Shown here piece by piece: positions 1 to 64,000 of a DNA stretch of 64,000 nucleotides. Origin of the DNA: Sphingopyxis sp. (lineage in GTDB: Bacteria; Pseudomonadota; Alphaproteobacteria; Sphingomonadales; Sphingomonadaceae); contig JAEMRT010000003.1 in NCBI GenBank assembly GCA_016463225.1, forward strand, positions 70,073 to 134,072, in the 5' to 3' direction. A program made the position numbers and the translations under genes. The notes under the pieces are model-generated. The model was not told the origin of the DNA. It worked only from the letters and a program-made list of their open reading frames with translations, and did not search any database. Numbering within the stretch: position 1 is the first letter of the stretch; each line of letters opens with the position of its first letter.

Positions 1-232
1 GCAGGAACGACAACATGATCGACTCTACTGCCCCCACAAGCTCACTCTCTCCTCCATCGGAGAGAAAGCGACACTTCTTCAAGCGCCATCCTCATCCATT
101 TTTCGAATAGAGAACATTCACGAAGGCACGTGGAGCGGCCCCGGTCACGGTGCTATTTCAGACGAGGATGCTGCGACGGATCGGGCGGATAGCTCGCTGC
201 GCAGTTCAAACCAATAATTTTGGAGAGCGATC

Positions 233-1195
233 GTGGACAACAACCATATCACCAGCTTGCACCATATCACCATCTGCACCGGTACGGCGCAGGGGGACAT
301 CGATTTCTTCGTAAAGGTGCTCGGGCAGCGCTTCGTCAAGCGTACGCTGTTCTACGACGGCAATATTCCCATCTACCACCTCTATTTTGCCGACAAGACG
401 GGCACGCCCGGTACGGTCATGACTACTTTCCCGACCCGTCGTACCGGCCTCAAGGGCCGCAAGGGATCGAACCAATTCACCGTCTGCACCTATTCGATTC
501 CGAAAGGTTCGCTCGAATGGTGGGTCGATCATCTCAACAAGCATGGCATCGCGACCGGTGAACCGGGGACGCGCTTTGGACAGCGTTTCATCGGCTTTTC
601 CCACCCCGAATGCGGCATCGACTTCGAGGTGCTCGAGGACGAGAATGACAATCGCGAACCGTTCGACTCGCCCTATGTCCCTCGCGAAAAAGCGCAGCGC
701 GGCTTCCACAGCTGGACCGCCTCGGTGCGTGAGCTTGAGGACATGGATGTCTTCATGAGCAGTTGCTGGAATTTCGAGAAGATCGGAGAAGAAGGAAATC
801 GGCACCGCTATCGGGTCAAAGACACCGATGCTGCAGGTACCATCATCGACATCCTGCATGAGCCCGACCGCCGCCAAGGCAGCTGGACGATCGCTGAAGG
901 CATCATCCACCATGGTGCGTTCGCCGTACCTGACATGGAGGTTCAAGCCCGGATCAAGTTCGATACCGAAGGTGCGGGCTTTACCGACTTTTCGGACCGC
1001 AAGAACCGCGGCTACTTCGAATCCATTTATGTCCGCACCCCTGGGGGTGTGATGTTCGAAGCGACGCATAGTCTTGGCTTCACGCACGACGAAGATGAAG
1101 CGATGCTCGGCACGGACCTCAAGGTCTCGCCGCAGTTCGACGACAAAAAACATCTAATCGAACAGGCGATGCAGGACGATCCGATCGTCGTTTGA
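233..1195 (+). CDS. pcpA: PcpA/LinE-type (chloro)hydroquinone 1,2-dioxygenase (VOC family)
   Basis: 320 aa; LHHITICTGTAQGDIDFF, GFHSWTASVRELED, IIHHGAFAVPDM and GGVMFEATHS supply the expected His/His/Glu metal ligands; ends DDPIVV as I recall for PcpA. Confidence 0.9.
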   Translation: MDNNHITSLHHITICTGTAQGDIDFFVKVLGQRFVKRTLFYDGNIPIYHLYFADKTGTPGTVMTTFPTRRTGLKGRKGSNQFTVCTYSIPKGSLEWWVDHLNKHGIATGEPGTRFGQRFIGFSHPECGIDFEVLEDENDNREPFDSPYVPREKAQRGFHSWTASVRELEDMDVFMSSCWNFEKIGEEGNRHRYRVKDTDAAGTIIDILHEPDRRQGSWTIAEGIIHHGAFAVPDMEVQARIKFDTEGAGFTDFSDRKNRGYFESIYVRTPGGVMFEATHSLGFTHDEDEAMLGTDLKVSPQFDDKKHLIEQAMQDDPIVV

Positions 1196-1228
1196 CCGCA
1201 TAACCGCTGTCGGGGGGCGGCGGAAGAA

Positions 1229-1260
1229 GGGCTCCGGCACATCATGCTGGAGCCCTTTTT
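1229..1260 (+). terminator. rho-independent terminator after pcpA-like gene
   Basis: GGGCTCCGGCA-CATCA-TGCTGGAGCCC stem (one G-U) followed by TTTTT. Confidence 0.8.
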
Positions 1261-1566
1261 GCATCTTCGCGGCATCGCGCTCGCGGAACAGCGGATAGGC
1301 ATGTGTATCTGACGGCCGATCCCCCAATCGTGTCGACGGATGCGCAGCGGGCGGGCCGACGCATAAGTTTAGTGTGTCGGCTCGCCCCATCGGGCGCTCA
1401 TGGCAGCCGTCAAGCTGGGATCTGACGAAGCGAGGCGGGTCGGGGAGGATTCTACTACCTAGCCAAGACCTATTCATAAAACGGAACCGGACAATCCGGA
1501 TCGCAATATGAGGCGGCTGCGAGATCGGTGCTAGCCGACATCCCCAAAGAGCAGGAGCTATGGGAA

Positions 1567-2313
1567 ATGCCCGAGATCGACCTTTTCAACTACACCATGT
1601 CGATTTGCTCGATGAAAACCCGCCTAGCGATGGACGAGTTCGGTATCGTCTACAATGACAAGCAAATCGACATCGGCTTCGCACTCGAGAATTTCGAGCC
1701 GGACTATGTGCGGCTGAACAGCAAGTGCGTGGTTCCGACCCTGGTGGTGGGCGACGCGATCGTCACCGATTCCTATAATATCATTCTCGAAGCGGCTCGC
1801 CTCGCCTCGATGGGCCTGCCGTCGAATCCGGCCGCGCGGCAATTCGCCTTGGACTGGTTCAAGAAGGGCGACGAGGTCAATTTCCAGGTTATCACCTACG
1901 GCCGAAAAGGGGTTCCGCGTGGCGACGAACTGTTGATCGCGCGGCGTGAACGGACGAAAGAATACGCCGCCAAATATCCCCAACTGCGCACGATCTATCT
2001 TGCCGCTTATGAGCGGATCGTCGAGCATGGAAACCGCGCTTACGACACGGCGACGACAGCCGCTGCCGAAGCGGATCTCGCAGCGCGGTTAGACGAACTC
2101 GACGCGCATCTCGCGGAGCGTCCAGTTATCGCGGGCGACGAATATAGCGTAGCGGACATTGTGTGGACGGTGCTCCTCGCCCGGATCGAGATGCTGCACT
2201 TGACGGCGCTGATCAATGATCGCCGAAATGTGCTCGCCTATTATCAGCGCATGAAGGCACGTCCAAGCTTCGAGCGGGCGCGGGTCATGCCGAACTGGAA
2301 GGGCGGCATCTGA
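1567..2313 (+). CDS. pcpC: PcpC-type glutathione-dependent tetrachlorohydroquinone reductive dehalogenase (GST superfamily)
   Basis: MPEIDLFNYTMSICSMKTRLAMDEFG with catalytic-type Cys; RVMPNWKGGI C-terminus; start moved to internal ATG 1567. Confidence 0.88.
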   Translation: MPEIDLFNYTMSICSMKTRLAMDEFGIVYNDKQIDIGFALENFEPDYVRLNSKCVVPTLVVGDAIVTDSYNIILEAARLASMGLPSNPAARQFALDWFKKGDEVNFQVITYGRKGVPRGDELLIARRERTKEYAAKYPQLRTIYLAAYERIVEHGNRAYDTATTAAAEADLAARLDELDAHLAERPVIAGDEYSVADIVWTVLLARIEMLHLTALINDRRNVLAYYQRMKARPSFERARVMPNWKGGI

Positions 2314-2413
2314 TCGATACCTTAGCACAGGCTCTTTACCAATCAGAGGAAAGCTTAAATCTCAAAATCACCCCGTGGGGCATCGCTTTCGGTTCAATCT
2401 CAAGCCCAAAGCT

Positions 2414-2962
2414 CTAGCGTCGTGACTGCAAGATTGCCGGCGCAATCTGGCGGTTCGCGACTTCGCGCAACACGAAGCTGCTGCGGATGCGGGCGACATG
2501 CGGCAGGACCGACAGCTCCTTGCGATAGATCATATCGTAATCTTCGAGCGACTGGACATTCAGGATCATCAGAAAATCGGTGTCGCCAGAAACAAAGGCG
2601 CAAAAGCGCATCGACGGGCTTTGCAATACCGCCTGTTCGAAATCCTGCAGGACATTTTCAGCCTGCGACACCAGCTCGATCGAGACTACGACTAGCGTAC
2701 CATATCCGAGCGATCGCACGTTGAGGTGCGCCGAATAGTGGGTGATGTAGCCGGTCTCTTCCAGAATTTTTCGTCGCCGCGCCACTGCCGTGCTGGACAG
2801 GTGCACATTGTCGCCCAGCCAGACATCCGATGCGCGCCCTTGGGTGACTAGGGCGCGCATCAGACGAAAGTCGGTATCATCGAGCTCGTGCTGGACGGGG
2901 CGGCTTGGTGTCGAATCAAGCCAATTTGTGCGGCCGCGCGGCAGATCCATATTAGTATGCAC
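2414..2962 (-). CDS. Lrp/AsnC family transcriptional regulator
   Basis: HTH then AsnC ligand-binding region (HLSSTAVARRRKILEETGYITHYSAHLN; DYDMIYRKELSVLPHVARIRSSFVLREV). Confidence 0.85.
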   Translation of the reverse strand: MHTNMDLPRGRTNWLDSTPSRPVQHELDDTDFRLMRALVTQGRASDVWLGDNVHLSSTAVARRRKILEETGYITHYSAHLNVRSLGYGTLVVVSIELVSQAENVLQDFEQAVLQSPSMRFCAFVSGDTDFLMILNVQSLEDYDMIYRKELSVLPHVARIRSSFVLREVANRQIAPAILQSRR

Positions 2963-3004
2963 CCCCCTCTTAATTCCATAAGCTGAACCCGCGATCGGTG
3001 GATG

Positions 3005-4048
3005 CTATGCGGATGCCGCGTCGAGCGTTCGCGCGATTTCCGTGTGCAATGCCAAGAGGCCGGACACCGTCTCGGGCGACCGGCGCCCGAACCCGCATTC
3101 GGTAGCGATGCCGAATTCGCGCAGATGCTGTTTTGCGCCGCGGGCGCGGCGAAGCGCCCCCTCCAAGCCGTCACGGGCATGGACAAGGCCGAGATAGATC
3201 GTTGTTTCGGGATCGGTTTCAAGCTTCGAGAGTGGTTCGAAATAGGCCGCGTCGTCGCGGGCGATCGGTACCGGCAAGTGGAACCAGTCGATCGAGCGGC
3301 GAACCTGATCAGCGAGTTGGTTCATGACCTGAACCATCAGCAACGTATCATCCGGTTCCTTGAAATGCTGGTGCCCAGCATCGCCATAGCAAAGATGGAA
3401 GCCGAGTTTCACATTGTCGGGAACCCAGGAGGCGAGTTCGATCATGCGGCCGAGGAGCGACCCGAAATCATTGACCGATGCAGGAAAGACGCCTTCGAGT
3501 GCTGCAAATTCAAGCGCGGCGTCCCATTGGATCGCAAGTTGTTCATTGGGTATGGCCTTGCAAATGAGGTCAACCTCGCGGCGCATCGCTTCGACATAGA
3601 GCGGCTCGATCGCGGCAAAGCTTTCGGGTTCGATAAAAGACATCATCGGCGCAAAGGGCGTTGGCAACGCCACCTGGAAGCGCGTTCCGGCCGCGATCTT
3701 GCCGCTCTCGACGAGCTGGCGGAAGGATGCGTAGGACTGGATTGCCGCCTCGGCATAGCCAAGAGGGGGAAATTGTCGTTCGCAGGCCCGATCCTTCTTC
3801 TCCGCATAGAGATCGACTTGAACCGCGCCATAGCCATCGTCGTGGCGGAGCCGTTCGAGCATCGGCGCGCGTTCCATGACATTTTTCTGCCAGTTGATCC
3901 AGTTGGTACGCTCACCCGTCTCGCCATCCGGGATCGCGCCGAGGCGGTCGCCGAGATTGGCCGACGCTGCAATAAACACTTCGGCCTCGTCCTTGAGGGG
4001 AATACTGCCGACAAGCAGGATGGGGGTTTGTGTACTACTCATTGCCAT
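3005..4048 (-). CDS. Stand-alone cobalamin-independent methionine synthase (MetE C-terminal)-like protein
   Basis: FHLCYGD and ATECGFGRR resemble the MetE zinc-ligand motifs HxC and C; about 347 aa single barrel. Confidence 0.65.
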   Translation of the reverse strand: MAMSSTQTPILLVGSIPLKDEAEVFIAASANLGDRLGAIPDGETGERTNWINWQKNVMERAPMLERLRHDDGYGAVQVDLYAEKKDRACERQFPPLGYAEAAIQSYASFRQLVESGKIAAGTRFQVALPTPFAPMMSFIEPESFAAIEPLYVEAMRREVDLICKAIPNEQLAIQWDAALEFAALEGVFPASVNDFGSLLGRMIELASWVPDNVKLGFHLCYGDAGHQHFKEPDDTLLMVQVMNQLADQVRRSIDWFHLPVPIARDDAAYFEPLSKLETDPETTIYLGLVHARDGLEGALRRARGAKQHLREFGIATECGFGRRSPETVSGLLALHTEIARTLDAASA

Positions 4049-4402
4049 TCCTTGTGCTGGGCATGAAGTCCTTAGAAGTGCCAGAGGACTTCGCGGTCTT
4101 CCGCATCCGTCCGGCCCGCCGGCAAGCGCCAACGGTCGATCGCAGGCTGCGGCGCCAAATGTCGGAGCTTTGGGACTTGGGCGGCGGGCTGCCGCGCTGC
4201 GCGCGGTTGAGGCTTTGCCGGCGCATGACCGTGAGCTTGGACGCTAGGACGCTCATCCGATTTCGAAAACTGCCAATTCCTAAGCGACGGATAGGAGGGC
4301 GAGCGTCAACCGAGAAGCTTCCAAATCCGGATTGCCTCCATCCGAAAAGTGGATGCTCGTATTCGACCTCGGGCATCGCCCAGCCCTCGTCGGCGCAGTT
4401 CG

Positions 4403-5041
4403 TTATCCCGCAGCGACCGTAATTCCGGTTTGCGAGCGGACGGTTTCAAGGTCCATGCCATCGGCAAGTTCCTGCACCACCAGCCGACCATTCTCGCGGT
4501 CGAGGATGAAGCGCCCAAAGTCCGAGATGATCGCGTCGACGATGGCGGTTCCAGTCAGCGGCAGGCTACATTGTTCAACGATCTTGGGGTTGCCCGCCTT
4601 GTCGGCGTGATTCATCACGACAACGACACGTTTGACGCCCGCGACGAGATCCATCGCGCCGCCCATGCCCTTGATCATCTTGCCGGGCACCGCCCAGTTC
4701 GCGAGATCGCCGTTTCCCGCGACCTCCATTGCCCCGAGGATGGCGAGATCGATATGTCCTCCGCGGATCATGGCGAAGCTGTCCGCCGAGCTGAAGAAGC
4801 TCGACGTGGACAGCGCGGTGACCGTCTGCTTGCCCGCGTTGATGAGGTCGGGGTCGACCTCGTCCTCATATGGGAAGGGACCGATACCGAGCATGCCGTT
4901 TTCAGACTGGAGAATAACTTGAATGTCAGCCGGCACAAAATTGGCAACTAGTGTCGGAATCCCGATGCCGAGATTGACATAATAGCCGTCCTTGAGTTCG
5001 AGCGCAGCCCGTTCTGCCATCTCTTCGCGTGTCCAGGGCAT
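4403..5041 (-). CDS. 3-oxoacid (3-oxoadipate-type) CoA-transferase subunit B
   Basis: GYYVNLGIGIPTLVANFVP...LQSENGMLGIGPFP. Confidence 0.9.
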   Translation of the reverse strand: MPWTREEMAERAALELKDGYYVNLGIGIPTLVANFVPADIQVILQSENGMLGIGPFPYEDEVDPDLINAGKQTVTALSTSSFFSSADSFAMIRGGHIDLAILGAMEVAGNGDLANWAVPGKMIKGMGGAMDLVAGVKRVVVVMNHADKAGNPKIVEQCSLPLTGTAIVDAIISDFGRFILDRENGRLVVQELADGMDLETVRSQTGITVAAG

Positions 5042-5760
5042 CAGGCAGTTACCTCCTCACGCGATCGCGTCGTACGGAATTCGATACGTTTTTCGTACGA
5101 CGGGCCCTGGATCACCCGGTTTACGTAGATGCCAGGCGTATGGATATGGTCCGGATCGAGACTGCCTGCAGGGACGATTTCCTCGACCTCCGCGATGGTC
5201 ACCGCGCCAGCGGTTGCCATGTTCGGATTAAAGTTGCGAGCCGTCTTTCGGTAGACGAGATTGCCTTCGGGATCGGCCTTCCATGCCTTCACGATCGAGA
5301 GATCGGAGCGGAGCCAAGTCTCGCGCACATAGAGCGCGCCCTCAAATTCCTCGACGGGCTTGCCTTCTGCGACCACGGTGCCGACGCCGGTCTTCGTAAA
5401 GAAGGCTGGGATTCCAGCGCCGCCCGCACGGATGCGCTCCGCCAGTGTGCCCTGCGGATTGAGCTCAAGTTCGAGCTTCCCCGACAGATATAGGTCGGCG
5501 AATAGCTTGTTCTCGCCGATGTAGGACGAGACCATCTTGCGGATCTGGCCATTGTTGAGAAGCGTCCAGAGCCCGAATCCGTCCGCACCGCAATTGTTCG
5601 AGATGACGGTCAAACCCGTAATGCCGCTACGGAGCAGCCCCTCGATCAAATGCTCGGGATTTCCCGAAAGCCCAAAGCCTCCCGACATGATTGTCATACC
5701 GTCGAACAGGATTCCGTCGAGCGCTGCATCGGCATTCGGAAATATCTTGTGCTTCGCCAT
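5041..5760 (-). CDS. 3-oxoacid (3-oxoadipate-type) CoA-transferase subunit A
   Basis: MTIMSGGFGLSGNPEHLIEGL; adjoins subunit B; start at MAKHKIF. Confidence 0.9.
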   Translation of the reverse strand: MAKHKIFPNADAALDGILFDGMTIMSGGFGLSGNPEHLIEGLLRSGITGLTVISNNCGADGFGLWTLLNNGQIRKMVSSYIGENKLFADLYLSGKLELELNPQGTLAERIRAGGAGIPAFFTKTGVGTVVAEGKPVEEFEGALYVRETWLRSDLSIVKAWKADPEGNLVYRKTARNFNPNMATAGAVTIAEVEEIVPAGSLDPDHIHTPGIYVNRVIQGPSYEKRIEFRTTRSREEVTA

Positions 5761-5772
5761 AAAAGCCCCTAA

Positions 5773-5789
5773 TGTCCGAATATCGGACA
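5773..5789. promoter_or_regulatory. Candidate IclR-type operator palindrome
   Basis: TGTCCGA-ATA-TCGGACA, perfect 7-bp arms, in the divergent gap between CoA-transferase and IclR genes. Confidence 0.6.
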
Positions 5790-5828
5790 AATAGTTCAAT
5801 AATCGGTTTTATCGAAAAGGTCAATACG

Positions 5829-6605
5829 ATGAGCCCGAAGGACGAGACCGGCGATCCCAACTATATGCTCTCGCTCGCCCGCGGGCTCGAGGTGCTGCGT
5901 GCCTTCGAGGGCCAACCCTCCTTGTCCGCTGCGGAAGCTGCACGGATTACCGGCCTCAATCGACCGAGCGCCAGCCGCTGTCTCTATACGCTCGTGCGCC
6001 TAGGCTATGTGCGGGAGCAAAATGGGCGCTATTCGTTGACACCCGGATTGCTGCCGCTTGCTTGCGGCTATCTGTCTTCGGCGCCGCTGGCGAGCGCGAG
6101 CCAGGCCATCTCCAATGCGCTGCGCGACCGATTGCAGGAAACGGTGTCGGTCGCGACACTCGACCCATCGGACCTCGGGCGTATCATCTACATCGCGCGA
6201 GCCGAACGAAACCAAATCATCGCGGCGCCGCTCATGGTCGGGAGCACGCTTCCCAGTCATTGCACCTCGATGGGGCGCATTTTGCTCGCGGCGCGGGACA
6301 GTGGGGAGCGCGAAGCCTGGCTGGCCGGGACGACGCTCGAACGTCGCACCGATCGCACGATTACCGACAAGACCCGGCTTCGCGATGAGTTTGTCGCGGT
6401 GGCTGAGCAGCGATGGAGTCTTGTCGAAGAGGAACTTGAACCGGGGCTGCGCTCGCTGGCGGTCCCGGTGCGTGATCGAAGCGGGGCGGTGGTTGCCGCG
6501 CTCAATGTCGCGACTTTCTCGGGAGCGCACAACCGCGAGGATCTGATCGAGAATTATCTGCCCGAACTGAGGGCTGCCGCGGCGCAGCTCGAACGGGCCA
6601 TCTGA
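5829..6605 (+). CDS. IclR family regulator (PcaR/LinI-like)
   Basis: MLSLARGLEVLRAFEGQPSLSAAEAARITGLNRPSASRCLYTLVRLGYV; start 5829 preferred over 5772 because 5772 lies on the palindrome. Confidence 0.88.
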   Translation: MSPKDETGDPNYMLSLARGLEVLRAFEGQPSLSAAEAARITGLNRPSASRCLYTLVRLGYVREQNGRYSLTPGLLPLACGYLSSAPLASASQAISNALRDRLQETVSVATLDPSDLGRIIYIARAERNQIIAAPLMVGSTLPSHCTSMGRILLAARDSGEREAWLAGTTLERRTDRTITDKTRLRDEFVAVAEQRWSLVEEELEPGLRSLAVPVRDRSGAVVAALNVATFSGAHNREDLIENYLPELRAAAAQLERAI

Positions 6606-6636
6606 ATTCGACGAGACCATGTAAGGAGATTGAGTG

Positions 6637-7845
6637 ATGGAATTGCGTCGCGTAGCCATCGTGTCGCCGGTTCGTACGGCAGTAGGGAAATTCGGTGGCG
6701 GCCTTTCTACGCTTACCGCGGGCGAGTTGGGTGCCGCAATTCTCAAGGCGCTCGTCGAACGCAGCGGCATCGATCCCGAGCGGGTCGATGATGTCGTGTT
6801 CGGCCAAGGCTATGCGAGCGGCGAAGCGCCTAGCATCGGCCGATGGTCGTGGCTTGCCGCGGGGCTTCCCCAGACGGTGCCGGGTTTCCAGCTCGACCGT
6901 CGTTGCGGTTCGGGTCTGCAGGCGATCATCGAGGCCGCGATGATGGTGCAGACCGGCGCCGCCGACGTGGTCGTTGCAGGCGGCGCTGAGAGCATGTCGA
7001 ACGTCGAGCATTATTCGACAAGCCTTCGGAATGGAACGCGCCTCGGTAACATCGAGCTATATGACCGCTTGACGCGTGCGCGGCTCATGTCGCAGCCGAT
7101 CGAACGCTATGGCGCGATCTCCGGAATGATCGAGACAGCGGAGAATGTCGCGCGCGACCATGAAATCACGCGCGAACAGTCGGACGCTTATGCGGTGCGC
7201 TCGCATCAGCGGGCGGCCGCGGCCTGGCGCGAAGGCCGTTTCCAGGACGAAGTTGTTCCCGTGGCGGTTCCGCAGAAGCGCGGAGAGCCCGTGATTTTCG
7301 ACCATGACCAAGGCTATCGGGCCGACGCCTCGATTGAAACCCTGTCAGCGCTCCGGCCACTCGAGGGAGGTGTCGTAACTGCCGGTAACGCGAGCCAGCA
7401 GAATGATGCGGCGGCCGCCTGTTTGCTGGTCGCGGAGGATCAGCTTAACAAACTCGGCCTCAAGCCGGCCGGATGGTTCGTCGGCTGGGCCGCCGCGGGC
7501 TGCGATCCCTCGCGAATGGGGATCGGCCCGGTGCCCGCGGTCGAGCGGCTCTTCTCCCGCACGGGTCTCGGCTGGAACGATATGGGGCTCGTCGAACTTA
7601 ATGAAGCCTTCGCGCCGCAGGTGCTAGGCGTGCTCAAGGGGTGGGGCTGGAGCGAGAATGACGGCCGGCACGATATCCTCAATGTCAACGGATCGGGAAT
7701 TTCGCTAGGCCATCCGATCGGGGTCACGGGCGCCCGCATTGCGGCGACGTTGCTCAACGAAATGCGGCGCCGCGATGTTCGATATGGCTTGGAAACGATG
7801 TGCATCGGAGGCGGGCAGGGGCTTGCGGCAATTTTCGAGCGCTGA
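6637..7845 (+). CDS. 3-oxoadipyl-CoA/acetyl-CoA thiolase (PcaF/LinJ-like)
   Basis: Thiolase motifs DRRCGSGLQAI, NVNGSGISLGHPIGVTGARI, CIGGGQGLAAIFE. Confidence 0.92.
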   Translation: MELRRVAIVSPVRTAVGKFGGGLSTLTAGELGAAILKALVERSGIDPERVDDVVFGQGYASGEAPSIGRWSWLAAGLPQTVPGFQLDRRCGSGLQAIIEAAMMVQTGAADVVVAGGAESMSNVEHYSTSLRNGTRLGNIELYDRLTRARLMSQPIERYGAISGMIETAENVARDHEITREQSDAYAVRSHQRAAAAWREGRFQDEVVPVAVPQKRGEPVIFDHDQGYRADASIETLSALRPLEGGVVTAGNASQQNDAAAACLLVAEDQLNKLGLKPAGWFVGWAAAGCDPSRMGIGPVPAVERLFSRTGLGWNDMGLVELNEAFAPQVLGVLKGWGWSENDGRHDILNVNGSGISLGHPIGVTGARIAATLLNEMRRRDVRYGLETMCIGGGQGLAAIFER

Positions 7846-7850
7846 TCACG

Positions 7851-9179
7851 ATGTCGCTTCTGTCGCAACGTCGCCCCTTCGTGCTGCTCGAGGATCTCGA
7901 GAGAGGGAAGGCCCGGTTGTTCGAGGGGCCGCGGCGATCGATCAGCGCGGCCGCCGAGAGCGAAGTCGCTCCCGCGCTCCGGCAAGCCGACGCGCTTGCA
8001 GCGACGGGGCACGCTATCGCGGGCTGGATCGGTTATGAAGCCGGCTATGCGCTTGAGGCGCGGCTCGGCGGCCGCGCCGATGCTGCACGAGACAATCGCC
8101 TTCTCGCGCTTTTCGCCTTCGATGGCTGCATTGAATTGGACCTTTGCGAGGTAGACGGCTGGCTCGTGAGCCAGATTGAGGGGGCGGGCGAACTCAGCGC
8201 ACTTCAGCCGGGTATCTCGTTCGATCAATATTCCGAAGCGTTCGGCCAGGTGAAGGAGGCGATCCTGGCAGGTGACATCTATCAGGCAAACCTGACCTTT
8301 CCGCTATACGCCGCCTGGCGGGGTGATCCGATCGCGATCTATCGCGCCATACGTCCCGAGGCCAACGCAGGGTATGCCGCGCTGATATTCGACGGCGTCG
8401 ATTGGCTGCTGAGTTTTTCGCCCGAACTCTTTTTCGAGCTCGACGGCCGCGAGATTCGCGCAAGACCGATGAAGGGGACACGCCCCCGAGGAACCGATGC
8501 GGAAAGCGATCGGCGAAATGCCGACGACCTAGCGTCGAGCGCCAAGGACCGCGCCGAAAACCTCATGATCGTCGATCTGATGCGCAACGATCTTTCGCGG
8601 ATCGGCGTTCCGGGAAGCGTCCGTGTGGACTCGCTTTTCCGGATCGAAACCTATCCTACGGTCTTTCAAATGACGACGGGTGTGTCGGCAACGCTCAGCG
8701 GGCGGCCTTCGCTTGAGCACATGCTGGGTTCGCTTTTTCCCTGCGGTTCAATCACCGGTGCGCCGAAGATCCGGGCGATGGAGGTCATCCGTGATGTGGA
8801 GCGTTGGGTACGTGGCCCCTATTGTGGTGCTATCGGCGAGCTGCGTGTCGATCGAAACGGTACGGACGCCGATGAGCGCGCCTACGCTCGGTTCAACGTT
8901 GCAATCCGGACCCTCCGGCTTTCCACGGATGCATCGGGGCAAGGCGGTCGTGCCGAATTTGGGATTGGGTCGGCGGTGGTCGCGGACTCAGAGCTTCACG
9001 ACGAATGGAAGGAATGCCTGCTTAAAGCGAAGTTCGTCGAACGCGGCGCAGCAAATCTCGCCGTAGGCGGGAAGAAGACGGTAGAGAATATTGGTCTCGC
9101 ACGCGCCCACTCGGCCAATTCGGCGAATTGCCGGCACGCCCGGTCGACGAGGCCCGCGAGACAAACCAGGGCAAACTGA
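7851..9179 (+). CDS. pabB: Aminodeoxychorismate synthase component I
   Basis: Anthranilate synthase/PabB motifs IYQANLTFPL, RPMKGTRPR, DLMRNDLSRIG, PCGSITGAPKIRAMEVI, PYCGAIG; 5 nt after thiolase stop. Confidence 0.85.
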   Translation: MSLLSQRRPFVLLEDLERGKARLFEGPRRSISAAAESEVAPALRQADALAATGHAIAGWIGYEAGYALEARLGGRADAARDNRLLALFAFDGCIELDLCEVDGWLVSQIEGAGELSALQPGISFDQYSEAFGQVKEAILAGDIYQANLTFPLYAAWRGDPIAIYRAIRPEANAGYAALIFDGVDWLLSFSPELFFELDGREIRARPMKGTRPRGTDAESDRRNADDLASSAKDRAENLMIVDLMRNDLSRIGVPGSVRVDSLFRIETYPTVFQMTTGVSATLSGRPSLEHMLGSLFPCGSITGAPKIRAMEVIRDVERWVRGPYCGAIGELRVDRNGTDADERAYARFNVAIRTLRLSTDASGQGGRAEFGIGSAVVADSELHDEWKECLLKAKFVERGAANLAVGGKKTVENIGLARAHSANSANCRHARSTRPARQTRAN

Positions 9180-9281
9180 CGAATTCGGTACGATCAAATC
9201 CGTCGGGCGGAATGGAGAATACTTGTCGTCGCGCCTATGGGTCAGTGTGAAGCAATAAGAATAGCCTGAGGGGATAAGTGG

Positions 9282-10607
9282 ATGCGGCCATCGGACCATG
9301 CCGTTTCCGGCGATCCGGACGTTCAGCGGCAACTCGATCGGATCAAACCGCCGCATCCGGACGACCCGCTCGGAATAGACGCCATCCGGATGCTGCTGGG
9401 GAGGCTGGGTGATCCGCAATATGCGATTCCGCCGGCGTTTCACATCGCAGGTACCAATGGAAAGGGATCGACTTGCGCCTTTCTGCGCGCGATGCTCGAG
9501 GCGGCTGGATATCGAGTGCATTCTTACTCATCCCCCCATCTGGTTCGGGTGAACGAACGCATCCGCGTCCGTGGCTCGCTGATTGGAGACGGGCTATTGG
9601 CTCAGCTGCTCGGCGAGGTACTAGACGCAAGCGAAGGGCTGGGCATTAGTTTCTTCGAGGTAATGACGGCCGCAGCCTTCCTGGCTTTCGCGCGCGAGCC
9701 GGCCGATGCGGCGATTATCGAAGTCGGTCTCGGCGGTCGTCTCGATGCGACCAATGTCATGCGTACGCCCGTGGCAACCGGCATTGCCCAGCTCGCGCTC
9801 GACCACCAGTTTTTCCTCGGCAACGATCTTTGCTCGATCGCGGCCGAAAAGGCGGGAATCGCAAAGGCGGGCGTGCCGCTGGTAACGATGGACTATCCGG
9901 GCTCCGTTGCCGATGTTGTCGGCCGCACGGCTCGATCGGCAGGTGCCGTCTGGCTACCTCGCGCGAAGAGCTGGTCGAGCCAGGTTAAGGGAGGCGTCGC
10001 TTATCGCGATGATCTTGGCAGTCTGGATCTGCCAATGCCCTCGCTTGCCGGCGTTCATCAGGCGGAAAATGCTGCGCTTGCGGTGGCGATGCTGCGGCAT
10101 CAGTCGCGGCTTCCGGTAGCCGAGCATGCGCTTTGCGCTGGAATTACCACCGCAACATGGCCCGCAAGGCTTCAGCCGCTCGGCTCCGGTCCCTTCACGA
10201 CACGCGTTCGGGCGGTCGAGGGAGAAATCTGGTTGGACGGCGGCCATAATCCCTCCGCCGGCGATATGCTGCGTCGGCATTTCTTCGAAGGGGGAATGCG
10301 ACCCCATTCGTTGACGGTCATTCTCGCTATGCTAGCCGGCAAGGATGCACAGGGTTTCATCGCGGCCGTTGCTCCCCTGATCGCTCATCTCCATGCGGTT
10401 CCGCTAGCGGGACAGCAATGTCATCCGTCGGACTACTTGGCGAAGCTTGCTGCAATCGAGGGTGTGCCCGCGACCGCGCATTCAAGTTTGGATGCGGCGA
10501 TCTCCGCGCTAGGAAGCGAAGATCGAAGACCCGGCGCGATGCTGATTGCCGGTTCTCTTCACCTTGCGGGCGAAATCTTGCAGCTCAACCAACAAGCTGC
10601 GGCCTGA
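9282..10607 (+). CDS. folC: Folylpolyglutamate/dihydrofolate synthase
   Basis: FHIAGTNGKGSTCAFLRAMLEAAGYRVHSYSSPHLV; EVGLGGRLDATNV; LDGGHNP. Confidence 0.88.
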   Translation: MRPSDHAVSGDPDVQRQLDRIKPPHPDDPLGIDAIRMLLGRLGDPQYAIPPAFHIAGTNGKGSTCAFLRAMLEAAGYRVHSYSSPHLVRVNERIRVRGSLIGDGLLAQLLGEVLDASEGLGISFFEVMTAAAFLAFAREPADAAIIEVGLGGRLDATNVMRTPVATGIAQLALDHQFFLGNDLCSIAAEKAGIAKAGVPLVTMDYPGSVADVVGRTARSAGAVWLPRAKSWSSQVKGGVAYRDDLGSLDLPMPSLAGVHQAENAALAVAMLRHQSRLPVAEHALCAGITTATWPARLQPLGSGPFTTRVRAVEGEIWLDGGHNPSAGDMLRRHFFEGGMRPHSLTVILAMLAGKDAQGFIAAVAPLIAHLHAVPLAGQQCHPSDYLAKLAAIEGVPATAHSSLDAAISALGSEDRRPGAMLIAGSLHLAGEILQLNQQAAA

Positions 10608-10672
10608 GACGGTGCGCCGCGGCGACACCGTCATCTCCCTGGACGCCGCCCACACCGCCACATCCCTCATGC

Positions 10673-11056
10673 TTAGTCTGATTCTGGTTGTGTCGGTACA
10701 CCGGTTTTGATCCACCCGTCTTCGACGAAGACGGGCCATTTGATGAGCCTCTGCCCGACGCATGGGCCGCCGATGCAAATGCCGTCCTCGATGGTAAAAA
10801 GCGCGCCGTGCCACCTACAGGCGATGAGACTTCCGTCGGGCGAGAGATATTCATCGAGTTTATGTGCGAGCATCGCGCCGATGTGAGGGCAGCGATCGGC
10901 ATAGCCCCACACTGCGTCGTCGCGCCGGACCACAAAGCCATGAAAGCGGCCAGCGCGCATCTGGAGGACGAAGTTGCGCGCCTGCCCGTCACCGACGTCC
11001 TCTAAACGGCAAAGCTTCACATCCGCCGGCGTGGCATAGAGGCGCGCCTCGCTCAC
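10673..11056 (-). CDS. Rieske 2Fe-2S ferredoxin-like protein
   Basis: ADRCPHIGAML and IACRWHGALF Rieske cluster motifs. Confidence 0.8.
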   Translation of the reverse strand: MSEARLYATPADVKLCRLEDVGDGQARNFVLQMRAGRFHGFVVRRDDAVWGYADRCPHIGAMLAHKLDEYLSPDGSLIACRWHGALFTIEDGICIGGPCVGQRLIKWPVFVEDGWIKTGVPTQPESD

Positions 11057-11207
11057 GACTGGTCCGCGTCGGGCTGACGATCGGGGTGGGCAGCTGTGAG
11101 GGCATTTGCCGCCACACCGACTGCGACCAATGCAGGACAGATACCGAAGCCTTGTACCGAATAGGCCCCACTTGACCGCCGATAGCCGTGCAGGATGAAG
11201 TCAGCGC

Positions 11208-12509
11208 TCATTGCGCGGGCAGGACGATCGCACGGCACTGCCCAAAACCGATCGATACAAAGCCGTCTGCATGGGCCGTTGCCGTCAGTAGGATCTCGTC
11301 GCCGTCTTCGACAAAGGTTCGCGCCTCCCCGGAAGGCAGGGTAATCGGTGTCTTCCCGCCATTGCTGATCTCAAGCAGGCTGCCGTAGCCATCAATAGTA
11401 GGCGCGGATATGGTGCCAGTGCCCAGCAGATCGCCCGGGTTCAGATTGCAGCCGTTGGAGGCGTGGTGCGTCACGATCTGCGCTGCGGTCCAGTACATGT
11501 TCGATGCCGGCCCCTCGCTCAGGCGATAGGGCGCCTGACCTGTCTGCCGCATCCGGGCCGTGACGATGCTCGCGGACAGCTTGATCGCGAGCGCGCCGCT
11601 CGCTTGGTCTGCCGTGTCGAACAAGTAGGGGAGCGGCGCAGGGTCGCCTTGAGGCCGTGCGGGCTGGGCGATCCGGAATGGCGCAAGCGCCTCGGCCGTG
11701 ATGACCCAGGGTGAGATGGTGGATTGGAAGCTCTTCGCCAGAAACGGCCCGAGCGGCTGGTATTCCCATGCCTGGAAATCGCGTGCAGACCAGTCGTTGA
11801 GCAGGCAGTATCCGGCAATATGGCGGGCGGCGTCCGTCATCGCGATCGGTTCGCCCAGCGCGTTGCCTTCCCCTATCCACACCCCCAATTCCAGTTCATA
11901 GTCGAGCCGCACGGTCGGTCCCACGATCGGCGCGTCCTGCTCGGGTACCTTGCGCTGCCCCTTGGGACGCACCACCGGCACGCCGGAAGGGCGGATCGAG
12001 GAGGCGCGGCCGTGATAGCCGATCGGCACATATTTATAGTTCGGCAGCAGTGGGTTATCCGGCCTGAACAGCGCACCGACATTATTGGCATGATGAATGC
12101 CCACATAGAAGTCGGTGTAATCGCCGATCGCGGCCGGCAAATGCAAGGTGCAGGCGTCGGCTGGTTTGAGATGAGGCGTGACGGCGGCGCGGTGTCGTTC
12201 GTTGGTCAACAGCTCGAACAGGGCGCGGCGTAACGTCAATCGCTCGTCAGGCGAAAACGCCATCAACGCGTTAAGGCTGGAGCCCGCCAGCCAGCTTGCG
12301 TCGGCGTCCCGCAGGAGCCCGGCGCTCGCAGTGCCGGCGAGATCGAGAATATGGTCACCGATCGCAACGCCGATTTGCGGCCTGCCGCCACCGCGACAGA
12401 ACACACCATAAGGCAGATTCTGAACCGGAAAGTCACCATGGCCGTTGGCGCTTTCGACCCAACTGGTCGCAGCGGCATCGTGCGTATGGTCGATCTGGGG
12501 GAGGCTCAT
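11208..12509 (-). CDS. fahA: Fumarylacetoacetase
   Basis: SWVESANGHGDFPVQNLPYGVF, DFYVGIHHANNVG, LNDWSARDFQAWEYQPLGPFLAKSF. Confidence 0.92.
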   Translation of the reverse strand: MSLPQIDHTHDAAATSWVESANGHGDFPVQNLPYGVFCRGGGRPQIGVAIGDHILDLAGTASAGLLRDADASWLAGSSLNALMAFSPDERLTLRRALFELLTNERHRAAVTPHLKPADACTLHLPAAIGDYTDFYVGIHHANNVGALFRPDNPLLPNYKYVPIGYHGRASSIRPSGVPVVRPKGQRKVPEQDAPIVGPTVRLDYELELGVWIGEGNALGEPIAMTDAARHIAGYCLLNDWSARDFQAWEYQPLGPFLAKSFQSTISPWVITAEALAPFRIAQPARPQGDPAPLPYLFDTADQASGALAIKLSASIVTARMRQTGQAPYRLSEGPASNMYWTAAQIVTHHASNGCNLNPGDLLGTGTISAPTIDGYGSLLEISNGGKTPITLPSGEARTFVEDGDEILLTATAHADGFVSIGFGQCRAIVLPAQ

Positions 12510-12660
12510 TTGGCTAGCTGCGCTTTCAGAAAATCAACCAGCACGCGTCATAGTTGAGCTGGAAGAGTTGGGTTTTGAGAGACAGTGTTGGTCGACTGAC
12601 GTGACGGCTCTCGAAATTGAAAGCTATTGTGCTGGTCACGGTGGCGATCCTCTCGAGGGT

Positions 12661-13872
12661 TCAAAGATGCGGTGCGAGGCCCGCAACGAACGTCGAAATA
12701 TTTTGCAGGGTGAGGCCGGCGATATTGATGCGGCCGTTGCCGGCCATGTAGATGCCGTTGCCTTCTCGCATGGCAGCAACGGCATCCGAGCTTATTGGCA
12801 ACATCGCGAACATGCCGCGTTGCCGGGCGATGAAATCGAGGCCCACATGCGTTGAGGCGACCGCTTGCCGCAGTGCGTTGATCCGCAGCCGCATGTCGGT
12901 GAGTTCTGCGCTCCAGTCGGCGCGTAGATCGTCATGCTCGAGGATCGTGCGAACGATGGCTGCCCCGTGATCGGGCGGCATCGACCAGAGGCTGCGCGCC
13001 AGCGAGAGCATGTTCCCGCGTACAATGGCGGCCGTAGATGGGGCGTGTGCCTGCACCCAGAGTGCACCCACCCGCTCGCGATAGAGACCGAAATTCTTGT
13101 CGCAGCTATAGGCGACCATGGCGGACGGAAGCGCCGAAATCAGCGTGCGGGTGGCCGCTGCGTCTTCCTCCAGTCCGTCGCCGAGCCCCTGATAGGCGAG
13201 GTCTACGAAAGGAAGCAGACCCTTGCGTTCGCACAGGTCGACGATCGCCGCCCAATGCTCTTGCGAGAGCGCCACGCCGGACGGGTTGTGGCAACAGCCA
13301 TGCAACAGCAGGATATCGCCGGGGGCCGCTTGCTGGAGATCCTCTAGCATCGCCTCGAAATCGAGCATAGCGGTCGGCACATCGTAAAAGCGGTGCGACC
13401 GCACAGGGAGCCCGGCCTCGGTGAAAATAGGACCATGATTGGGCCAGGTAGGGGTGCCGATCCAGACCGTCGCCGCGGGCCTTGCGCGTGCGAGTAACTC
13501 TGCGCCGAGACGCAACGCCCCGGTTCCGCCCGGTGTCTGGACGCCGGTGATCCGCCCCGAACCCGCCAGCTTCTCGCCGAAGACGATTGCAGCTAGCAGA
13601 TCGGTGTAAGCGGCGTCGCCTTCCGCGCCAAGATAGGCCTTGGTCGTCTGTTCTCGCAGCAGCACCGCCTCGGCCGCTTTGACTGATCGCATGACGGGCG
13701 TAGCGCCTTCGTCGTCGCGGAAAACACCTACGCCGAGATCGATCTTGTCCGCACGGGGGTCCGCCCGGTAAAGCGCAATAAGCCCGAGAAGTGCGTCGGC
13801 GGGCTGTGCAGTCAAAGCAGCAAAAGCGTCGGGGGCGACTGGATTCCGATCGAGCTGGGCAGGCGCGGTCAT
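12661..13872 (-). CDS. Aromatic amino acid/aspartate aminotransferase (TyrB/AspC family)
   Basis: LHGCCHNPSGV; YSCDKNFGLYRERVGAL PLP-lysine region. Confidence 0.88.
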   Translation of the reverse strand: MTAPAQLDRNPVAPDAFAALTAQPADALLGLIALYRADPRADKIDLGVGVFRDDEGATPVMRSVKAAEAVLLREQTTKAYLGAEGDAAYTDLLAAIVFGEKLAGSGRITGVQTPGGTGALRLGAELLARARPAATVWIGTPTWPNHGPIFTEAGLPVRSHRFYDVPTAMLDFEAMLEDLQQAAPGDILLLHGCCHNPSGVALSQEHWAAIVDLCERKGLLPFVDLAYQGLGDGLEEDAAATRTLISALPSAMVAYSCDKNFGLYRERVGALWVQAHAPSTAAIVRGNMLSLARSLWSMPPDHGAAIVRTILEHDDLRADWSAELTDMRLRINALRQAVASTHVGLDFIARQRGMFAMLPISSDAVAAMREGNGIYMAGNGRINIAGLTLQNISTFVAGLAPHL

Positions 13873-14663
13873 GCGGGCAAACTCCCCGACGCGAGAAGCG
13901 AATAGGGGCCGAGCATGTCGATCGCGGAACCTTGGTCGATCCGCCGGAATGTCTCCGTCAGGCCGCCTAGCTGCTCGGCCCGTTCGAGCCGTTGCACGGC
14001 CGCAAGTCGAAAAGTGTCGTCTTCTCGCACTTCGACCAATCGTTCCTGTGTTCTGGCAAGGCCGATGCGCGCATCCTCTTCCGCCGCCGTTCCCGCCGGG
14101 CGTGCCGGATCACTCTTGATCGTTGCGAGGGCTTTCGTAAGAAACGCCTTTGGAAAAACCGTCCGGCGATAGTCGGCCAGCGCCATCGCGTCCGACGTCG
14201 TCACGGTAACGTCGGCATCCTTCACCTTTCCATCTGCTCCATAGGCAAAGGATCGCTTGAGCCGCATGATGGCTTCCTCTTTCATCGTATAACGAAAAGG
14301 GTCGATGTCGGGTGTGCAATCCGGCACGAGCAAATGGGTTATGCCTCGACTGTTGATCGCGGCGAGCATGGCCCCGCGATCGGCGGGGACGAATACTTCC
14401 TTATAGTCCGGCCAAAAGTCGAAGGCCCAGTGATTGCCCCAGGGGCCGCCAAAGTGGAATAAATGCATATCGGGATAGACCGGCCGGCGTCGCCGCTCGC
14501 TTCCGGAAAAGTCGAAAAAGGCTGTCGCAACGAGTTGAATCAGCAGGCTCGCGCCGGTTGCGCCGAACGGACTATTGATGACGACGCCCAGCCGATCTCG
14601 CGCGTCCCAGTCGAGAATGTCGTCACGACTTGCCGGCTCTCCGGTCAATTCGATGCGAAACAT
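13869..14663 (-). CDS. Conserved-looking protein of unknown function
   Basis: 265 aa; 4-nt ATGA overlap with the aminotransferase; no recognised family; start at MFRIELTGE. Confidence 0.6.
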   Translation of the reverse strand: MFRIELTGEPASRDDILDWDARDRLGVVINSPFGATGASLLIQLVATAFFDFSGSERRRRPVYPDMHLFHFGGPWGNHWAFDFWPDYKEVFVPADRGAMLAAINSRGITHLLVPDCTPDIDPFRYTMKEEAIMRLKRSFAYGADGKVKDADVTVTTSDAMALADYRRTVFPKAFLTKALATIKSDPARPAGTAAEEDARIGLARTQERLVEVREDDTFRLAAVQRLERAEQLGGLTETFRRIDQGSAIDMLGPYSLLASGSLPA

Positions 14664-14985
14664 CTCCTGCTTGATCTTGAAGGCGGTATGCAAGCTTCTC
14701 TTCCAGGCTGATTTAGGATGCCGACTGTCGTTCTTGCCGAATGCTCGCGCATTCTCCGCGTCCGGCAAAGCATAATTCTGCCAAGTCGTCCTTTGGCCCT
14801 ATTTTCTCGTCCATTGTGTTGAAACACATAGGAGCGGTGCATCGATCGAGGACGAGAGGGCCGCCGCCCAATCGCATGAAATTCTTGTCCGCCCAACGCT
14901 GGCACGGCCTCGCCATCAGCTTAACGTTCAGGCTGAGGTTTTTCGCGTCCATGCCGGTGCGATTCACTATGAAAAGGGCAGCCAG

Positions 14986-17382
14986 ATGCAGACACATGCG
15001 CGCGTAGTTATCATAGGCGGGGGAGTCATCGGGTGCAGCGTGCTGTACCATCTGACCAAAAATGGCTGGAAAGACGTCGTCCTCATCGAGCGCAAGGAAC
15101 TCACCGCGGGGTCGACCTGGCATGCTGCGGGCGGCTTCCACACGGTGAACGGCAACGCCAATATCTCACGCCTGCAGGCCTATACCTGTGGAATCTACAA
15201 GGAGATCGAGGAACTTTCGGGTCAGGATGTGGGCGCCCATTATTGCGGCGGTCTTCTGGTCGCGGCGACTAAGCCTCGCTGGGAGTTCTTGCGCGCCGAA
15301 CATGCGCGCCACAAGGTGCTGGGCCTGCAATCCGAGCTTGTTGGCCCGGAAGAGATCAAGAAGATGGTCCCCATCATGGACGTCTCGGATGTCCTGGGCG
15401 CGATCTACGATCCCGTCGAGGGCTATCTCGACCCGTCCGGTGCAACGCATGCTTATGCCAAGGCCGCCCGTGCCGCAGGGGCCAAGATCCATCGTCACAC
15501 CAAGGTCGAAGGGCTCGCGCGTCTCGACAGCGGAGAATGGGAAGTCCAGACCGATAAGGGCAACATCATTGCTGAGCATGTCGTCAATGCGGCGGGGCTG
15601 TGGGCGCGCGAAGTCGGCAAGATGGTCGGGGTCGAGCTGCCCCTGATTCCCATGGAACATCATTATCTGGTCACGGAGGATATTCCGGATCTCAAGGACC
15701 TCGCGACCGAAATTCCGCAGGTGGCCGATCTCGATGGCGGTCTTTACCTGCGCCAGGAGCATAAGGGCATCCTTCTGGGGGTTTACGAAAAAAATGCGGT
15801 GCCATGGGCGGTGCCCGGAACGCCTTGGGACTATGCAGAGGATGCGCTACTCATCCCCGATCTCGAGCGGCTGGGTGATGACCTGACGCATGGCTTCGTT
15901 CGTTTCCCCGCGGTGGCGGAAGCGGGGATCAAGCGCATCATCAATGGCCCTTTCACCTTCTCTCCTGACGGCAATCCGCTGGTCGGTCCGATCGCAGGCC
16001 TGCCAGGCTATTGGGTCGCTTGCGGCTGCATGGCCGGCTTCGTCCAAGGCGGCGGCATCGGGCGTTCGCTTGCCGAATGGATTATCGACGGTCAGCCGAG
16101 CATGGACGTCTTTGGAATGGACATTGCTCGTTTCGACCCGAAACTGCCCGAGCCCAACATGATCGCGCGCGCCAAGGAGTTCTACGCGCGGCGCTTCGAC
16201 ATCCCCTATCCCAACGAAACATGGCCGGCCGGACGCCCGCTCAAGACCTCGCCACTCTATCCGGTCTTCGAGCAGAAGAAGGCGGTCTTCACCAGCACCT
16301 TCGGCATGGAAGTTCCGGCCTATTTCCCAAACTCCGACGAAGATTGGCAGGAAACGCCGACCTTTTACCGATCCAATGCCTTTTCGACCATCGGCGCCGA
16401 AGCCCGGTCGGTTCGCGAAGCGGTTGGCGTCATCGAGTTCACGGCGGTCGCAAAATATATCGTCGCCGGCACCGATGCCGAAGCCTTTCTACGCCGCCTG
16501 ATCGCATCGCCTCTGCCAGGTGCGGGGGAGAATGTGCCGGCACTGCTGCTATCGGGCAACGGCCGTATGATCGGCGATCTCAATGTCGCGAAGCTATCGG
16601 ATGGGCGATATTTCGTGACGGCGCCGACCTTCATGCAAGCCCACTATATGCGCTGGTTCGAGCAACATCGGCAGGCATTTGCCGTAACGGTCGAAAATGT
16701 CTCGGAGAATCTTGGCGGCCTTTTCGTGGTAGGACCCAAGGCGCCGGAGTTGATCGACCAGCTGACCGCTCATTACCGGTACGGCAGCGCGCTCGAGGAC
16801 GGCCAGGTGACCGAAGGCGCAGTTGGCTCCGCGCCCTGCCGGATCATCGCATCGAACCGGCTTGGGGTTCTCGGCTTCGAACTCTACACGCCGATCGTCT
16901 ATCTGTATTCGCTCTATCAGCAGATCATGGCGGTGGGCGAGGATCTGGGCGTCCGCGATGTCGGTATCCGCGCCTTCAGCTCATTGGTGATGGAATATAC
17001 GCCAGGTGTCACGCTCCGTGAGATATCGCAGGATCGCAGCGTCGCGGAATGCGGTTATGAAGCGCTGCTGGACGACAGCCGCGATGACTATATCGGGCGC
17101 GCCGGAGCGCTCGCCTCCCTGACAGAAAAACCCAAATATCGTCTGACGGGGCTGCGCGTCGAGACGGTCGATGCCGATCCAGTCGGCGAGGAACCGGTGT
17201 GGATCGGCGAACGCTATGTCGGCCAAACCAGCTCGGGCTATTATGGCCACACGGTCGGGTTTGCCATGGCCATGGCGTTTCTGGAGGAGGACGCCTTTGC
17301 GCCGGGCGCCGAACTGGAAGTGACCGTGCTTGGCGACCGTCACCGCGCGACGATCGTCGAAACGCCGTTTTTCACGGGCTGA
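14986..17382 (+). CDS. FAD-dependent dimethylglycine/sarcosine dehydrogenase-like protein with C-terminal GcvT domain
   Basis: ARVVIIGGGVIGCSVLYHLTKNGWKDVVLIERKELTAGSTWHAAGG; GcvT-like C-terminal half. Confidence 0.88.
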   Translation: MQTHARVVIIGGGVIGCSVLYHLTKNGWKDVVLIERKELTAGSTWHAAGGFHTVNGNANISRLQAYTCGIYKEIEELSGQDVGAHYCGGLLVAATKPRWEFLRAEHARHKVLGLQSELVGPEEIKKMVPIMDVSDVLGAIYDPVEGYLDPSGATHAYAKAARAAGAKIHRHTKVEGLARLDSGEWEVQTDKGNIIAEHVVNAAGLWAREVGKMVGVELPLIPMEHHYLVTEDIPDLKDLATEIPQVADLDGGLYLRQEHKGILLGVYEKNAVPWAVPGTPWDYAEDALLIPDLERLGDDLTHGFVRFPAVAEAGIKRIINGPFTFSPDGNPLVGPIAGLPGYWVACGCMAGFVQGGGIGRSLAEWIIDGQPSMDVFGMDIARFDPKLPEPNMIARAKEFYARRFDIPYPNETWPAGRPLKTSPLYPVFEQKKAVFTSTFGMEVPAYFPNSDEDWQETPTFYRSNAFSTIGAEARSVREAVGVIEFTAVAKYIVAGTDAEAFLRRLIASPLPGAGENVPALLLSGNGRMIGDLNVAKLSDGRYFVTAPTFMQAHYMRWFEQHRQAFAVTVENVSENLGGLFVVGPKAPELIDQLTAHYRYGSALEDGQVTEGAVGSAPCRIIASNRLGVLGFELYTPIVYLYSLYQQIMAVGEDLGVRDVGIRAFSSLVMEYTPGVTLREISQDRSVAECGYEALLDDSRDDYIGRAGALASLTEKPKYRLTGLRVETVDADPVGEEPVWIGERYVGQTSSGYYGHTVGFAMAMAFLEEDAFAPGAELEVTVLGDRHRATIVETPFFTG

Positions 17383-17407
17383 CTACCGGTGGCGGCGGAC
17401 CCGACAA

Positions 17408-18007
17408 TTAGAAATCAGCAAAGCCCGTCAAAACGCGGAAATATATATTCGCCAACCTCATGCGCTCCTGCGGGGTCTCCTGAATATGGAGCGCATAGTA
17501 ACCGATCTGATGGAAATAGACGATCCTGGCTCGGACGAGTGCCTCATCCGCGTCATAGGCTGCCTCCCTGAAAAGGTCCGCGAAGGCGGTGATCCGCTCT
17601 TCGTCGACCTGATGCACGATGGCGGCCACGTCCGGTGATACCAGCGCCCAGTTGCGCACGGCGGTGTCGAAGCGTGGATCAAAATCTCGTTCCTCGATCC
17701 ACAGTGACGCCGCCGCGCGGAATCGTTCGGCGAGCGTGCCAGGGCCTCGGAGTGTGGCGATCAACGGTGCGGTATTGGTCTGGCGCCATTCATCCAACAG
17801 GAGGCCCAGCAGTTCACCGCGATCCTTGAAGCGCCAATAAAAGCCGCCACGGGTAACCCCGCATTCCTTGGCAATTCGGCCGATCTTGACCGCATCTATT
17901 CCATCCCGAACCAGAAGTGCGCGCGCGGCATCGAGCCAGTCCCGCGTCGACAGCGTCTCAATCAGATCCGTATCTTCGCCTTCGCTCAATGTTTTGAACC
18001 AATCCAA
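17408..18007 (-). CDS. TetR family regulator
   Basis: WLDAARALLVRDGIDAVKIGRIAKECGVTRGGFYWRFKDRGELLGLLLDEW. Confidence 0.88.
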   Translation of the reverse strand: MDWFKTLSEGEDTDLIETLSTRDWLDAARALLVRDGIDAVKIGRIAKECGVTRGGFYWRFKDRGELLGLLLDEWRQTNTAPLIATLRGPGTLAERFRAAASLWIEERDFDPRFDTAVRNWALVSPDVAAIVHQVDEERITAFADLFREAAYDADEALVRARIVYFHQIGYYALHIQETPQERMRLANIYFRVLTGFADF

Positions 18008-18068
18008 TCCGCCCTCTAGGCATAGCTAACAATCTGTGAGCCAATATCAAACCCTTCCATCCTAGGAA

Positions 18069-19268
18069 TTAGGCAAGCAGGGCATCTTCAAAAGGATAGT
18101 CATTGAGCAAACACGGGCCGTCGTCGGTGACATGGACCATCTGCTCCAGCTTCACCGCTTCTCGTCCATCGTCGACTGCCACTAGCGCTTCGACACAGAT
18201 TACCATTCCCGCGTCGAGACACACATCCTCGCGCGACGAATCTCGCAGATCCCAGGGATGGCGAATGATCGGCGCCTCGTCGCACATTCCAACACCATGT
18301 GCGATCATCGAATAATAGGTGCCCTGGCATCGCTCGGGAACACGGTAGGCAGCATTTGATATGTCACGATGGCTTACCCCAGGCCGGATCAGGTCGAAAT
18401 TATGCTGAATCTGTTCATGGGCGATCCGATAGATAAAGCGCTGTTCGTCGGTTGGCGCGACATCGCCGCACAGCCAGGAACGTGATATATCTGCGCAGTA
18501 CCCGTTCGGCCCGATCATATCGGTGTCGAAGGAAACGAGGTCCCCAGCCTCGATCTGCCGGTGACCGCATTCCTGAAACCAAGGCTTGGTCTTGGGGCCG
18601 GAGGTCAAAAGGCGGGTCTCGATCCATTCTCCTCCGAGCTCGATGTTCGTCTGCTGGAGGATTGAGAAAAGAGCATTCTCGGTGATGCCGGGTTGCAGCG
18701 CTGCCTGCATCCGGGCCATTCCCTTCTCGCATGCCTGAATCGCCTCGCGCATAGCCAGGATTTCAACGTCGTTCTTGATCCAGCGAGCATGCTCCATCAC
18801 CTGCGTGCCGTTCTCGCTGCGGATGCCGAGTCCTGCGAGCGCGACGGTCATGTGAGGATCTACGACGTCAACTGCCAGTCGACGATTGGCGCCGCCTGCA
18901 CGGCGCAATAGATCGTCGATGTCCATCGCCCAGGCCCGGGTGTCGGCGTCGATGTCCGAACCCGAGATCAGATATGTCGCGCTCTTGCCCGGCCTCGTCT
19001 CCGCGATCGTTTCGATGTCGGCCGAAAGATGCTCCGCGCCCGGAAACTCGAACAGGGTGACTCCGCCGTCCGCCGGAACGAAGGCATAACGCACGCGATT
19101 GTGCAACAGCCAGACCTGCATATTGGGACAGTCGGTCGCATAGCGGATGTTGATCGGATCGAACAGCAAGGCCGCCGGCATGTCACGTTCGCGCAGCTGC
19201 TGCTGAATTCTACCCAGACGATAGGCGCGCAGGGCCGCCCGGTCGATCGTACTGATATGGTAGGTCAT
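18069..19268 (-). CDS. dddP: M24-family, DddP-like (DMSP lyase-like) protein
   Basis: FDTDMIGPNGYCADISRSW, YYSMIAHGVGMCDEAP and VICVEALVAVDDGREAVKLEQ; metal-ligand and Tyr/Asp spacing matches DddP as remembered. Confidence 0.65.
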   Translation of the reverse strand: MTYHISTIDRAALRAYRLGRIQQQLRERDMPAALLFDPINIRYATDCPNMQVWLLHNRVRYAFVPADGGVTLFEFPGAEHLSADIETIAETRPGKSATYLISGSDIDADTRAWAMDIDDLLRRAGGANRRLAVDVVDPHMTVALAGLGIRSENGTQVMEHARWIKNDVEILAMREAIQACEKGMARMQAALQPGITENALFSILQQTNIELGGEWIETRLLTSGPKTKPWFQECGHRQIEAGDLVSFDTDMIGPNGYCADISRSWLCGDVAPTDEQRFIYRIAHEQIQHNFDLIRPGVSHRDISNAAYRVPERCQGTYYSMIAHGVGMCDEAPIIRHPWDLRDSSREDVCLDAGMVICVEALVAVDDGREAVKLEQMVHVTDDGPCLLNDYPFEDALLA

Positions 19269-20485
19269 GCTTTGCGCAGGTCATTGGATTTGAAGGCGGC
19301 CCGCAAGGCCGGCAGGCAGAATGGCAGCAGTCCGACGCAGGCGACAGCCCCGAGGATGCCAACGGCTCCGAAGGAGAAATGCTCAATCAACAAGCCGCCC
19401 AGCGGCGCCCCCAGGGCAAAACCCATGCGCTCGCAGCCGCCACCGGCTGTCCCGATGCGTCCATTGGGATCCAGCGCGGCAGCGGAACCCAGCAGATAGG
19501 AGTAGAGGAACATATAGAAGATCCAATACATCAGGACGCCGAGGCCGAAAGTTACGATCCCTGTGGCGAAGCCTAGAAGGAGGCAAGCGCAGGCCGTGGC
19601 CCCAAAGCCGAGCAGAAGAGCCGGTATTCTAGCGATCCGTCCAGAGAAGGCCGCCGCCACGCCGGTTCCAAGAATGCCGCAGAAGGTGCTCGCCGAAAGC
19701 ACGATGCCGATCGTTTCTGCGTCTACATTCAGGCCGTGGCCGATCCTCTCGGCGAAACTCCACACCGCGCCAGTCCCGAATGAAAAGGCGGACCAGATGG
19801 CGAGCAGCGGCAAAACTCCCTTCTGCTTGAAGGAGATCTGGGGTTGGTGTGCGGGCGCGCGTGGCGGGTTCCTGAACCCCGCATAGGCCGGCATTGTGAT
19901 CCCGAGCAGGATGGCGATGCCCAGAAACGGGCCGAGCGCCCCGAAGCGCGCGCTAGCGAATGGAAGTGCTGCCATCAGCGCGACGATCACCACCAGTGCG
20001 CCACCATTGGCGATCGCATAGACCCGGTCGGCATTGCCGGAGGCTGCCACGCCCGAGACCATCGCGGCAAAGACCAGCCCATAACCGGCGCCGGCGATGG
20101 CCGCGATCAGATACAGCAGAGGCAGGATGTTCGGCGCGAAGTAGAGACCAACATGCGCGAGAAGGCAGATTAGGGCGCCCGTGAACGCGACGCGTGCGGG
20201 CGTGAGCCGATGAATGAAGGGGGAAACGAGCAACATCGACAGAGAGAGTGCGCCGACTTCGAAAAAGCCGAATGTTCCAGCGGCGCTTGCACTGAGCCCC
20301 AGGCCGTCCATCAGCGCACCGACCTGGAACGGCATCGTTGATGTGCCCAGATGAGCGACACCCGCTCCAACGCAGGCCGCGACCACCGTTCGCATCGGCG
20401 CCTTCCCTGATGACACACCCTCTACAACGGGAATGATCCCACCTTCATGTTCGATCTCTAAAGCCATCCCCGATTTACCTTTCAT
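19265..20485 (-). CDS. MFS transporter
   Basis: Multi-TM protein; 4-nt overlap with the downstream DddP-like gene. Confidence 0.82.
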   Translation of the reverse strand: MKGKSGMALEIEHEGGIIPVVEGVSSGKAPMRTVVAACVGAGVAHLGTSTMPFQVGALMDGLGLSASAAGTFGFFEVGALSLSMLLVSPFIHRLTPARVAFTGALICLLAHVGLYFAPNILPLLYLIAAIAGAGYGLVFAAMVSGVAASGNADRVYAIANGGALVVIVALMAALPFASARFGALGPFLGIAILLGITMPAYAGFRNPPRAPAHQPQISFKQKGVLPLLAIWSAFSFGTGAVWSFAERIGHGLNVDAETIGIVLSASTFCGILGTGVAAAFSGRIARIPALLLGFGATACACLLLGFATGIVTFGLGVLMYWIFYMFLYSYLLGSAAALDPNGRIGTAGGGCERMGFALGAPLGGLLIEHFSFGAVGILGAVACVGLLPFCLPALRAAFKSNDLRKA

Positions 20486-20623
20486 CGTCGGCGGAGCATT
20501 CCTTCACAGGCGCCCATTGTCCAACGTCTTCGGATGGCCGGTCGCTTCGCAGCAAAAATCCGTCGCTCCGCACGAATCCGCACACCGAAGGCGGTTCTGC
20601 GACACATTCGATCGCGCGCCAAG

Positions 20624-20633
20624 ACACATGTGT
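20624..20633. promoter_or_regulatory. Palindrome ACACATGTGT in MFS/AraC divergent region
   Basis: Perfect 10-bp palindrome upstream of the divergent regulator. Confidence 0.3.
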
Positions 20634-20710
20634 ATTTTACATTTACGGATCGCGACGTTCCTGTTACGAAGCGATGAAGGGGCGGACATCAGATTTGCCC
20701 AGGTTCGCAG

Positions 20711-21817
20711 ATGGAATTGACGGTTAGTCTTGCTGCGGGAAGCTCGTTTATGGGTGTATTAGCGGTTCGCGAAGCATTGATGGGACGGCAAGGAGGCTTG
20801 GAGGAGGCTTTCGACGGGCTGGAGGACAGTCTTGCCTCCTCGATCCATACCTTGCCGCGTTCGGATTGCACCTTGGCCTCCGCACGTTTCGATGTCTGCA
20901 GCCGCGAGGGCGAGGGCTATTGGGAGTTCCTCAGGCTAGGCCCGGACCTATTCGCAATCGTATCAAATGTCCTCTATTCTCAGGCCGTCACGATCCCAGT
21001 GGTAGGCGAGGATTGGGTTGAGTTTCATTTTCGTCTCTCTGGGGAATTGAAGCTAGTCGAAGGTGAGGACTGCGTCGATGTATCTCCGGATAGCCTGCTG
21101 ATCTGGCGGCAGCCCAGGGGTTGCGATATCATCGAGTATCTCAACGGCGACGGGAAGCGCGAAACATCCGTAACCTTTTACTGTCGCCCCAGCTTTTTCG
21201 AGCGCCATTTTGGAGGGCTGGCCTCTTTGCTCGACGATGGCCTTGCGGAGACATTAGGCGCCCAATGCGATCAGCTTCAGCTGCTGCGGGCCGTGCTGTA
21301 CCCGGCACTGTCTCGCCTTATTATCGATTTTGCGTCCACCAGCGACCGTCCGGGGATTCTACTGGTCAAGGCAGAGAGCCTTGCGGTGCAGATCATCAGC
21401 GAGGTCCTATTGAATGTGCCTCTGCAGGGTAGGGTGGATGCATCGCATACGAGACTGAGTGATCAGGATTTCAAATGCCTCCGCGCCGCCCGGCAGATTT
21501 TGCTCGAGCAGCATGCACCGCCCCCCACCATCGAGCAGTTAGGCCGCCGGATTGGTATGAGCGGAACCAAGCTGAAATGCGGATTCCGTATGCTCTTCGG
21601 GCAGACCATCTCGCAATTTGCTAACGAACTTCGCATGTCGGCAGCGAAGGAAATGCTTCGCAAGTGCGATCGGCCGATCGCGCAGGTCTCAGCCGAGTTG
21701 GGCTATGAATATCAAAACAGTTTCACCGTTGCGTTCCGGCGCAGGTGGGGGGTTCTTCCCAAGGATTACAGGCGCGATCCCTTGGCTTATGATCAATCAC
21801 CGACCGTCGCAGCCTAA
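20711..21817 (+). CDS. AraC family regulator
   Basis: C-terminal double HTH: TIEQLGRRIGMSGTKLKCGFRMLFGQTISQF...AQVSAELGYEYQNSFTVAFRRRWGVLPKDYRR. Confidence 0.85.
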   Translation: MELTVSLAAGSSFMGVLAVREALMGRQGGLEEAFDGLEDSLASSIHTLPRSDCTLASARFDVCSREGEGYWEFLRLGPDLFAIVSNVLYSQAVTIPVVGEDWVEFHFRLSGELKLVEGEDCVDVSPDSLLIWRQPRGCDIIEYLNGDGKRETSVTFYCRPSFFERHFGGLASLLDDGLAETLGAQCDQLQLLRAVLYPALSRLIIDFASTSDRPGILLVKAESLAVQIISEVLLNVPLQGRVDASHTRLSDQDFKCLRAARQILLEQHAPPPTIEQLGRRIGMSGTKLKCGFRMLFGQTISQFANELRMSAAKEMLRKCDRPIAQVSAELGYEYQNSFTVAFRRRWGVLPKDYRRDPLAYDQSPTVAA

Positions 21818-22740
21818 ATGCCGGGCACGGCCAACCGCTCTATATAGCCTTTCAGTTCCGAGGCTCCGGTCCGCTTACGCGACGGCGCGGACCAGATGAG
21901 ATAATAAGCGAAGCCGGTGGCAAGTGAGACGTCGAACGGCGCCGCCAAGCCCTGGGCCGCAAGATTTCTGTCTGCCAATCGGGTGTCCGCAAGCGCGAGC
22001 CCGGCACCAGCACGCGCAAATTCGATCGCCAAGGCGGCAGTTTCGAACGCGAGCGACGATGGCTTGAACGCATTGATCCCATTGGCGTGCGCGAACCTTC
22101 GCCACAAATGATCCTGCGGGTAGCCTTCCAACTGGACATGAAGCAAGTCCTCCTGCCGCAGTGCTTCTTCAAGCCCGATCGCCTTAATCCGCGGGGCATC
22201 GTCGATACTGCAGAGCGGCGTCATCGAGATCGGCCAAAGCAGGGTTCGGCCGTCTTTATGATCGCCGATATGATCGAAGATGATGGCGATATCATAGTCC
22301 CCGGACGGTATGCCCGTGCTGTAGGTGCTCATGATCGTGAGCCCCAATCCCTGATGCTCCTCCTTGAACCGCTGAATGAACGGCAGTCCCATGGTCTGCA
22401 CGAAGGTGGGCGGAACATGTAAGGTGAGAATCGCATCTGTGCTGACCTGATCGAGCGCGCGAACCAGGACGTCAAATGCCCGCTGCACCGCCGGCAAAAG
22501 TTGCTCTCCGGCCTCCGTCAGGCGAATGGCCTTGCCCGAACGAAGGAACATGCGTCTGCCGACGATCTCCTCCAGCCGGGCGATATGCCGGCTGCACGCG
22601 CTTTGCGCGATGTTGAGCGCGTCGGCGCCGAGCGTAAAGCTGCGCGCGCGCGCAACCGCTTCGAAGGCCCGCAAGGCGTTGAGTGGAAGATCGCGACGCG
22701 AATATGTCATAACAATATCCATCTCATTTAGGCATAACAT
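21814..22740 (-). CDS. LysR family regulator (GcvA-like)
   Basis: LPLNALRAFEAVARARSFTLGADALNIAQSACSRHIARLEEIVGRRMFLR. Confidence 0.88.
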   Translation of the reverse strand: MLCLNEMDIVMTYSRRDLPLNALRAFEAVARARSFTLGADALNIAQSACSRHIARLEEIVGRRMFLRSGKAIRLTEAGEQLLPAVQRAFDVLVRALDQVSTDAILTLHVPPTFVQTMGLPFIQRFKEEHQGLGLTIMSTYSTGIPSGDYDIAIIFDHIGDHKDGRTLLWPISMTPLCSIDDAPRIKAIGLEEALRQEDLLHVQLEGYPQDHLWRRFAHANGINAFKPSSLAFETAALAIEFARAGAGLALADTRLADRNLAAQGLAAPFDVSLATGFAYYLIWSAPSRKRTGASELKGYIERLAVPGI

Positions 22741-22808
22741 GTCTGCGCCATAGCATTGGATTTCGCAACCGCTTCCGAACAGACCTCAGGCACACGGAGG
22801 AATTTGGA

Positions 22809-24035
22809 ATGGATCTTGACCAGCTGCGGCATCTGATCGGAACGCGACGCCCTTGGCACTCGCTTCCCCAGCAATTTTATCTCGATCGAGAGATCTTTGA
22901 GATCGAGAAAAAGGCGATTTTCGAACGCTCCTGGGCAATGATCGGACTTGAGGCGCAGCTCGACCGGCCGGGCGCCTATATCGCAACTAAAATCGGCTCG
23001 ACGCCCGTCATGGTGCTGCGCAACAAGGAAGGCGACATTGCTGGCTTCTACAATAGCTGCCGGCATCGCGGCGCGCAGATTTGCGCCTCTGGAACCGGGC
23101 GGGTCCCGCGGCTGGTCTGCCCCTACCACCAATGGACCTATGATCTCGACGGGCGCCTGCTCGTCGCGCGCCGCATGGGCGAGGATTTCGATAAGGGTGA
23201 GCACGGACTGCGCCCGATACGGATCGAGACGGTGGCCGGCTGCATCTATGCCTGCCTGGCCGAGGACGCACCCGATTTCACGCCCTTTCGCGCTGCGCTC
23301 GAGGCGGCACTGGAGCCGCAGGGACTGCGCAATGCGAAGGTCGCGCACGTCGCCCGACTTGAGGAGCATGCGAACTGGAAGCTGGTCGTCGAGAATGGCC
23401 GCGAATGCCATCATTGCGCGGTCTGCCATCCCGAACTGATCAAGGCGTTCCCAATCAACATGGCTGATGGCGCGACCTTTCACGAGAACACTGCCGAGAT
23501 GCCCTTCATGGCGCGGATGCGCGAAGTCGGCTTGGGCCACGCCGCGGTCGAGGACAGTTGGTGGCAGGTGGGCCGCTTCCCGTTCAGCGACGGCGTGGTA
23601 TCCTATTCGGTGGATGGCAAACCCCTGGCCGACAAGCGCCTTTGCGATCTCAACGGTGGCGATATCGGATCGCTGCGATGGGCCATCGAGCCCAACAATT
23701 TCTGCCATGCGACAGGCGACTGCGCGATCATGGTCAACATGGATCCAGTGGACGTGCTGCGCACCGACGTGACGGCGACATGGTTTGTCCACAAGGACGC
23801 GGTCGAGGGCGTCGACTATCACATCGACCGGCTGATCCATGTATGGGACCAGACCAACCGGCAAGACCGCGACCTTGCCGAGAACAATCAGCGCGGCGTC
23901 AGCGGATCAGGCTATGTGCCAGGCCCCTATTCGCCCGAGGCCGAGAGTTATGTGAACAGTTTCGTAGACTGGTATTGCACCCGGATGCTCGAAATCATTC
24001 CAGACCAAATCGAGCACGCTGCACTGAATTGCTAA
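22809..24035 (+). CDS. Rieske non-heme iron oxygenase alpha subunit, quaternary-ammonium demethylase-like (Stc2/GbcA/CntA group)
   Basis: Rieske CRHRGAQIC...CPYHQWTYDLDG; ENGRECHHCAVCHPEL mononuclear iron motif. Confidence 0.82.
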   Translation: MDLDQLRHLIGTRRPWHSLPQQFYLDREIFEIEKKAIFERSWAMIGLEAQLDRPGAYIATKIGSTPVMVLRNKEGDIAGFYNSCRHRGAQICASGTGRVPRLVCPYHQWTYDLDGRLLVARRMGEDFDKGEHGLRPIRIETVAGCIYACLAEDAPDFTPFRAALEAALEPQGLRNAKVAHVARLEEHANWKLVVENGRECHHCAVCHPELIKAFPINMADGATFHENTAEMPFMARMREVGLGHAAVEDSWWQVGRFPFSDGVVSYSVDGKPLADKRLCDLNGGDIGSLRWAIEPNNFCHATGDCAIMVNMDPVDVLRTDVTATWFVHKDAVEGVDYHIDRLIHVWDQTNRQDRDLAENNQRGVSGSGYVPGPYSPEAESYVNSFVDWYCTRMLEIIPDQIEHAALNC

Positions 24036-24259
24036 TAGGCGCTCCACGCCTTCTGTGCTCCTGCGAACCCGGTGGGGCGTCCGAGCGGGCAAAAAACATG
24101 ACCCTACCGCCAACGTGGCTATCGTTTTCAGGCCGGAAATCCAGATATGAACCGTCAGACGCCGTCGGGGCCGCCGGATCGACAACGCTGGGCTGGCGTC
24201 CGAATATTCACTGGCCGGCGCAATCACCGGCAAATATTATTCTTTGGAGTTGACGCGGA

Positions 24260-25378
24260 TCAGAACACCACGACTGACCGGATGCTCTCGCCCGCATGCA
24301 TGAGGTCGAAGCCTTTGTTGATCTCTTCGAGGCCCATGACGTGGGTGATCATCGGGTCGATCTCGATCTTGCCGGTCATATACATGTCGACGATCTTGGG
24401 CACGTCGGTGCGGCCCTTGGCGCCGCCGAACGCGGTGCCGCGCCAGTTGCGGCCGGTAACGAGCTGGAACGGACGCGTCGCGATCTCCTTGCCCGCCTCG
24501 GCGACACCGATGATGATCGAGGTGCCCCAGCCGCGGTGGCAGGCTTCCAATGCGGTGCGCATCACGTCGGTGTTGCCCGTGGCATCGAAGGTATAGTCAG
24601 CGCCGCCGTCGGTCAGCTGGACGATCGCGGCCACCGTGTCTTCGCGGCTCATGCCCTTGCTATTGAGGAAGTCGGTCATGCCGAACTTGCGGCCCCATTC
24701 CTCACGCGCGGGATTGATGTCGACGCCGATGATCTTGTTGGCGCCTGCGAGGCGCGCGCCCTGAATCACGTTGAGGCCGATGCCGCCGAGCCCGAAGATC
24801 ACGACATTGTCGCCGACCTGAACCTTGGCGGTGTTGATCACCGCACCGACGCCGGTGGTCACGCCGCAGCCGATATAACAGCTCGACTGGAACGGCGCGT
24901 CCTCACGGATTTTCGCGACCGCGATCTCGGGCAGCACGGTGAAGTTTGAGAAGGTCGAGCAGCCCATATAATGGAAGATCGGCTGCCCCTTGTACGAAAA
25001 GCGCGTCGTGCCGTCGGGCATCAGCCCCTTGCCCTGCGTGGCGCGGATCGCGGTGCAGAGGTTGGTCTTGCCCGAAAGGCAGCTTTTGCACTGGCGGCAT
25101 TCGGGGGTGTAGAGCGGGATGACATGGTCGCCGGGGACGACGCTGGTGACGCCGGCGCCGACCTCGCGCACGACGCCTGCCCCCTCATGCCCCAGCACGC
25201 TCGGAAAGATGCCTTCGCTGTCGAAGCCGTCGAGCGTGTAAGCGTCGGTGTGGCAGATGCCCGTCGCCATGATCTCGACCAGCACTTCGCCCGCCTTGGG
25301 GCCTTCGAGGTCGAGTTCGACGATTTCGAGCGGCTTTTTCGCTTCGAACGCAACGGCAGCACGGGTCTTCACGATCAC
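24260..25378 (-). CDS. frmA: S-(hydroxymethyl)glutathione dehydrogenase/class III alcohol dehydrogenase
   Basis: [58 protein letters not shown]. Confidence 0.93.
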
Positions 25379-25409
25379 CTCTTTTCAATTCGGCAATGTC
25401 AACAACGAA

Positions 25410-25435
25410 GGTCGGCGGGCCAATGCCCGCCGACC
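25410..25435 (-). terminator. Strong GC hairpin between TonB receptor and frmA
   Basis: GGTCGGCGGGC-CAAT-GCCCGCCGACC perfect stem; only a weak T-tract. Confidence 0.45.
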
Positions 25436-25460
25436 AGAATGTTCATCGCATTTCGGGATG

Positions 25461-27770
25461 TCAGAATTTGACCTTGCCACGCACGCCGATCGTACGGGGC
25501 TTCCCATAGAATAGAGCTGCATCGGGGGCGGTGATCGTCCCCGGCCGATCCCGGACACTATCCACCAGCGCCAGGTTCCGACTGTTACCCAGATTCGTGC
25601 CGAATAGGCCGACCTCGTAATTGCCGGTGCTATAGCTGATCGAGGCGTTGAGAAGCGTCTGGGCGGGCGTTTCCCGATAATTCACGTTCAGCGGACTAAA
25701 CCGATTGTAGAACGATCCCCGATATTGGACGTCGCCGGAAAGGGTCATCTCGCCCTCGCCGAGCGGGAATTCATATTGGGTGGAAAGCGAGCCTAGCCAG
25801 CGCGGAAACAACGGGGCGCGATCGCCGCTCGCCACGATCGGGTCGGCGCCCACCACAGCAACGCCCTGCTTGGCCTTCGCATCAGTATAGCTGCCGTTGA
25901 GCGCGATCGTTAATCCGTCAAATGGACGGAAAGCCGTTTCCAGTTCGATGCCCTTGCTTTCGATCTTCCCGGCATTGATGCGATAATAATAGCCGCACGA
26001 CAGGTCCACTCGGGTCTGGGGAGTGTTCCAATCGACGAAGAAGCCGGTGACGTTGAAAGTCACCCGACGATCCGCAAATTGGCTCTTGAGGCCCATTGCA
26101 TAGTTCCACAGGCTGTCCGCACCGACGGTTGTTGGCCCCTGGGAGCCATTGCAGAAGGCGGGCGCGACTGGTTCATTGACCGATCCGTAGCGAAAGCCCT
26201 TGGATACCTCCGCAAAGATCATCGCATCTTTATCCGCGTGATAGCTCGCAACGAAGCGCGGATTGAAGCCATCGGCTTTCGGCTTGCCGGACTGCGTGAG
26301 CGGCAGGAAAGTCGGCGATCCGGAAGGGTTCGCTTCAAAGGCGGAACCGGCCAGACCAGTGAACGCCAAATTGAAGCTTTGCCGGAAATTGAAATAGCGA
26401 ACCCCGGCCGTAACGTCGAAAGCTTCGGAGAATTTGTAATTGGCCTCGCCAAAGAGGGCGTACTGCCGTTCTTTGATATGCTGTGTGCCGTAGAACAAGT
26501 CGTCGGCGAACGGTGTGCCAAAGCTCGGGACCGATGGCAGTCCGACCGCGGCGTCAAGTCCCGCGAGTGGATTGTTCTGCTCATAATCGCGCGTGGTATG
26601 CTCATAGAACCCGCCAAAGGAGTATGTGAACGGCAGGCTCGGATCCGAGACGTAACGCAGTTCGTTGGTGAACGTCTGGACATTTTGCACAACGGAGGCC
26701 GGGCTCGCTGTGCGCACGCCACCGAAAATGAAGTCATTGAGATACTCGTAGCTAAAGCCGCCCGTGATCGATTTGAAATCGCGATCGACGTAGCTCGCCG
26801 AATTGGTCAGGTGACCTCCTCCGACGGCAAGGTCGATCGTGAGGTTGCCGACCAGCATGCGATCCCGAAATGTTTCGGGTGACAGGCTGTCATATTGATA
26901 GCGCGTCAGAGTCGAATAGCCGACGGGAAGGCCGCCGGTCTTCAGGCGTGTGTAGAGGAGGCTTGCATCGACGGTAAGGTCACTGACGCCCGTCCATCGG
27001 AGAGCGCCGCGCGCCTGCGTCGTTCTGACGGTGTTAGCGTCCTTCTTGCCCGTGCCGAGATTGTCGATCCAGCCGGCATCGCGGCCGGTATACGCCGACG
27101 CAAGCAGCGCAAGCGATTCGCCGAGCGGCGCATTGATGCTGCCGCGGATGTTCCAGTTCGGGTTTCCAGCGTGGCTGGTGCCGCTCAGCACGCCTTCGGC
27201 GGAACCGGAGAAGCGATCCGTGGATGGCTTGATCGTGATGTAACGGATCGTTCCCGCCATCGAACCCGAACCATAGAGCGTGCCCTGCGGGCCACGTAGC
27301 ACTTCGACGCGTTCGAGGTCGAACACCTTGAGGTCGGGATTTGCGCCCTGGATCGAGATCGGGACATCGTCGAGATAAATGGAAACAAGCGGCCGGTCGC
27401 CGGTCTCGGTAATCGAGAAGGCGCCCGAGGAGATGCCTCGAATGGTGACTTGCGACTGACCCGGTCCGCGCTCGACGATATTCACCGAAGGCACCGATTT
27501 CACGATGTCGGCGATGTTGTCGATGCCCTTGGTCGACAGCGTGCTCGCTTGGATCGCGGACACGGCCATCGGGATGGTTTGCAGGGATTGGGCGCGGCCG
27601 CGAGCCGCCGTCACCACAATCTCCCCTGGGTCGGAGGGAGCGGCGGCCTTGCTTTCGCTCTCAGCTTCCTGCGCGTGTGCGACCGTCGTACTTGTCGCAA
27701 GCGCAATCGCCAACATCGAGCAAGCTACCACCTTGCCCCGGCTAAAATCGGATTCAGTCCCCCGCATCAT
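25461..27770 (-). CDS. TonB-dependent receptor
   Basis: Plug EIVVTAARGRAQSLQTIPMAVSAI...VEVLRGPQGTLYGSGSMAGTIRY; C-terminal beta-barrel. Confidence 0.92.
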   Translation of the reverse strand: MMRGTESDFSRGKVVACSMLAIALATSTTVAHAQEAESESKAAAPSDPGEIVVTAARGRAQSLQTIPMAVSAIQASTLSTKGIDNIADIVKSVPSVNIVERGPGQSQVTIRGISSGAFSITETGDRPLVSIYLDDVPISIQGANPDLKVFDLERVEVLRGPQGTLYGSGSMAGTIRYITIKPSTDRFSGSAEGVLSGTSHAGNPNWNIRGSINAPLGESLALLASAYTGRDAGWIDNLGTGKKDANTVRTTQARGALRWTGVSDLTVDASLLYTRLKTGGLPVGYSTLTRYQYDSLSPETFRDRMLVGNLTIDLAVGGGHLTNSASYVDRDFKSITGGFSYEYLNDFIFGGVRTASPASVVQNVQTFTNELRYVSDPSLPFTYSFGGFYEHTTRDYEQNNPLAGLDAAVGLPSVPSFGTPFADDLFYGTQHIKERQYALFGEANYKFSEAFDVTAGVRYFNFRQSFNLAFTGLAGSAFEANPSGSPTFLPLTQSGKPKADGFNPRFVASYHADKDAMIFAEVSKGFRYGSVNEPVAPAFCNGSQGPTTVGADSLWNYAMGLKSQFADRRVTFNVTGFFVDWNTPQTRVDLSCGYYYRINAGKIESKGIELETAFRPFDGLTIALNGSYTDAKAKQGVAVVGADPIVASGDRAPLFPRWLGSLSTQYEFPLGEGEMTLSGDVQYRGSFYNRFSPLNVNYRETPAQTLLNASISYSTGNYEVGLFGTNLGNSRNLALVDSVRDRPGTITAPDAALFYGKPRTIGVRGKVKF

Positions 27771-27908
27771 GTCACTTCTCCACCCTGGCCGGCGATGCTC
27801 GCCTGTTCCGGTGCTACGTTGCCACAGCCACGTGCGCTGTCTCTATCCGGCCCGACGGAATTTTCATGAGGTCGGACTCGCACATCGTTGCGAGCATTTT
27901 CGATGGCA

Positions 27909-28811
27909 TCAAGCGGCGCGAGTGCCCGAAGACCCTAACCGATCCCGGCAAGCAAGTTCCGCCGCCGCCAAAGTGTTCTTGAGAAGACATGCGATCGTCA
28001 TGGGTCCCACTCCGCCCGGAACGGGCGTGATGGCGGAGGCTACGGGAGCAGCTTCGTTAAATCGTACATCGCCGACGATCCGCGCCTTGCCGGTCTCCGG
28101 GCAGAGGATGCGATTGATACCGACGTCGATGACGACGGCGCCCTGCTTGATCCACGATCCCCGCACCAGGCCGGGTGCGCCCGCCGCGACCACCAGAATG
28201 TCAGCCTGTGCGACGATGTCCGGCAGGTCCCGGGTATGGATGTGCGCGATGCTCACCGTGCAGCGCGCCTGCAGAAGGAGCTCCGCCATAGGCCGCCCGA
28301 CGATGGTGGAGCACCCCACGACGACGGCGTGGAGGCCCTCCAGATTGCCGAGCTGTTCGGACAACAGCAGCATGCACCCCAGCGGCGTGCACGGGACGAT
28401 GGCCGGCGCCCCCACCGCGAGCTTGCCGGCATTGACGATATGAAAACCGTCAACGTCCTTGTTCGGATCGATCCCGCTCAATACGCGGCCGCGATCGATA
28501 TGCGCCGGCAGCGGGAGCTGAACGAGGATCCCGTGGACGCCGGCATCGCCGTTGAGGCGGTCGATCAAGTCCAGCAGCTCGGTTTCACTGATTTCGGACG
28601 GAAGTTTGAAGCTAAGCGACCGCATGCCGACTTCCTGCGTGTGCTCGCCCTTCCGCCGGACATAAATGGCGCTGGCGGGGTCGTCGCCGACGAGGATCGC
28701 GGCAAGCGTCGGTTGCACGCCGAATTCGGCGGCTAACCGCTCGGTGGCGGTGGCGATCTCAGCGCGAATCCGCTGAGCAGTGGCTTTTCCGTCGATGATT
28801 TTCGCGGCCAT
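27909..28811 (-). CDS. folD: Methylenetetrahydrofolate dehydrogenase/cyclohydrolase, copy 1
   Basis: [55 protein letters not shown]. Confidence 0.93.
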
Positions 28812-28906
28812 TTCAGTCTCCGCTGGAGGAACGCTGAGGAGTTGCAAGCCTCTATATGGCCAGTTAATGACAAGCAATACACTACTGTATCGTCAAAGGA
28901 TCGCAT

Positions 28907-30166
28907 GTGGGAATCCATGGGTACTCAGGCTGGAGAGTATTTCGGGAAGGTCTGAGGGATCAGGCCGGATGGAAACGGGCGTGGAGAAGCCCCGAGCCGA
29001 AATCCCGTTACGACGTGGTCATCATCGGCGGCGGCGGCCACGGACTGGCCACCGCCTATTATCTTGCGAAGACATACGGGATTCGGAACATCGCGGTTCT
29101 GGAAAAGGGATGGCTGGGTGGCGGCAATACCGGCCGCAACACGACGGTGATCCGCTCCAATTATTATTATCGCGAGAGCGCGGCGCTCTACGATCATTCG
29201 ATGAAACTCTACGAAGGGCTGTCGCGCGAGCTCAATTATAATGTCATGTTCAGCCAGCGCGGAGTCATCGCACTAGCGCACAGCCGGCACGATCTGGACG
29301 CGGTGCAGCGCTGGGTCGGGGCGATGCGCATCAACGGCGTCGATACCGACATCCTCTCGCGCGAAGAGATCGCGCGCCGCGTGCCGATCCTCGATATGTC
29401 GCCCGAGGCCCGCTATCCGGTGCTCGGCGGCTTCGTGCAGAAGCGCGCGGGGACAGCGCGCCATGATGCCGTCGCTTGGGGCTATGCCCGCGCTGCTGAC
29501 ATGCTGGGCGTCGACATCATCCAGCAATGCGAAGTCACCGGCTTCCGCCGGCATCCGAACGGCGTGATCGCCGGGGTCGAAACCTCGCGTGGTTTCATAG
29601 GCGCCAAGAAGGTCGCGATGGCAGTGGCAGGCCATTCGACCGTGCTGGCGGACATTGCGGGCTTCCGCCTGCCGGTCACCAGCTATGCGCTGCAGGCTTT
29701 CGTCACCGAACCGCTTAAGCCCGTGCTCGACACCGTCGTGCTGTCGCTGGCGACGGGCGTCTACCTCAGTCAGTCAGACAAGGGCGGGCTGGTGATCGGC
29801 GGCTCTCTCGATCTCTACCCCTCCTACGCCCAGCGAGGGAATATACCGACGGTGCGCAACGTGCTCGGCGCGGTGGCGCAGCAATATCCATCGCTCGGGC
29901 GGGTTCGCTTCCTGCGGCAATGGGCAGGCATCGTCGATGTCGTCGCCGATTCCAGCCCGATCCTCGGCGCCACGCCGATTCCCGGACTTCTGATCAACTG
30001 CGGATGGGGCACCGGCGGCTTCAAGGCGATCCCGGCCGGCGGAACCATGCTCGCTCATCATCTGGCAACCGGCGAGCCGCATGCGCTCGCACGCCCCTTT
30101 TCGCTCGAACGGTTTTCGACCGGGGCGCTGATCGACGAGGCCGCGGCCTCCGGTATCGCTCACTGA
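28907..30166 (+). CDS. soxB: Sarcosine oxidase subunit beta
   Basis: YDVVIIGGGGHGLATAYYLAKTYGIRNIAVLEKGWLGGGNTGRNTTVIRSNY; GTG start. Confidence 0.93.
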   Translation: MGIHGYSGWRVFREGLRDQAGWKRAWRSPEPKSRYDVVIIGGGGHGLATAYYLAKTYGIRNIAVLEKGWLGGGNTGRNTTVIRSNYYYRESAALYDHSMKLYEGLSRELNYNVMFSQRGVIALAHSRHDLDAVQRWVGAMRINGVDTDILSREEIARRVPILDMSPEARYPVLGGFVQKRAGTARHDAVAWGYARAADMLGVDIIQQCEVTGFRRHPNGVIAGVETSRGFIGAKKVAMAVAGHSTVLADIAGFRLPVTSYALQAFVTEPLKPVLDTVVLSLATGVYLSQSDKGGLVIGGSLDLYPSYAQRGNIPTVRNVLGAVAQQYPSLGRVRFLRQWAGIVDVVADSSPILGATPIPGLLINCGWGTGGFKAIPAGGTMLAHHLATGEPHALARPFSLERFSTGALIDEAAASGIAH

Positions 30167-30178
30167 GGTATTACCAAG

Positions 30179-30463
30179 ATGCTGCTGATTACCTGCCCCT
30201 GGTGCGGTCCTCGCGAAGAACTCGAATTCCGCTGCGGGGGCGAGAGCCATATCCAGCGCCCGGGTCCCTCCGAGACGGTCTCCGACGAAAGCTGGGGCGA
30301 TTATCTGTTCACGCGCAAGAACCCCAAGGGCATGCATTACGAACGCTGGGTTCACCTCTTCGGTTGTCGGCGCTGGTTCAATGTAGCGCGACATACCGCG
30401 ACACACCGGATCGAGGCGATCTACGAAATGCACGAGCCCGCGCCGTCCGGAGGCGCGCTATGA
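30179..30463 (+). CDS. soxD: Sarcosine oxidase subunit delta
   Basis: MLLITCPWCGPREELEFRCGGE; HLFGCRRWFNVARHTATHRI. Confidence 0.93.
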   Translation: MLLITCPWCGPREELEFRCGGESHIQRPGPSETVSDESWGDYLFTRKNPKGMHYERWVHLFGCRRWFNVARHTATHRIEAIYEMHEPAPSGGAL

Positions 30464-33381
30464 CCGCGCGGGTCGCCGGTGGCGAGATCAACCGTTTGAA
30501 GCCGCTCCGCTTCACCTGGGAGGGCAGGGCCTATACCGGCTTCGAAGGCGATACCTTAGCCTCTGCGCTGCTCGCAAATGGCGTGCGGGTGGTGGGCCGG
30601 TCGTTCAAATATCATCGGCCGCGCGGCATCATCGCCGCCGGGGTCGAGGAGAGCAATGCGCTCGTCCAGTTGGGAACCGGCGCCCGCAGCACGCCCAATA
30701 TGCGCGCGACGGAGATCCGTCTCTACGACGGGCTGGTAGCGAACCCGGTCAATTGCTGGCCCAGCGCCCGTTTCGATGTCGGTGCGGTCAACAATCTGGC
30801 GTCGCGCTTCCTGTCGGCTGGCTTTTACTACAAGACCTTCATGTGGCCGGACTGGCACCTCTATGAGGGGTTCATCCGGCGCGCGGCGGGCCTGGGCAAG
30901 GTTGCAAAGCAAGCCGATCCCGATCGCTACGAAAGCCGTTTCGCCCATTGCGACGTGCTGGTGGTCGGCGCCGGGCCGGCGGGGCTGACTGCAGCGCTGG
31001 AAGCGGCGTGGACCGGGGCGCGAGTGATCCTGGTTGAGCAGGACAATGAGGTCGGCGGCGCGCTGCATCAGGATGAGCGCACGATCGACGGAAAGATTGG
31101 CACCTTCTGGGCGAAGCGCACCGCCGCTGCGATCGCGCAATTCCCCGAAGCGCGGATCCTGCTGCGCACCGCGGCGGTCGGTTATCACGATCACAACAGC
31201 CTGACCCTGGTCGAGCAGGTCGGCGACGAGGCGGCCTGCGCGGCAGACCCGCGTACGGCGCGCTACCGGACCTGGCTGGTCCGCGCGCGGCAAGTGATCC
31301 TCGCGACCGGCGCCATCGAGCGACCGCTAGTGTTTTCGGGCAATGACCGGCCGGGCGTCATGCTCGCCTCGGCCGCGCGGCACTATGCCCGCCGCTATGC
31401 CGTGCTGCCCGGCAAAAATGCGGTCGTCTTCACCAACAATGACGACGCCTACCGGACCGCAATGACGCTCCATGATCTTGGGGGCAGGGTCGAGGCGGTG
31501 GTCGATCTTCGGCCCCATGTCTCGGCGGACCTGATCCGCGATCTCGACGCCCGCGGCATCTCGCTCCTGACCGGCAGCAGCGTGACCGATACGAAGGGCG
31601 CAAAGGGCCTATCCGCCGTCAAAGTGGGTTCGCGCTGGCTGCGATGCGACACGCTGTGCATGTCGGGCGGCTATAATCCGACCGTCCACCTGCTCAGCCA
31701 GTCGGGCGGGCAGCTTCGGTTCGACGAAGCAATCGCGAGCTATGTTCCCGCGCGGTCGGCGCAGGCCGAGGTCTCGGTCGGCGCGGCGTCCGGCGCTTTC
31801 GGTCTCAGCGATGCGCTTGCCCAGGGCCATGAAGCGGGACGCGCGGCAGCCGTCGCCGCCGGGTTCGACCCCGGGGCCGAACCGGTGCCCGAAAGCGGCC
31901 CGGAGCGCGCTGAGGCCTCGCTGCTTCCATCCTGGCATATTGAAGGCGGCCGCAACAAAGCGTTCGTCGATTTCCAGAACGACGTGAGTGCTGCTGATAT
32001 CGCGCTGGCAGCGCGTGAGAATTTCCAGTCGATCGAGCATCTCAAACGCTACACCACGCTCGGCATGGCGGCCGACCAGGGCAAAACCTCCAACGTGAAT
32101 GCGCTAGCGATCATGGCGTCGCTAACTGGGCGCAGCGTCGAGGAGACCGGGCACACCCGCTATCGCTTTCCCTATGTTCCGATGGCGCTCGGCGCGCTCG
32201 CGGGTCAAACCCGCGGCGAGATATTCCGGCCGCTGCGACGCCTGCCCGCCGATCGCTGCCATGCGGAAGCGAGCGCAGTGTTCGAAGATTTCGGCGGCTG
32301 GGCAAGGCCCGCCTATTATCCGCAGCCGGGAGAGACCCGGCATCAGGCCGAACGGCGCGAAGCGCTGGCCGTGCGCAACACGGTCGGCCTGTTCGACGGC
32401 TCCCCGTTGGGCAAGATTGAGGTGAAGGGCCCCGACGCGGCACGCTTTCTTGACCTCATCTATGCCAATACCATGTCGACGCTGAAGCCCGGCAAGGTCC
32501 GTTACGGCCTGATGCTGAGCGAGACGGGCGTCGTCATCGACGATGGCGTGGCAACCCGCCTGGGCGACGACCATTTCCTCGTCGGCACTTCGAGCGCGGG
32601 AGCCGAACGGATCGCGGCGTGGATGGAGGAATGGCTGCAATGCGAGTGGCTCGATTTCGATGTTCTCGTCGCGCCCGTCACCACCTCCTGGGGTGTGGTC
32701 ACGCTGACTGGGCCTGGCGCCAAGACGCTGCTTGCCAAGGTCGGCACCGATATCGATCTCGACGCCTTCCCCCATATGAGTTTCGCGATCGGCCATGTTG
32801 GCGGCATCCCGGCGCGCGTGTTCCGTGTCAGCTATACTGGCGAAACCTCTTATGAGATCAACGTCCCGGCGCGCGCGTCGGAGGGGCTGTGGCGCTTGCT
32901 GCTGACCGAGGGGCAGACGGACGGGATCACGCCGATCGGCATCGACGCATGGGATGTGCTGCGGACAGAAAAGGGCTATCTCCATATCGGCGCCGATACC
33001 GACGGCACGACCAACGCGCTGGATGTGGGCTGGTCCCATATCCTCAAGAAGACCAACGAGTTCATAGGCAAGCGCTCGCTGCTGCGGCCCGCAGACCAGC
33101 ACGCCGACCGGCTCAATTTCGTCGGCCTCGCCGCCGCGCCGGGGCAGCCCAAATTGCCCATCGGCGCCCATATCACGAGTGGCGGAGGCGAGAGCGAGGG
33201 CTATGTCACTTCCTCGGCGTTCAGTCCCTTCCTTCAGAGGCCGGTAGCGCTCGGCATGCTGCGCAACGGCCGGGCGCGGCTGGGCGAGCCGGTCCGCCTG
33301 ATCTGCGGGGGCGAGACTTTCACTGCCACGATCGTCGATCCGACATTCTACGACAAGCAAGGGGAGCGGCTGCGTGACTGA
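30460..33381 (+). CDS. soxA: Sarcosine oxidase subunit alpha
   Basis: RAYTGFEGDTLASALLANGVRVVGRSFKYHRPRGI; C-terminal GcvT domain; start set to ATG 30460 overlapping soxD. Confidence 0.93.
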   Translation: MTARVAGGEINRLKPLRFTWEGRAYTGFEGDTLASALLANGVRVVGRSFKYHRPRGIIAAGVEESNALVQLGTGARSTPNMRATEIRLYDGLVANPVNCWPSARFDVGAVNNLASRFLSAGFYYKTFMWPDWHLYEGFIRRAAGLGKVAKQADPDRYESRFAHCDVLVVGAGPAGLTAALEAAWTGARVILVEQDNEVGGALHQDERTIDGKIGTFWAKRTAAAIAQFPEARILLRTAAVGYHDHNSLTLVEQVGDEAACAADPRTARYRTWLVRARQVILATGAIERPLVFSGNDRPGVMLASAARHYARRYAVLPGKNAVVFTNNDDAYRTAMTLHDLGGRVEAVVDLRPHVSADLIRDLDARGISLLTGSSVTDTKGAKGLSAVKVGSRWLRCDTLCMSGGYNPTVHLLSQSGGQLRFDEAIASYVPARSAQAEVSVGAASGAFGLSDALAQGHEAGRAAAVAAGFDPGAEPVPESGPERAEASLLPSWHIEGGRNKAFVDFQNDVSAADIALAARENFQSIEHLKRYTTLGMAADQGKTSNVNALAIMASLTGRSVEETGHTRYRFPYVPMALGALAGQTRGEIFRPLRRLPADRCHAEASAVFEDFGGWARPAYYPQPGETRHQAERREALAVRNTVGLFDGSPLGKIEVKGPDAARFLDLIYANTMSTLKPGKVRYGLMLSETGVVIDDGVATRLGDDHFLVGTSSAGAERIAAWMEEWLQCEWLDFDVLVAPVTTSWGVVTLTGPGAKTLLAKVGTDIDLDAFPHMSFAIGHVGGIPARVFRVSYTGETSYEINVPARASEGLWRLLLTEGQTDGITPIGIDAWDVLRTEKGYLHIGADTDGTTNALDVGWSHILKKTNEFIGKRSLLRPADQHADRLNFVGLAAAPGQPKLPIGAHITSGGGESEGYVTSSAFSPFLQRPVALGMLRNGRARLGEPVRLICGGETFTATIVDPTFYDKQGERLRD

Positions 33382-33910
33382 GGCAGGCTGGACGGCATCG
33401 GCCGACGCAATCCGCATCTCCCGTCTCCCGGCGGCGCGGCTGTCGGTTCTTCGCGTGCGCAAGCCGAACGAGGCCGTGGTCGCGTCGATTGCCAAGGCGC
33501 TTAGCTCGGAATTGCCGCTGGAGCCGAACACGGTGGCGGTCGGCTCCGCGCGGACGCTGTGGCTGGCGCCCGGCGAATGGCTCATCGTCGATCACGCGGT
33601 CGAGGGCGGCGCAATCGAAGCGGCCGCGCCGGTCGCGCACATCGTGGAGGTCACCGATGGACGCGTGGTCTATGAGGTCGCCGGACCCAATGCAGAGACC
33701 CTGTTAGCCAAGGGCTGCACGCTAGACTTCCACCCGCGCGCCTTCGCGCCCCAATCCTGCGCTCAGTCCGCGCTGGCCCAAACCTTAGTGCTCATCGAGC
33801 GAACGGATCAACAGACGTTCCATATTTATGCGGACGCGAGTTTGGCACGACATCTCGAACTCTGGTTCGAAGATGCGCTGATCGAATTTCAACTGGGGAA
33901 ACTCCACTGA
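33374..33910 (+). CDS. soxG: Sarcosine oxidase subunit gamma
   Basis: Small GcvT-like protein immediately after soxA; LAPGEWLIV motif. Confidence 0.82.
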   Translation: MTEAGWTASADAIRISRLPAARLSVLRVRKPNEAVVASIAKALSSELPLEPNTVAVGSARTLWLAPGEWLIVDHAVEGGAIEAAAPVAHIVEVTDGRVVYEVAGPNAETLLAKGCTLDFHPRAFAPQSCAQSALAQTLVLIERTDQQTFHIYADASLARHLELWFEDALIEFQLGKLH

Positions 33911-34761
33911 TGCGGCCACCCTATATCCTGACCGTCCGCTGCCCCGACGTGCGCGGCATCGTCGCCTCGACGACGACCTTCCTTGCCGAGCAGGATTGCT
34001 CGATCGTCGAAGCCCATCAACATCAGGATGGCGGCATGTTCTTCATGCGCGTCGCTTTCGAGACAGATGGGGCGAATGACGAAACGATCAGCAAGCTGGA
34101 AGAACGCTTTCGGCCGATCGCCGCACGGCTGGCAATGGAGGCGCATTTCCACGATCGCACGGTGAAGCCGCGCGTCCTGCTCATGGTGTCGAAGTTCGGC
34201 CATTGTCTGTTCGACCTGCTGAATCGCTGGCGGGCGGGACAGCTTCCGGCGGACATCGTCGGCGTCGTATCCAACCACGACGACATGCGCTCGTTCGTGG
34301 AATGGAACGGGCTACCCTATCACCATTTTCCGGTCACCAAGGAGACCAAGGCGGAGCAGGAGCGCAAGATCATCGATCTCGTCGAAAGCGCGAATGTCGA
34401 CCTGGTCGTGCTTGCCCGCTACATGCAGATCCTGTCCCCGACCCTGTGCGCCGTGCTGTCGGGGCGCTGCATCAACATCCATCACAGCTTTCTACCGAGC
34501 TTTAAGGGCGCCAAGCCCTATCATCAGGCGCACGCGCGCGGCGTGAAGGTGATCGGCGCCACCGCGCATTATGTGACGACCGATCTCGATGAGGGGCCGA
34601 TCATCGAACAGGATACCCGTCGCGTGAATCATGCGCGCGGACCGGAGGATCTCGTCGTCATCGGGCAGGAGGTCGAATGCTCCGTCCTCGGTCGAGCGGT
34701 CCAGTGGCATCTCGACCGCCGCGTTATGATGAACGGGACGCAGACCATTGTTTTTGAATAG
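33910..34761 (+). CDS. purU: Formyltetrahydrofolate deformylase, copy 1
   Basis: ACT N-terminus; RCINIHHSFLPSFKGAKPYHQAHARGVKVIGATAHYVTTDLDEGPIIEQ. Confidence 0.93.
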   Translation: MRPPYILTVRCPDVRGIVASTTTFLAEQDCSIVEAHQHQDGGMFFMRVAFETDGANDETISKLEERFRPIAARLAMEAHFHDRTVKPRVLLMVSKFGHCLFDLLNRWRAGQLPADIVGVVSNHDDMRSFVEWNGLPYHHFPVTKETKAEQERKIIDLVESANVDLVVLARYMQILSPTLCAVLSGRCINIHHSFLPSFKGAKPYHQAHARGVKVIGATAHYVTTDLDEGPIIEQDTRRVNHARGPEDLVVIGQEVECSVLGRAVQWHLDRRVMMNGTQTIVFE

Positions 34762-34762
34762 G

Positions 34763-34794
34763 GTGCCCGCGACCGCGCATATCGAGTTTGGATG
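34763..34794 (+). repeat. Short copy of a folC 3' segment (candidate folC relic)
   Basis: GTGCCCGCGACCGCGCAT is an exact 18-nt match to 10464..10481, followed by 12 of 13 matching bases with a 1-nt insertion. Confidence 0.6.
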
Positions 34795-34815
34795 AAGTTC
34801 CCGCCCGAAGCGATG

Positions 34816-36024
34816 CTAAATTGCGCGTTCTGTGCAGTCGGCGGCTGGCGCAGACTCGACCTTTGGTGCAAGTAGGTTGAACAGGAGCGGCCCCATCGCG
34901 GAGCTTAGAATTGCGACGAGCACCATTGCCGCATTGGTGGCAGGATCGAAAACACCGATCCGGGTCGCGATGTCCGAGGCAGCCACGATCAGGCTCAGGC
35001 GCGCGCTCAGCAAGGTTCCCGCAGCAATGGCGTTTCGGGTCCCGTAATCGGGGATCATGAGAAGGGACGGCAGAAATTTATTGCCGAACGCGACGGCGAG
35101 AAACCCGGGAACCAGCCACAGCGCCGTCGACGATGAGACGAGGGCAGCAAGATCGAATTTCAGCCCGACATTGATGAAGAAGAAGGGAACGACAAAGCCA
35201 TAGCCAATAGCTTCGATCATCTCGCGCCTTTGCCCCCCTCTTGGGATGACTCTGCCCAGCAAAAGTCCGGCAAGAAAGGCTGCAAGAACCAACTCGGAGC
35301 CCAGCCCCTCGGCAAGGAAAGCCGCCACAAACAAAAGGGCGAAGCTTGCGCGAACGAGAGGGAGGCTTGTCCGGCTATCGAACCTGGAGGCAGGGAGGCG
35401 AATAAGGAAGCGCGGTAGGAGCCAGATCAGGAGAAACGCAATTCCAACCAGCGTGAGGCTACCCAACGCCCCCCATGCGCCGCCCGCGACGATGATGCCC
35501 GCCAAGGCTGAAATGCCGATCATGGTGAAGAAATCTGCGAGGAGCGCCGTCGAAAGGATCGTCTGACCGTAAGGCCTGTCCGCCAAGCCTCGTTCCTGCA
35601 CTGTCGGCACGACGATTCCGACCGACGTTGTCGAGAGGATCACCGCATAGATGGCAATATGAAGAAGCGGCGTCGCGCGATCAAGAAGCAGCCAGGCACC
35701 CACCGCTGCGAGAGCGAACGTCGTCAGAGACATAGTCAGCGCAAGCTTGAGGGGGCTGGCGCCTCGCGGCGTGTTTTGCCGTCCGAGCAACATATCGAGG
35801 TCGATCTCAAGCCCCGCTATCAGCATCAGCACGGCAAAGCCGAGCTGGGCGAGCACAGTCATGACGGATGAAGGGGCCAGCAGGCCGAGGCCGCTTGGGC
35901 CGATCGCGATCCCGAAGGCGATCTCGAATACCAGCGCCGGCATCAATGCTCTCGGAACCCACCGTGCGACGACGGCGGCGATGGCGCTGCCAGCACAAAC
36001 AAGCGCAAGGGTGGCAGTCACCAT
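34816..36024 (-). CDS. Cation:proton antiporter (CPA2/Kef-like membrane domain)
   Basis: FGIAIGPSGLGLLAPSSVMTVLAQLGFAVLMLIAGLEID; multi-TM. Confidence 0.85.
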   Translation of the reverse strand: MVTATLALVCAGSAIAAVVARWVPRALMPALVFEIAFGIAIGPSGLGLLAPSSVMTVLAQLGFAVLMLIAGLEIDLDMLLGRQNTPRGASPLKLALTMSLTTFALAAVGAWLLLDRATPLLHIAIYAVILSTTSVGIVVPTVQERGLADRPYGQTILSTALLADFFTMIGISALAGIIVAGGAWGALGSLTLVGIAFLLIWLLPRFLIRLPASRFDSRTSLPLVRASFALLFVAAFLAEGLGSELVLAAFLAGLLLGRVIPRGGQRREMIEAIGYGFVVPFFFINVGLKFDLAALVSSSTALWLVPGFLAVAFGNKFLPSLLMIPDYGTRNAIAAGTLLSARLSLIVAASDIATRIGVFDPATNAAMVLVAILSSAMGPLLFNLLAPKVESAPAADCTERAI

Positions 36025-36461
36025 CAGTCTGCGAGCGCCTTCTCATGACTAAGGCTGTTTTGGGCGAAACCGGCGCGCAGGAGCCGTTGAACCAGGCGCT
36101 CGGCGAGTGAACGGCGTACCGGCAGATCATCCCGAAGCTTGACCCAGGAGTTCATGCTGATTCCGAAGGTGGCCATTACGCAGGGAGGCGTCTGCGCAGG
36201 CAGCTGCTCTCGCATTCGCTCGACTAGGCCTCGCTCGACGCGGCACATTCGAAATGTGCCCGTGTTGGGTGCAGAAATAAGATAGGCAGCGAGCACATCC
36301 TTATGGTCCGGCGGCATCGTCATGCCGCACCCATTGTTTGACTTTGGGTACACAGAAGCCTTGCCTGAAATGCCTGTCCCACCATCCACCCCGATCATTG
36401 TTGGAACATCTGTCCAGTTGGACACGCCTATCTTCGCTTCATTTGCCGGAAGCCGATGCAC
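36024..36461 (-). CDS. Hypothetical protein overlapping the antiporter start
   Basis: 145 aa ORF; stop overlaps antiporter ATG (TGATG); C-terminal FGISMNSWVKLRDDLPVRRSLAERLVQRLL looks HTH-like. Confidence 0.4.
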   Translation of the reverse strand: MHRLPANEAKIGVSNWTDVPTMIGVDGGTGISGKASVYPKSNNGCGMTMPPDHKDVLAAYLISAPNTGTFRMCRVERGLVERMREQLPAQTPPCVMATFGISMNSWVKLRDDLPVRRSLAERLVQRLLRAGFAQNSLSHEKALAD

Positions 36462-36584
36462 CCCTACCTAAAGCGCAGCGATCCAAACGCCCAACCCGCA
36501 TCTTGAATGCCGTTTATCTGGAATTCGGCTTGAGCTTGGTTGTGGGAGCGGGCCGTCGCCGGGTTTTCACGCAACCCGGATGGA

Positions 36585-37424
36585 TCACCCGAATGCGAAC
36601 GAGGAAACAGCCTTTCCGAAGATGGCATCCCGATAGATGTTACGGCCATTTTCATCGTGCCCCGCGCCTGCCGCAACAAAAAGTGGAGCGAGATGTTCGG
36701 CGCGTGGATGGGATGCTACCGCGCCCGGGGCCTTCGCCCAATTGCCGAGCCTCGCGGCGCGGCTCTGAAGATCCGGTGAGGCGATGGTTGTCCGCAGCCA
36801 ATCGTCGAATGCGGATGCGTCGGCATTCGCCTGGTTCGAGCCGAATGCCCGCAAATTGTGATAGCTCATTCCGCTCCCCACAATCAGAACGCCTTCCTCG
36901 CGCAGCGGCGCGAGCGCGCGGCCGATCGCGATATGGTCTTCGGGGTCGTGGCTCGCGAGCAGCGATAATTGCACGACCGGGATCTGCGCCTGCGGATAGG
37001 CCAGCATCAGCGGAATAAATACGCCGTGATCATATCCTCGGTCACGGTTGAAGCTGACCGGGAAGCCGGCGTCGTTCAACATGTCGATCGTCTTGCCTGC
37101 AAGGATGGGGTCGCCGGAGACGGGGTACGAGAATTCGTAGGTGCGCTGAGGGAAGCCATAATAGTCGAAATATAGCTTGGGCTTGTCCGGCGAATATATC
37201 TGTAGTGTCTCTTCTTCCCAGTGGGCCGAGACGATAAGAATGGCGGACGGGCTCGCGCCCACATCCTGCGGGACGTTGGTGAGATGTTGGCCCATGCGAT
37301 CCCATGTTCCAGCGGGGAACCGTTCGCCCGGCTCGAGAAAGAAACATGGCCCGCCGCCATGCGACAAAAATAGGGCGGGTAGCCGCGGCGTGTCGGCCGG
37401 TTCGGTTGGAATGCGCTCGTTCAT
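36585..37424 (-). CDS. DODA/LigB-type extradiol ring-opening dioxygenase family protein
   Basis: LPALFLSHGGGP; ILIVSAHWEE; RGYDHGVFIPLMLAYP; LIVGSGMSYHNL. Confidence 0.88.
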   Translation of the reverse strand: MNERIPTEPADTPRLPALFLSHGGGPCFFLEPGERFPAGTWDRMGQHLTNVPQDVGASPSAILIVSAHWEEETLQIYSPDKPKLYFDYYGFPQRTYEFSYPVSGDPILAGKTIDMLNDAGFPVSFNRDRGYDHGVFIPLMLAYPQAQIPVVQLSLLASHDPEDHIAIGRALAPLREEGVLIVGSGMSYHNLRAFGSNQANADASAFDDWLRTTIASPDLQSRAARLGNWAKAPGAVASHPRAEHLAPLFVAAGAGHDENGRNIYRDAIFGKAVSSFAFG

Positions 37425-37555
37425 TTGACTTGCCTCAAGAAAAAAAGTCCATGCGCACGACGAATGGCGCGTGCCCAATCACCGATTTAGGATCTTCTTT
37501 CCGCCAAAGAAGCGATGGAATATTGATATTTCCCATCTATTATGTAGATGGAAGT

Positions 37556-38452
37556 ATGCTCGGAGCGCTCACACTCGACCAGCTACGCGTTCTCGTCGCC
37601 ATCGCTGATTCCGGAAGCTTTTCGGCCGCAGGCCGCAAACTGATGCGTGCGCAATCGGCAGTCAGCCATGCGGTCCAAGCGCTCGAGCGAAGCCAGCAGG
37701 TCGCCCTCTTCGATCGTGGTGGACGGCGCCCGCATTTGACGCCGGCCGGCGCCGCGCTCGTTCTGCAAGCCCGGCAGGTGCTCCGGCAAGCAGACCTGTT
37801 CGAGCGGACGGCGGCGGGCATTGCGGGGGGCCTCGAACCCGAGTTGACGTTGGCGGTCGATGCCTTGGTGGCAACGCATCCGATCATCGAAACGCTCGGC
37901 GGCCTGATGCGCCAATTTCCAGATCTGGTCGTCAATTACCGGACCGAGGCGATATGGGGTGGGGAACAGCGCGTCCGGCGCGCCGAGGCGACGCTCGCCA
38001 TTTGCACGCTTCGGCCAGTCGAGGTGCAGGACCTTCATGCGACGCGGCTTACCCATCTGGAACTGGTTCCCGTCGTCGCGCCGTCGCATCCGCTCGCGAT
38101 CGAGAAGGGACCGATCGCCAGGGACAAGCTTGCTGCCCATGTGCAGTTGATCCTCACCAACCCCGACGATGCAAGTGGTATCAGCTATAGCGTCGTCAGT
38201 CCCCGGATCTGGCGTTTCGTCGATCTTGCGCGGAGGCTTGAATTCCTACTTGCAGGGCTGGGCTGGGGAACCATGCCGCGCCATTCGGTGGCCGAGCATC
38301 TGCGCGCGGGGGACCTCGTTGCGCTTCCGATCGACGATCCGTCGATCGTGCCGGAACCGATTCCGATCTATGCCGCCTTTCACCGAGACAGGCCATTGGG
38401 GCCTGCCGGCGCCTGGCTTCTGGATAACCTCCAGCGCCAGCGCTGGCCCTAG
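37556..38452 (+). CDS. LysR family regulator
   Basis: LTLDQLRVLVAIADSGSFSAAGRKLMRAQSAVSHAVQALERSQQVALFDR; start at ATG 37556. Confidence 0.87.
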   Translation: MLGALTLDQLRVLVAIADSGSFSAAGRKLMRAQSAVSHAVQALERSQQVALFDRGGRRPHLTPAGAALVLQARQVLRQADLFERTAAGIAGGLEPELTLAVDALVATHPIIETLGGLMRQFPDLVVNYRTEAIWGGEQRVRRAEATLAICTLRPVEVQDLHATRLTHLELVPVVAPSHPLAIEKGPIARDKLAAHVQLILTNPDDASGISYSVVSPRIWRFVDLARRLEFLLAGLGWGTMPRHSVAEHLRAGDLVALPIDDPSIVPEPIPIYAAFHRDRPLGPAGAWLLDNLQRQRWP

Positions 38453-39327
38453 CCGGCGCTGGCTTCGCCCCTTGCTAAGCTGCTCGCCGCCTTGAAGGTG
38501 TTCAGCAATAGACATGCGATCGTCATGGGCCCGACGCCGCCGGGAACGGGTGTGTAGGCGCCCGCATGATCGAGTTCCTCAGACACGGCGTCTCCGACTA
38601 TTCGGGTGCCGCCAACCTCATCGACGATGCGGTTGATCCCGACATCGATGACGACCGCGCCGGGCTTGACCCAGTCTCCCCGGACAAGTCCGGGGCTTCC
38701 CGCGGCCACCACGATAACGTCGGCCTGTCGACAAATCGAAGCCAGATCACGTGTGTAGATATGGCAGATCGTAACGGTACATTCCTGCTCGAGGAGAAGA
38801 AGAGCGACCGGCTTTCCGACGATATTGGATTTCCCGATGACGACCGCCTTCTTTCCCTTGAAGTCGGGAATCTCGCTCTGGAGAAGGAGGAGGCAACCCA
38901 TCGGCGTACACGGGATGAGCCCGCCGGTGCCTGTCGATAGCCGCCCCACATTCACGGGATGAAAACCATCGACATCCTTGCGAGGGTCGATGGCGTCGAG
39001 GACCTTGGAACTGTCGATCGAGGGGGGCAACGGGAGCTGGACGAGAATGCCGTGGACCGCCGGGTCTGCGTTGAGGCGCGCGATGAGCTCGAGCAGTTCA
39101 CTTTCCCCGCAATCGCTGCCGTACCGGAACTGGAGGGATTCCATGCCCACCTTGCGGCACTCGAGGATCTTGCGCCGGACATAGATTTCGCTCGCCGGAT
39201 CGTTGCCGACGAGTACCACCGCCAGCTTGGGCACAATGCCTTTTTCGGCCACGAAACGCTCGACGGATACCGACAGGTCGGCCCTCAATTGTGCGGCCAT
39301 CGCGGTACCTGAAATGATCTTGGCCAT
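38449..39327 (-). CDS. folD: Methylenetetrahydrofolate dehydrogenase/cyclohydrolase, copy 2
   Basis: [55 protein letters not shown]. Confidence 0.93.
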   Translation of the reverse strand: MAKIISGTAMAAQLRADLSVSVERFVAEKGIVPKLAVVLVGNDPASEIYVRRKILECRKVGMESLQFRYGSDCGESELLELIARLNADPAVHGILVQLPLPPSIDSSKVLDAIDPRKDVDGFHPVNVGRLSTGTGGLIPCTPMGCLLLLQSEIPDFKGKKAVVIGKSNIVGKPVALLLLEQECTVTICHIYTRDLASICRQADVIVVAAGSPGLVRGDWVKPGAVVIDVGINRIVDEVGGTRIVGDAVSEELDHAGAYTPVPGGVGPMTIACLLLNTFKAASSLARGEASAG

Positions 39328-39330
39328 CGA

Positions 39331-40188
39331 TCAGTCCCGGAAGACGATGGTTTTGGTGGCGTTGATGAAGACGCGATCCTGAACATGATAGCGCACGGCC
39401 TGAGCCAGAACTCGCTGCTCGATATTGCGGCCCTTGCGCACCAGATCGTCGGGGCTGTCGTCGTGCGAAACAGGTTCGACATCCTGATGAATGATCGGAC
39501 CTTCGTCCAAGTGCTCGGTCACATAATGCGCGGTCGCTCCGATCATCTTCACGCCTCGGCGGTGCGCTTGATGATAGGGCTTCGCGCCCTTGAAGCCCGG
39601 CAAGAAGCTGTGATGGATGTTGATGCAGCGGCCCGAGAGAAATGATGCAAGATCGTCCGAGAGAATCTGCATGTACCGCGCGAGAATGATCAGCTCGGCG
39701 CCGAGCTCGTCGACGATCTCCTTGATCCGCCCCTCCTGTTGCGGTTTGGTGTCCGCGCTAATCGGCAGATGGTAATAGGGCACGTCCTCGATCCAGGATT
39801 TGATCTTTAGATGCTCCATCGGATGGTTGGAGATGATCCCGACGACATCCATGTCGATCTCCCCGATTCGGCTGCGATAGAGAAGGTCGCCAAGACAGTG
39901 ATCGAACTTGGAGACGAGGATCACTGTCTTGCGCCGGTCGTTTCGCGACCGGAGGCTCCAGCGCATATCGAACTGCCGCGCGGTCGCACCAAAGCTCTTG
40001 CGGAACGCTGCCCCCGCACCGTCGGGGAATTCGAGCGCAACGCGCATGAAAAATTGCCCAGTCTCCCGGTCGTCGAACTGCTGCGATTCCTTGATATTGG
40101 CTTCGACGTCGAAAAGCGCAGTGCTTACGGTAGAAACGATGCCCGGACGATTGGCACACGACAGAGTTAATGTTTGCTCTCCAGGCAC
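39331..40188 (-). CDS. purU: Formyltetrahydrofolate deformylase, copy 2
   Basis: RCINIHHSFLPGFKGAKPYHQAHRRGVKMIGATAHYVTEHLDEGPIIHQ. Confidence 0.93.
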   Translation of the reverse strand: MPGEQTLTLSCANRPGIVSTVSTALFDVEANIKESQQFDDRETGQFFMRVALEFPDGAGAAFRKSFGATARQFDMRWSLRSRNDRRKTVILVSKFDHCLGDLLYRSRIGEIDMDVVGIISNHPMEHLKIKSWIEDVPYYHLPISADTKPQQEGRIKEIVDELGAELIILARYMQILSDDLASFLSGRCINIHHSFLPGFKGAKPYHQAHRRGVKMIGATAHYVTEHLDEGPIIHQDVEPVSHDDSPDDLVRKGRNIEQRVLAQAVRYHVQDRVFINATKTIVFRD

Positions 40189-40674
40189 ATCACGCTCCCA
40201 AAAATTGTTATGATTTATCCCGCGTCCCTGATCGGAACGCGCTGTTCATTGATCAGCCTAGCGCGCGTATCGGCATTTGGCAGCGCCGCGCGGCGGCTTT
40301 GATCCTTCCAATTTCCGGATAGTGCAGGAGAAGCCATTCGGAAGCGGGCCTCTGCCGGCCCGCCGGTTCCCGCGCAGCGTTGAATTTGGCCCGGCATGAG
40401 CGGCGCGTGGGCCGACGCCGAAGCTAGCTGCCCCTACGGCGCAGGGCCTGTTCGGCGATCGAACAGCATCTCGATCTCGAATTCGGTGCATGTAAATTGC
40501 GGATAAGAGGTCGGCAGCACGGGATCGTCCTGCCGACATACAGCGAAGGATTTGTATGTCAGAGCGTGGCGGTGCAGGCGTGTTCTGCGCCGACCTTTCG
40601 ACAAATTTAATAATGAAATTAAATGCTTATTCGCATATTTCAGCTGATTTGGGGCATATTGCGGAAGGGTGGGT

Positions 40675-40706
40675 TGTTCATTCGAGCAATTCCTGCTCGA
40701 TGAACA
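40675..40706. promoter_or_regulatory. Inverted repeat upstream of TonB receptor
   Basis: TGTTCATTCGAGCA-ATTCC-TGCTCGATGAACA, 13-bp arms with a single bulge. Confidence 0.4.
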
Positions 40707-40910
40707 GCCCTGCGCGGACATGACCTTGGTCGGCGCGAAATTTGTATCCCCTCGATTATCCGATTTTCGAATATGGCCTATTCAGAAGCGGCCATGTTCA
40801 TCGGCAATGTTTGTTGTCATCCCTTTTGTGACCGCGGGCGGCTCAGACCGGAGCTGCGGCAACAATGAAATCGGCGCCGCGATAGAGACGGCACGTGGAG
40901 GGGATAGAGG

Positions 40911-43397
40911 ATGAATATTGGGCCTAATGGAGGCATCCGTGCTTTCTGCAATTTTTTGATGGCGGGTAGCGCTGTTGTCGCCTGTGGTTTTGTTGTGACG
41001 CCGGCAAGCGCACAGTCGACGACCGAGGTTGCGGCGCCGACGACGACCGAGCCCGCCGCTGAGGCGGCGCCCGAAACCGGGCAGAGCGCACCGGCTGCTG
41101 ATCCGCAGGCATCATCGACCGATTCCGGGGGCACGATCGGCGACATCGTGGTCACCGCTCGGCGCCGCTCCGAATCTCTCCAGAACACGCCCGTCGCAGT
41201 CTCGGCGGTCACCGCCGCGGCGCTTGAGGCTCGCGGCGCAACCGACATTTCGGCGATCGCCCAGTCGGTACCGAGCGTGACCTTCAATACAACCGCGGGC
41301 AACTCGGGGGCCAGCAATGCCGCCGTGGTCTTCATTCGCGGCATCGGTCAGGACGACTTTTTCCCCACGATCGATCCGGGCGTCGGCATCTATCTCGACG
41401 GCGTTTATGTGTCGCGCACGCTCGGGTCGGTTCTCGATACGGTCGATCTTGAGCAGATCGAAGTGCTGCGCGGGCCGCAGGGTACATTGTTCGGCAAGAA
41501 CACGATCGGCGGCGCCGTCCAGATCGCGACCAAGAAGCCGTCGGACACGTTTGAGGGCTATCTCGAGGCAACGACCGGCCGCTTCAACCGGATCGACGTC
41601 AAGGGAAGCGTGAACATTCCCTTCAGCGACACGTTCTTCGCGCGCTTCTCGGTCGCGACGCTGAACCGTGATGGCTATGTCACCATCCTTCAGAAGGACC
41701 CGGTCACCGGTGCGGTGTCGAAAGCCGACGCGGATAAACTTGGCGATATCTCGACCATGGCGGGTCGCGCCGCTGTGCGCTGGGAGCCCAGCTCGGCTTT
41801 CAGCGCAGACCTCAGCTTCGACTATACGGGCAAGCGCGAGCAGTCGTCAGGCAGTACATTGTTGGCTACGCAGCCGCTCGTTCCCGGAATTCCGACGAAC
41901 GATCCGAACTTCTTCCCGGCGAACGCTGCCACCCTTGGTGGCTTCTGGAACCTCATCCGGGCCGGCGGTGCGGGATGCAACCCGCTTGCCGGCGGCGATC
42001 CCTTCAACCAGTCCAACCCGGCGTGCTTCAACAATCAGTATGTCACGGGTAATCCGTATACGACCTTCTATGAGCCCAGCCGATCGCTCTCGGATCTCGA
42101 TCTTTGGGGTCTGACGGGTGTCCTCAACTGGGATGTTGCGCCTGACGTCAGCATCAAGTCGATCACTGGTTATCGCCACACCAAGTCGCACTTTATGCGC
42201 GACGACAATATGCCGCTGCATCTGCTGGAATTGGAGACCCGCCAGACCGCCGAGCAGATCAGCCAGGAACTCCAGTTCTCCGGCAAGGCGTTCGACAGCC
42301 ATCTCAACTGGCTGGTTGGTCTTTATTATTTCAACGAGAAGGTCGATTTCGACAATCCCGCCTGTTTCTCGTTCATTTGCACCGCGGTGCAAACGAAGCT
42401 CGATACGGATAGCTATGCGGCCTTCGCCCAGGGCACCTATGCGGTCGGCGACCGGACTAACATCACGGCCGGCCTTCGCTATACCAACGAGACCAAGCGT
42501 AACGATCCGGACAATTTCTACATCGATATCGGCTTCGGATTGCCGCCCTTCGCAGCCAACAACCCGAACCCCAACCCTGCGACGGTCATCGACAATCCCT
42601 CGAAGGTGCGTCTGCGCAATGTCTCGCCTATGGTGTCGATCGACCATCGCTGGTCGTCGACCGTCATGACCTATGTCTCGTTCTCGCAAGGGGTGAAGGG
42701 CGGTGGCTTTCAGCAACGCGTCATTTTGCCGCGGCTTCAACAGCCGACGTTCGGGCCGGAGAAGCTGACGTCTTATGAAATCGGCGCCAAGACCGACCTT
42801 TTTGATCGGCATGTCCGCCTGAACGTCGCGGCTTTCTGGTCGGACTACAAGGATCTGCAAATCACGGTATTCGATCCGAATTTCAGCATCGAACCGCTGC
42901 AGGTCAATGGAGGCACCGCACGCATCCGAGGCATCGAGGTCGAATCCACGATCAAGCCGATCGATGGCCTGACCGCGACGCTGGGCGGTAGCTACCTCGA
43001 CACCGAATATACGAGGATCGCGGCCAATGCGGCCATCCCGGCCAATGCCGTCCTGCCGTTCACGCCGAAATGGTCGGTCAGCGGTGGATTAAGCTATCAA
43101 TTTGCGGTGGGGAATGCCGGCACGCTCACGCTGCGCGGCGACTGGAACTATCGCAGCCGGGTGTTCTTCAACGCGCCGAATGATCCGATCATTTCGCAGC
43201 CCGGCTACCACACCGCGAATCTCGCGGCTACGTTCGAAACGCTGGACGAGCACTGGCGCATCACCGCCGGCGTGACGAACGTGACCGACAAGGCTTATCT
43301 CGCGTCGGGCTTCGCCGACCTGCGCAACTCATCCTTCGCCGATGGCGTCTATGGGCGTCCGCGCGAATGGTATCTGACAGCACGGTATTCCTTCTGA
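40911..43397 (+). CDS. TonB-dependent receptor
   Basis: Plug GDIVVTARRRSESLQNTPVAVSAVTA...IEVLRGPQGTLFGKNTIGGAVQI; C-terminal YLTARYSF. Confidence 0.93.
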   Translation: MNIGPNGGIRAFCNFLMAGSAVVACGFVVTPASAQSTTEVAAPTTTEPAAEAAPETGQSAPAADPQASSTDSGGTIGDIVVTARRRSESLQNTPVAVSAVTAAALEARGATDISAIAQSVPSVTFNTTAGNSGASNAAVVFIRGIGQDDFFPTIDPGVGIYLDGVYVSRTLGSVLDTVDLEQIEVLRGPQGTLFGKNTIGGAVQIATKKPSDTFEGYLEATTGRFNRIDVKGSVNIPFSDTFFARFSVATLNRDGYVTILQKDPVTGAVSKADADKLGDISTMAGRAAVRWEPSSAFSADLSFDYTGKREQSSGSTLLATQPLVPGIPTNDPNFFPANAATLGGFWNLIRAGGAGCNPLAGGDPFNQSNPACFNNQYVTGNPYTTFYEPSRSLSDLDLWGLTGVLNWDVAPDVSIKSITGYRHTKSHFMRDDNMPLHLLELETRQTAEQISQELQFSGKAFDSHLNWLVGLYYFNEKVDFDNPACFSFICTAVQTKLDTDSYAAFAQGTYAVGDRTNITAGLRYTNETKRNDPDNFYIDIGFGLPPFAANNPNPNPATVIDNPSKVRLRNVSPMVSIDHRWSSTVMTYVSFSQGVKGGGFQQRVILPRLQQPTFGPEKLTSYEIGAKTDLFDRHVRLNVAAFWSDYKDLQITVFDPNFSIEPLQVNGGTARIRGIEVESTIKPIDGLTATLGGSYLDTEYTRIAANAAIPANAVLPFTPKWSVSGGLSYQFAVGNAGTLTLRGDWNYRSRVFFNAPNDPIISQPGYHTANLAATFETLDEHWRITAGVTNVTDKAYLASGFADLRNSSFADGVYGRPREWYLTARYSF

Positions 43398-43427
43398 TCG
43401 ACAAATGAAGATGGCGGGGGAAGTGCG

Positions 43428-44483
43428 ATGGCATATCTAAGAAGCGCTTGGTATGTCGCCGCACTTTCCTCCGAAATCGAAACGGGAAAGATCGTAAGTC
43501 GCACGCTGATCGATATCCCGATGATCATCGTTCGCGATCGGAGCGGAACTCCAGCGGTGCTGGAGGACCGTTGTCCGCACCGGTTCGCGCCTCTCTCTTT
43601 GGGCGCAATGTGCGACGACAGCATCGAATGCGGCTATCATGGCATGCGCTTTGCGTTCGATGGCCGTTGCGTTGAAAATCCCACGCAACCCGACGAGCGG
43701 CTTCCCGACCGCGCCCGCGTCAAAACCTATCCCGCGATCGAGCGGTACGGCTTCATCTGGTTCTGGGCCGGCGAAGGGGATCCGGATCCCGAACTCATGC
43801 CCGACTTCCCGCAATATGAGAGCGAGGATTATGGGTTCGATACGGCCTACAAATTTATCGCCGGCAACTACCAGCTGCTTATCGATAATCTTCTCGATCT
43901 AAGCCATGCGCCATGGGTCCACAAAGGTCTGCTGGGCGATAAGAATACTATGGCCAACTGGGACTTTTCCTGGGATCAGGGGCCGCGACACATCATCGAT
44001 CGACGCTCCTTCCCAAATCGTCCCGCCGTCCCAGCCTGGGCAAAGGCTTATGGCGACGCCTTCGGATCTTTCGATGGAGCGATGGACCATTGGCAAGAAA
44101 CCTATTGGTATGCGCCGGCGAATATGCTGCTCGACGCGGGCCTGGTCATGCCCGGCGCGGCGCGAGGAACCGGGATCGACATCATCGGGCTCAATCTCAT
44201 GACGCCCGAAACGCAGACCACCACTCATTATTTCTACGGGATGGCCCACCAGTACCGCCATGAAGAGCGATGGGTTACCGACTTCTGGATGAATGCCGTC
44301 TTTCACGCCTTCGAAGACGATCGCCTCATGATCGAGGCGGTGCAGCGCAACATGGGCTCGGAGACCGATGTGGTTACGTTACGTCCGCACATCAACAAGG
44401 CTGACCAGACGGCCCTCATGGCAAGGCGGCACCTCGCAAAGCTCATCCATGAAGAGAATAAAGGTCTGCCAGCCAAGAGCTAG
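43428..44483 (+). CDS. Rieske oxygenase, VanA/dicamba-monooxygenase-like aromatic O-demethylase oxygenase component
   Basis: AWYVAALSSEI; DRCPHRFAPLSLG...CGYHGMRFAFDGRCVENP; NYQLLIDNLLDLSHAPWVH. Confidence 0.85.
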   Translation: MAYLRSAWYVAALSSEIETGKIVSRTLIDIPMIIVRDRSGTPAVLEDRCPHRFAPLSLGAMCDDSIECGYHGMRFAFDGRCVENPTQPDERLPDRARVKTYPAIERYGFIWFWAGEGDPDPELMPDFPQYESEDYGFDTAYKFIAGNYQLLIDNLLDLSHAPWVHKGLLGDKNTMANWDFSWDQGPRHIIDRRSFPNRPAVPAWAKAYGDAFGSFDGAMDHWQETYWYAPANMLLDAGLVMPGAARGTGIDIIGLNLMTPETQTTTHYFYGMAHQYRHEERWVTDFWMNAVFHAFEDDRLMIEAVQRNMGSETDVVTLRPHINKADQTALMARRHLAKLIHEENKGLPAKS

Positions 44484-44487
44484 CCGC

Positions 44488-45492
44488 TCACTCGCATTCA
44501 GCGGGAGCGGAACAGGACGAAGGGCAGGCCGCTCGAACCAGTTCGGTCTCGAGATTATGTTCGAGGCGGCAGTCCGAGATCAACGATCGAAGCCACATGT
44601 TGCCCGGATCGTGATCGTAGCGTTCGTGCCAATATTGCTTGACCTCGATGATCGGCAGATCAAGCTCCGCAGGCGGTGCGACGACCTTCATGTGTGGGGC
44701 CTTGATGCAGCGCGCGACCCAACGCGGGATTGTCAGGACGAGATCGGCGCAAAGCTCTGTTATGAGCGCGGTCACCATGAAATTCTCGGCCACGATGCGG
44801 ACGCGATCTTCCGGAATGATATCGAGGATGCGTTGCTCGGCCTCCTGATGGCCGTGGCTGTAGTAGCGGCCGTCGACGACAATATGATCGAGCGCCTTGA
44901 AGTCTGCGATGCTTAAAGACCCCGAGGTCGCCACCGATTGGGGGACGATGCAGACATAATCCTCGCGAAAGAGGGTCTGCTCCTTGATATTGGCATAGAG
45001 CGCCGGATAGCTTCCGACGGCAACATCGGCATATCCTTCCTCCAGATCCGCCACGAGTTTGTTCTTGCCGATCGTGACTGCTGTGAATCTGAGGAAGGGC
45101 GCGCGTTTCGCAGCTTGGTGCATCACCAGAGGCAAGATGCAATAATGGCCGAGGTCCGAAGCGGATATCCGGAAATTGCGCTGTGACGTTTCTGGATCGA
45201 ATTCGCGCCGTTCGCTCAGGCTGAAGCGGAATATGCGCAGCGCCTCCTCGATGTCCTTCGCGAGCGATTGCGCAACCGCTGTCGGAACCATGCCCTGCCG
45301 CGTCCGGATGAACAGCTGATCGTTGAAATGCTCGCGCAGCGTCTGTAGATTGCGACTGAGCGACGACTGGGGCAGTTCCAGTTCGTCAGCTGCCATGGTA
45401 ACGCTCTTCAGCCGCATAATGGCGTTGAAGACCGTAAGATGGAAAAAGGATAGGCTCGCCGCCCGATCCCGTCCGGATGCAAGGATATTCAT
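44488..45492 (-). CDS. LysR family regulator (LinR/PcpR/NahR-like)
   Basis: HLTVFNAIMRLKSVTMAADELELPQSSLSRNLQTLREHFNDQLFIRTRQGM; WHERYDHDPGNMWLRSL. Confidence 0.87.
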   Translation of the reverse strand: MNILASGRDRAASLSFFHLTVFNAIMRLKSVTMAADELELPQSSLSRNLQTLREHFNDQLFIRTRQGMVPTAVAQSLAKDIEEALRIFRFSLSERREFDPETSQRNFRISASDLGHYCILPLVMHQAAKRAPFLRFTAVTIGKNKLVADLEEGYADVAVGSYPALYANIKEQTLFREDYVCIVPQSVATSGSLSIADFKALDHIVVDGRYYSHGHQEAEQRILDIIPEDRVRIVAENFMVTALITELCADLVLTIPRWVARCIKAPHMKVVAPPAELDLPIIEVKQYWHERYDHDPGNMWLRSLISDCRLEHNLETELVRAACPSSCSAPAECE

Positions 45493-45904
45493 CGATAGCT
45501 CTCCCGCGGCGGCACCCCGTTTTCACTGATGCGCGTCATTTTCACTTATTGGATATCCATATTCCGGGATTAGCAAGTTCGTAATTGGGATCGAGTCTAT
45601 CCGGTTTTTGGATATATCGCGAAAAGGGCGCTCTAACAGGCGCCGGTCGGGATCGAGATCCTAACCCAAATTACCACGAAATGTGGTGGTTGGTGGGGTA
45701 TTTCTCGAGCAAATGAGCGGCCGCTCTTGTCTGAATGCTCCGCCTCGGAAATTGGCTTTGCGGATCAGCCGCCGCTCGGATCGAGCGGAGCGATGCGGTG
45801 TATATCCGTATCGCGCAAATTGGTCGCGGCCTCGGATACAGGGTGCGCGGTGGCTGTGGAGACGGCTCGCGGTGCCGCGGCTCTTAAGGAGAGGCGGTCA
45901 ATAT

Positions 45905-45939
45905 TGAAAAGAAAAGGGGGCAACCGCCAGATTGCCCCC
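45905..45939 (-). terminator. rho-independent terminator downstream of metF (minus strand)
   Basis: GGGGGCAA/TTGCCCCC stem; on the minus strand followed by TTTTCTTTTC. Confidence 0.8.
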
Positions 45940-45965
45940 TTGCTTAATCAGTTCGAAGGCGCGCC

Positions 45966-46838
45966 TTAGCGGGCGGACGCTCCATAATTTTCGTCGATAT
46001 ATCGTGCGGTATCGACGAGCGACCCGAATGGGTAGAAATGCAGCAAAACCTCGCCATGGCGCGAGGGATCGCAGCGTTCGGCCAGCGTCTCGATGAGACG
46101 CTCGGGTCCGGCGGTTGTGAACAGCTGCGTGATCGACGTGCCATACTTCATCATGACCTTGGCCGATGCGCCGACACCGCAACGCGCGGCGAAGCGGATC
46201 AGCTTCTTGACGCTTGCGGGGCCGGGGACGCCGACGCGAACGGGGGCAGTGATGCCGTCCTGGCGGATGCGCTCGAGCCAGGCCAGGACGGCGTCGGCGT
46301 CAAATGCGAACTGCGTCATGATTTCAGCCTGTTTGCCCTGTTCGGCCAGTGCCGCAATCTTGTCTTTCATAGCTTGCGCGAGCTTCGCATTATCGATGTC
46401 CGGATGGCCTTCGGGATAGCCCGAAATGCCCACCATCTCGATGCCCGCCGTGTCGAGGAGCCCGCTGCGGATCACCGCGAGCGCATCTTCATACGGGCCC
46501 ATCGGGCTGGGCGGATCGCCGGCGATGACGAAAGCACGTTCGATGCCGACCTCGTCGCGCAGCGCATTGAGGAACGCCATGAGGTCCTCGCGAGAGAGGA
46601 CCCGGCGTGCCGAGATATGGGGAACGGGGACGAAGCCGAGCGCTTTCACTGCCTTGGCGGCGGCGACGCGAGCTGGCATTTCCTCACCCGGCAGATAGGT
46701 GACCGAGATGGGCGTACCCGGTGGGATCAGCGGCGCGGCGTCGTCGAGGCTCTCGACATCCTTTGCCGTCATTTCGAGCGAGAAGGATCGAACCAGGTTC
46801 AGCTCAGGGGCTGCCTGGCGCGCAACAGCGAGTGTCAT
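45966..46838 (-). CDS. metF: Methylenetetrahydrofolate reductase
   Basis: FSLEMTAKDVESL; FVIAGDPPSPMGPYEDAL; GISGYPEGHPDID; IMTQFAFDADAVLAW. Confidence 0.92.
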   Translation of the reverse strand: MTLAVARQAAPELNLVRSFSLEMTAKDVESLDDAAPLIPPGTPISVTYLPGEEMPARVAAAKAVKALGFVPVPHISARRVLSREDLMAFLNALRDEVGIERAFVIAGDPPSPMGPYEDALAVIRSGLLDTAGIEMVGISGYPEGHPDIDNAKLAQAMKDKIAALAEQGKQAEIMTQFAFDADAVLAWLERIRQDGITAPVRVGVPGPASVKKLIRFAARCGVGASAKVMMKYGTSITQLFTTAGPERLIETLAERCDPSRHGEVLLHFYPFGSLVDTARYIDENYGASAR

Positions 46839-46908
46839 GGTGCGGCCTTTCGAAAAATGGCCGGTCTCGCGGGCCCTGGGAGGAGGTGCGAGACCGGCAG
46901 GAGAGAGC

Positions 46909-48282
46909 TCAGTCTTTCTTGATGATCTTTTCGAAATAGGGCGCCGGGGCGACCGTGACGCGAACCTCGCGCAGCGTGTTGCGCTCGATCGTTGGACGCG
47001 GCATCGTTTCCTCGCCCCACATCAGGGTCAACTGGGTGCCGGGTTCCGCGTGCTCCATATCGACGACCGCGAGCGTGATGAACTCGTTCGCATTGGCCGA
47101 GAAGCCCGAGAACTGACCCACGCCGATGTGGCGGCCGTTTTTCTGGACGTCGTCGATGTGGAAGGTCGAATAGGCGGCGAGTGGGAAATTGACGAAGCGG
47201 GCCGGCGGATCGGCATAGAGCGAGTCATGGATGACCTTCATCAGGTCGTCGTGGTTCCAGACGAGCGTCACCTTCTTGCGGCGCTGGTTAGCGGCTCTCT
47301 CGGCGAGAGCTGCCTTGCCGATGAAGTCGTCGCGCTTCGGGTCGATAAAAGGACCGTATCCGACTTCGATCGGGTCCATATAATAGTCGCGGATGTCATC
47401 GGAGTAGAAGCTGCCACCCATCGAGCCGAGTGTTTCGAGCGACTGCGGCGGAAGCCATTCGCGGAAACCCTTCATCTCGTCGGTGTGATAGACGGCCGGA
47501 ACCGGATGCGGCATCCAGCCCGATTCCATCGACGTCGTCGGATAGGCCAGCGAGCCGACCTTCTTGATGTTGTACTTCTCGCCGACTTCCATCAGGGCGT
47601 CCATGACGGCTTCCTGATCTTCCCAGGGTCCGAACATCTCGAAGCCGGGTTCGCCGGCCATGCCGTGACGCAGCGCGCGGACCTTCTTGCCGCGGATCTC
47701 GAAGCTGCCGATACCGAAGAAGGGAATTTCGGGCAGCGTTCCGTCGGTGACTTCTTGCATCAGGGCAAGCGCGTGCGGCCCCTGAATCTGGTAGATCCAA
47801 ATCCGCGGTTCGCCGGGACGCAGGCTGACGGTCTCGTCGCGGTCGATTTCGACATCATAGCCGCCCGTTTCGGCATGATACTGCGTCCAGTCGCTGATAA
47901 CCGGGGGGCCGACGACGCGGAAATGGTCCTGCTCGAGATGGAAGACGATGCCGTCGCCGATCAGATAACCATCGGGGCTCGCAGCGATCAACTGCTTGCC
48001 GCGATTGACCGGGAACGTCGCCATCTTGGTAAGGCCGACCTTCTGCAACACCTTGAGCGCATCGGGGCCCTTGAGGTAGAGATCGGTCATGTGGAAGGAC
48101 TGGTTGAGCAGCGCGACGCCCTCTTTCCAGGCCCGCTGTTCGTCGCGCCAGTTCGTATATTCCGGCGCTGCGACCGGGAATTGGTAAGGGCCGAGCTGTG
48201 AACTGCGCAACAACTTGACCGGACCGCCAACCGCTTGGAGAACTTCCTCGAGATTGCGGTACTTGAAGAGTGGGCTTTTCAT
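46909..48282 (-). CDS. Tetrahydrofolate-dependent aromatic O-demethylase, LigM/DesA/Dmt family
   Basis: GcvT fold; GWMPHPVPAVYHTDEMKGFREWLPP, DYYMDPIEVGYGPFIDPKRDDFIGKAAL, LRHGMAGEPGFEMFGP as in LigM; directly upstream of metF. Confidence 0.88.
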   Translation of the reverse strand: MKSPLFKYRNLEEVLQAVGGPVKLLRSSQLGPYQFPVAAPEYTNWRDEQRAWKEGVALLNQSFHMTDLYLKGPDALKVLQKVGLTKMATFPVNRGKQLIAASPDGYLIGDGIVFHLEQDHFRVVGPPVISDWTQYHAETGGYDVEIDRDETVSLRPGEPRIWIYQIQGPHALALMQEVTDGTLPEIPFFGIGSFEIRGKKVRALRHGMAGEPGFEMFGPWEDQEAVMDALMEVGEKYNIKKVGSLAYPTTSMESGWMPHPVPAVYHTDEMKGFREWLPPQSLETLGSMGGSFYSDDIRDYYMDPIEVGYGPFIDPKRDDFIGKAALAERAANQRRKKVTLVWNHDDLMKVIHDSLYADPPARFVNFPLAAYSTFHIDDVQKNGRHIGVGQFSGFSANANEFITLAVVDMEHAEPGTQLTLMWGEETMPRPTIERNTLREVRVTVAPAPYFEKIIKKD

Positions 48283-48420
48283 AACATCCTTTCCGTGTGA
48301 AGAAATTTTTTCTCGTTGTAGAAGCTAAATCTGATTTTTATTCAGAATCGCACAAGTAATTTTCATCGATAGATCATAGATATATCGATAATCTTGCTAT
48401 ATTATATTTGTTACTAATGG
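48283..48420 (-). promoter_or_regulatory. AT-rich promoter region of the O-demethylase-metF unit
   Basis: Markedly AT-rich stretch in a GC-rich window, with ATCGATAGATCATAGATATATCGAT inverted arms. Confidence 0.4.
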
Positions 48421-48503
48421 GCGATCACGCATGTTATACGTGCTCGGCCAAATCAATGTTTCGTATCGATAGAGGAAGGCCGCGGACTTGTGGAGAACGC
48501 GGC

Positions 48504-48538
48504 GCGGATAGCCCTAATCCGCAGCGCGGATTATCCGC
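48504..48538. promoter_or_regulatory. Clustered alternating GCGGAT/ATCCGC half-sites
   Basis: GCGGAT-N7-ATCCGC-N3-GCGGAT-N1-ATCCGC. Confidence 0.4.
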
Positions 48539-48932
48539 AGAGCTGACGAAACGGCTGGAAAGGCCAAGGGGCAGCCCAACTGCGCAGTTTTGCCACGGTC
48601 CGATGACCCCAGCGCGGCTTAGCGCTCGGCTGTCGACCAATTGGCCTCACATTGCGAATGCCAAGAAAAGCTGGGGCGGTCGCTTTGCAGATTTGCGCAG
48701 CGCCCAGTTCAGGCGCGAGACCGGGCTGTACTCGGCGGGGCGCGGTACGTACCCCATGCTGCACGTTTTCGGCCGCGCGCCGACAACAATCGCCAATTGC
48801 GATTTTCCCTATTCTGAATCCGAGTTTGAATATTCCGCCATTGGCGGCATTCCCGCGTCCGCGAGCGCGCCGCGAAGATCATCTCCGCGAGAGTGGCCCG
48901 GTCTCGCCCAACCCAAATATTCGAGAAAGAGG

Positions 48933-49214
48933 ATGACTATGCTGTTCCTGAGACTTTGCATCGACAAACCGGATGCCCTCGAGCTGCGCAATCAGCATCG
49001 GGACGACCATCGCGCCTACCTAGGCTCGGGCGTCGCCAAAATTGTCCAAGCGGGCCCGCTTCTCGACGAAAGCGGCGATATGGCTGGCAGCATGATCATC
49101 GTGGACGCAGAATCGCTCGGCGATGTTCAAGCTTTTCACGATGATGACCCCTTCACCAAGGTCGGATTGTTCGACAAGGTTCTCCTGTACAAATGGGACC
49201 GCCATATCGGCTGA
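48933..49214 (+). CDS. YciI-family small protein, copy 1
   Basis: MLFLRLCIDKPDALELRNQHRDDHRAYL...AGPLLDESGDMAGSMIIVDAESLGDVQAFHDDDPF. Confidence 0.8.
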   Translation: MTMLFLRLCIDKPDALELRNQHRDDHRAYLGSGVAKIVQAGPLLDESGDMAGSMIIVDAESLGDVQAFHDDDPFTKVGLFDKVLLYKWDRHIG

Positions 49215-49303
49215 AACTAGCTGCCGTCGGGGGGAGAGGCCTCCGACGGCCATTGCTCGATCGAGGCGTTGCACGAACGACGTGCGGGAGAAGGGTTGCC
49301 ACC

Positions 49304-50269
49304 ATGGCCGATGTAAAGCAGCTTAAATCTCGATTCGAGGTTAGCACGACGAGCGGGCGTTTCGTCCGCAAGGACGCCGCGTTCCGTAACTGGATCACGG
49401 CCGACGGCAGCCCGGGGCCGAGCGGTGAAGGCGGTTTCGCGGCCGAGCCCGGCCGATATCATCTCTACATCTCGGCTGCATGCCCATGGGCGCACCGCAC
49501 CCGGATCTTCCGCAAGATCAAAGGACTGGAGGCGATGATCTCCATGTCCGTCACTCACTGGTTCATGGGAGGCTTCGGCTGGACCTTCGAGCCGGGCGGC
49601 GGCGTCGTTCCCGATCCGATTCTGGGCGCCGTATTCGTCTCCGAAATCTATCAGGCGGCCGATTCTCAATATGACGGGCGGTTCACCGTTCCGCTGCTCT
49701 GGGATCGGAAGAGGGCAACGATCGTCAGCAATGAATCGTCCGAAATCATCCGGATGTTCAACTCCGCCTTCGACGGCGCCGGAGCGATCGCCGGCGATTA
49801 TTATCCAGCCGAGCATCGCGCTGAAATCGATGCCATCAACCTGCGAGTCTATGAGACGCTGAACAATGGCGTCTACAAAGCAGGCTTCGCGGCAACCCAG
49901 GAAGCCTATGAAGAAACGGTCGTTCCGCTCTTCGAGACGCTGGACTGGCTCGAAGAGAGACTAACGCGGCAACGCTATCTCGTCGGAGACAGCGTAACCG
50001 AAGCGGACTGGCGGCTCCTCCCCACGCTGCTCCGATTTGACGCGGTCTACGTCGGGCACTTCAAATGCAATCTGCGCCGCCTCATCGATTATCCGTCGCT
50101 CTCGGCCTATACGCGCGAGCTTTACCAGTGGCCGGGCATACGCGAGACGGTCGATTTCGATCATATCAAACGACACTATTTTGAGAGCCACAAGTCGATC
50201 AATCCGCTCGGTGTCGTGCCGCTTGGGCCGCTTATCGATTTCGACGCCCCGCATCACCGCGATCGATGA
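49304..50269 (+). CDS. Glutathionyl-hydroquinone reductase (PcpF/YqjG-like, xi-class GST)
   Basis: LYISAACPWAHRTRIFRKIKGLE; SNESSEIIRMFNSAFD; RYLVGDSVTEADWRLLPTLLRFDAVYVGHFKCN. Confidence 0.9.
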   Translation: MADVKQLKSRFEVSTTSGRFVRKDAAFRNWITADGSPGPSGEGGFAAEPGRYHLYISAACPWAHRTRIFRKIKGLEAMISMSVTHWFMGGFGWTFEPGGGVVPDPILGAVFVSEIYQAADSQYDGRFTVPLLWDRKRATIVSNESSEIIRMFNSAFDGAGAIAGDYYPAEHRAEIDAINLRVYETLNNGVYKAGFAATQEAYEETVVPLFETLDWLEERLTRQRYLVGDSVTEADWRLLPTLLRFDAVYVGHFKCNLRRLIDYPSLSAYTRELYQWPGIRETVDFDHIKRHYFESHKSINPLGVVPLGPLIDFDAPHHRDR

Positions 50270-50283
50270 CGACGCGCCTCGTC

Positions 50284-51354
50284 TCAGCGGTGGCGCAGGC
50301 GGCGATAGCGCGCAGGCGTTTCTCCGGTCTGACGGCGAAAGATCCCGGTCAGATGCTCCTGATGTGAAAAGCCGCAAATGTCAGCGATTTCTGCAATCGG
50401 TGCGTGAGTCCAGAGCAACAAGTGTCTCGCGCGCTCGACCCTGCGCCGTAGGACATATTGATGCGGGGAAACGCCCGTTGCGCGCCGGAACTGCCGGGTA
50501 AAGTGGGTGACACTGAGACCCGCGATCGCGCTCATCTCCTCTAGGCTGTGCCGCTGATCAAGCGTGTCCTCGATAAAGGCCCTTACCGGCTCGATCGCCC
50601 GGGGATCGAAGGGACCAGCCAACAGGCTCGCCCTGCCAGATGCGCCCGACCGCCGGAGCATACGCCCCGCGATGAGGCGAGAAAGCTGGTCGATCAGCAG
50701 GGTCCCGGTCTCACCCGATTGCGCTGCCGCGGCAGCCTCGAGGGCGAGCTGCCCGATCACCTCGTCATGTTCGCCCAATAAGGGCTCTATCGATACATCC
50801 TTGCCGCCCTCGATGAACGCCTGCGCGACGTCGTCGACCACCGATTGCCGGACATAGAGGTGGAGCGTGTCCACCGCCCCCTCCAGTTCGACGCGGAAAG
50901 TCTGGCCCGCCGGCCATAGGAACAGGCCACCGGGATCGACTTTCTTGCGCACCTCCCGGCCACCCACAGCGCCATGCACGGTTACGGGACCACCGAGATG
51001 CATAACAATCAGATGGGCTCTTGTGGCGGGCACTTCGGCAAGGAAGGGCTTCTCTAGTTGCTCCGAAACGAAGAGCGATGTCCATCCAAGGGCCTCGCTC
51101 GACCCGTAGGTTCGTCCTGCCGAGCGGTCGAGAATACCATGGGTCTGCTCGCGGTGAAATGGACGCACATTGGTGTCTAGCACCGGATATTTCCTCTCCG
51201 TACCACTAAGTCGCCGGTGGCGCCCGGTCGTCGCCCTGCTTTTTGTCATGCAGCTCGGCCCGCCAGAATAGTCGATGATGCGAAGTCCGGCGCACGGCAA
51301 AACCGGATTCTTCCAATCACTTTTTCGGATGGGAATTCGGGCCGGCAGCCGCAC
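50284..51354 (-). CDS. AraC family regulator
   Basis: SLEEMSAIAGLSVTHFTRQFRRATGVSPHQYVLRRRVERARHLLL...ADICGFSHQEHLTGIFRRQTGETPARYRR; exact start uncertain. Confidence 0.87.
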   Translation of the reverse strand: MRLPARIPIRKSDWKNPVLPCAGLRIIDYSGGPSCMTKSRATTGRHRRLSGTERKYPVLDTNVRPFHREQTHGILDRSAGRTYGSSEALGWTSLFVSEQLEKPFLAEVPATRAHLIVMHLGGPVTVHGAVGGREVRKKVDPGGLFLWPAGQTFRVELEGAVDTLHLYVRQSVVDDVAQAFIEGGKDVSIEPLLGEHDEVIGQLALEAAAAAQSGETGTLLIDQLSRLIAGRMLRRSGASGRASLLAGPFDPRAIEPVRAFIEDTLDQRHSLEEMSAIAGLSVTHFTRQFRRATGVSPHQYVLRRRVERARHLLLWTHAPIAEIADICGFSHQEHLTGIFRRQTGETPARYRRLRHR

Positions 51355-51528
51355 GCCGCCGATTTTCGGAAGAGGATGGCCGGTCTACGTGAGCGCGATC
51401 GCCAATGCGATGCCGACAAGAACGCTGATCCGGGGCGCTGACGATGGTCTGAACTTGCAGGACAGGAGCAATTTCCCCGGCGTACGCCTCGCCGGAACAA
51501 TGTCTCAGCTTCGGAGCAAGGTCTGTCC

Positions 51529-52398
51529 ATGCGCAATCTCGACGAATTCACGATCACACAGGAAGCTTTGCGCAGACTCGAGGAAACCCCCGATCCGCGC
51601 CTGAAGCAGATCATGGCCTCTCTGATCCGGCACCTTCATGACTTCGCGCGCGACGTCAAATTGACAGAAGAAGAATGGCTGCAAGGCATTCTCTTCCTGA
51701 CCCGCACCGGTCATCTCTGCACCGACGTCCGGCAGGAATTCATCTTGCTATCCGATACGCTCGGGCTCTCGCAACTCGTCGTCGCCCAAAGCCACAGCCG
51801 CCCCGAAGACGTTTCGGAGCAGACCGTTTTCGGACCTTTTCACGTCGAGGGTGCGCCGAAGCTGCCAACCCATGGATGCGACCTTGCCGCGGGGATTGAG
51901 GGTGAACCGCTCTTCGTGACAGCGCAGGTTCTCGCGAACGGCGAGCCGGTAGCCGACGCCGAAGTCGATATCTGGCACGCCGATGCCGAAGGCTTTTACG
52001 ACGTCCAAGAAGACGGGTGGGCAGTCGACGATGCAAGGCTTCGGGCCACCTTCCGCACCGATGCTGACGGAAAACTAAGCTTCAAGACGATCCTTCCCAA
52101 AAGCTATCCGATACCAACCGATGGGACCGTTGGGGAGATGCTTGCAGCGACGAAGCGCAGCCCGATGCGTCCGGCGCACATTCACTTCAAAATCGACAAA
52201 GAGGGCTTCGATCCGCTGATCACGCATGTGTTCCGCGAGGATGACGATTATCTCGACTCCGACGCTGTTTTTGGCGTTCGAGGATCGTGCATCGGCGCCT
52301 ATGAGCCGCACGAGCGCGGTACGACGCCCTTCGGCGAGGAGGCCGAGGATCGTTTTTACACGCTCGACTCCCGCTTCGTCCTTCATCCTTTGTCCTGA
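51529..52398 (+). CDS. Intradiol dioxygenase, hydroxyquinol 1,2-dioxygenase type
   Basis: TVFGPFHVEGAPKL; VDIWHADAEGFYDVQ; LPKSYPIPTDGTVGEML; RPAHIHFKIDKEGFDPLITHVF. Confidence 0.9.
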   Translation: MRNLDEFTITQEALRRLEETPDPRLKQIMASLIRHLHDFARDVKLTEEEWLQGILFLTRTGHLCTDVRQEFILLSDTLGLSQLVVAQSHSRPEDVSEQTVFGPFHVEGAPKLPTHGCDLAAGIEGEPLFVTAQVLANGEPVADAEVDIWHADAEGFYDVQEDGWAVDDARLRATFRTDADGKLSFKTILPKSYPIPTDGTVGEMLAATKRSPMRPAHIHFKIDKEGFDPLITHVFREDDDYLDSDAVFGVRGSCIGAYEPHERGTTPFGEEAEDRFYTLDSRFVLHPLS

Positions 52399-52410
52399 CG
52401 CGCAGCGGTC

Positions 52411-52719
52411 ATGTATTTCGTCATCTACGCCCTCGATCGCCCGGATGCCGGCGACCTGCGTGAAAAGACGCGTCCGGCGCACAGGGAATATCTCCATGGC
52501 TCCGATCTTCCTGTTCGTCTCCGGCTCGCTGGGCCGCTTCTCGCCGACGACGGCGCGACGATGATCGGCTCGTTGATCATCGTCGAGGCCGACGACAGCG
52601 CCAGCGTGGAGGCCTTTTCAGCCGCCGATCCTTACCGACTCGCTGGACTGGTGGGCAGCGTCACCATCCGCCCGTGGAACTGGACGACGGGAAATCGCGA
52701 TGCGGAGGCGATATCATGA
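52411..52719 (+). CDS. YciI-family small protein, copy 2
   Basis: MYFVIYALDRPDAGDLREKTRPAHREYL...RLAGPLLADDGATMIGSLIIVEADDSASVEAFSAADPY. Confidence 0.85.
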   Translation: MYFVIYALDRPDAGDLREKTRPAHREYLHGSDLPVRLRLAGPLLADDGATMIGSLIIVEADDSASVEAFSAADPYRLAGLVGSVTIRPWNWTTGNRDAEAIS

Positions 52720-53342
52720 CCATCGACCTTTACACCTGGAGCACACCCAATGGGCGCAAGGTCTCGATCATGCTCGAGGAGCTTGGCGCGTCCTATCAAG
52801 TCCATCCAATCGACATCACTAAGGACGAGCAATTCGCGCCCGCTTTTCTCGCGATCAATCCGAACAACAAGATTCCCGCGATCGTGGACGCGCAGGGACC
52901 AGCAGGGAAGCCCATTGTCGTCTTCGAGTCCGGCGCAATCCTCCTCTACCTTGCGCGCAGGTTTGCTAGCCCACTCTTGCCTGAGGACGAGCGCCGCCAG
53001 GCGGAAGTGCTCCAATGGCTCATGTTCCAGATGGGCGGCATCGGGCCGATGTTCGGTCAACTGCATCACTTCCGGCGCTACGCGCCGCACGAAACATACG
53101 GGCTTGGCCGGTATGAAAAGGAGGTCCATCGCCTCTACGGCGTGATGGATCGCCTTCTTGCCGACAGGCCGTACCTAGGCGGCGACGATTACTCGATAGC
53201 CGACATTGCGACATACCCTTGGATCGCGCGCTTCCCGCTCCATGGCCTCGAATGGGCACAGGTCCCCAACGTTCAGCGATGGTACGATGCGTTAAGCGGA
53301 CGGCCGGCGGTTATCCGCGGCATGGCAATCCCGGCGGCATGA
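52716..53342 (+). CDS. Glutathione S-transferase (YfcG-like)
   Basis: MTIDLYTWSTPNGRKVSIMLEELG; INPNNKIPAIVD; FESGAILLYLA. Confidence 0.88.
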   Translation: MTIDLYTWSTPNGRKVSIMLEELGASYQVHPIDITKDEQFAPAFLAINPNNKIPAIVDAQGPAGKPIVVFESGAILLYLARRFASPLLPEDERRQAEVLQWLMFQMGGIGPMFGQLHHFRRYAPHETYGLGRYEKEVHRLYGVMDRLLADRPYLGGDDYSIADIATYPWIARFPLHGLEWAQVPNVQRWYDALSGRPAVIRGMAIPAA

Positions 53343-53349
53343 GGACGCC

Positions 53350-53973
53350 ATGTTGAGACTCCTCGGTCGCGCCTCCTCGGCTAATGTGCAGAAAGTCGCG
53401 TGGCTGCTCGACGAAATGGAGATCGCCTTCACTCGCGAGAATTACGGCGGGGAGTTCGGCGGCAACCGCTCCGCGGAATATCTCCGCCTCAATCCCAATG
53501 GCGTCGTACCCGCCCTCGTCGATGGCGACGCCGTCATATGGGAATCCAACACGATTCTTCGCTATCTTGCTAACCGATATGGCCCCACGCCTTTCTATCC
53601 GGAGGTCCCGGAAGTTCGCGCCGCGTGTGAATGCTGGATGGACTGGCAGCTCGGTACGCTCAATCTCTGCATGACCCCGCTTTATATCGGCCATGTTCGA
53701 ACGCCACCCGACCAGCGCGACGAAGGCGCTCTCGAGCGCCACCATGCAAGGGCCGCCTCGCTCTTCGGCATATTGGATGAAGCACTTTCGGATCGGCCGT
53801 TCCTCGCGGGAAGCAATCCGACCCTGGCCGAGATCTGCACCGCGATCTTTGCCTATCGCTGGTATGAACTCGCGCTCGATACGAGAGGGGTAAACCCCAA
53901 TCTGCGACGCTGGTTCGATGCGATCGCCAGCCGCCCGAAATTTCAGAAGCACGTGATGATTGGGCTTTCCTGA
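53350..53973 (+). CDS. Glutathione S-transferase
   Basis: [53 protein letters not shown]. Confidence 0.88.
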
Positions 53974-54016
53974 AAAGCCGAAAATTCGATTCCAAAAGGA
54001 GATATTGCCTGTGACA

Positions 54017-54601
54017 ATGATTGGCGCCCAAGCGGCGAATGCGCTGTTCCTCGACGCCCGCTCACACAATGGCTGGCAGGATACGCCCGTGTCGGACGAG
54101 GAGCTTCAGGCCGCCTATGACGTCGCCAAATGGGGAGCTACATCGATGAACTGCCAGCCGATGCGCCTGGTGTTCCTGCGCAGCCTGGAGGCTAAGGAAA
54201 AACTGAAGCCTGCGCTGATGCCCGGTAATGTCGACAAGGCGATGAGCGCCCCCGTCGTAGCGATCGTCGCCCACGATCTTCGCTTCCATGACCGGCTTGC
54301 CGATCTCTTTCCCCACAATCCGGCGGCCGGGGCGATGTTCGCCAGCAACGATGGGCTCGCCGCCGCGACGGCGTTTCGCAACGGCTCGCTGCAAGGTGCC
54401 TATTTCATCATGGCGCTGCGCGCGATCGGTCTCGATGTAGGACCCATGTCCGGCTTCGATCCACAGCAGGTCGATGCCGCATTCTTCGCCGGGACGTCCT
54501 TGCGATCCAATTTTCTTCTCGGGATCGGACACGGCGACAGCTCTCGGCTCTTCGAACGCCTGCCGCGCCTCAGTTTCGAGGAGAGCACCCGTACCTTGTA
54601 A
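54017..54601 (+). CDS. Nitroreductase family protein (RutE/HadB-like)
   Basis: [56 protein letters not shown]. Confidence 0.82.
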
Positions 54602-55091
54602 ACCTTGCATCCGGCGAGACTCCCAAGCGCCCGGGGGTCTCGTCGGTACCGAAAACCGAGGCACTCCATCACCAACACAATATCTGGCCGGGTGGCCGAG
54701 ACGTATGTCCAGGCCCTGACGAGCTAAAGGTCTCGGCACATGCTCAAGCATGTTTTCGTCACCCGGCTTTTTGCCGGATCTACATCCGCTTGCAATGTAG
54801 ACACGCCAATATATGCTGAACCCGCGCGCTTCTTAGGATAGCGTGCGAGGCAAGATTGCCGCGCAACGGGAAATTGGGCCGGAACATCTTGTATCCGGGC
54901 CGCAGCCGCGAATGTCCAGGCCGCGCGGGCGGCTAAAGGCGGCAGCGCATGTTCCGTACGGGCGTCTGACAACCGGCACTGCCGGCTGGCCTCCATACCG
55001 GAGTGCTGCCCATGGCTTTGGGCTTCCCGATCGCGCGCGGCGTGTGCGGTCGATGTGCCGGGCGCGCGGTTTGCGCGCGCAGGGTGCTTCC

Positions 55092-55676
55092 ATGCGCCTG
55101 AATTCCGTCCCAGATCATCCGGGTCTCGCGGCTATCGCGGAGGCGGATCCGTTGCCGCCCGAAGACCGCTCCTTGGCCGTGCAGGACGCCTTTCTCGACA
55201 GGCTTTACCGAGCGCATCACGATCGGCTTTTGCGCTTCATTCGGGGGCGCGTGCGCGATGAGCGCGCTCGTGATGTGGTCCAGCGGGTCTTTTGCAGGCT
55301 GGCGGGTCTGACCGAAGGCGAGCAGCAGCGGATCGTGGCGCCTGGCGCCTATCTCAGGCGCACGGCCGATAATCTGCTGCGCGATGATGCGCGGCAGGCA
55401 GCGCGGCGCTCCGCTACCCTGCATTTGAGCGAGGATGAAGTCGCCCTGAGAGCCGGCGATCCCTTGGCGGCGCTCGAGGCGCGCGATCGGCTGCGGCGTC
55501 TCGAAGAAGCGCTCATGCAGCTCAAGCCGCGGACGCGCGAAATATTTCTCGCGCATCGGATTGACGGCTATAGCTATGCCGAAATCGCTGCCCGGACGGG
55601 ATTGAGCATCAAGACGGTCGAAATGCATATGACGCGTGCCATCGCCTATCTCGAAAAATTCCGCGTGAAACCATGA
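55092..55676 (+). CDS. ECF sigma factor (FecI-like)
   Basis: DRLYRAHHDRLLRFIRGRVRDERARDVVQRVFCRL; YSYAEIAARTGLSIKTVEMHMTRAIAYL. Confidence 0.88.
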   Translation: MRLNSVPDHPGLAAIAEADPLPPEDRSLAVQDAFLDRLYRAHHDRLLRFIRGRVRDERARDVVQRVFCRLAGLTEGEQQRIVAPGAYLRRTADNLLRDDARQAARRSATLHLSEDEVALRAGDPLAALEARDRLRRLEEALMQLKPRTREIFLAHRIDGYSYAEIAARTGLSIKTVEMHMTRAIAYLEKFRVKP

Positions 55677-56704
55677 CCGACGCACCCCGAGGCGGAACCG
55701 CGCGGAGCGCGGCGGAATGGTTCGTCGTCATGCGAGGGCCCGATGCAGACAGTGAAAGCCGCGCATTCGAGGATTGGCGCGCGACCTCTGCCAATGCCGA
55801 CGCTTATGCTCGGTTCGAGGCGACCTGGAACGACAGCCGCTTTCTTGCGAACAGTTCGGTCGGACGCGACCGGGATCTTTCGCGGGCGCGACGAAAAGTC
55901 CCGCCGGCAGCCTTGCTGGCAGCGGGCGTAGCATTGCTCACCCTGCTTTCGGCAAGCCTGCTTTCCGACCATATGGGATGGCTTGGCCCTGCCGCCGTGC
56001 AGCAGCCCGCCGCCACCCGGATTGCGGCTGGGGATATTGTCCGTACGGTCCGGCTGCCCGATGGGTCGCGCGTGACGATTGATCGCGGTGCGTTGCTCAG
56101 CGATCGGAGTACGGCGGGAGAGCGGCGCTTTGTCCTATTGCGCGGACGCGCGCGTTTCGAAGTCGCGCACGACCTTGCGCGGCCTTTTACCGTCGACGCC
56201 GGCGAGGGGCGCGTCGTCGCGCACGGTACGATCTTCGATGTTGGTATTGAAGGTGGCGGGGTCCGCGTCATTCTCCTCAAGGGCTCGGTCGAAGTGCGCG
56301 ACCGGAACGCCGTGAAATCGGAAAAGGGTGTGCGGCGTTTTCTGGCGCCGGGCGAGCAGTTGGTCGTCGTCCGCGGCGAGGTGGGAGCTCCCTCGCGCGC
56401 GAGCCCGATCTTCCTGTCGTGGCCGGACGCAATGATCAGCTTCGACGACACACCGCTCGCCGAGGCTGTCGGCGCCTTCAACAAGATTGGAGGGCGGACG
56501 GTCCGGCTTGAAAGTGGCTGGCCGACTTCGCAGCGTGTTTCGGGTGCGTTCCGGCGCGATGATCCGCAAGGCTTCGCCGACGCTCTCGCGGCGAGTTTCG
56601 GAATGGAGGTCGAGGCCGCAGCCGACGGAAGTCTCGTGCTGCGCCCCGCTGCATCGGGTGCCACCGTGAGCATCCGGCGACCCTTGAAAAAGTCACAGGG
56701 TTAA
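55673..56704 (+). CDS. FecR family anti-sigma regulator
   Basis: DIVRTVRLPDGSRVTIDRGALLSDRSTAGERRFVLLRGRARFEVAHDLARPF; ATGA overlap with sigma gene. Confidence 0.9.
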   Translation: MTDAPRGGTARSAAEWFVVMRGPDADSESRAFEDWRATSANADAYARFEATWNDSRFLANSSVGRDRDLSRARRKVPPAALLAAGVALLTLLSASLLSDHMGWLGPAAVQQPAATRIAAGDIVRTVRLPDGSRVTIDRGALLSDRSTAGERRFVLLRGRARFEVAHDLARPFTVDAGEGRVVAHGTIFDVGIEGGGVRVILLKGSVEVRDRNAVKSEKGVRRFLAPGEQLVVVRGEVGAPSRASPIFLSWPDAMISFDDTPLAEAVGAFNKIGGRTVRLESGWPTSQRVSGAFRRDDPQGFADALAASFGMEVEAAADGSLVLRPAASGATVSIRRPLKKSQG

Positions 56705-56767
56705 TCGCACGATCAACGTCTCACCGGTCGAAGGGGGCACGCAAGGTGCCCGCTCGATCGGGAGACG

Positions 56768-59689
56768 ATGATGCGAAACGGGGATTTATTTCTTTTCTTG
56801 ATGGGCTCGGCCGCCTTGCTGGCGCCCGCTCCGCTTATGGCGCGTGAAGAGGTCCGGCAGCAGGTGCGCCTGCCCGAGCAGTCGCTCGGCGCTTCGCTGC
56901 GCATGGTCGGGGCACAGTTCGGACGCAATGTCAGCATGTCCTCCGACCTGGTGGCGGGACGAAGTGCGCCGGCGGTTGACGGACGCTACAGCTTTGAGGA
57001 AGCCGTTGCGCAACTCCTTCGCGGCAGCGGCCTGACCGCGGTGCCGGCGGGACGCGGCTTGGCGATCCGGCCAGCGCGGGTCGCGGCGGCGAGCGATGGC
57101 GAGCCAGTTGCCGATGAGGACATCGTCGTGACCGGCAGCCGCATTCGCGGTGCGCCGCCCGCCGGCGCCCGCGTCGTCACGATCGACCGCAACGATATCG
57201 AACAAAGCGGATATGCGACAACGCAGCAGATCGTTCAGGCGCTGCCGCAGAATTTCGGCGGCGGCCTCAACGAAGGGACGATCGGCTTTACGATCCGCAA
57301 CAACAGCAATGCCAACCTCGGTTATGGATCGAGCGTCAATTTGCGCGGGCTCGGGGCAACATCGACGCTGACGCTGATCGACGGCAATCGCGTCGCGCTC
57401 GGCGGCGTGTCGGGTATGTTCGTCGACCTGTCGCTGATCCCGGCGTCGGCGATCGATCGCGTCGAAATCCTCGCGGACGGCGCGTCGGCGATTTACGGTT
57501 CCGACGCAGTGGCGGGGGTCGTGAACATCCGGCTGCGCAACGACTTCGAGGGTGCGGAGACGCGCGCCCGCTTCGGCTCGGCGAAGGGTTTCGACGAGTG
57601 GCAGCTCGGCCAGATCGCCGGTCTCGGCTGGTCGAGCGGTCACCTGACGCTCGGCTATGAATATTATCAGCGCGGCAATCTTGCTGCATCAGACCGGGCC
57701 TATATCACCGAGGATTTGCGGCCGTTCGGTGGTCCAGACTATCGCAAGAGCTTCGCCAATCCCGGGACGATCATCGCCGCCGACGGGTCGGTCTACGGCA
57801 TCCCGCGCGGACAGGACGGCACGCAGCTGACGCCAGGCCAACTGCTCGCGGGCCAGCCCAATCTTGCGGACGGACGTGCAAACAGCGATATCCTCCCGCG
57901 GCAGAAGCGGCATGCCGCCTTCGCCTCACTGACCCAATCGCTCGCACCATGGCTCCGGTTCACCGCACAGGGTTTCTACGCGGCGCGGCACAGCGACGTC
58001 AGGACCACACCAGACAACTATGGCTATGTTGTCGTGCCGGCGGCCAATCCCTTCTATGTCGACCCGATCGGGACGGGCGAACCAATCGCCGTCAACTATG
58101 ATTTCGCCAAAGATCTGGGACCGCAGGTGCGGCGCGCCTTTGTGCGAACCTGGAGCGGCAACGCCGGGCTCGAAGCAACGATCGGGCGCTGGCGCGCCGA
58201 ACTGCGCGGTTCCTACGGCGTCCAGCGCGAGCGCGACCGCTCGATCAATATTCCCAACTATTATCATCTCGCGCAGGCACTCGCCGATCCCGACCCAGCG
58301 AGTGCCTATAATCCGTTCGGCGACGGCTCGTTCACGCCGCGCGCGACGATTGAGGGCGTCCGGGGCTTTTACGAGAATAATGGAACATCGCGCGTTCGGT
58401 CGGGCGCGTTAAAGCTCGACGGTCCGTTATTCGCGCTTCCCGGTGGACCGGCCCGGCTTGCCATCGGAGGAGAAATCCGGTCGGAGCGCTACAGTTCGAA
58501 TTCGATCGCCTTCGATTTCTCGCCCGAACCCGTCGATGGCGGTTCGGCGGGGTTTCCGATATCGCGCCGCGTCACGGCCGGATATGCCGAACTGTCGCTG
58601 CCGCTCATAGGGTCCGAGCAGTCGGTTCCGTTCGTCGAAGCCCTCGACCTGTCGCTCGCCGGCAGGATCGAGCGCTACAGCGACTTCGGCACGACCACTA
58701 ATCCGAAGATCGGGGCGACGTGGAAGATCGGCGGGGGCTTTGCGCTTCGCGGCAGTTGGGGCAAATCCTTCCGCGCGCCGAGCTTCGCCGATATCCGGAC
58801 GGGGCGCGGAACGAGCGCCTATATTCCGCTGCCGGTCCCCGACCCCGCGTCACCAACCGGAACGACTAACGTCCTCGCGCTGATCGGCTCGAACCCCGAC
58901 GTCGGACCCGAAAAGGCGGACACATGGACGCTCGGCGCGGTCTTCGTGCCGCCGAAGCTGCCGGGCCTCCGGCTCGATGTCGGCTATTTCGACATCAATT
59001 ATAAGAACCGGATCGCCAATCTCGGGACCGACTATATGTCATTCCTCGGCAACCGCGCACTTTATCAGTCGCTGATCACCGACGATCCGTCGCCGGCGCT
59101 GCTCGACCTCTATTATCGCGACGAGAATTTCCGCAATCCCTTCGGCATCGCCGCGGGCACGATCGGCGCGATCGTCGATGGGCGGACGCTGAACCTCTCC
59201 TCGGTCCATATGCGCGGACTCGACTTCGATCTCGGCTACGGGTTCACCGAAGGGAAAACCTCGATCGCAGCGGGCGTGAGCGGCGCCTGGATTTTCCATG
59301 CCCGCCAGCGGATCACCCCGACGGCGCCTGTGGCCGACGTCGTGTCGACAACCGGCAACCCCGTCGACCTCCGCGTGCGCGGACGTCTGACCCTCTCGAA
59401 CGGGCCATGGAACGCCGCGGCCTTCGTGAATTATGTGAACGACTATCGCAATACCGTGATCGTCCCCGCGGAACCTGTGTCGAGCTGGACCACGGTCGAT
59501 CTGCAGCTCGGTTACGATCTCGGCCACTTCCTGCCCGGCACGCGTCTGTCGCTCAGCATATCGAACCTGTTCGACCGCAAGCCGCCCTATGTCGAAAACG
59601 CCAATATCTTCTCGGCATCGGGCTTCGACCCCGACAATGCCAGCGCGGTAGGTCGCCTCGTGGCGCTGCAGTTGGTGAAGACATGGTAG
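56768..59689 (+). CDS. TonB-dependent receptor with N-terminal secretin/STN domain
   Basis: LPEQSLGASLRMVGAQFGRNVSMSSDL STN region; DIVVTGSRIRGAPPAGARVVTIDRNDIEQSGYATTQQIVQALPQNFGGG plug. Confidence 0.93.
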   Translation: MMRNGDLFLFLMGSAALLAPAPLMAREEVRQQVRLPEQSLGASLRMVGAQFGRNVSMSSDLVAGRSAPAVDGRYSFEEAVAQLLRGSGLTAVPAGRGLAIRPARVAAASDGEPVADEDIVVTGSRIRGAPPAGARVVTIDRNDIEQSGYATTQQIVQALPQNFGGGLNEGTIGFTIRNNSNANLGYGSSVNLRGLGATSTLTLIDGNRVALGGVSGMFVDLSLIPASAIDRVEILADGASAIYGSDAVAGVVNIRLRNDFEGAETRARFGSAKGFDEWQLGQIAGLGWSSGHLTLGYEYYQRGNLAASDRAYITEDLRPFGGPDYRKSFANPGTIIAADGSVYGIPRGQDGTQLTPGQLLAGQPNLADGRANSDILPRQKRHAAFASLTQSLAPWLRFTAQGFYAARHSDVRTTPDNYGYVVVPAANPFYVDPIGTGEPIAVNYDFAKDLGPQVRRAFVRTWSGNAGLEATIGRWRAELRGSYGVQRERDRSINIPNYYHLAQALADPDPASAYNPFGDGSFTPRATIEGVRGFYENNGTSRVRSGALKLDGPLFALPGGPARLAIGGEIRSERYSSNSIAFDFSPEPVDGGSAGFPISRRVTAGYAELSLPLIGSEQSVPFVEALDLSLAGRIERYSDFGTTTNPKIGATWKIGGGFALRGSWGKSFRAPSFADIRTGRGTSAYIPLPVPDPASPTGTTNVLALIGSNPDVGPEKADTWTLGAVFVPPKLPGLRLDVGYFDINYKNRIANLGTDYMSFLGNRALYQSLITDDPSPALLDLYYRDENFRNPFGIAAGTIGAIVDGRTLNLSSVHMRGLDFDLGYGFTEGKTSIAAGVSGAWIFHARQRITPTAPVADVVSTTGNPVDLRVRGRLTLSNGPWNAAAFVNYVNDYRNTVIVPAEPVSSWTTVDLQLGYDLGHFLPGTRLSLSISNLFDRKPPYVENANIFSASGFDPDNASAVGRLVALQLVKTW

Positions 59690-61698
59690 GCGGACTGCTC
59701 CCCGCCATCGCCTTGCTCGCCGCCGCTGGTCCGGTCGATCCCGGGCCGACGGTGCGCGAGATCGTCGAACTCGCCGACATGTCGAGCATAGCCGTCTCGC
59801 CCGACGGGCAGCGGCTCGCCTTCCGCATCGAGCACGCGTCGGTTGCAGTGAATGATTTCGAGCTCGGCTGGTATATCGTGCCGACCGACGGATCGGCCCC
59901 ACCGCGGCGGATCGCCGATGCGGGCGAGGGCGAACGGCGCGACGGCGAACTGGCAACGGAGCCGCCGGTCTGGTCGGCGGACGGACGCTCCATTCTCTTT
60001 CGCAAGATCGCGAACGGCGAGATCCAGATCTGGCGCGCTGCGGTCGACGGGTCGGCGAGCGAGGCGCTGACCCACGACGATGCCAATGTCCGGCGCTTCG
60101 CGCTGGAGCCCGACTCCGGGATAATCATCTACTCGGTCGGGGCGACACGCGCGGCAGTCAGCGAGGCCGAGGGCCATGAATATGACGAAGGGGTGCTGAT
60201 CGACGCGCGGGTCGATCCGGCGCGCCAGCTTCATCGCGGCGCGCGGATCGAGGGGCGGGGGGCGAGCGATCGCTTCTCGGGTCGCTGGTTCACGTTCGGG
60301 CATCTGCTGGCGGGCGCGCCGCTCACCTATCGGGCGCTCGACCTCGGGACGGGTGCGTCGCGCGATGCGGCGGGATCGGAAGCGGCGCGCATCACCGACG
60401 CACCGAGCTCATCCGATATCACCAACACGTATCCGGTTACCGCCGAGACGCGATCGGGAGATCGCCGTGGCAACGCCTTTGTCACCGCCGATGACTTCGT
60501 TTCGCGCCTTTCGATCCGTCGTCCGGGCGGCCGCTCGATCGATTGCGAACGACCGCAATGCCGGCAGCGGATTGGCAAGATCGCCTGGCAAGGGACACGC
60601 GACGGTGTCGTTTTCGTCACCACCGATCACGCGGCCGGCCAGACCCTTCGCCTTTGGTCGCCTGGAAGCGGACAGGTCCGGCGGATCGCGGGGGGAACCG
60701 GGCGCTGGAATGGTGGGCGCGATGAAGCGGGCTGCGCCGTCGATGCCGCGGCGCTCTATTGCGTCGCCGCAGACGCCGACAACCCGCCCCGTCTCGTCCG
60801 CATTGCTCTCTCCACCGGAAAGATTACCACGCTCGCCGATCCCAACCGCTCGCTCCGTCAATCCGGCTTTCTGCGGTCTGAGCCGATGGAATGGGTGGGC
60901 GCATCAGGACAGCGCTTCACGGGGCAGTTGATGGTGCCGTCGGGCGAGCGGCGCGCTCTGCCTTTGTTCGTCACCTATTATCTCTGCGACGGTTATCTGC
61001 GGGGCGGCGTCGGCGACGAGTTTCCACTCCGCCAGCTCGCGGCTTCGGGAATGGCGGTCCTCTGCATCAATCGCGTTCCCATGCGGGCCGGCCTTGGCGA
61101 TCAGGTGGAGCAATATCGTATCGGGCAGGAAGGGGTGAGCGAGGCGGTTCGACTATTGGCGCGTCGCGGCATCGTGGATCCGGCGCGCGTCGGCATGGGC
61201 GGCGTGAGCTTCGGTGGCGAGACGACGATGTGGATCGCTCAGCACAGCTCGATCCTCTCGGCGATATCGATCGGCAATACCTTGCTCTCGCCAACCTATT
61301 ATTGGTTCAACGCGCTTCCCGGCAACCCCATGCCGCCCATCCTCAACCAAGTCTGGGGCATCGGCGCGCCCGACGATGATCCCGAACGCTGGAAGCAGCT
61401 TTCGCCGACGCTTTCGACCGACACGATCCATGCGCCGTTGCTGATGCAGCTTCCCGAGCGCGAGTTTCGCTTCAACGTCGAACTCGCGGCGCGGTTGGCG
61501 CAGGCTGGCAAGCCTGTCGAGCTCTGGGCCTTTCCCGAGGAAACCCATCTCAAATATCAACCGCGGCACAAGGCAGCAGTCTATGAGCGTAACCTCGACT
61601 GGTTCCGCTTCTGGCTCCAGGATTATGTCGATCCCGATCCGACAAAAGCGGAGCAATATCGCCGCTGGCGGGGGATGAAGGACGCGCGGTCACCGTGA
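59683..61698 (+). CDS. Atxe2-like lasso peptide isopeptidase (prolyl oligopeptidase family)
   Basis: GMGGVSFGGETTMWIAQH nucleophile elbow; WAFPEETHLKYQP catalytic His region; start overlaps receptor stop (ATGGTAG). Confidence 0.85.
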   Translation: MVGGLLPAIALLAAAGPVDPGPTVREIVELADMSSIAVSPDGQRLAFRIEHASVAVNDFELGWYIVPTDGSAPPRRIADAGEGERRDGELATEPPVWSADGRSILFRKIANGEIQIWRAAVDGSASEALTHDDANVRRFALEPDSGIIIYSVGATRAAVSEAEGHEYDEGVLIDARVDPARQLHRGARIEGRGASDRFSGRWFTFGHLLAGAPLTYRALDLGTGASRDAAGSEAARITDAPSSSDITNTYPVTAETRSGDRRGNAFVTADDFVSRLSIRRPGGRSIDCERPQCRQRIGKIAWQGTRDGVVFVTTDHAAGQTLRLWSPGSGQVRRIAGGTGRWNGGRDEAGCAVDAAALYCVAADADNPPRLVRIALSTGKITTLADPNRSLRQSGFLRSEPMEWVGASGQRFTGQLMVPSGERRALPLFVTYYLCDGYLRGGVGDEFPLRQLAASGMAVLCINRVPMRAGLGDQVEQYRIGQEGVSEAVRLLARRGIVDPARVGMGGVSFGGETTMWIAQHSSILSAISIGNTLLSPTYYWFNALPGNPMPPILNQVWGIGAPDDDPERWKQLSPTLSTDTIHAPLLMQLPEREFRFNVELAARLAQAGKPVELWAFPEETHLKYQPRHKAAVYERNLDWFRFWLQDYVDPDPTKAEQYRRWRGMKDARSP

Positions 61699-63432
61699 GC
61701 CGGCGACGAGCGCACGCGCCCATAGCTCGGTGTCGATGATCGGGAGGAGCTGGTAGAAAAGCTGGTCGCGATTGGCGAACGGGCGAGTGAGATAGGTCTC
61801 GGTCGCGGCGCGGTCGAGTAGTCCCGCGCCCGCAATCAACCCATCGAGCAGGAAGGGTTTTAGCCGCTCGCGGTTGAGGTCGAAGGTGCGCGCGCAGAAG
61901 GCATCCATTGCGCCCTTCGTGCGCCGCTCGGCGACGATGCGGGGCAGCTCGGCCCGGAAGGCAGCGCGCGCGACCGCCCGGTCGCGGCCGTCCGCCACCC
62001 AGAGCCAGCTTGGGACCGCGAGGCAGGCTTCGACGACCGGCTGCGACAGCAGCGGGAAGAGCGAGGGGGCGACGGCATGCCGACCATAGCCGTCGAGATG
62101 CGAATAGGACGCGAGGATTGCATGAACATGCGCGCGTGTTCCACCGAATGTACCTGCCGGTTCCTCGAGCCATGGGTGAAAGGCGGGATCGGCGGGAAGC
62201 CGAGCTTCTGTGAGAAAGAGCTGGTTTCGCGGCCAGATCGGCGACGGGCGGGGCCGCCGGGCCCGGCGGATCGTCATTCCCGCCACCGTCCAGATATTGC
62301 TGCCATGGACGCGCGCGACATCCCTTATCGCTGTCATGAGCCCTAGGCCAATCCCGTGAGCGCGGAGCCAATCCGACGCGGGCGCCGACGTTCCCAAAGA
62401 ACAGAAAACGCAATCACCGCCGGTGCCGTTGATGAAGGCGGCTACCGCCTCAGCGCCGCCGATCTCGGCAAAGGCTCGGTCGGCAGGCCGCAGCATCGCT
62501 AGCATTCCCGGCCGCGCCTCGACGAGAGGTTCGACATGGGTGAGGTCGATCTCGCCCTCGATCGGCGCTTCGACGAGCGATATTCCGGTCATCTCGCTCA
62601 CTGCGCGCGCGTAGTGACGCTCGTCGCCTTCGCCGCCGGGCGTCACGAGGTTAATGCCGACTGCGTATCGCGCCTGAGTAGAGAGCGCGGCTGCGACAAT
62701 CGAGGAATCGAGACCGCCAGAGAGTTCGAGAGCCACCCGCGCCCCGGGTTCGACGAGCGCCGCGACCGACAGCAGGACAGCCTCGCGCACGTGCCGTGCC
62801 GCCTCGCCGAAATCCTCGATGCGCCGACCCGGTACCGCGAAAGTCCATGGCGACCAGAGCGCTCGCCGCTCGCCGCCGTGCCCCGTCTCGATCGCACAGT
62901 CCCCGGCTATGATCTCGTCGACCCCCGCTATGCCGGTCAGGCCGGTGTGCAGGTGCGAAAAGGCGAGATGCTGGGCAACATAGTTCCAGTCGATCAGGGG
63001 CGGAGCGAGACCGAGTTCCCTCAACAGCTCGACGTGCGAGGCAAGGAAGACGAGCTCATCTTGTCGCACGCGGAAGGCGTGCACGCCGCCCGAGGGGGAG
63101 CGCGTAGCGAAAATCGACGTCTCGTCGGCGCTCGCTGTGATCGCGACATAGTCGCCCCAATATCGCTTGACGAGCACGCTCCCGAGACCGTCGGCCTCGA
63201 CGGCATCGAACCGGTCGACCTTGATCGACGATTTTGCCGCATGGACGGCGCCGACGATGACACCGGCCCCCCCTAGAGGAAGCCAGGGCGTTCCGGGCGC
63301 CGCGAATATGGTGAGGCTGTCGGTGTCAAGAACGGGGACAAGGTCGGTCAGGCCTGTCAGGCGCGTCTTCCATGCGGCCTTCGCCTCCGCGTGTGCCGGA
63401 TTCAGCATCGCGAGATAGACGGGCGCGTTCAT
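61690..63432 (-). CDS. Lasso peptide macrolactam synthetase (asparagine synthetase-like cyclase, C protein)
   Basis: VALELSGGLDSSIVAAAL PP-loop; adjacent B2-like protein and isopeptidase; start at MNAPVYLAML. Confidence 0.85.
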   Translation of the reverse strand: MNAPVYLAMLNPAHAEAKAAWKTRLTGLTDLVPVLDTDSLTIFAAPGTPWLPLGGAGVIVGAVHAAKSSIKVDRFDAVEADGLGSVLVKRYWGDYVAITASADETSIFATRSPSGGVHAFRVRQDELVFLASHVELLRELGLAPPLIDWNYVAQHLAFSHLHTGLTGIAGVDEIIAGDCAIETGHGGERRALWSPWTFAVPGRRIEDFGEAARHVREAVLLSVAALVEPGARVALELSGGLDSSIVAAALSTQARYAVGINLVTPGGEGDERHYARAVSEMTGISLVEAPIEGEIDLTHVEPLVEARPGMLAMLRPADRAFAEIGGAEAVAAFINGTGGDCVFCSLGTSAPASDWLRAHGIGLGLMTAIRDVARVHGSNIWTVAGMTIRRARRPRPSPIWPRNQLFLTEARLPADPAFHPWLEEPAGTFGGTRAHVHAILASYSHLDGYGRHAVAPSLFPLLSQPVVEACLAVPSWLWVADGRDRAVARAAFRAELPRIVAERRTKGAMDAFCARTFDLNRERLKPFLLDGLIAGAGLLDRAATETYLTRPFANRDQLFYQLLPIIDTELWARALVAGSR

Positions 63433-64000
63433 AGGACGAGGATCGGCGAGAAGGAGCGTACATGATCGAGCGCGTCGTTGAGCGCGCAATCTCCGGCCTG
63501 GGCCCAGCAATGCGCGGCGAAGGGCCATGCCTCGACGCCGAAAACGAGGTGCGGAGAGCAGCCGCGGCGCCCGGCGAAACGAAGAAAGGCTATCGTATCG
63601 GGCAGACACAAGGGCGGGAGCGGTACAAGGCGGCGGTAACGGTGGAAATGCTGTGCGACAAGGATCACGTCTGTCTCCTCACTTCCCCGGCCAAGGCTTC
63701 GGCTTCGCATGACGCCGTCGAGAAGGGTTCGCAGCGGCAGACGGCGGACTAGACGCCGCGCCGCGATGGACAGATGCGCGACCTCCAGGGCCTCGGCGAG
63801 CTGGAAGCGCCCGCCGATCACCTCTTGCTCGGTCGCACTTGTCGCAGGAGAAGCTATGTCGGCGGCGGGCGCTGCCGACGCATCGCCCTGGGCGCGTTCG
63901 ACGAGGCCCAGATCTTCGAGCATGGCGACATCCTCCGGCTCAAGCCGTGTGCCATCGCCTCTCGCCACCCGATCGAGAGCCGCTCCCACGCGGTCCGACA
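63429..64000 (-). CDS. Lasso peptide leader peptidase (B2 protein), 5' end outside window
   Basis: LCLPDTIAFLRFAGRRGCSPHLVFGVEAWPFAAHCWAQAGDCALND has the Cys-His-Asp pattern of B2 proteins; ATGA overlap with cyclase; frame open to window edge. Confidence 0.78.
   Translation of the reverse strand, partial: SDRVGAALDRVARGDGTRLEPEDVAMLEDLGLVERAQGDASAAPAADIASPATSATEQEVIGGRFQLAEALEVAHLSIAARRLVRRLPLRTLLDGVMRSRSLGRGSEETDVILVAQHFHRYRRLVPLPPLCLPDTIAFLRFAGRRGCSPHLVFGVEAWPFAAHCWAQAGDCALNDALDHVRSFSPILVL

Follow-up and report, generated by a model that had tools for sequence, protein, structure and literature searches.

Of the bacterial genes for DMSP lyases, that of DddP is reported as the commonest in the ocean (PMC10686828); the enzyme has a millimolar Km, and its origin has been described no further than as a derivation from M24 peptidases (PMC5395565). 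In the mechanism described for it, the carboxylate of the substrate is bound by a metal pair, the dimethylsulfonium is held in place by a Trp and a Tyr, and the alpha proton is removed by an Asp (PMC5395565, PMC4108388). The DddP residues matched below are described in PMC4108388, and the Trp, the Tyr and the His-to-Asp/Phe exchanges of DddP in PMC5395565.

A protein with much of this equipment is encoded on the reverse strand at positions 18069 to 19268 of the window, that is, the whole stretch of 64,000 nucleotides analysed here. This DddP-like M24-fold metalloenzyme (P0001, 399 residues; assigned from PDB and NCBIfam matches and from its catalytic residues), hereafter the M24 protein, had been proposed in an earlier note as a DMSP lyase. 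When all PDB chains were searched, its four best matches were DddP chains (4rzy, 4s01, 4s00 and 4b28), with E-values of 5e-87 for 4rzy and 4e-85 for 4b28, the match spanning nearly the whole protein and the identity to solved DddP being about 39% over nearly full length. The next matches were far weaker, namely PepE (4ege, E 9e-18) and then prolidases, and the creatinase 7yto reached E 7.7e-4. By sequence comparison the likeness to DddP is far beyond chance, and the protein was rightly described as closer to DddP than to prolidase or creatinase. With these two it shares the pita-bread C-terminal domain, whereas their substrate-binding His is replaced.

The motif spacings given in the earlier note are exact: D-x-D-x9-D (FDTDMIGPNGYCAD) maps onto D295, D297 and D307 of RlDddP, Y-x4-H-x5-D (YSMIAHGVGMCD) onto Y366, H371 and D377, and E-x14-E (EALVAVDDGREAVKLE) onto E406 and E421. 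The alignment to RlDddP thus has all six metal ligands (D295, D297, D307, H371, E406, E421) kept, together with W95, F278, Y366 and D377, the positions of W95 and F278 having been located here from the alignment rather than taken from the papers. At position 278, prolidase-type M24 enzymes have their substrate-binding His, as do two other M24 proteins (paralogues) of the same genome. Beside the catalytic residues, the M24 protein differs from DddP in having A379 for W, L408 for A and M423 for Q, exchanges consistent with an altered pocket; L408 alone is not telling, because the DddP of P. yeei also has it. Catalytic creatinases lack a metal site; a creatinase feeding sarcosine oxidase was ruled out as an identity for the M24 protein, which keeps that site and is far from creatinase.

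A betaine-demethylation island around the M24 gene

Genes of betaine and C1 metabolism, with a TonB receptor gene among them, span about 15 to 35 kb of the window, and the placement of the M24 gene beside an N-betaine demethylation block, as claimed earlier, is borne out by its DMGDH-like, Rieske and sarcosine oxidase neighbours. Convergent with the M24 unit lies a DAO-GcvT fusion gene (14986 to 17382, forward strand) for a DMGDH-like N-demethylase, which matches the PDB DMGDH structure 5l46 at 498 bits and is 43-47% identical to copies near the M24 genes of the related loci L047, L048 and L056. On the other side, a Rieske oxygenase (22809 to 24035, forward) of the same type as the betaine demethylases GbcA and Stc2 scores 406 bits against GbcA (NCBIfam cut-off 670) and matches PDB 3vca and 4qup, which we take to be the stachydrine demethylase Stc2, at E of about 1e-98. 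It is followed by an S-(hydroxymethyl)glutathione dehydrogenase for formaldehyde oxidation (24260 to 25378, reverse; TIGR02818, 604 bits, over cut-off) and by FolD of C1-folate metabolism (27909 to 28877, reverse; NF010785, over cut-off). The sarcosine oxidase genes, all on the forward strand, comprise those for the beta (28907 to 30166; TIGR01373, 684 bits) and alpha (30478 to 33381; TIGR01372, 1240 bits) subunits, both over cut-off, for a probable delta subunit of 94 residues (30179 to 30463), assigned from its sequence and its position between these two, and for a probable gamma subunit of 178 residues (33374 to 33910), assigned by position only and with no NCBIfam match at E ≤ 1e-30. The formyltetrahydrofolate deformylase gene purU comes next (33910 to 34761, forward; NF004684 and TIGR00655, over cut-off). 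As annotated, the island reads as a path from a quaternary betaine through a dimethyl and a monomethyl amine to the free amino acid, and its gene set would cover the conversion of betaine to dimethylglycine, sarcosine and glycine, with the C1 units passing to glutathione and folate.

Since the assembly (G000) consists of 239 contigs with 7.17% estimated contamination, statements on absent genes and on other contigs carry some doubt. Acrylate/3-HP genes, for which a nearby search had been suggested, are not found among the annotated neighbours of the M24 gene, and the sole AcuI/YhdH over cut-off in the genome is on another contig. Ferredoxin-reductase homologues likewise sit on contigs other than that of the M24 gene, and MttB is not found in this genome. 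DMSP demethylation by DmdA was considered and rejected for this genome, in which DmdA has no match over cut-off.

A 4-nt overlap (ATGA), just as the earlier note had it, couples the M24 gene to an upstream gene for an MFS transporter of 406 residues (19265 to 20485, reverse; Pfam MFS_1, 46 bits), whose product has no PDB relative at E ≤ 0.01. Downstream of the M24 gene and in the same orientation, a TetR-family regulator gene (17408 to 18007, reverse; Pfam TetR_N and sequence) lies at a distance of 61 nt, an AraC-family regulator gene (20711 to 21817, forward; Pfam HTH_18) is divergent from the MFS-M24 unit, and a GcvA-like LysR regulator gene (21814 to 22740, reverse; NCBIfam GcvA, 154 bits, below cut-off) comes after it; a promoter and terminator scan stayed at chance level. 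The MFS-M24 pair was rejected as a conserved module, since at E ≤ 1e-3 this MFS protein has no homologue in any of the loci retrieved; other MFS genes adjoin the M24 gene in L040 and L107. Within its own order, the Sphingomonadales, relatives at E ≤ 1e-60 are encoded in just 5 of 401 genomes, its own included, with no more than 46-48% identity to the M24 protein in the remaining four, so that the M24 gene was likely gained by horizontal transfer.

Other features of the window stand on their own. Two FolD and two PurU genes lie within one 12-kb stretch (27909 to 40188). At 45966 to 48282, a gene for an aromatic O-demethylase resembling LigM/DesA (506 bits against a cut-off of 800) lies beside a weak MTHFR-like gene, the pair being a second folate-linked demethylation unit, and positions 61690 to 63609 match a macrolactam (lasso-peptide type) cyclase family weakly (79 bits, cut-off 300).

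Features that set DddP apart

An alignment of 98 rows was made from the M24 protein, 95 relatives, the majority of which are not DddP, and two solved DddPs. In it the six metal ligands and Y366 hardly vary anywhere in the DddP-like superfamily and therefore do not discriminate DddP; calling DddP from metal-ligand motifs is thereby ruled out, and the residues that had been cited as a DddP signature, although present, are not specific. W95 (72 of the 98 rows), F278 (79) and D377 (79) vary between subfamilies, and the DddP letters at all three are shared by L047, L048 and L056, whose M24 genes adjoin MttB and DMGDH-like genes.

Three sequence features do set DddP apart, namely the NCBIfam score, an N-terminal extension and the position in the tree. 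The M24 protein scores 377.9 bits against the NCBIfam DddP model NF043017, below the curated equivalog cut-off of 600, which is exceeded in 12 of 385 class-level genomes, and it is one of many lower-scoring members. All DddP-clade members inspected carry an N-terminal extension of about 40-50 residues (RKIDP...GPTxLA), whereas the M24 protein has 11 N-terminal residues where they have about 50-60, and its open frame, with 403 codons in all, is too short to include the extension; in most members scoring less than about 450 bits the alignment begins no earlier than model position 45-52. In a tree of 53 rows with 1000 bootstraps, an 18-row DddP clade is split from all other rows at 100/99, and the M24 protein lies outside it, grouped with L047/L048 at 97/97. 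Joining it to core DddP is rejected by the AU test (p=0.006), its placement with the N-extended set is marginal (p=0.096) and a position beside the whole DddP clade is not rejected (p=0.32). Because of this score, the missing extension and the outcome of the tree and AU tests, the M24 protein is assigned to the DddP-like superfamily but not to DddP as defined, and the DMSP lyase label given to it earlier is not supported; it may be one of DddP's nearer outgroups.

When considered against the described systems, the M24 protein shares the fold and catalytic residues of DddP (RlDddP 4rzy/4s00/4s01 and RdDddP 4b28) and differs in the features just listed, in A379 and M423 for W379 and Q423, and in its betaine rather than acrylate setting. 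Closer to it are the M24 proteins of L047 and L048 (52-53% identity), which have the same catalytic residues, likewise lack the extension and have a DMGDH-like neighbour, but are partnered by MttB instead of a Rieske oxygenase, with no MFS coupling seen. Another example are proteins of Rhizobium and Paraburkholderia assigned to the Xaa-Pro peptidase family, members of the same superfamily with 43-48% identity that adjoin an Stc2-type Rieske oxygenase in islands of the stachydrine/hydroxyproline-betaine type. These differ in having Y or M in place of F278 and form a separate clade (100/99).

Gene neighbourhoods across the superfamily

The betaine setting had been thought unusual for a DddP-type system, a view that a wider sample does not uphold. 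In 80 M24 loci from the class, of up to 20 kb each, 10 MttB, 7 DMGDH-like and 2 Rieske genes lie within 1.5 kb of the M24 gene; these 19 genes fall in 17 loci, the other 63 having none at that distance, and 16 of them share the strand of the M24 gene. Only 4 such genes occur in the controls (40 stretches from the same genomes, 796 kb), so that with about 397 kb of loci within 2.5 kb of M24 the demethylase density near M24 is about ten-fold above control. Any of the three classes is present in 24 of the 80 M24 stretches and in 3 of the 40 controls (Fisher p=0.0036), a p-value to be read with the classes having been picked after the first neighbourhoods were viewed and with loci that are not independent.

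The arrangements themselves are varied. L047 and L048, the closest relatives, have same-strand MttB-M24-DMGDH runs, in which, for L047, one pair of neighbouring genes is about 14 nt apart and the other overlaps by about 25 nt, and MttB also adjoins M24 in L056, L066 and L007. Annotated plasmids of Rhizobium and Paraburkholderia carry Rieske-reductase-M24 runs, near which lie genes for hydroxyproline catabolism, for a betaine ABC transporter, or for formaldehyde oxidation with ETF and an NADH:flavin oxidoreductase. On pSymA of S. meliloti, MttB, M24 and isochorismatase-family genes occur with a glycine-betaine ABC transporter, and in Parasedimentitalea DMGDH-like, M24, MttB and sarcosine oxidase genes lie together. 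The betaine setting thus recurs across the wider DddP-like family and is not an oddity. MttB-type MtgB proteins go up in Ruegeria pomeroyi on glycine betaine (PMC12478193); a literature search on M24 proteins with betaine demethylases found nothing.

Some loci are of note in their own right. In L114 (4326 to 8032), the start of a canonical DddP gene, whose product scores 866 bits and shares 79% identity with RlDddP, overlaps the stop codon of a DMGDH-like DAO-GcvT gene (TGATG), and in L080, also of the DddP clade, such a gene lies 433 nt from the DddP gene; bona fide DddP can therefore also be coupled to an N-demethylase-like gene. Two cupin 'DMSP lyase family' genes (L044, 29860 to 30555; L179, 19181 to 19771) sit in Rhizobium betaine islands with a DddP-like M24 gene, a hint that the enzymes of betaine catabolism may include relatives of the cupin DMSP lyases as well. 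On a plasmid of Pseudomonas MPC6 (L040, 21186 to 28870), genes for a DddD-like CoA transferase, a BCCT transporter, an iron alcohol dehydrogenase and a methylmalonate-semialdehyde dehydrogenase, a set that looks like a DMSP cluster, are within about 13 kb of a DddP-like M24 gene. In Paracoccus yeei (L176, 9824 to 15523), DddP is flanked by the genes of an alcohol dehydrogenase and of a mandelate racemase family protein, after which come genes of the hydantoinase A/B type.

Candidate substrates and the ancestry of DddP

The explanation that we prefer, with about an even chance of being right, is that the M24 protein, as a di-metal member of the DddP-like superfamily, functions within an island for the catabolism of N-methylated betaines. 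Because it falls outside the DddP group and has betaine-demethylation genes around it, as many relatives do, its main substrate is more likely a nitrogen betaine than DMSP, which is unlikely in that role and may be a side substrate. A carboxylated methyl-ammonium compound is the simplest reading, since the Trp/Tyr pocket would suit a methylated ammonium. In such a scheme, the MFS protein would import a carboxylated, methylated-ammonium solute, whose carboxylate would be held on the metal pair, probably iron, and whose cationic methylated head would sit in the aromatic pocket of W95 and Y366, which in DddP takes the dimethylsulfonium. D377 could then serve as base or general acid in a cleavage by elimination or hydrolysis, the methylated product would next be demethylated by the Rieske, DMGDH-like and sarcosine-oxidase enzymes, with the C1 units going to FrmA, FolD and PurU. 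What the sequences show is the family, and with it the fold, the residues and the link of the family with demethylases; both the substrate class and the chemistry are inferred. Against this explanation count the convergent, rather than operonic, layout of the M24 gene and the DMGDH-like gene of the window, and that we know of no substrate for any superfamily member other than DddP, as do the lack of MttB in this genome, the ferredoxin-reductase homologues on other contigs and the 63 loci with no demethylase gene close to M24.

Among the alternatives, a prolidase-kind metallopeptidase or amidase that acts on a conjugate or dipeptide, freeing a methylated amino acid or proline-type compound, and so feeds the demethylases, survives best, yet is improbable. 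It would agree with the M24 fold, with the full set of metal ligands and with the several relatives adjoining hydroxyproline/proline-betaine type genes; it is at odds with the far weaker match of prolidase-type chains than of DddP and with Phe in place of the substrate-binding His at 278, retained in the two same-genome M24 proteins, and for RlDddP itself Val-Pro activity was not measurable (PMC5395565). Somewhat less probable still is a working DMSP lyase, with the MFS protein taking up DMSP and the M24 enzyme releasing DMS and acrylate. The residues reported essential in DddP are all there, W95, F278 and D377 among them (PMC4108388, PMC5395565), DddP is the best structural relative, the AU test does not reject a sister position to the wider DddP clade and the Pseudomonas MPC6 relative lies about 10 kb from the DddD-like CoA-transferase gene; the low score, the missing extension, the rejected grouping with core DddP, the exchange of W379 and Q423 and the lack of annotated acrylate/3-HP neighbours argue against it, and the same residues recur in relatives whose genes belong to betaine operons with MttB or Rieske genes. 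That the MFS-M24-TetR unit is an unrelated insertion without a betaine role, as its convergence with the DMGDH-like gene, its own TetR and the rare, patchy relatives in the order might suggest, is about equally doubtful, for the family-wide demethylase link and the MttB-M24-DMGDH runs would then be coincidence.

Taken further, the preferred role in betaine catabolism leads to a more tentative proposal, which we regard as possible but less probable than the explanation that it extends: the superfamily would consist of di-metal enzymes that process betaines, cleaving quaternary-ammonium carboxylates by the DddP mechanism, the climate-relevant lyase DddP would have been recruited from among them, and the M24 protein, with a betaine as its substrate, would count as a 'nitrogen DddP'. 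Counts of dddP in metagenomes that rely on metal-ligand motifs or loose E-values could then include betaine enzymes of soil and plant bacteria. If the relatives are indeed betaine-catabolism enzymes with the same catalytic site, DddP, which may have been recruited from betaine catabolism, would gain a concrete ancestor, and a substrate class would be given for assays.
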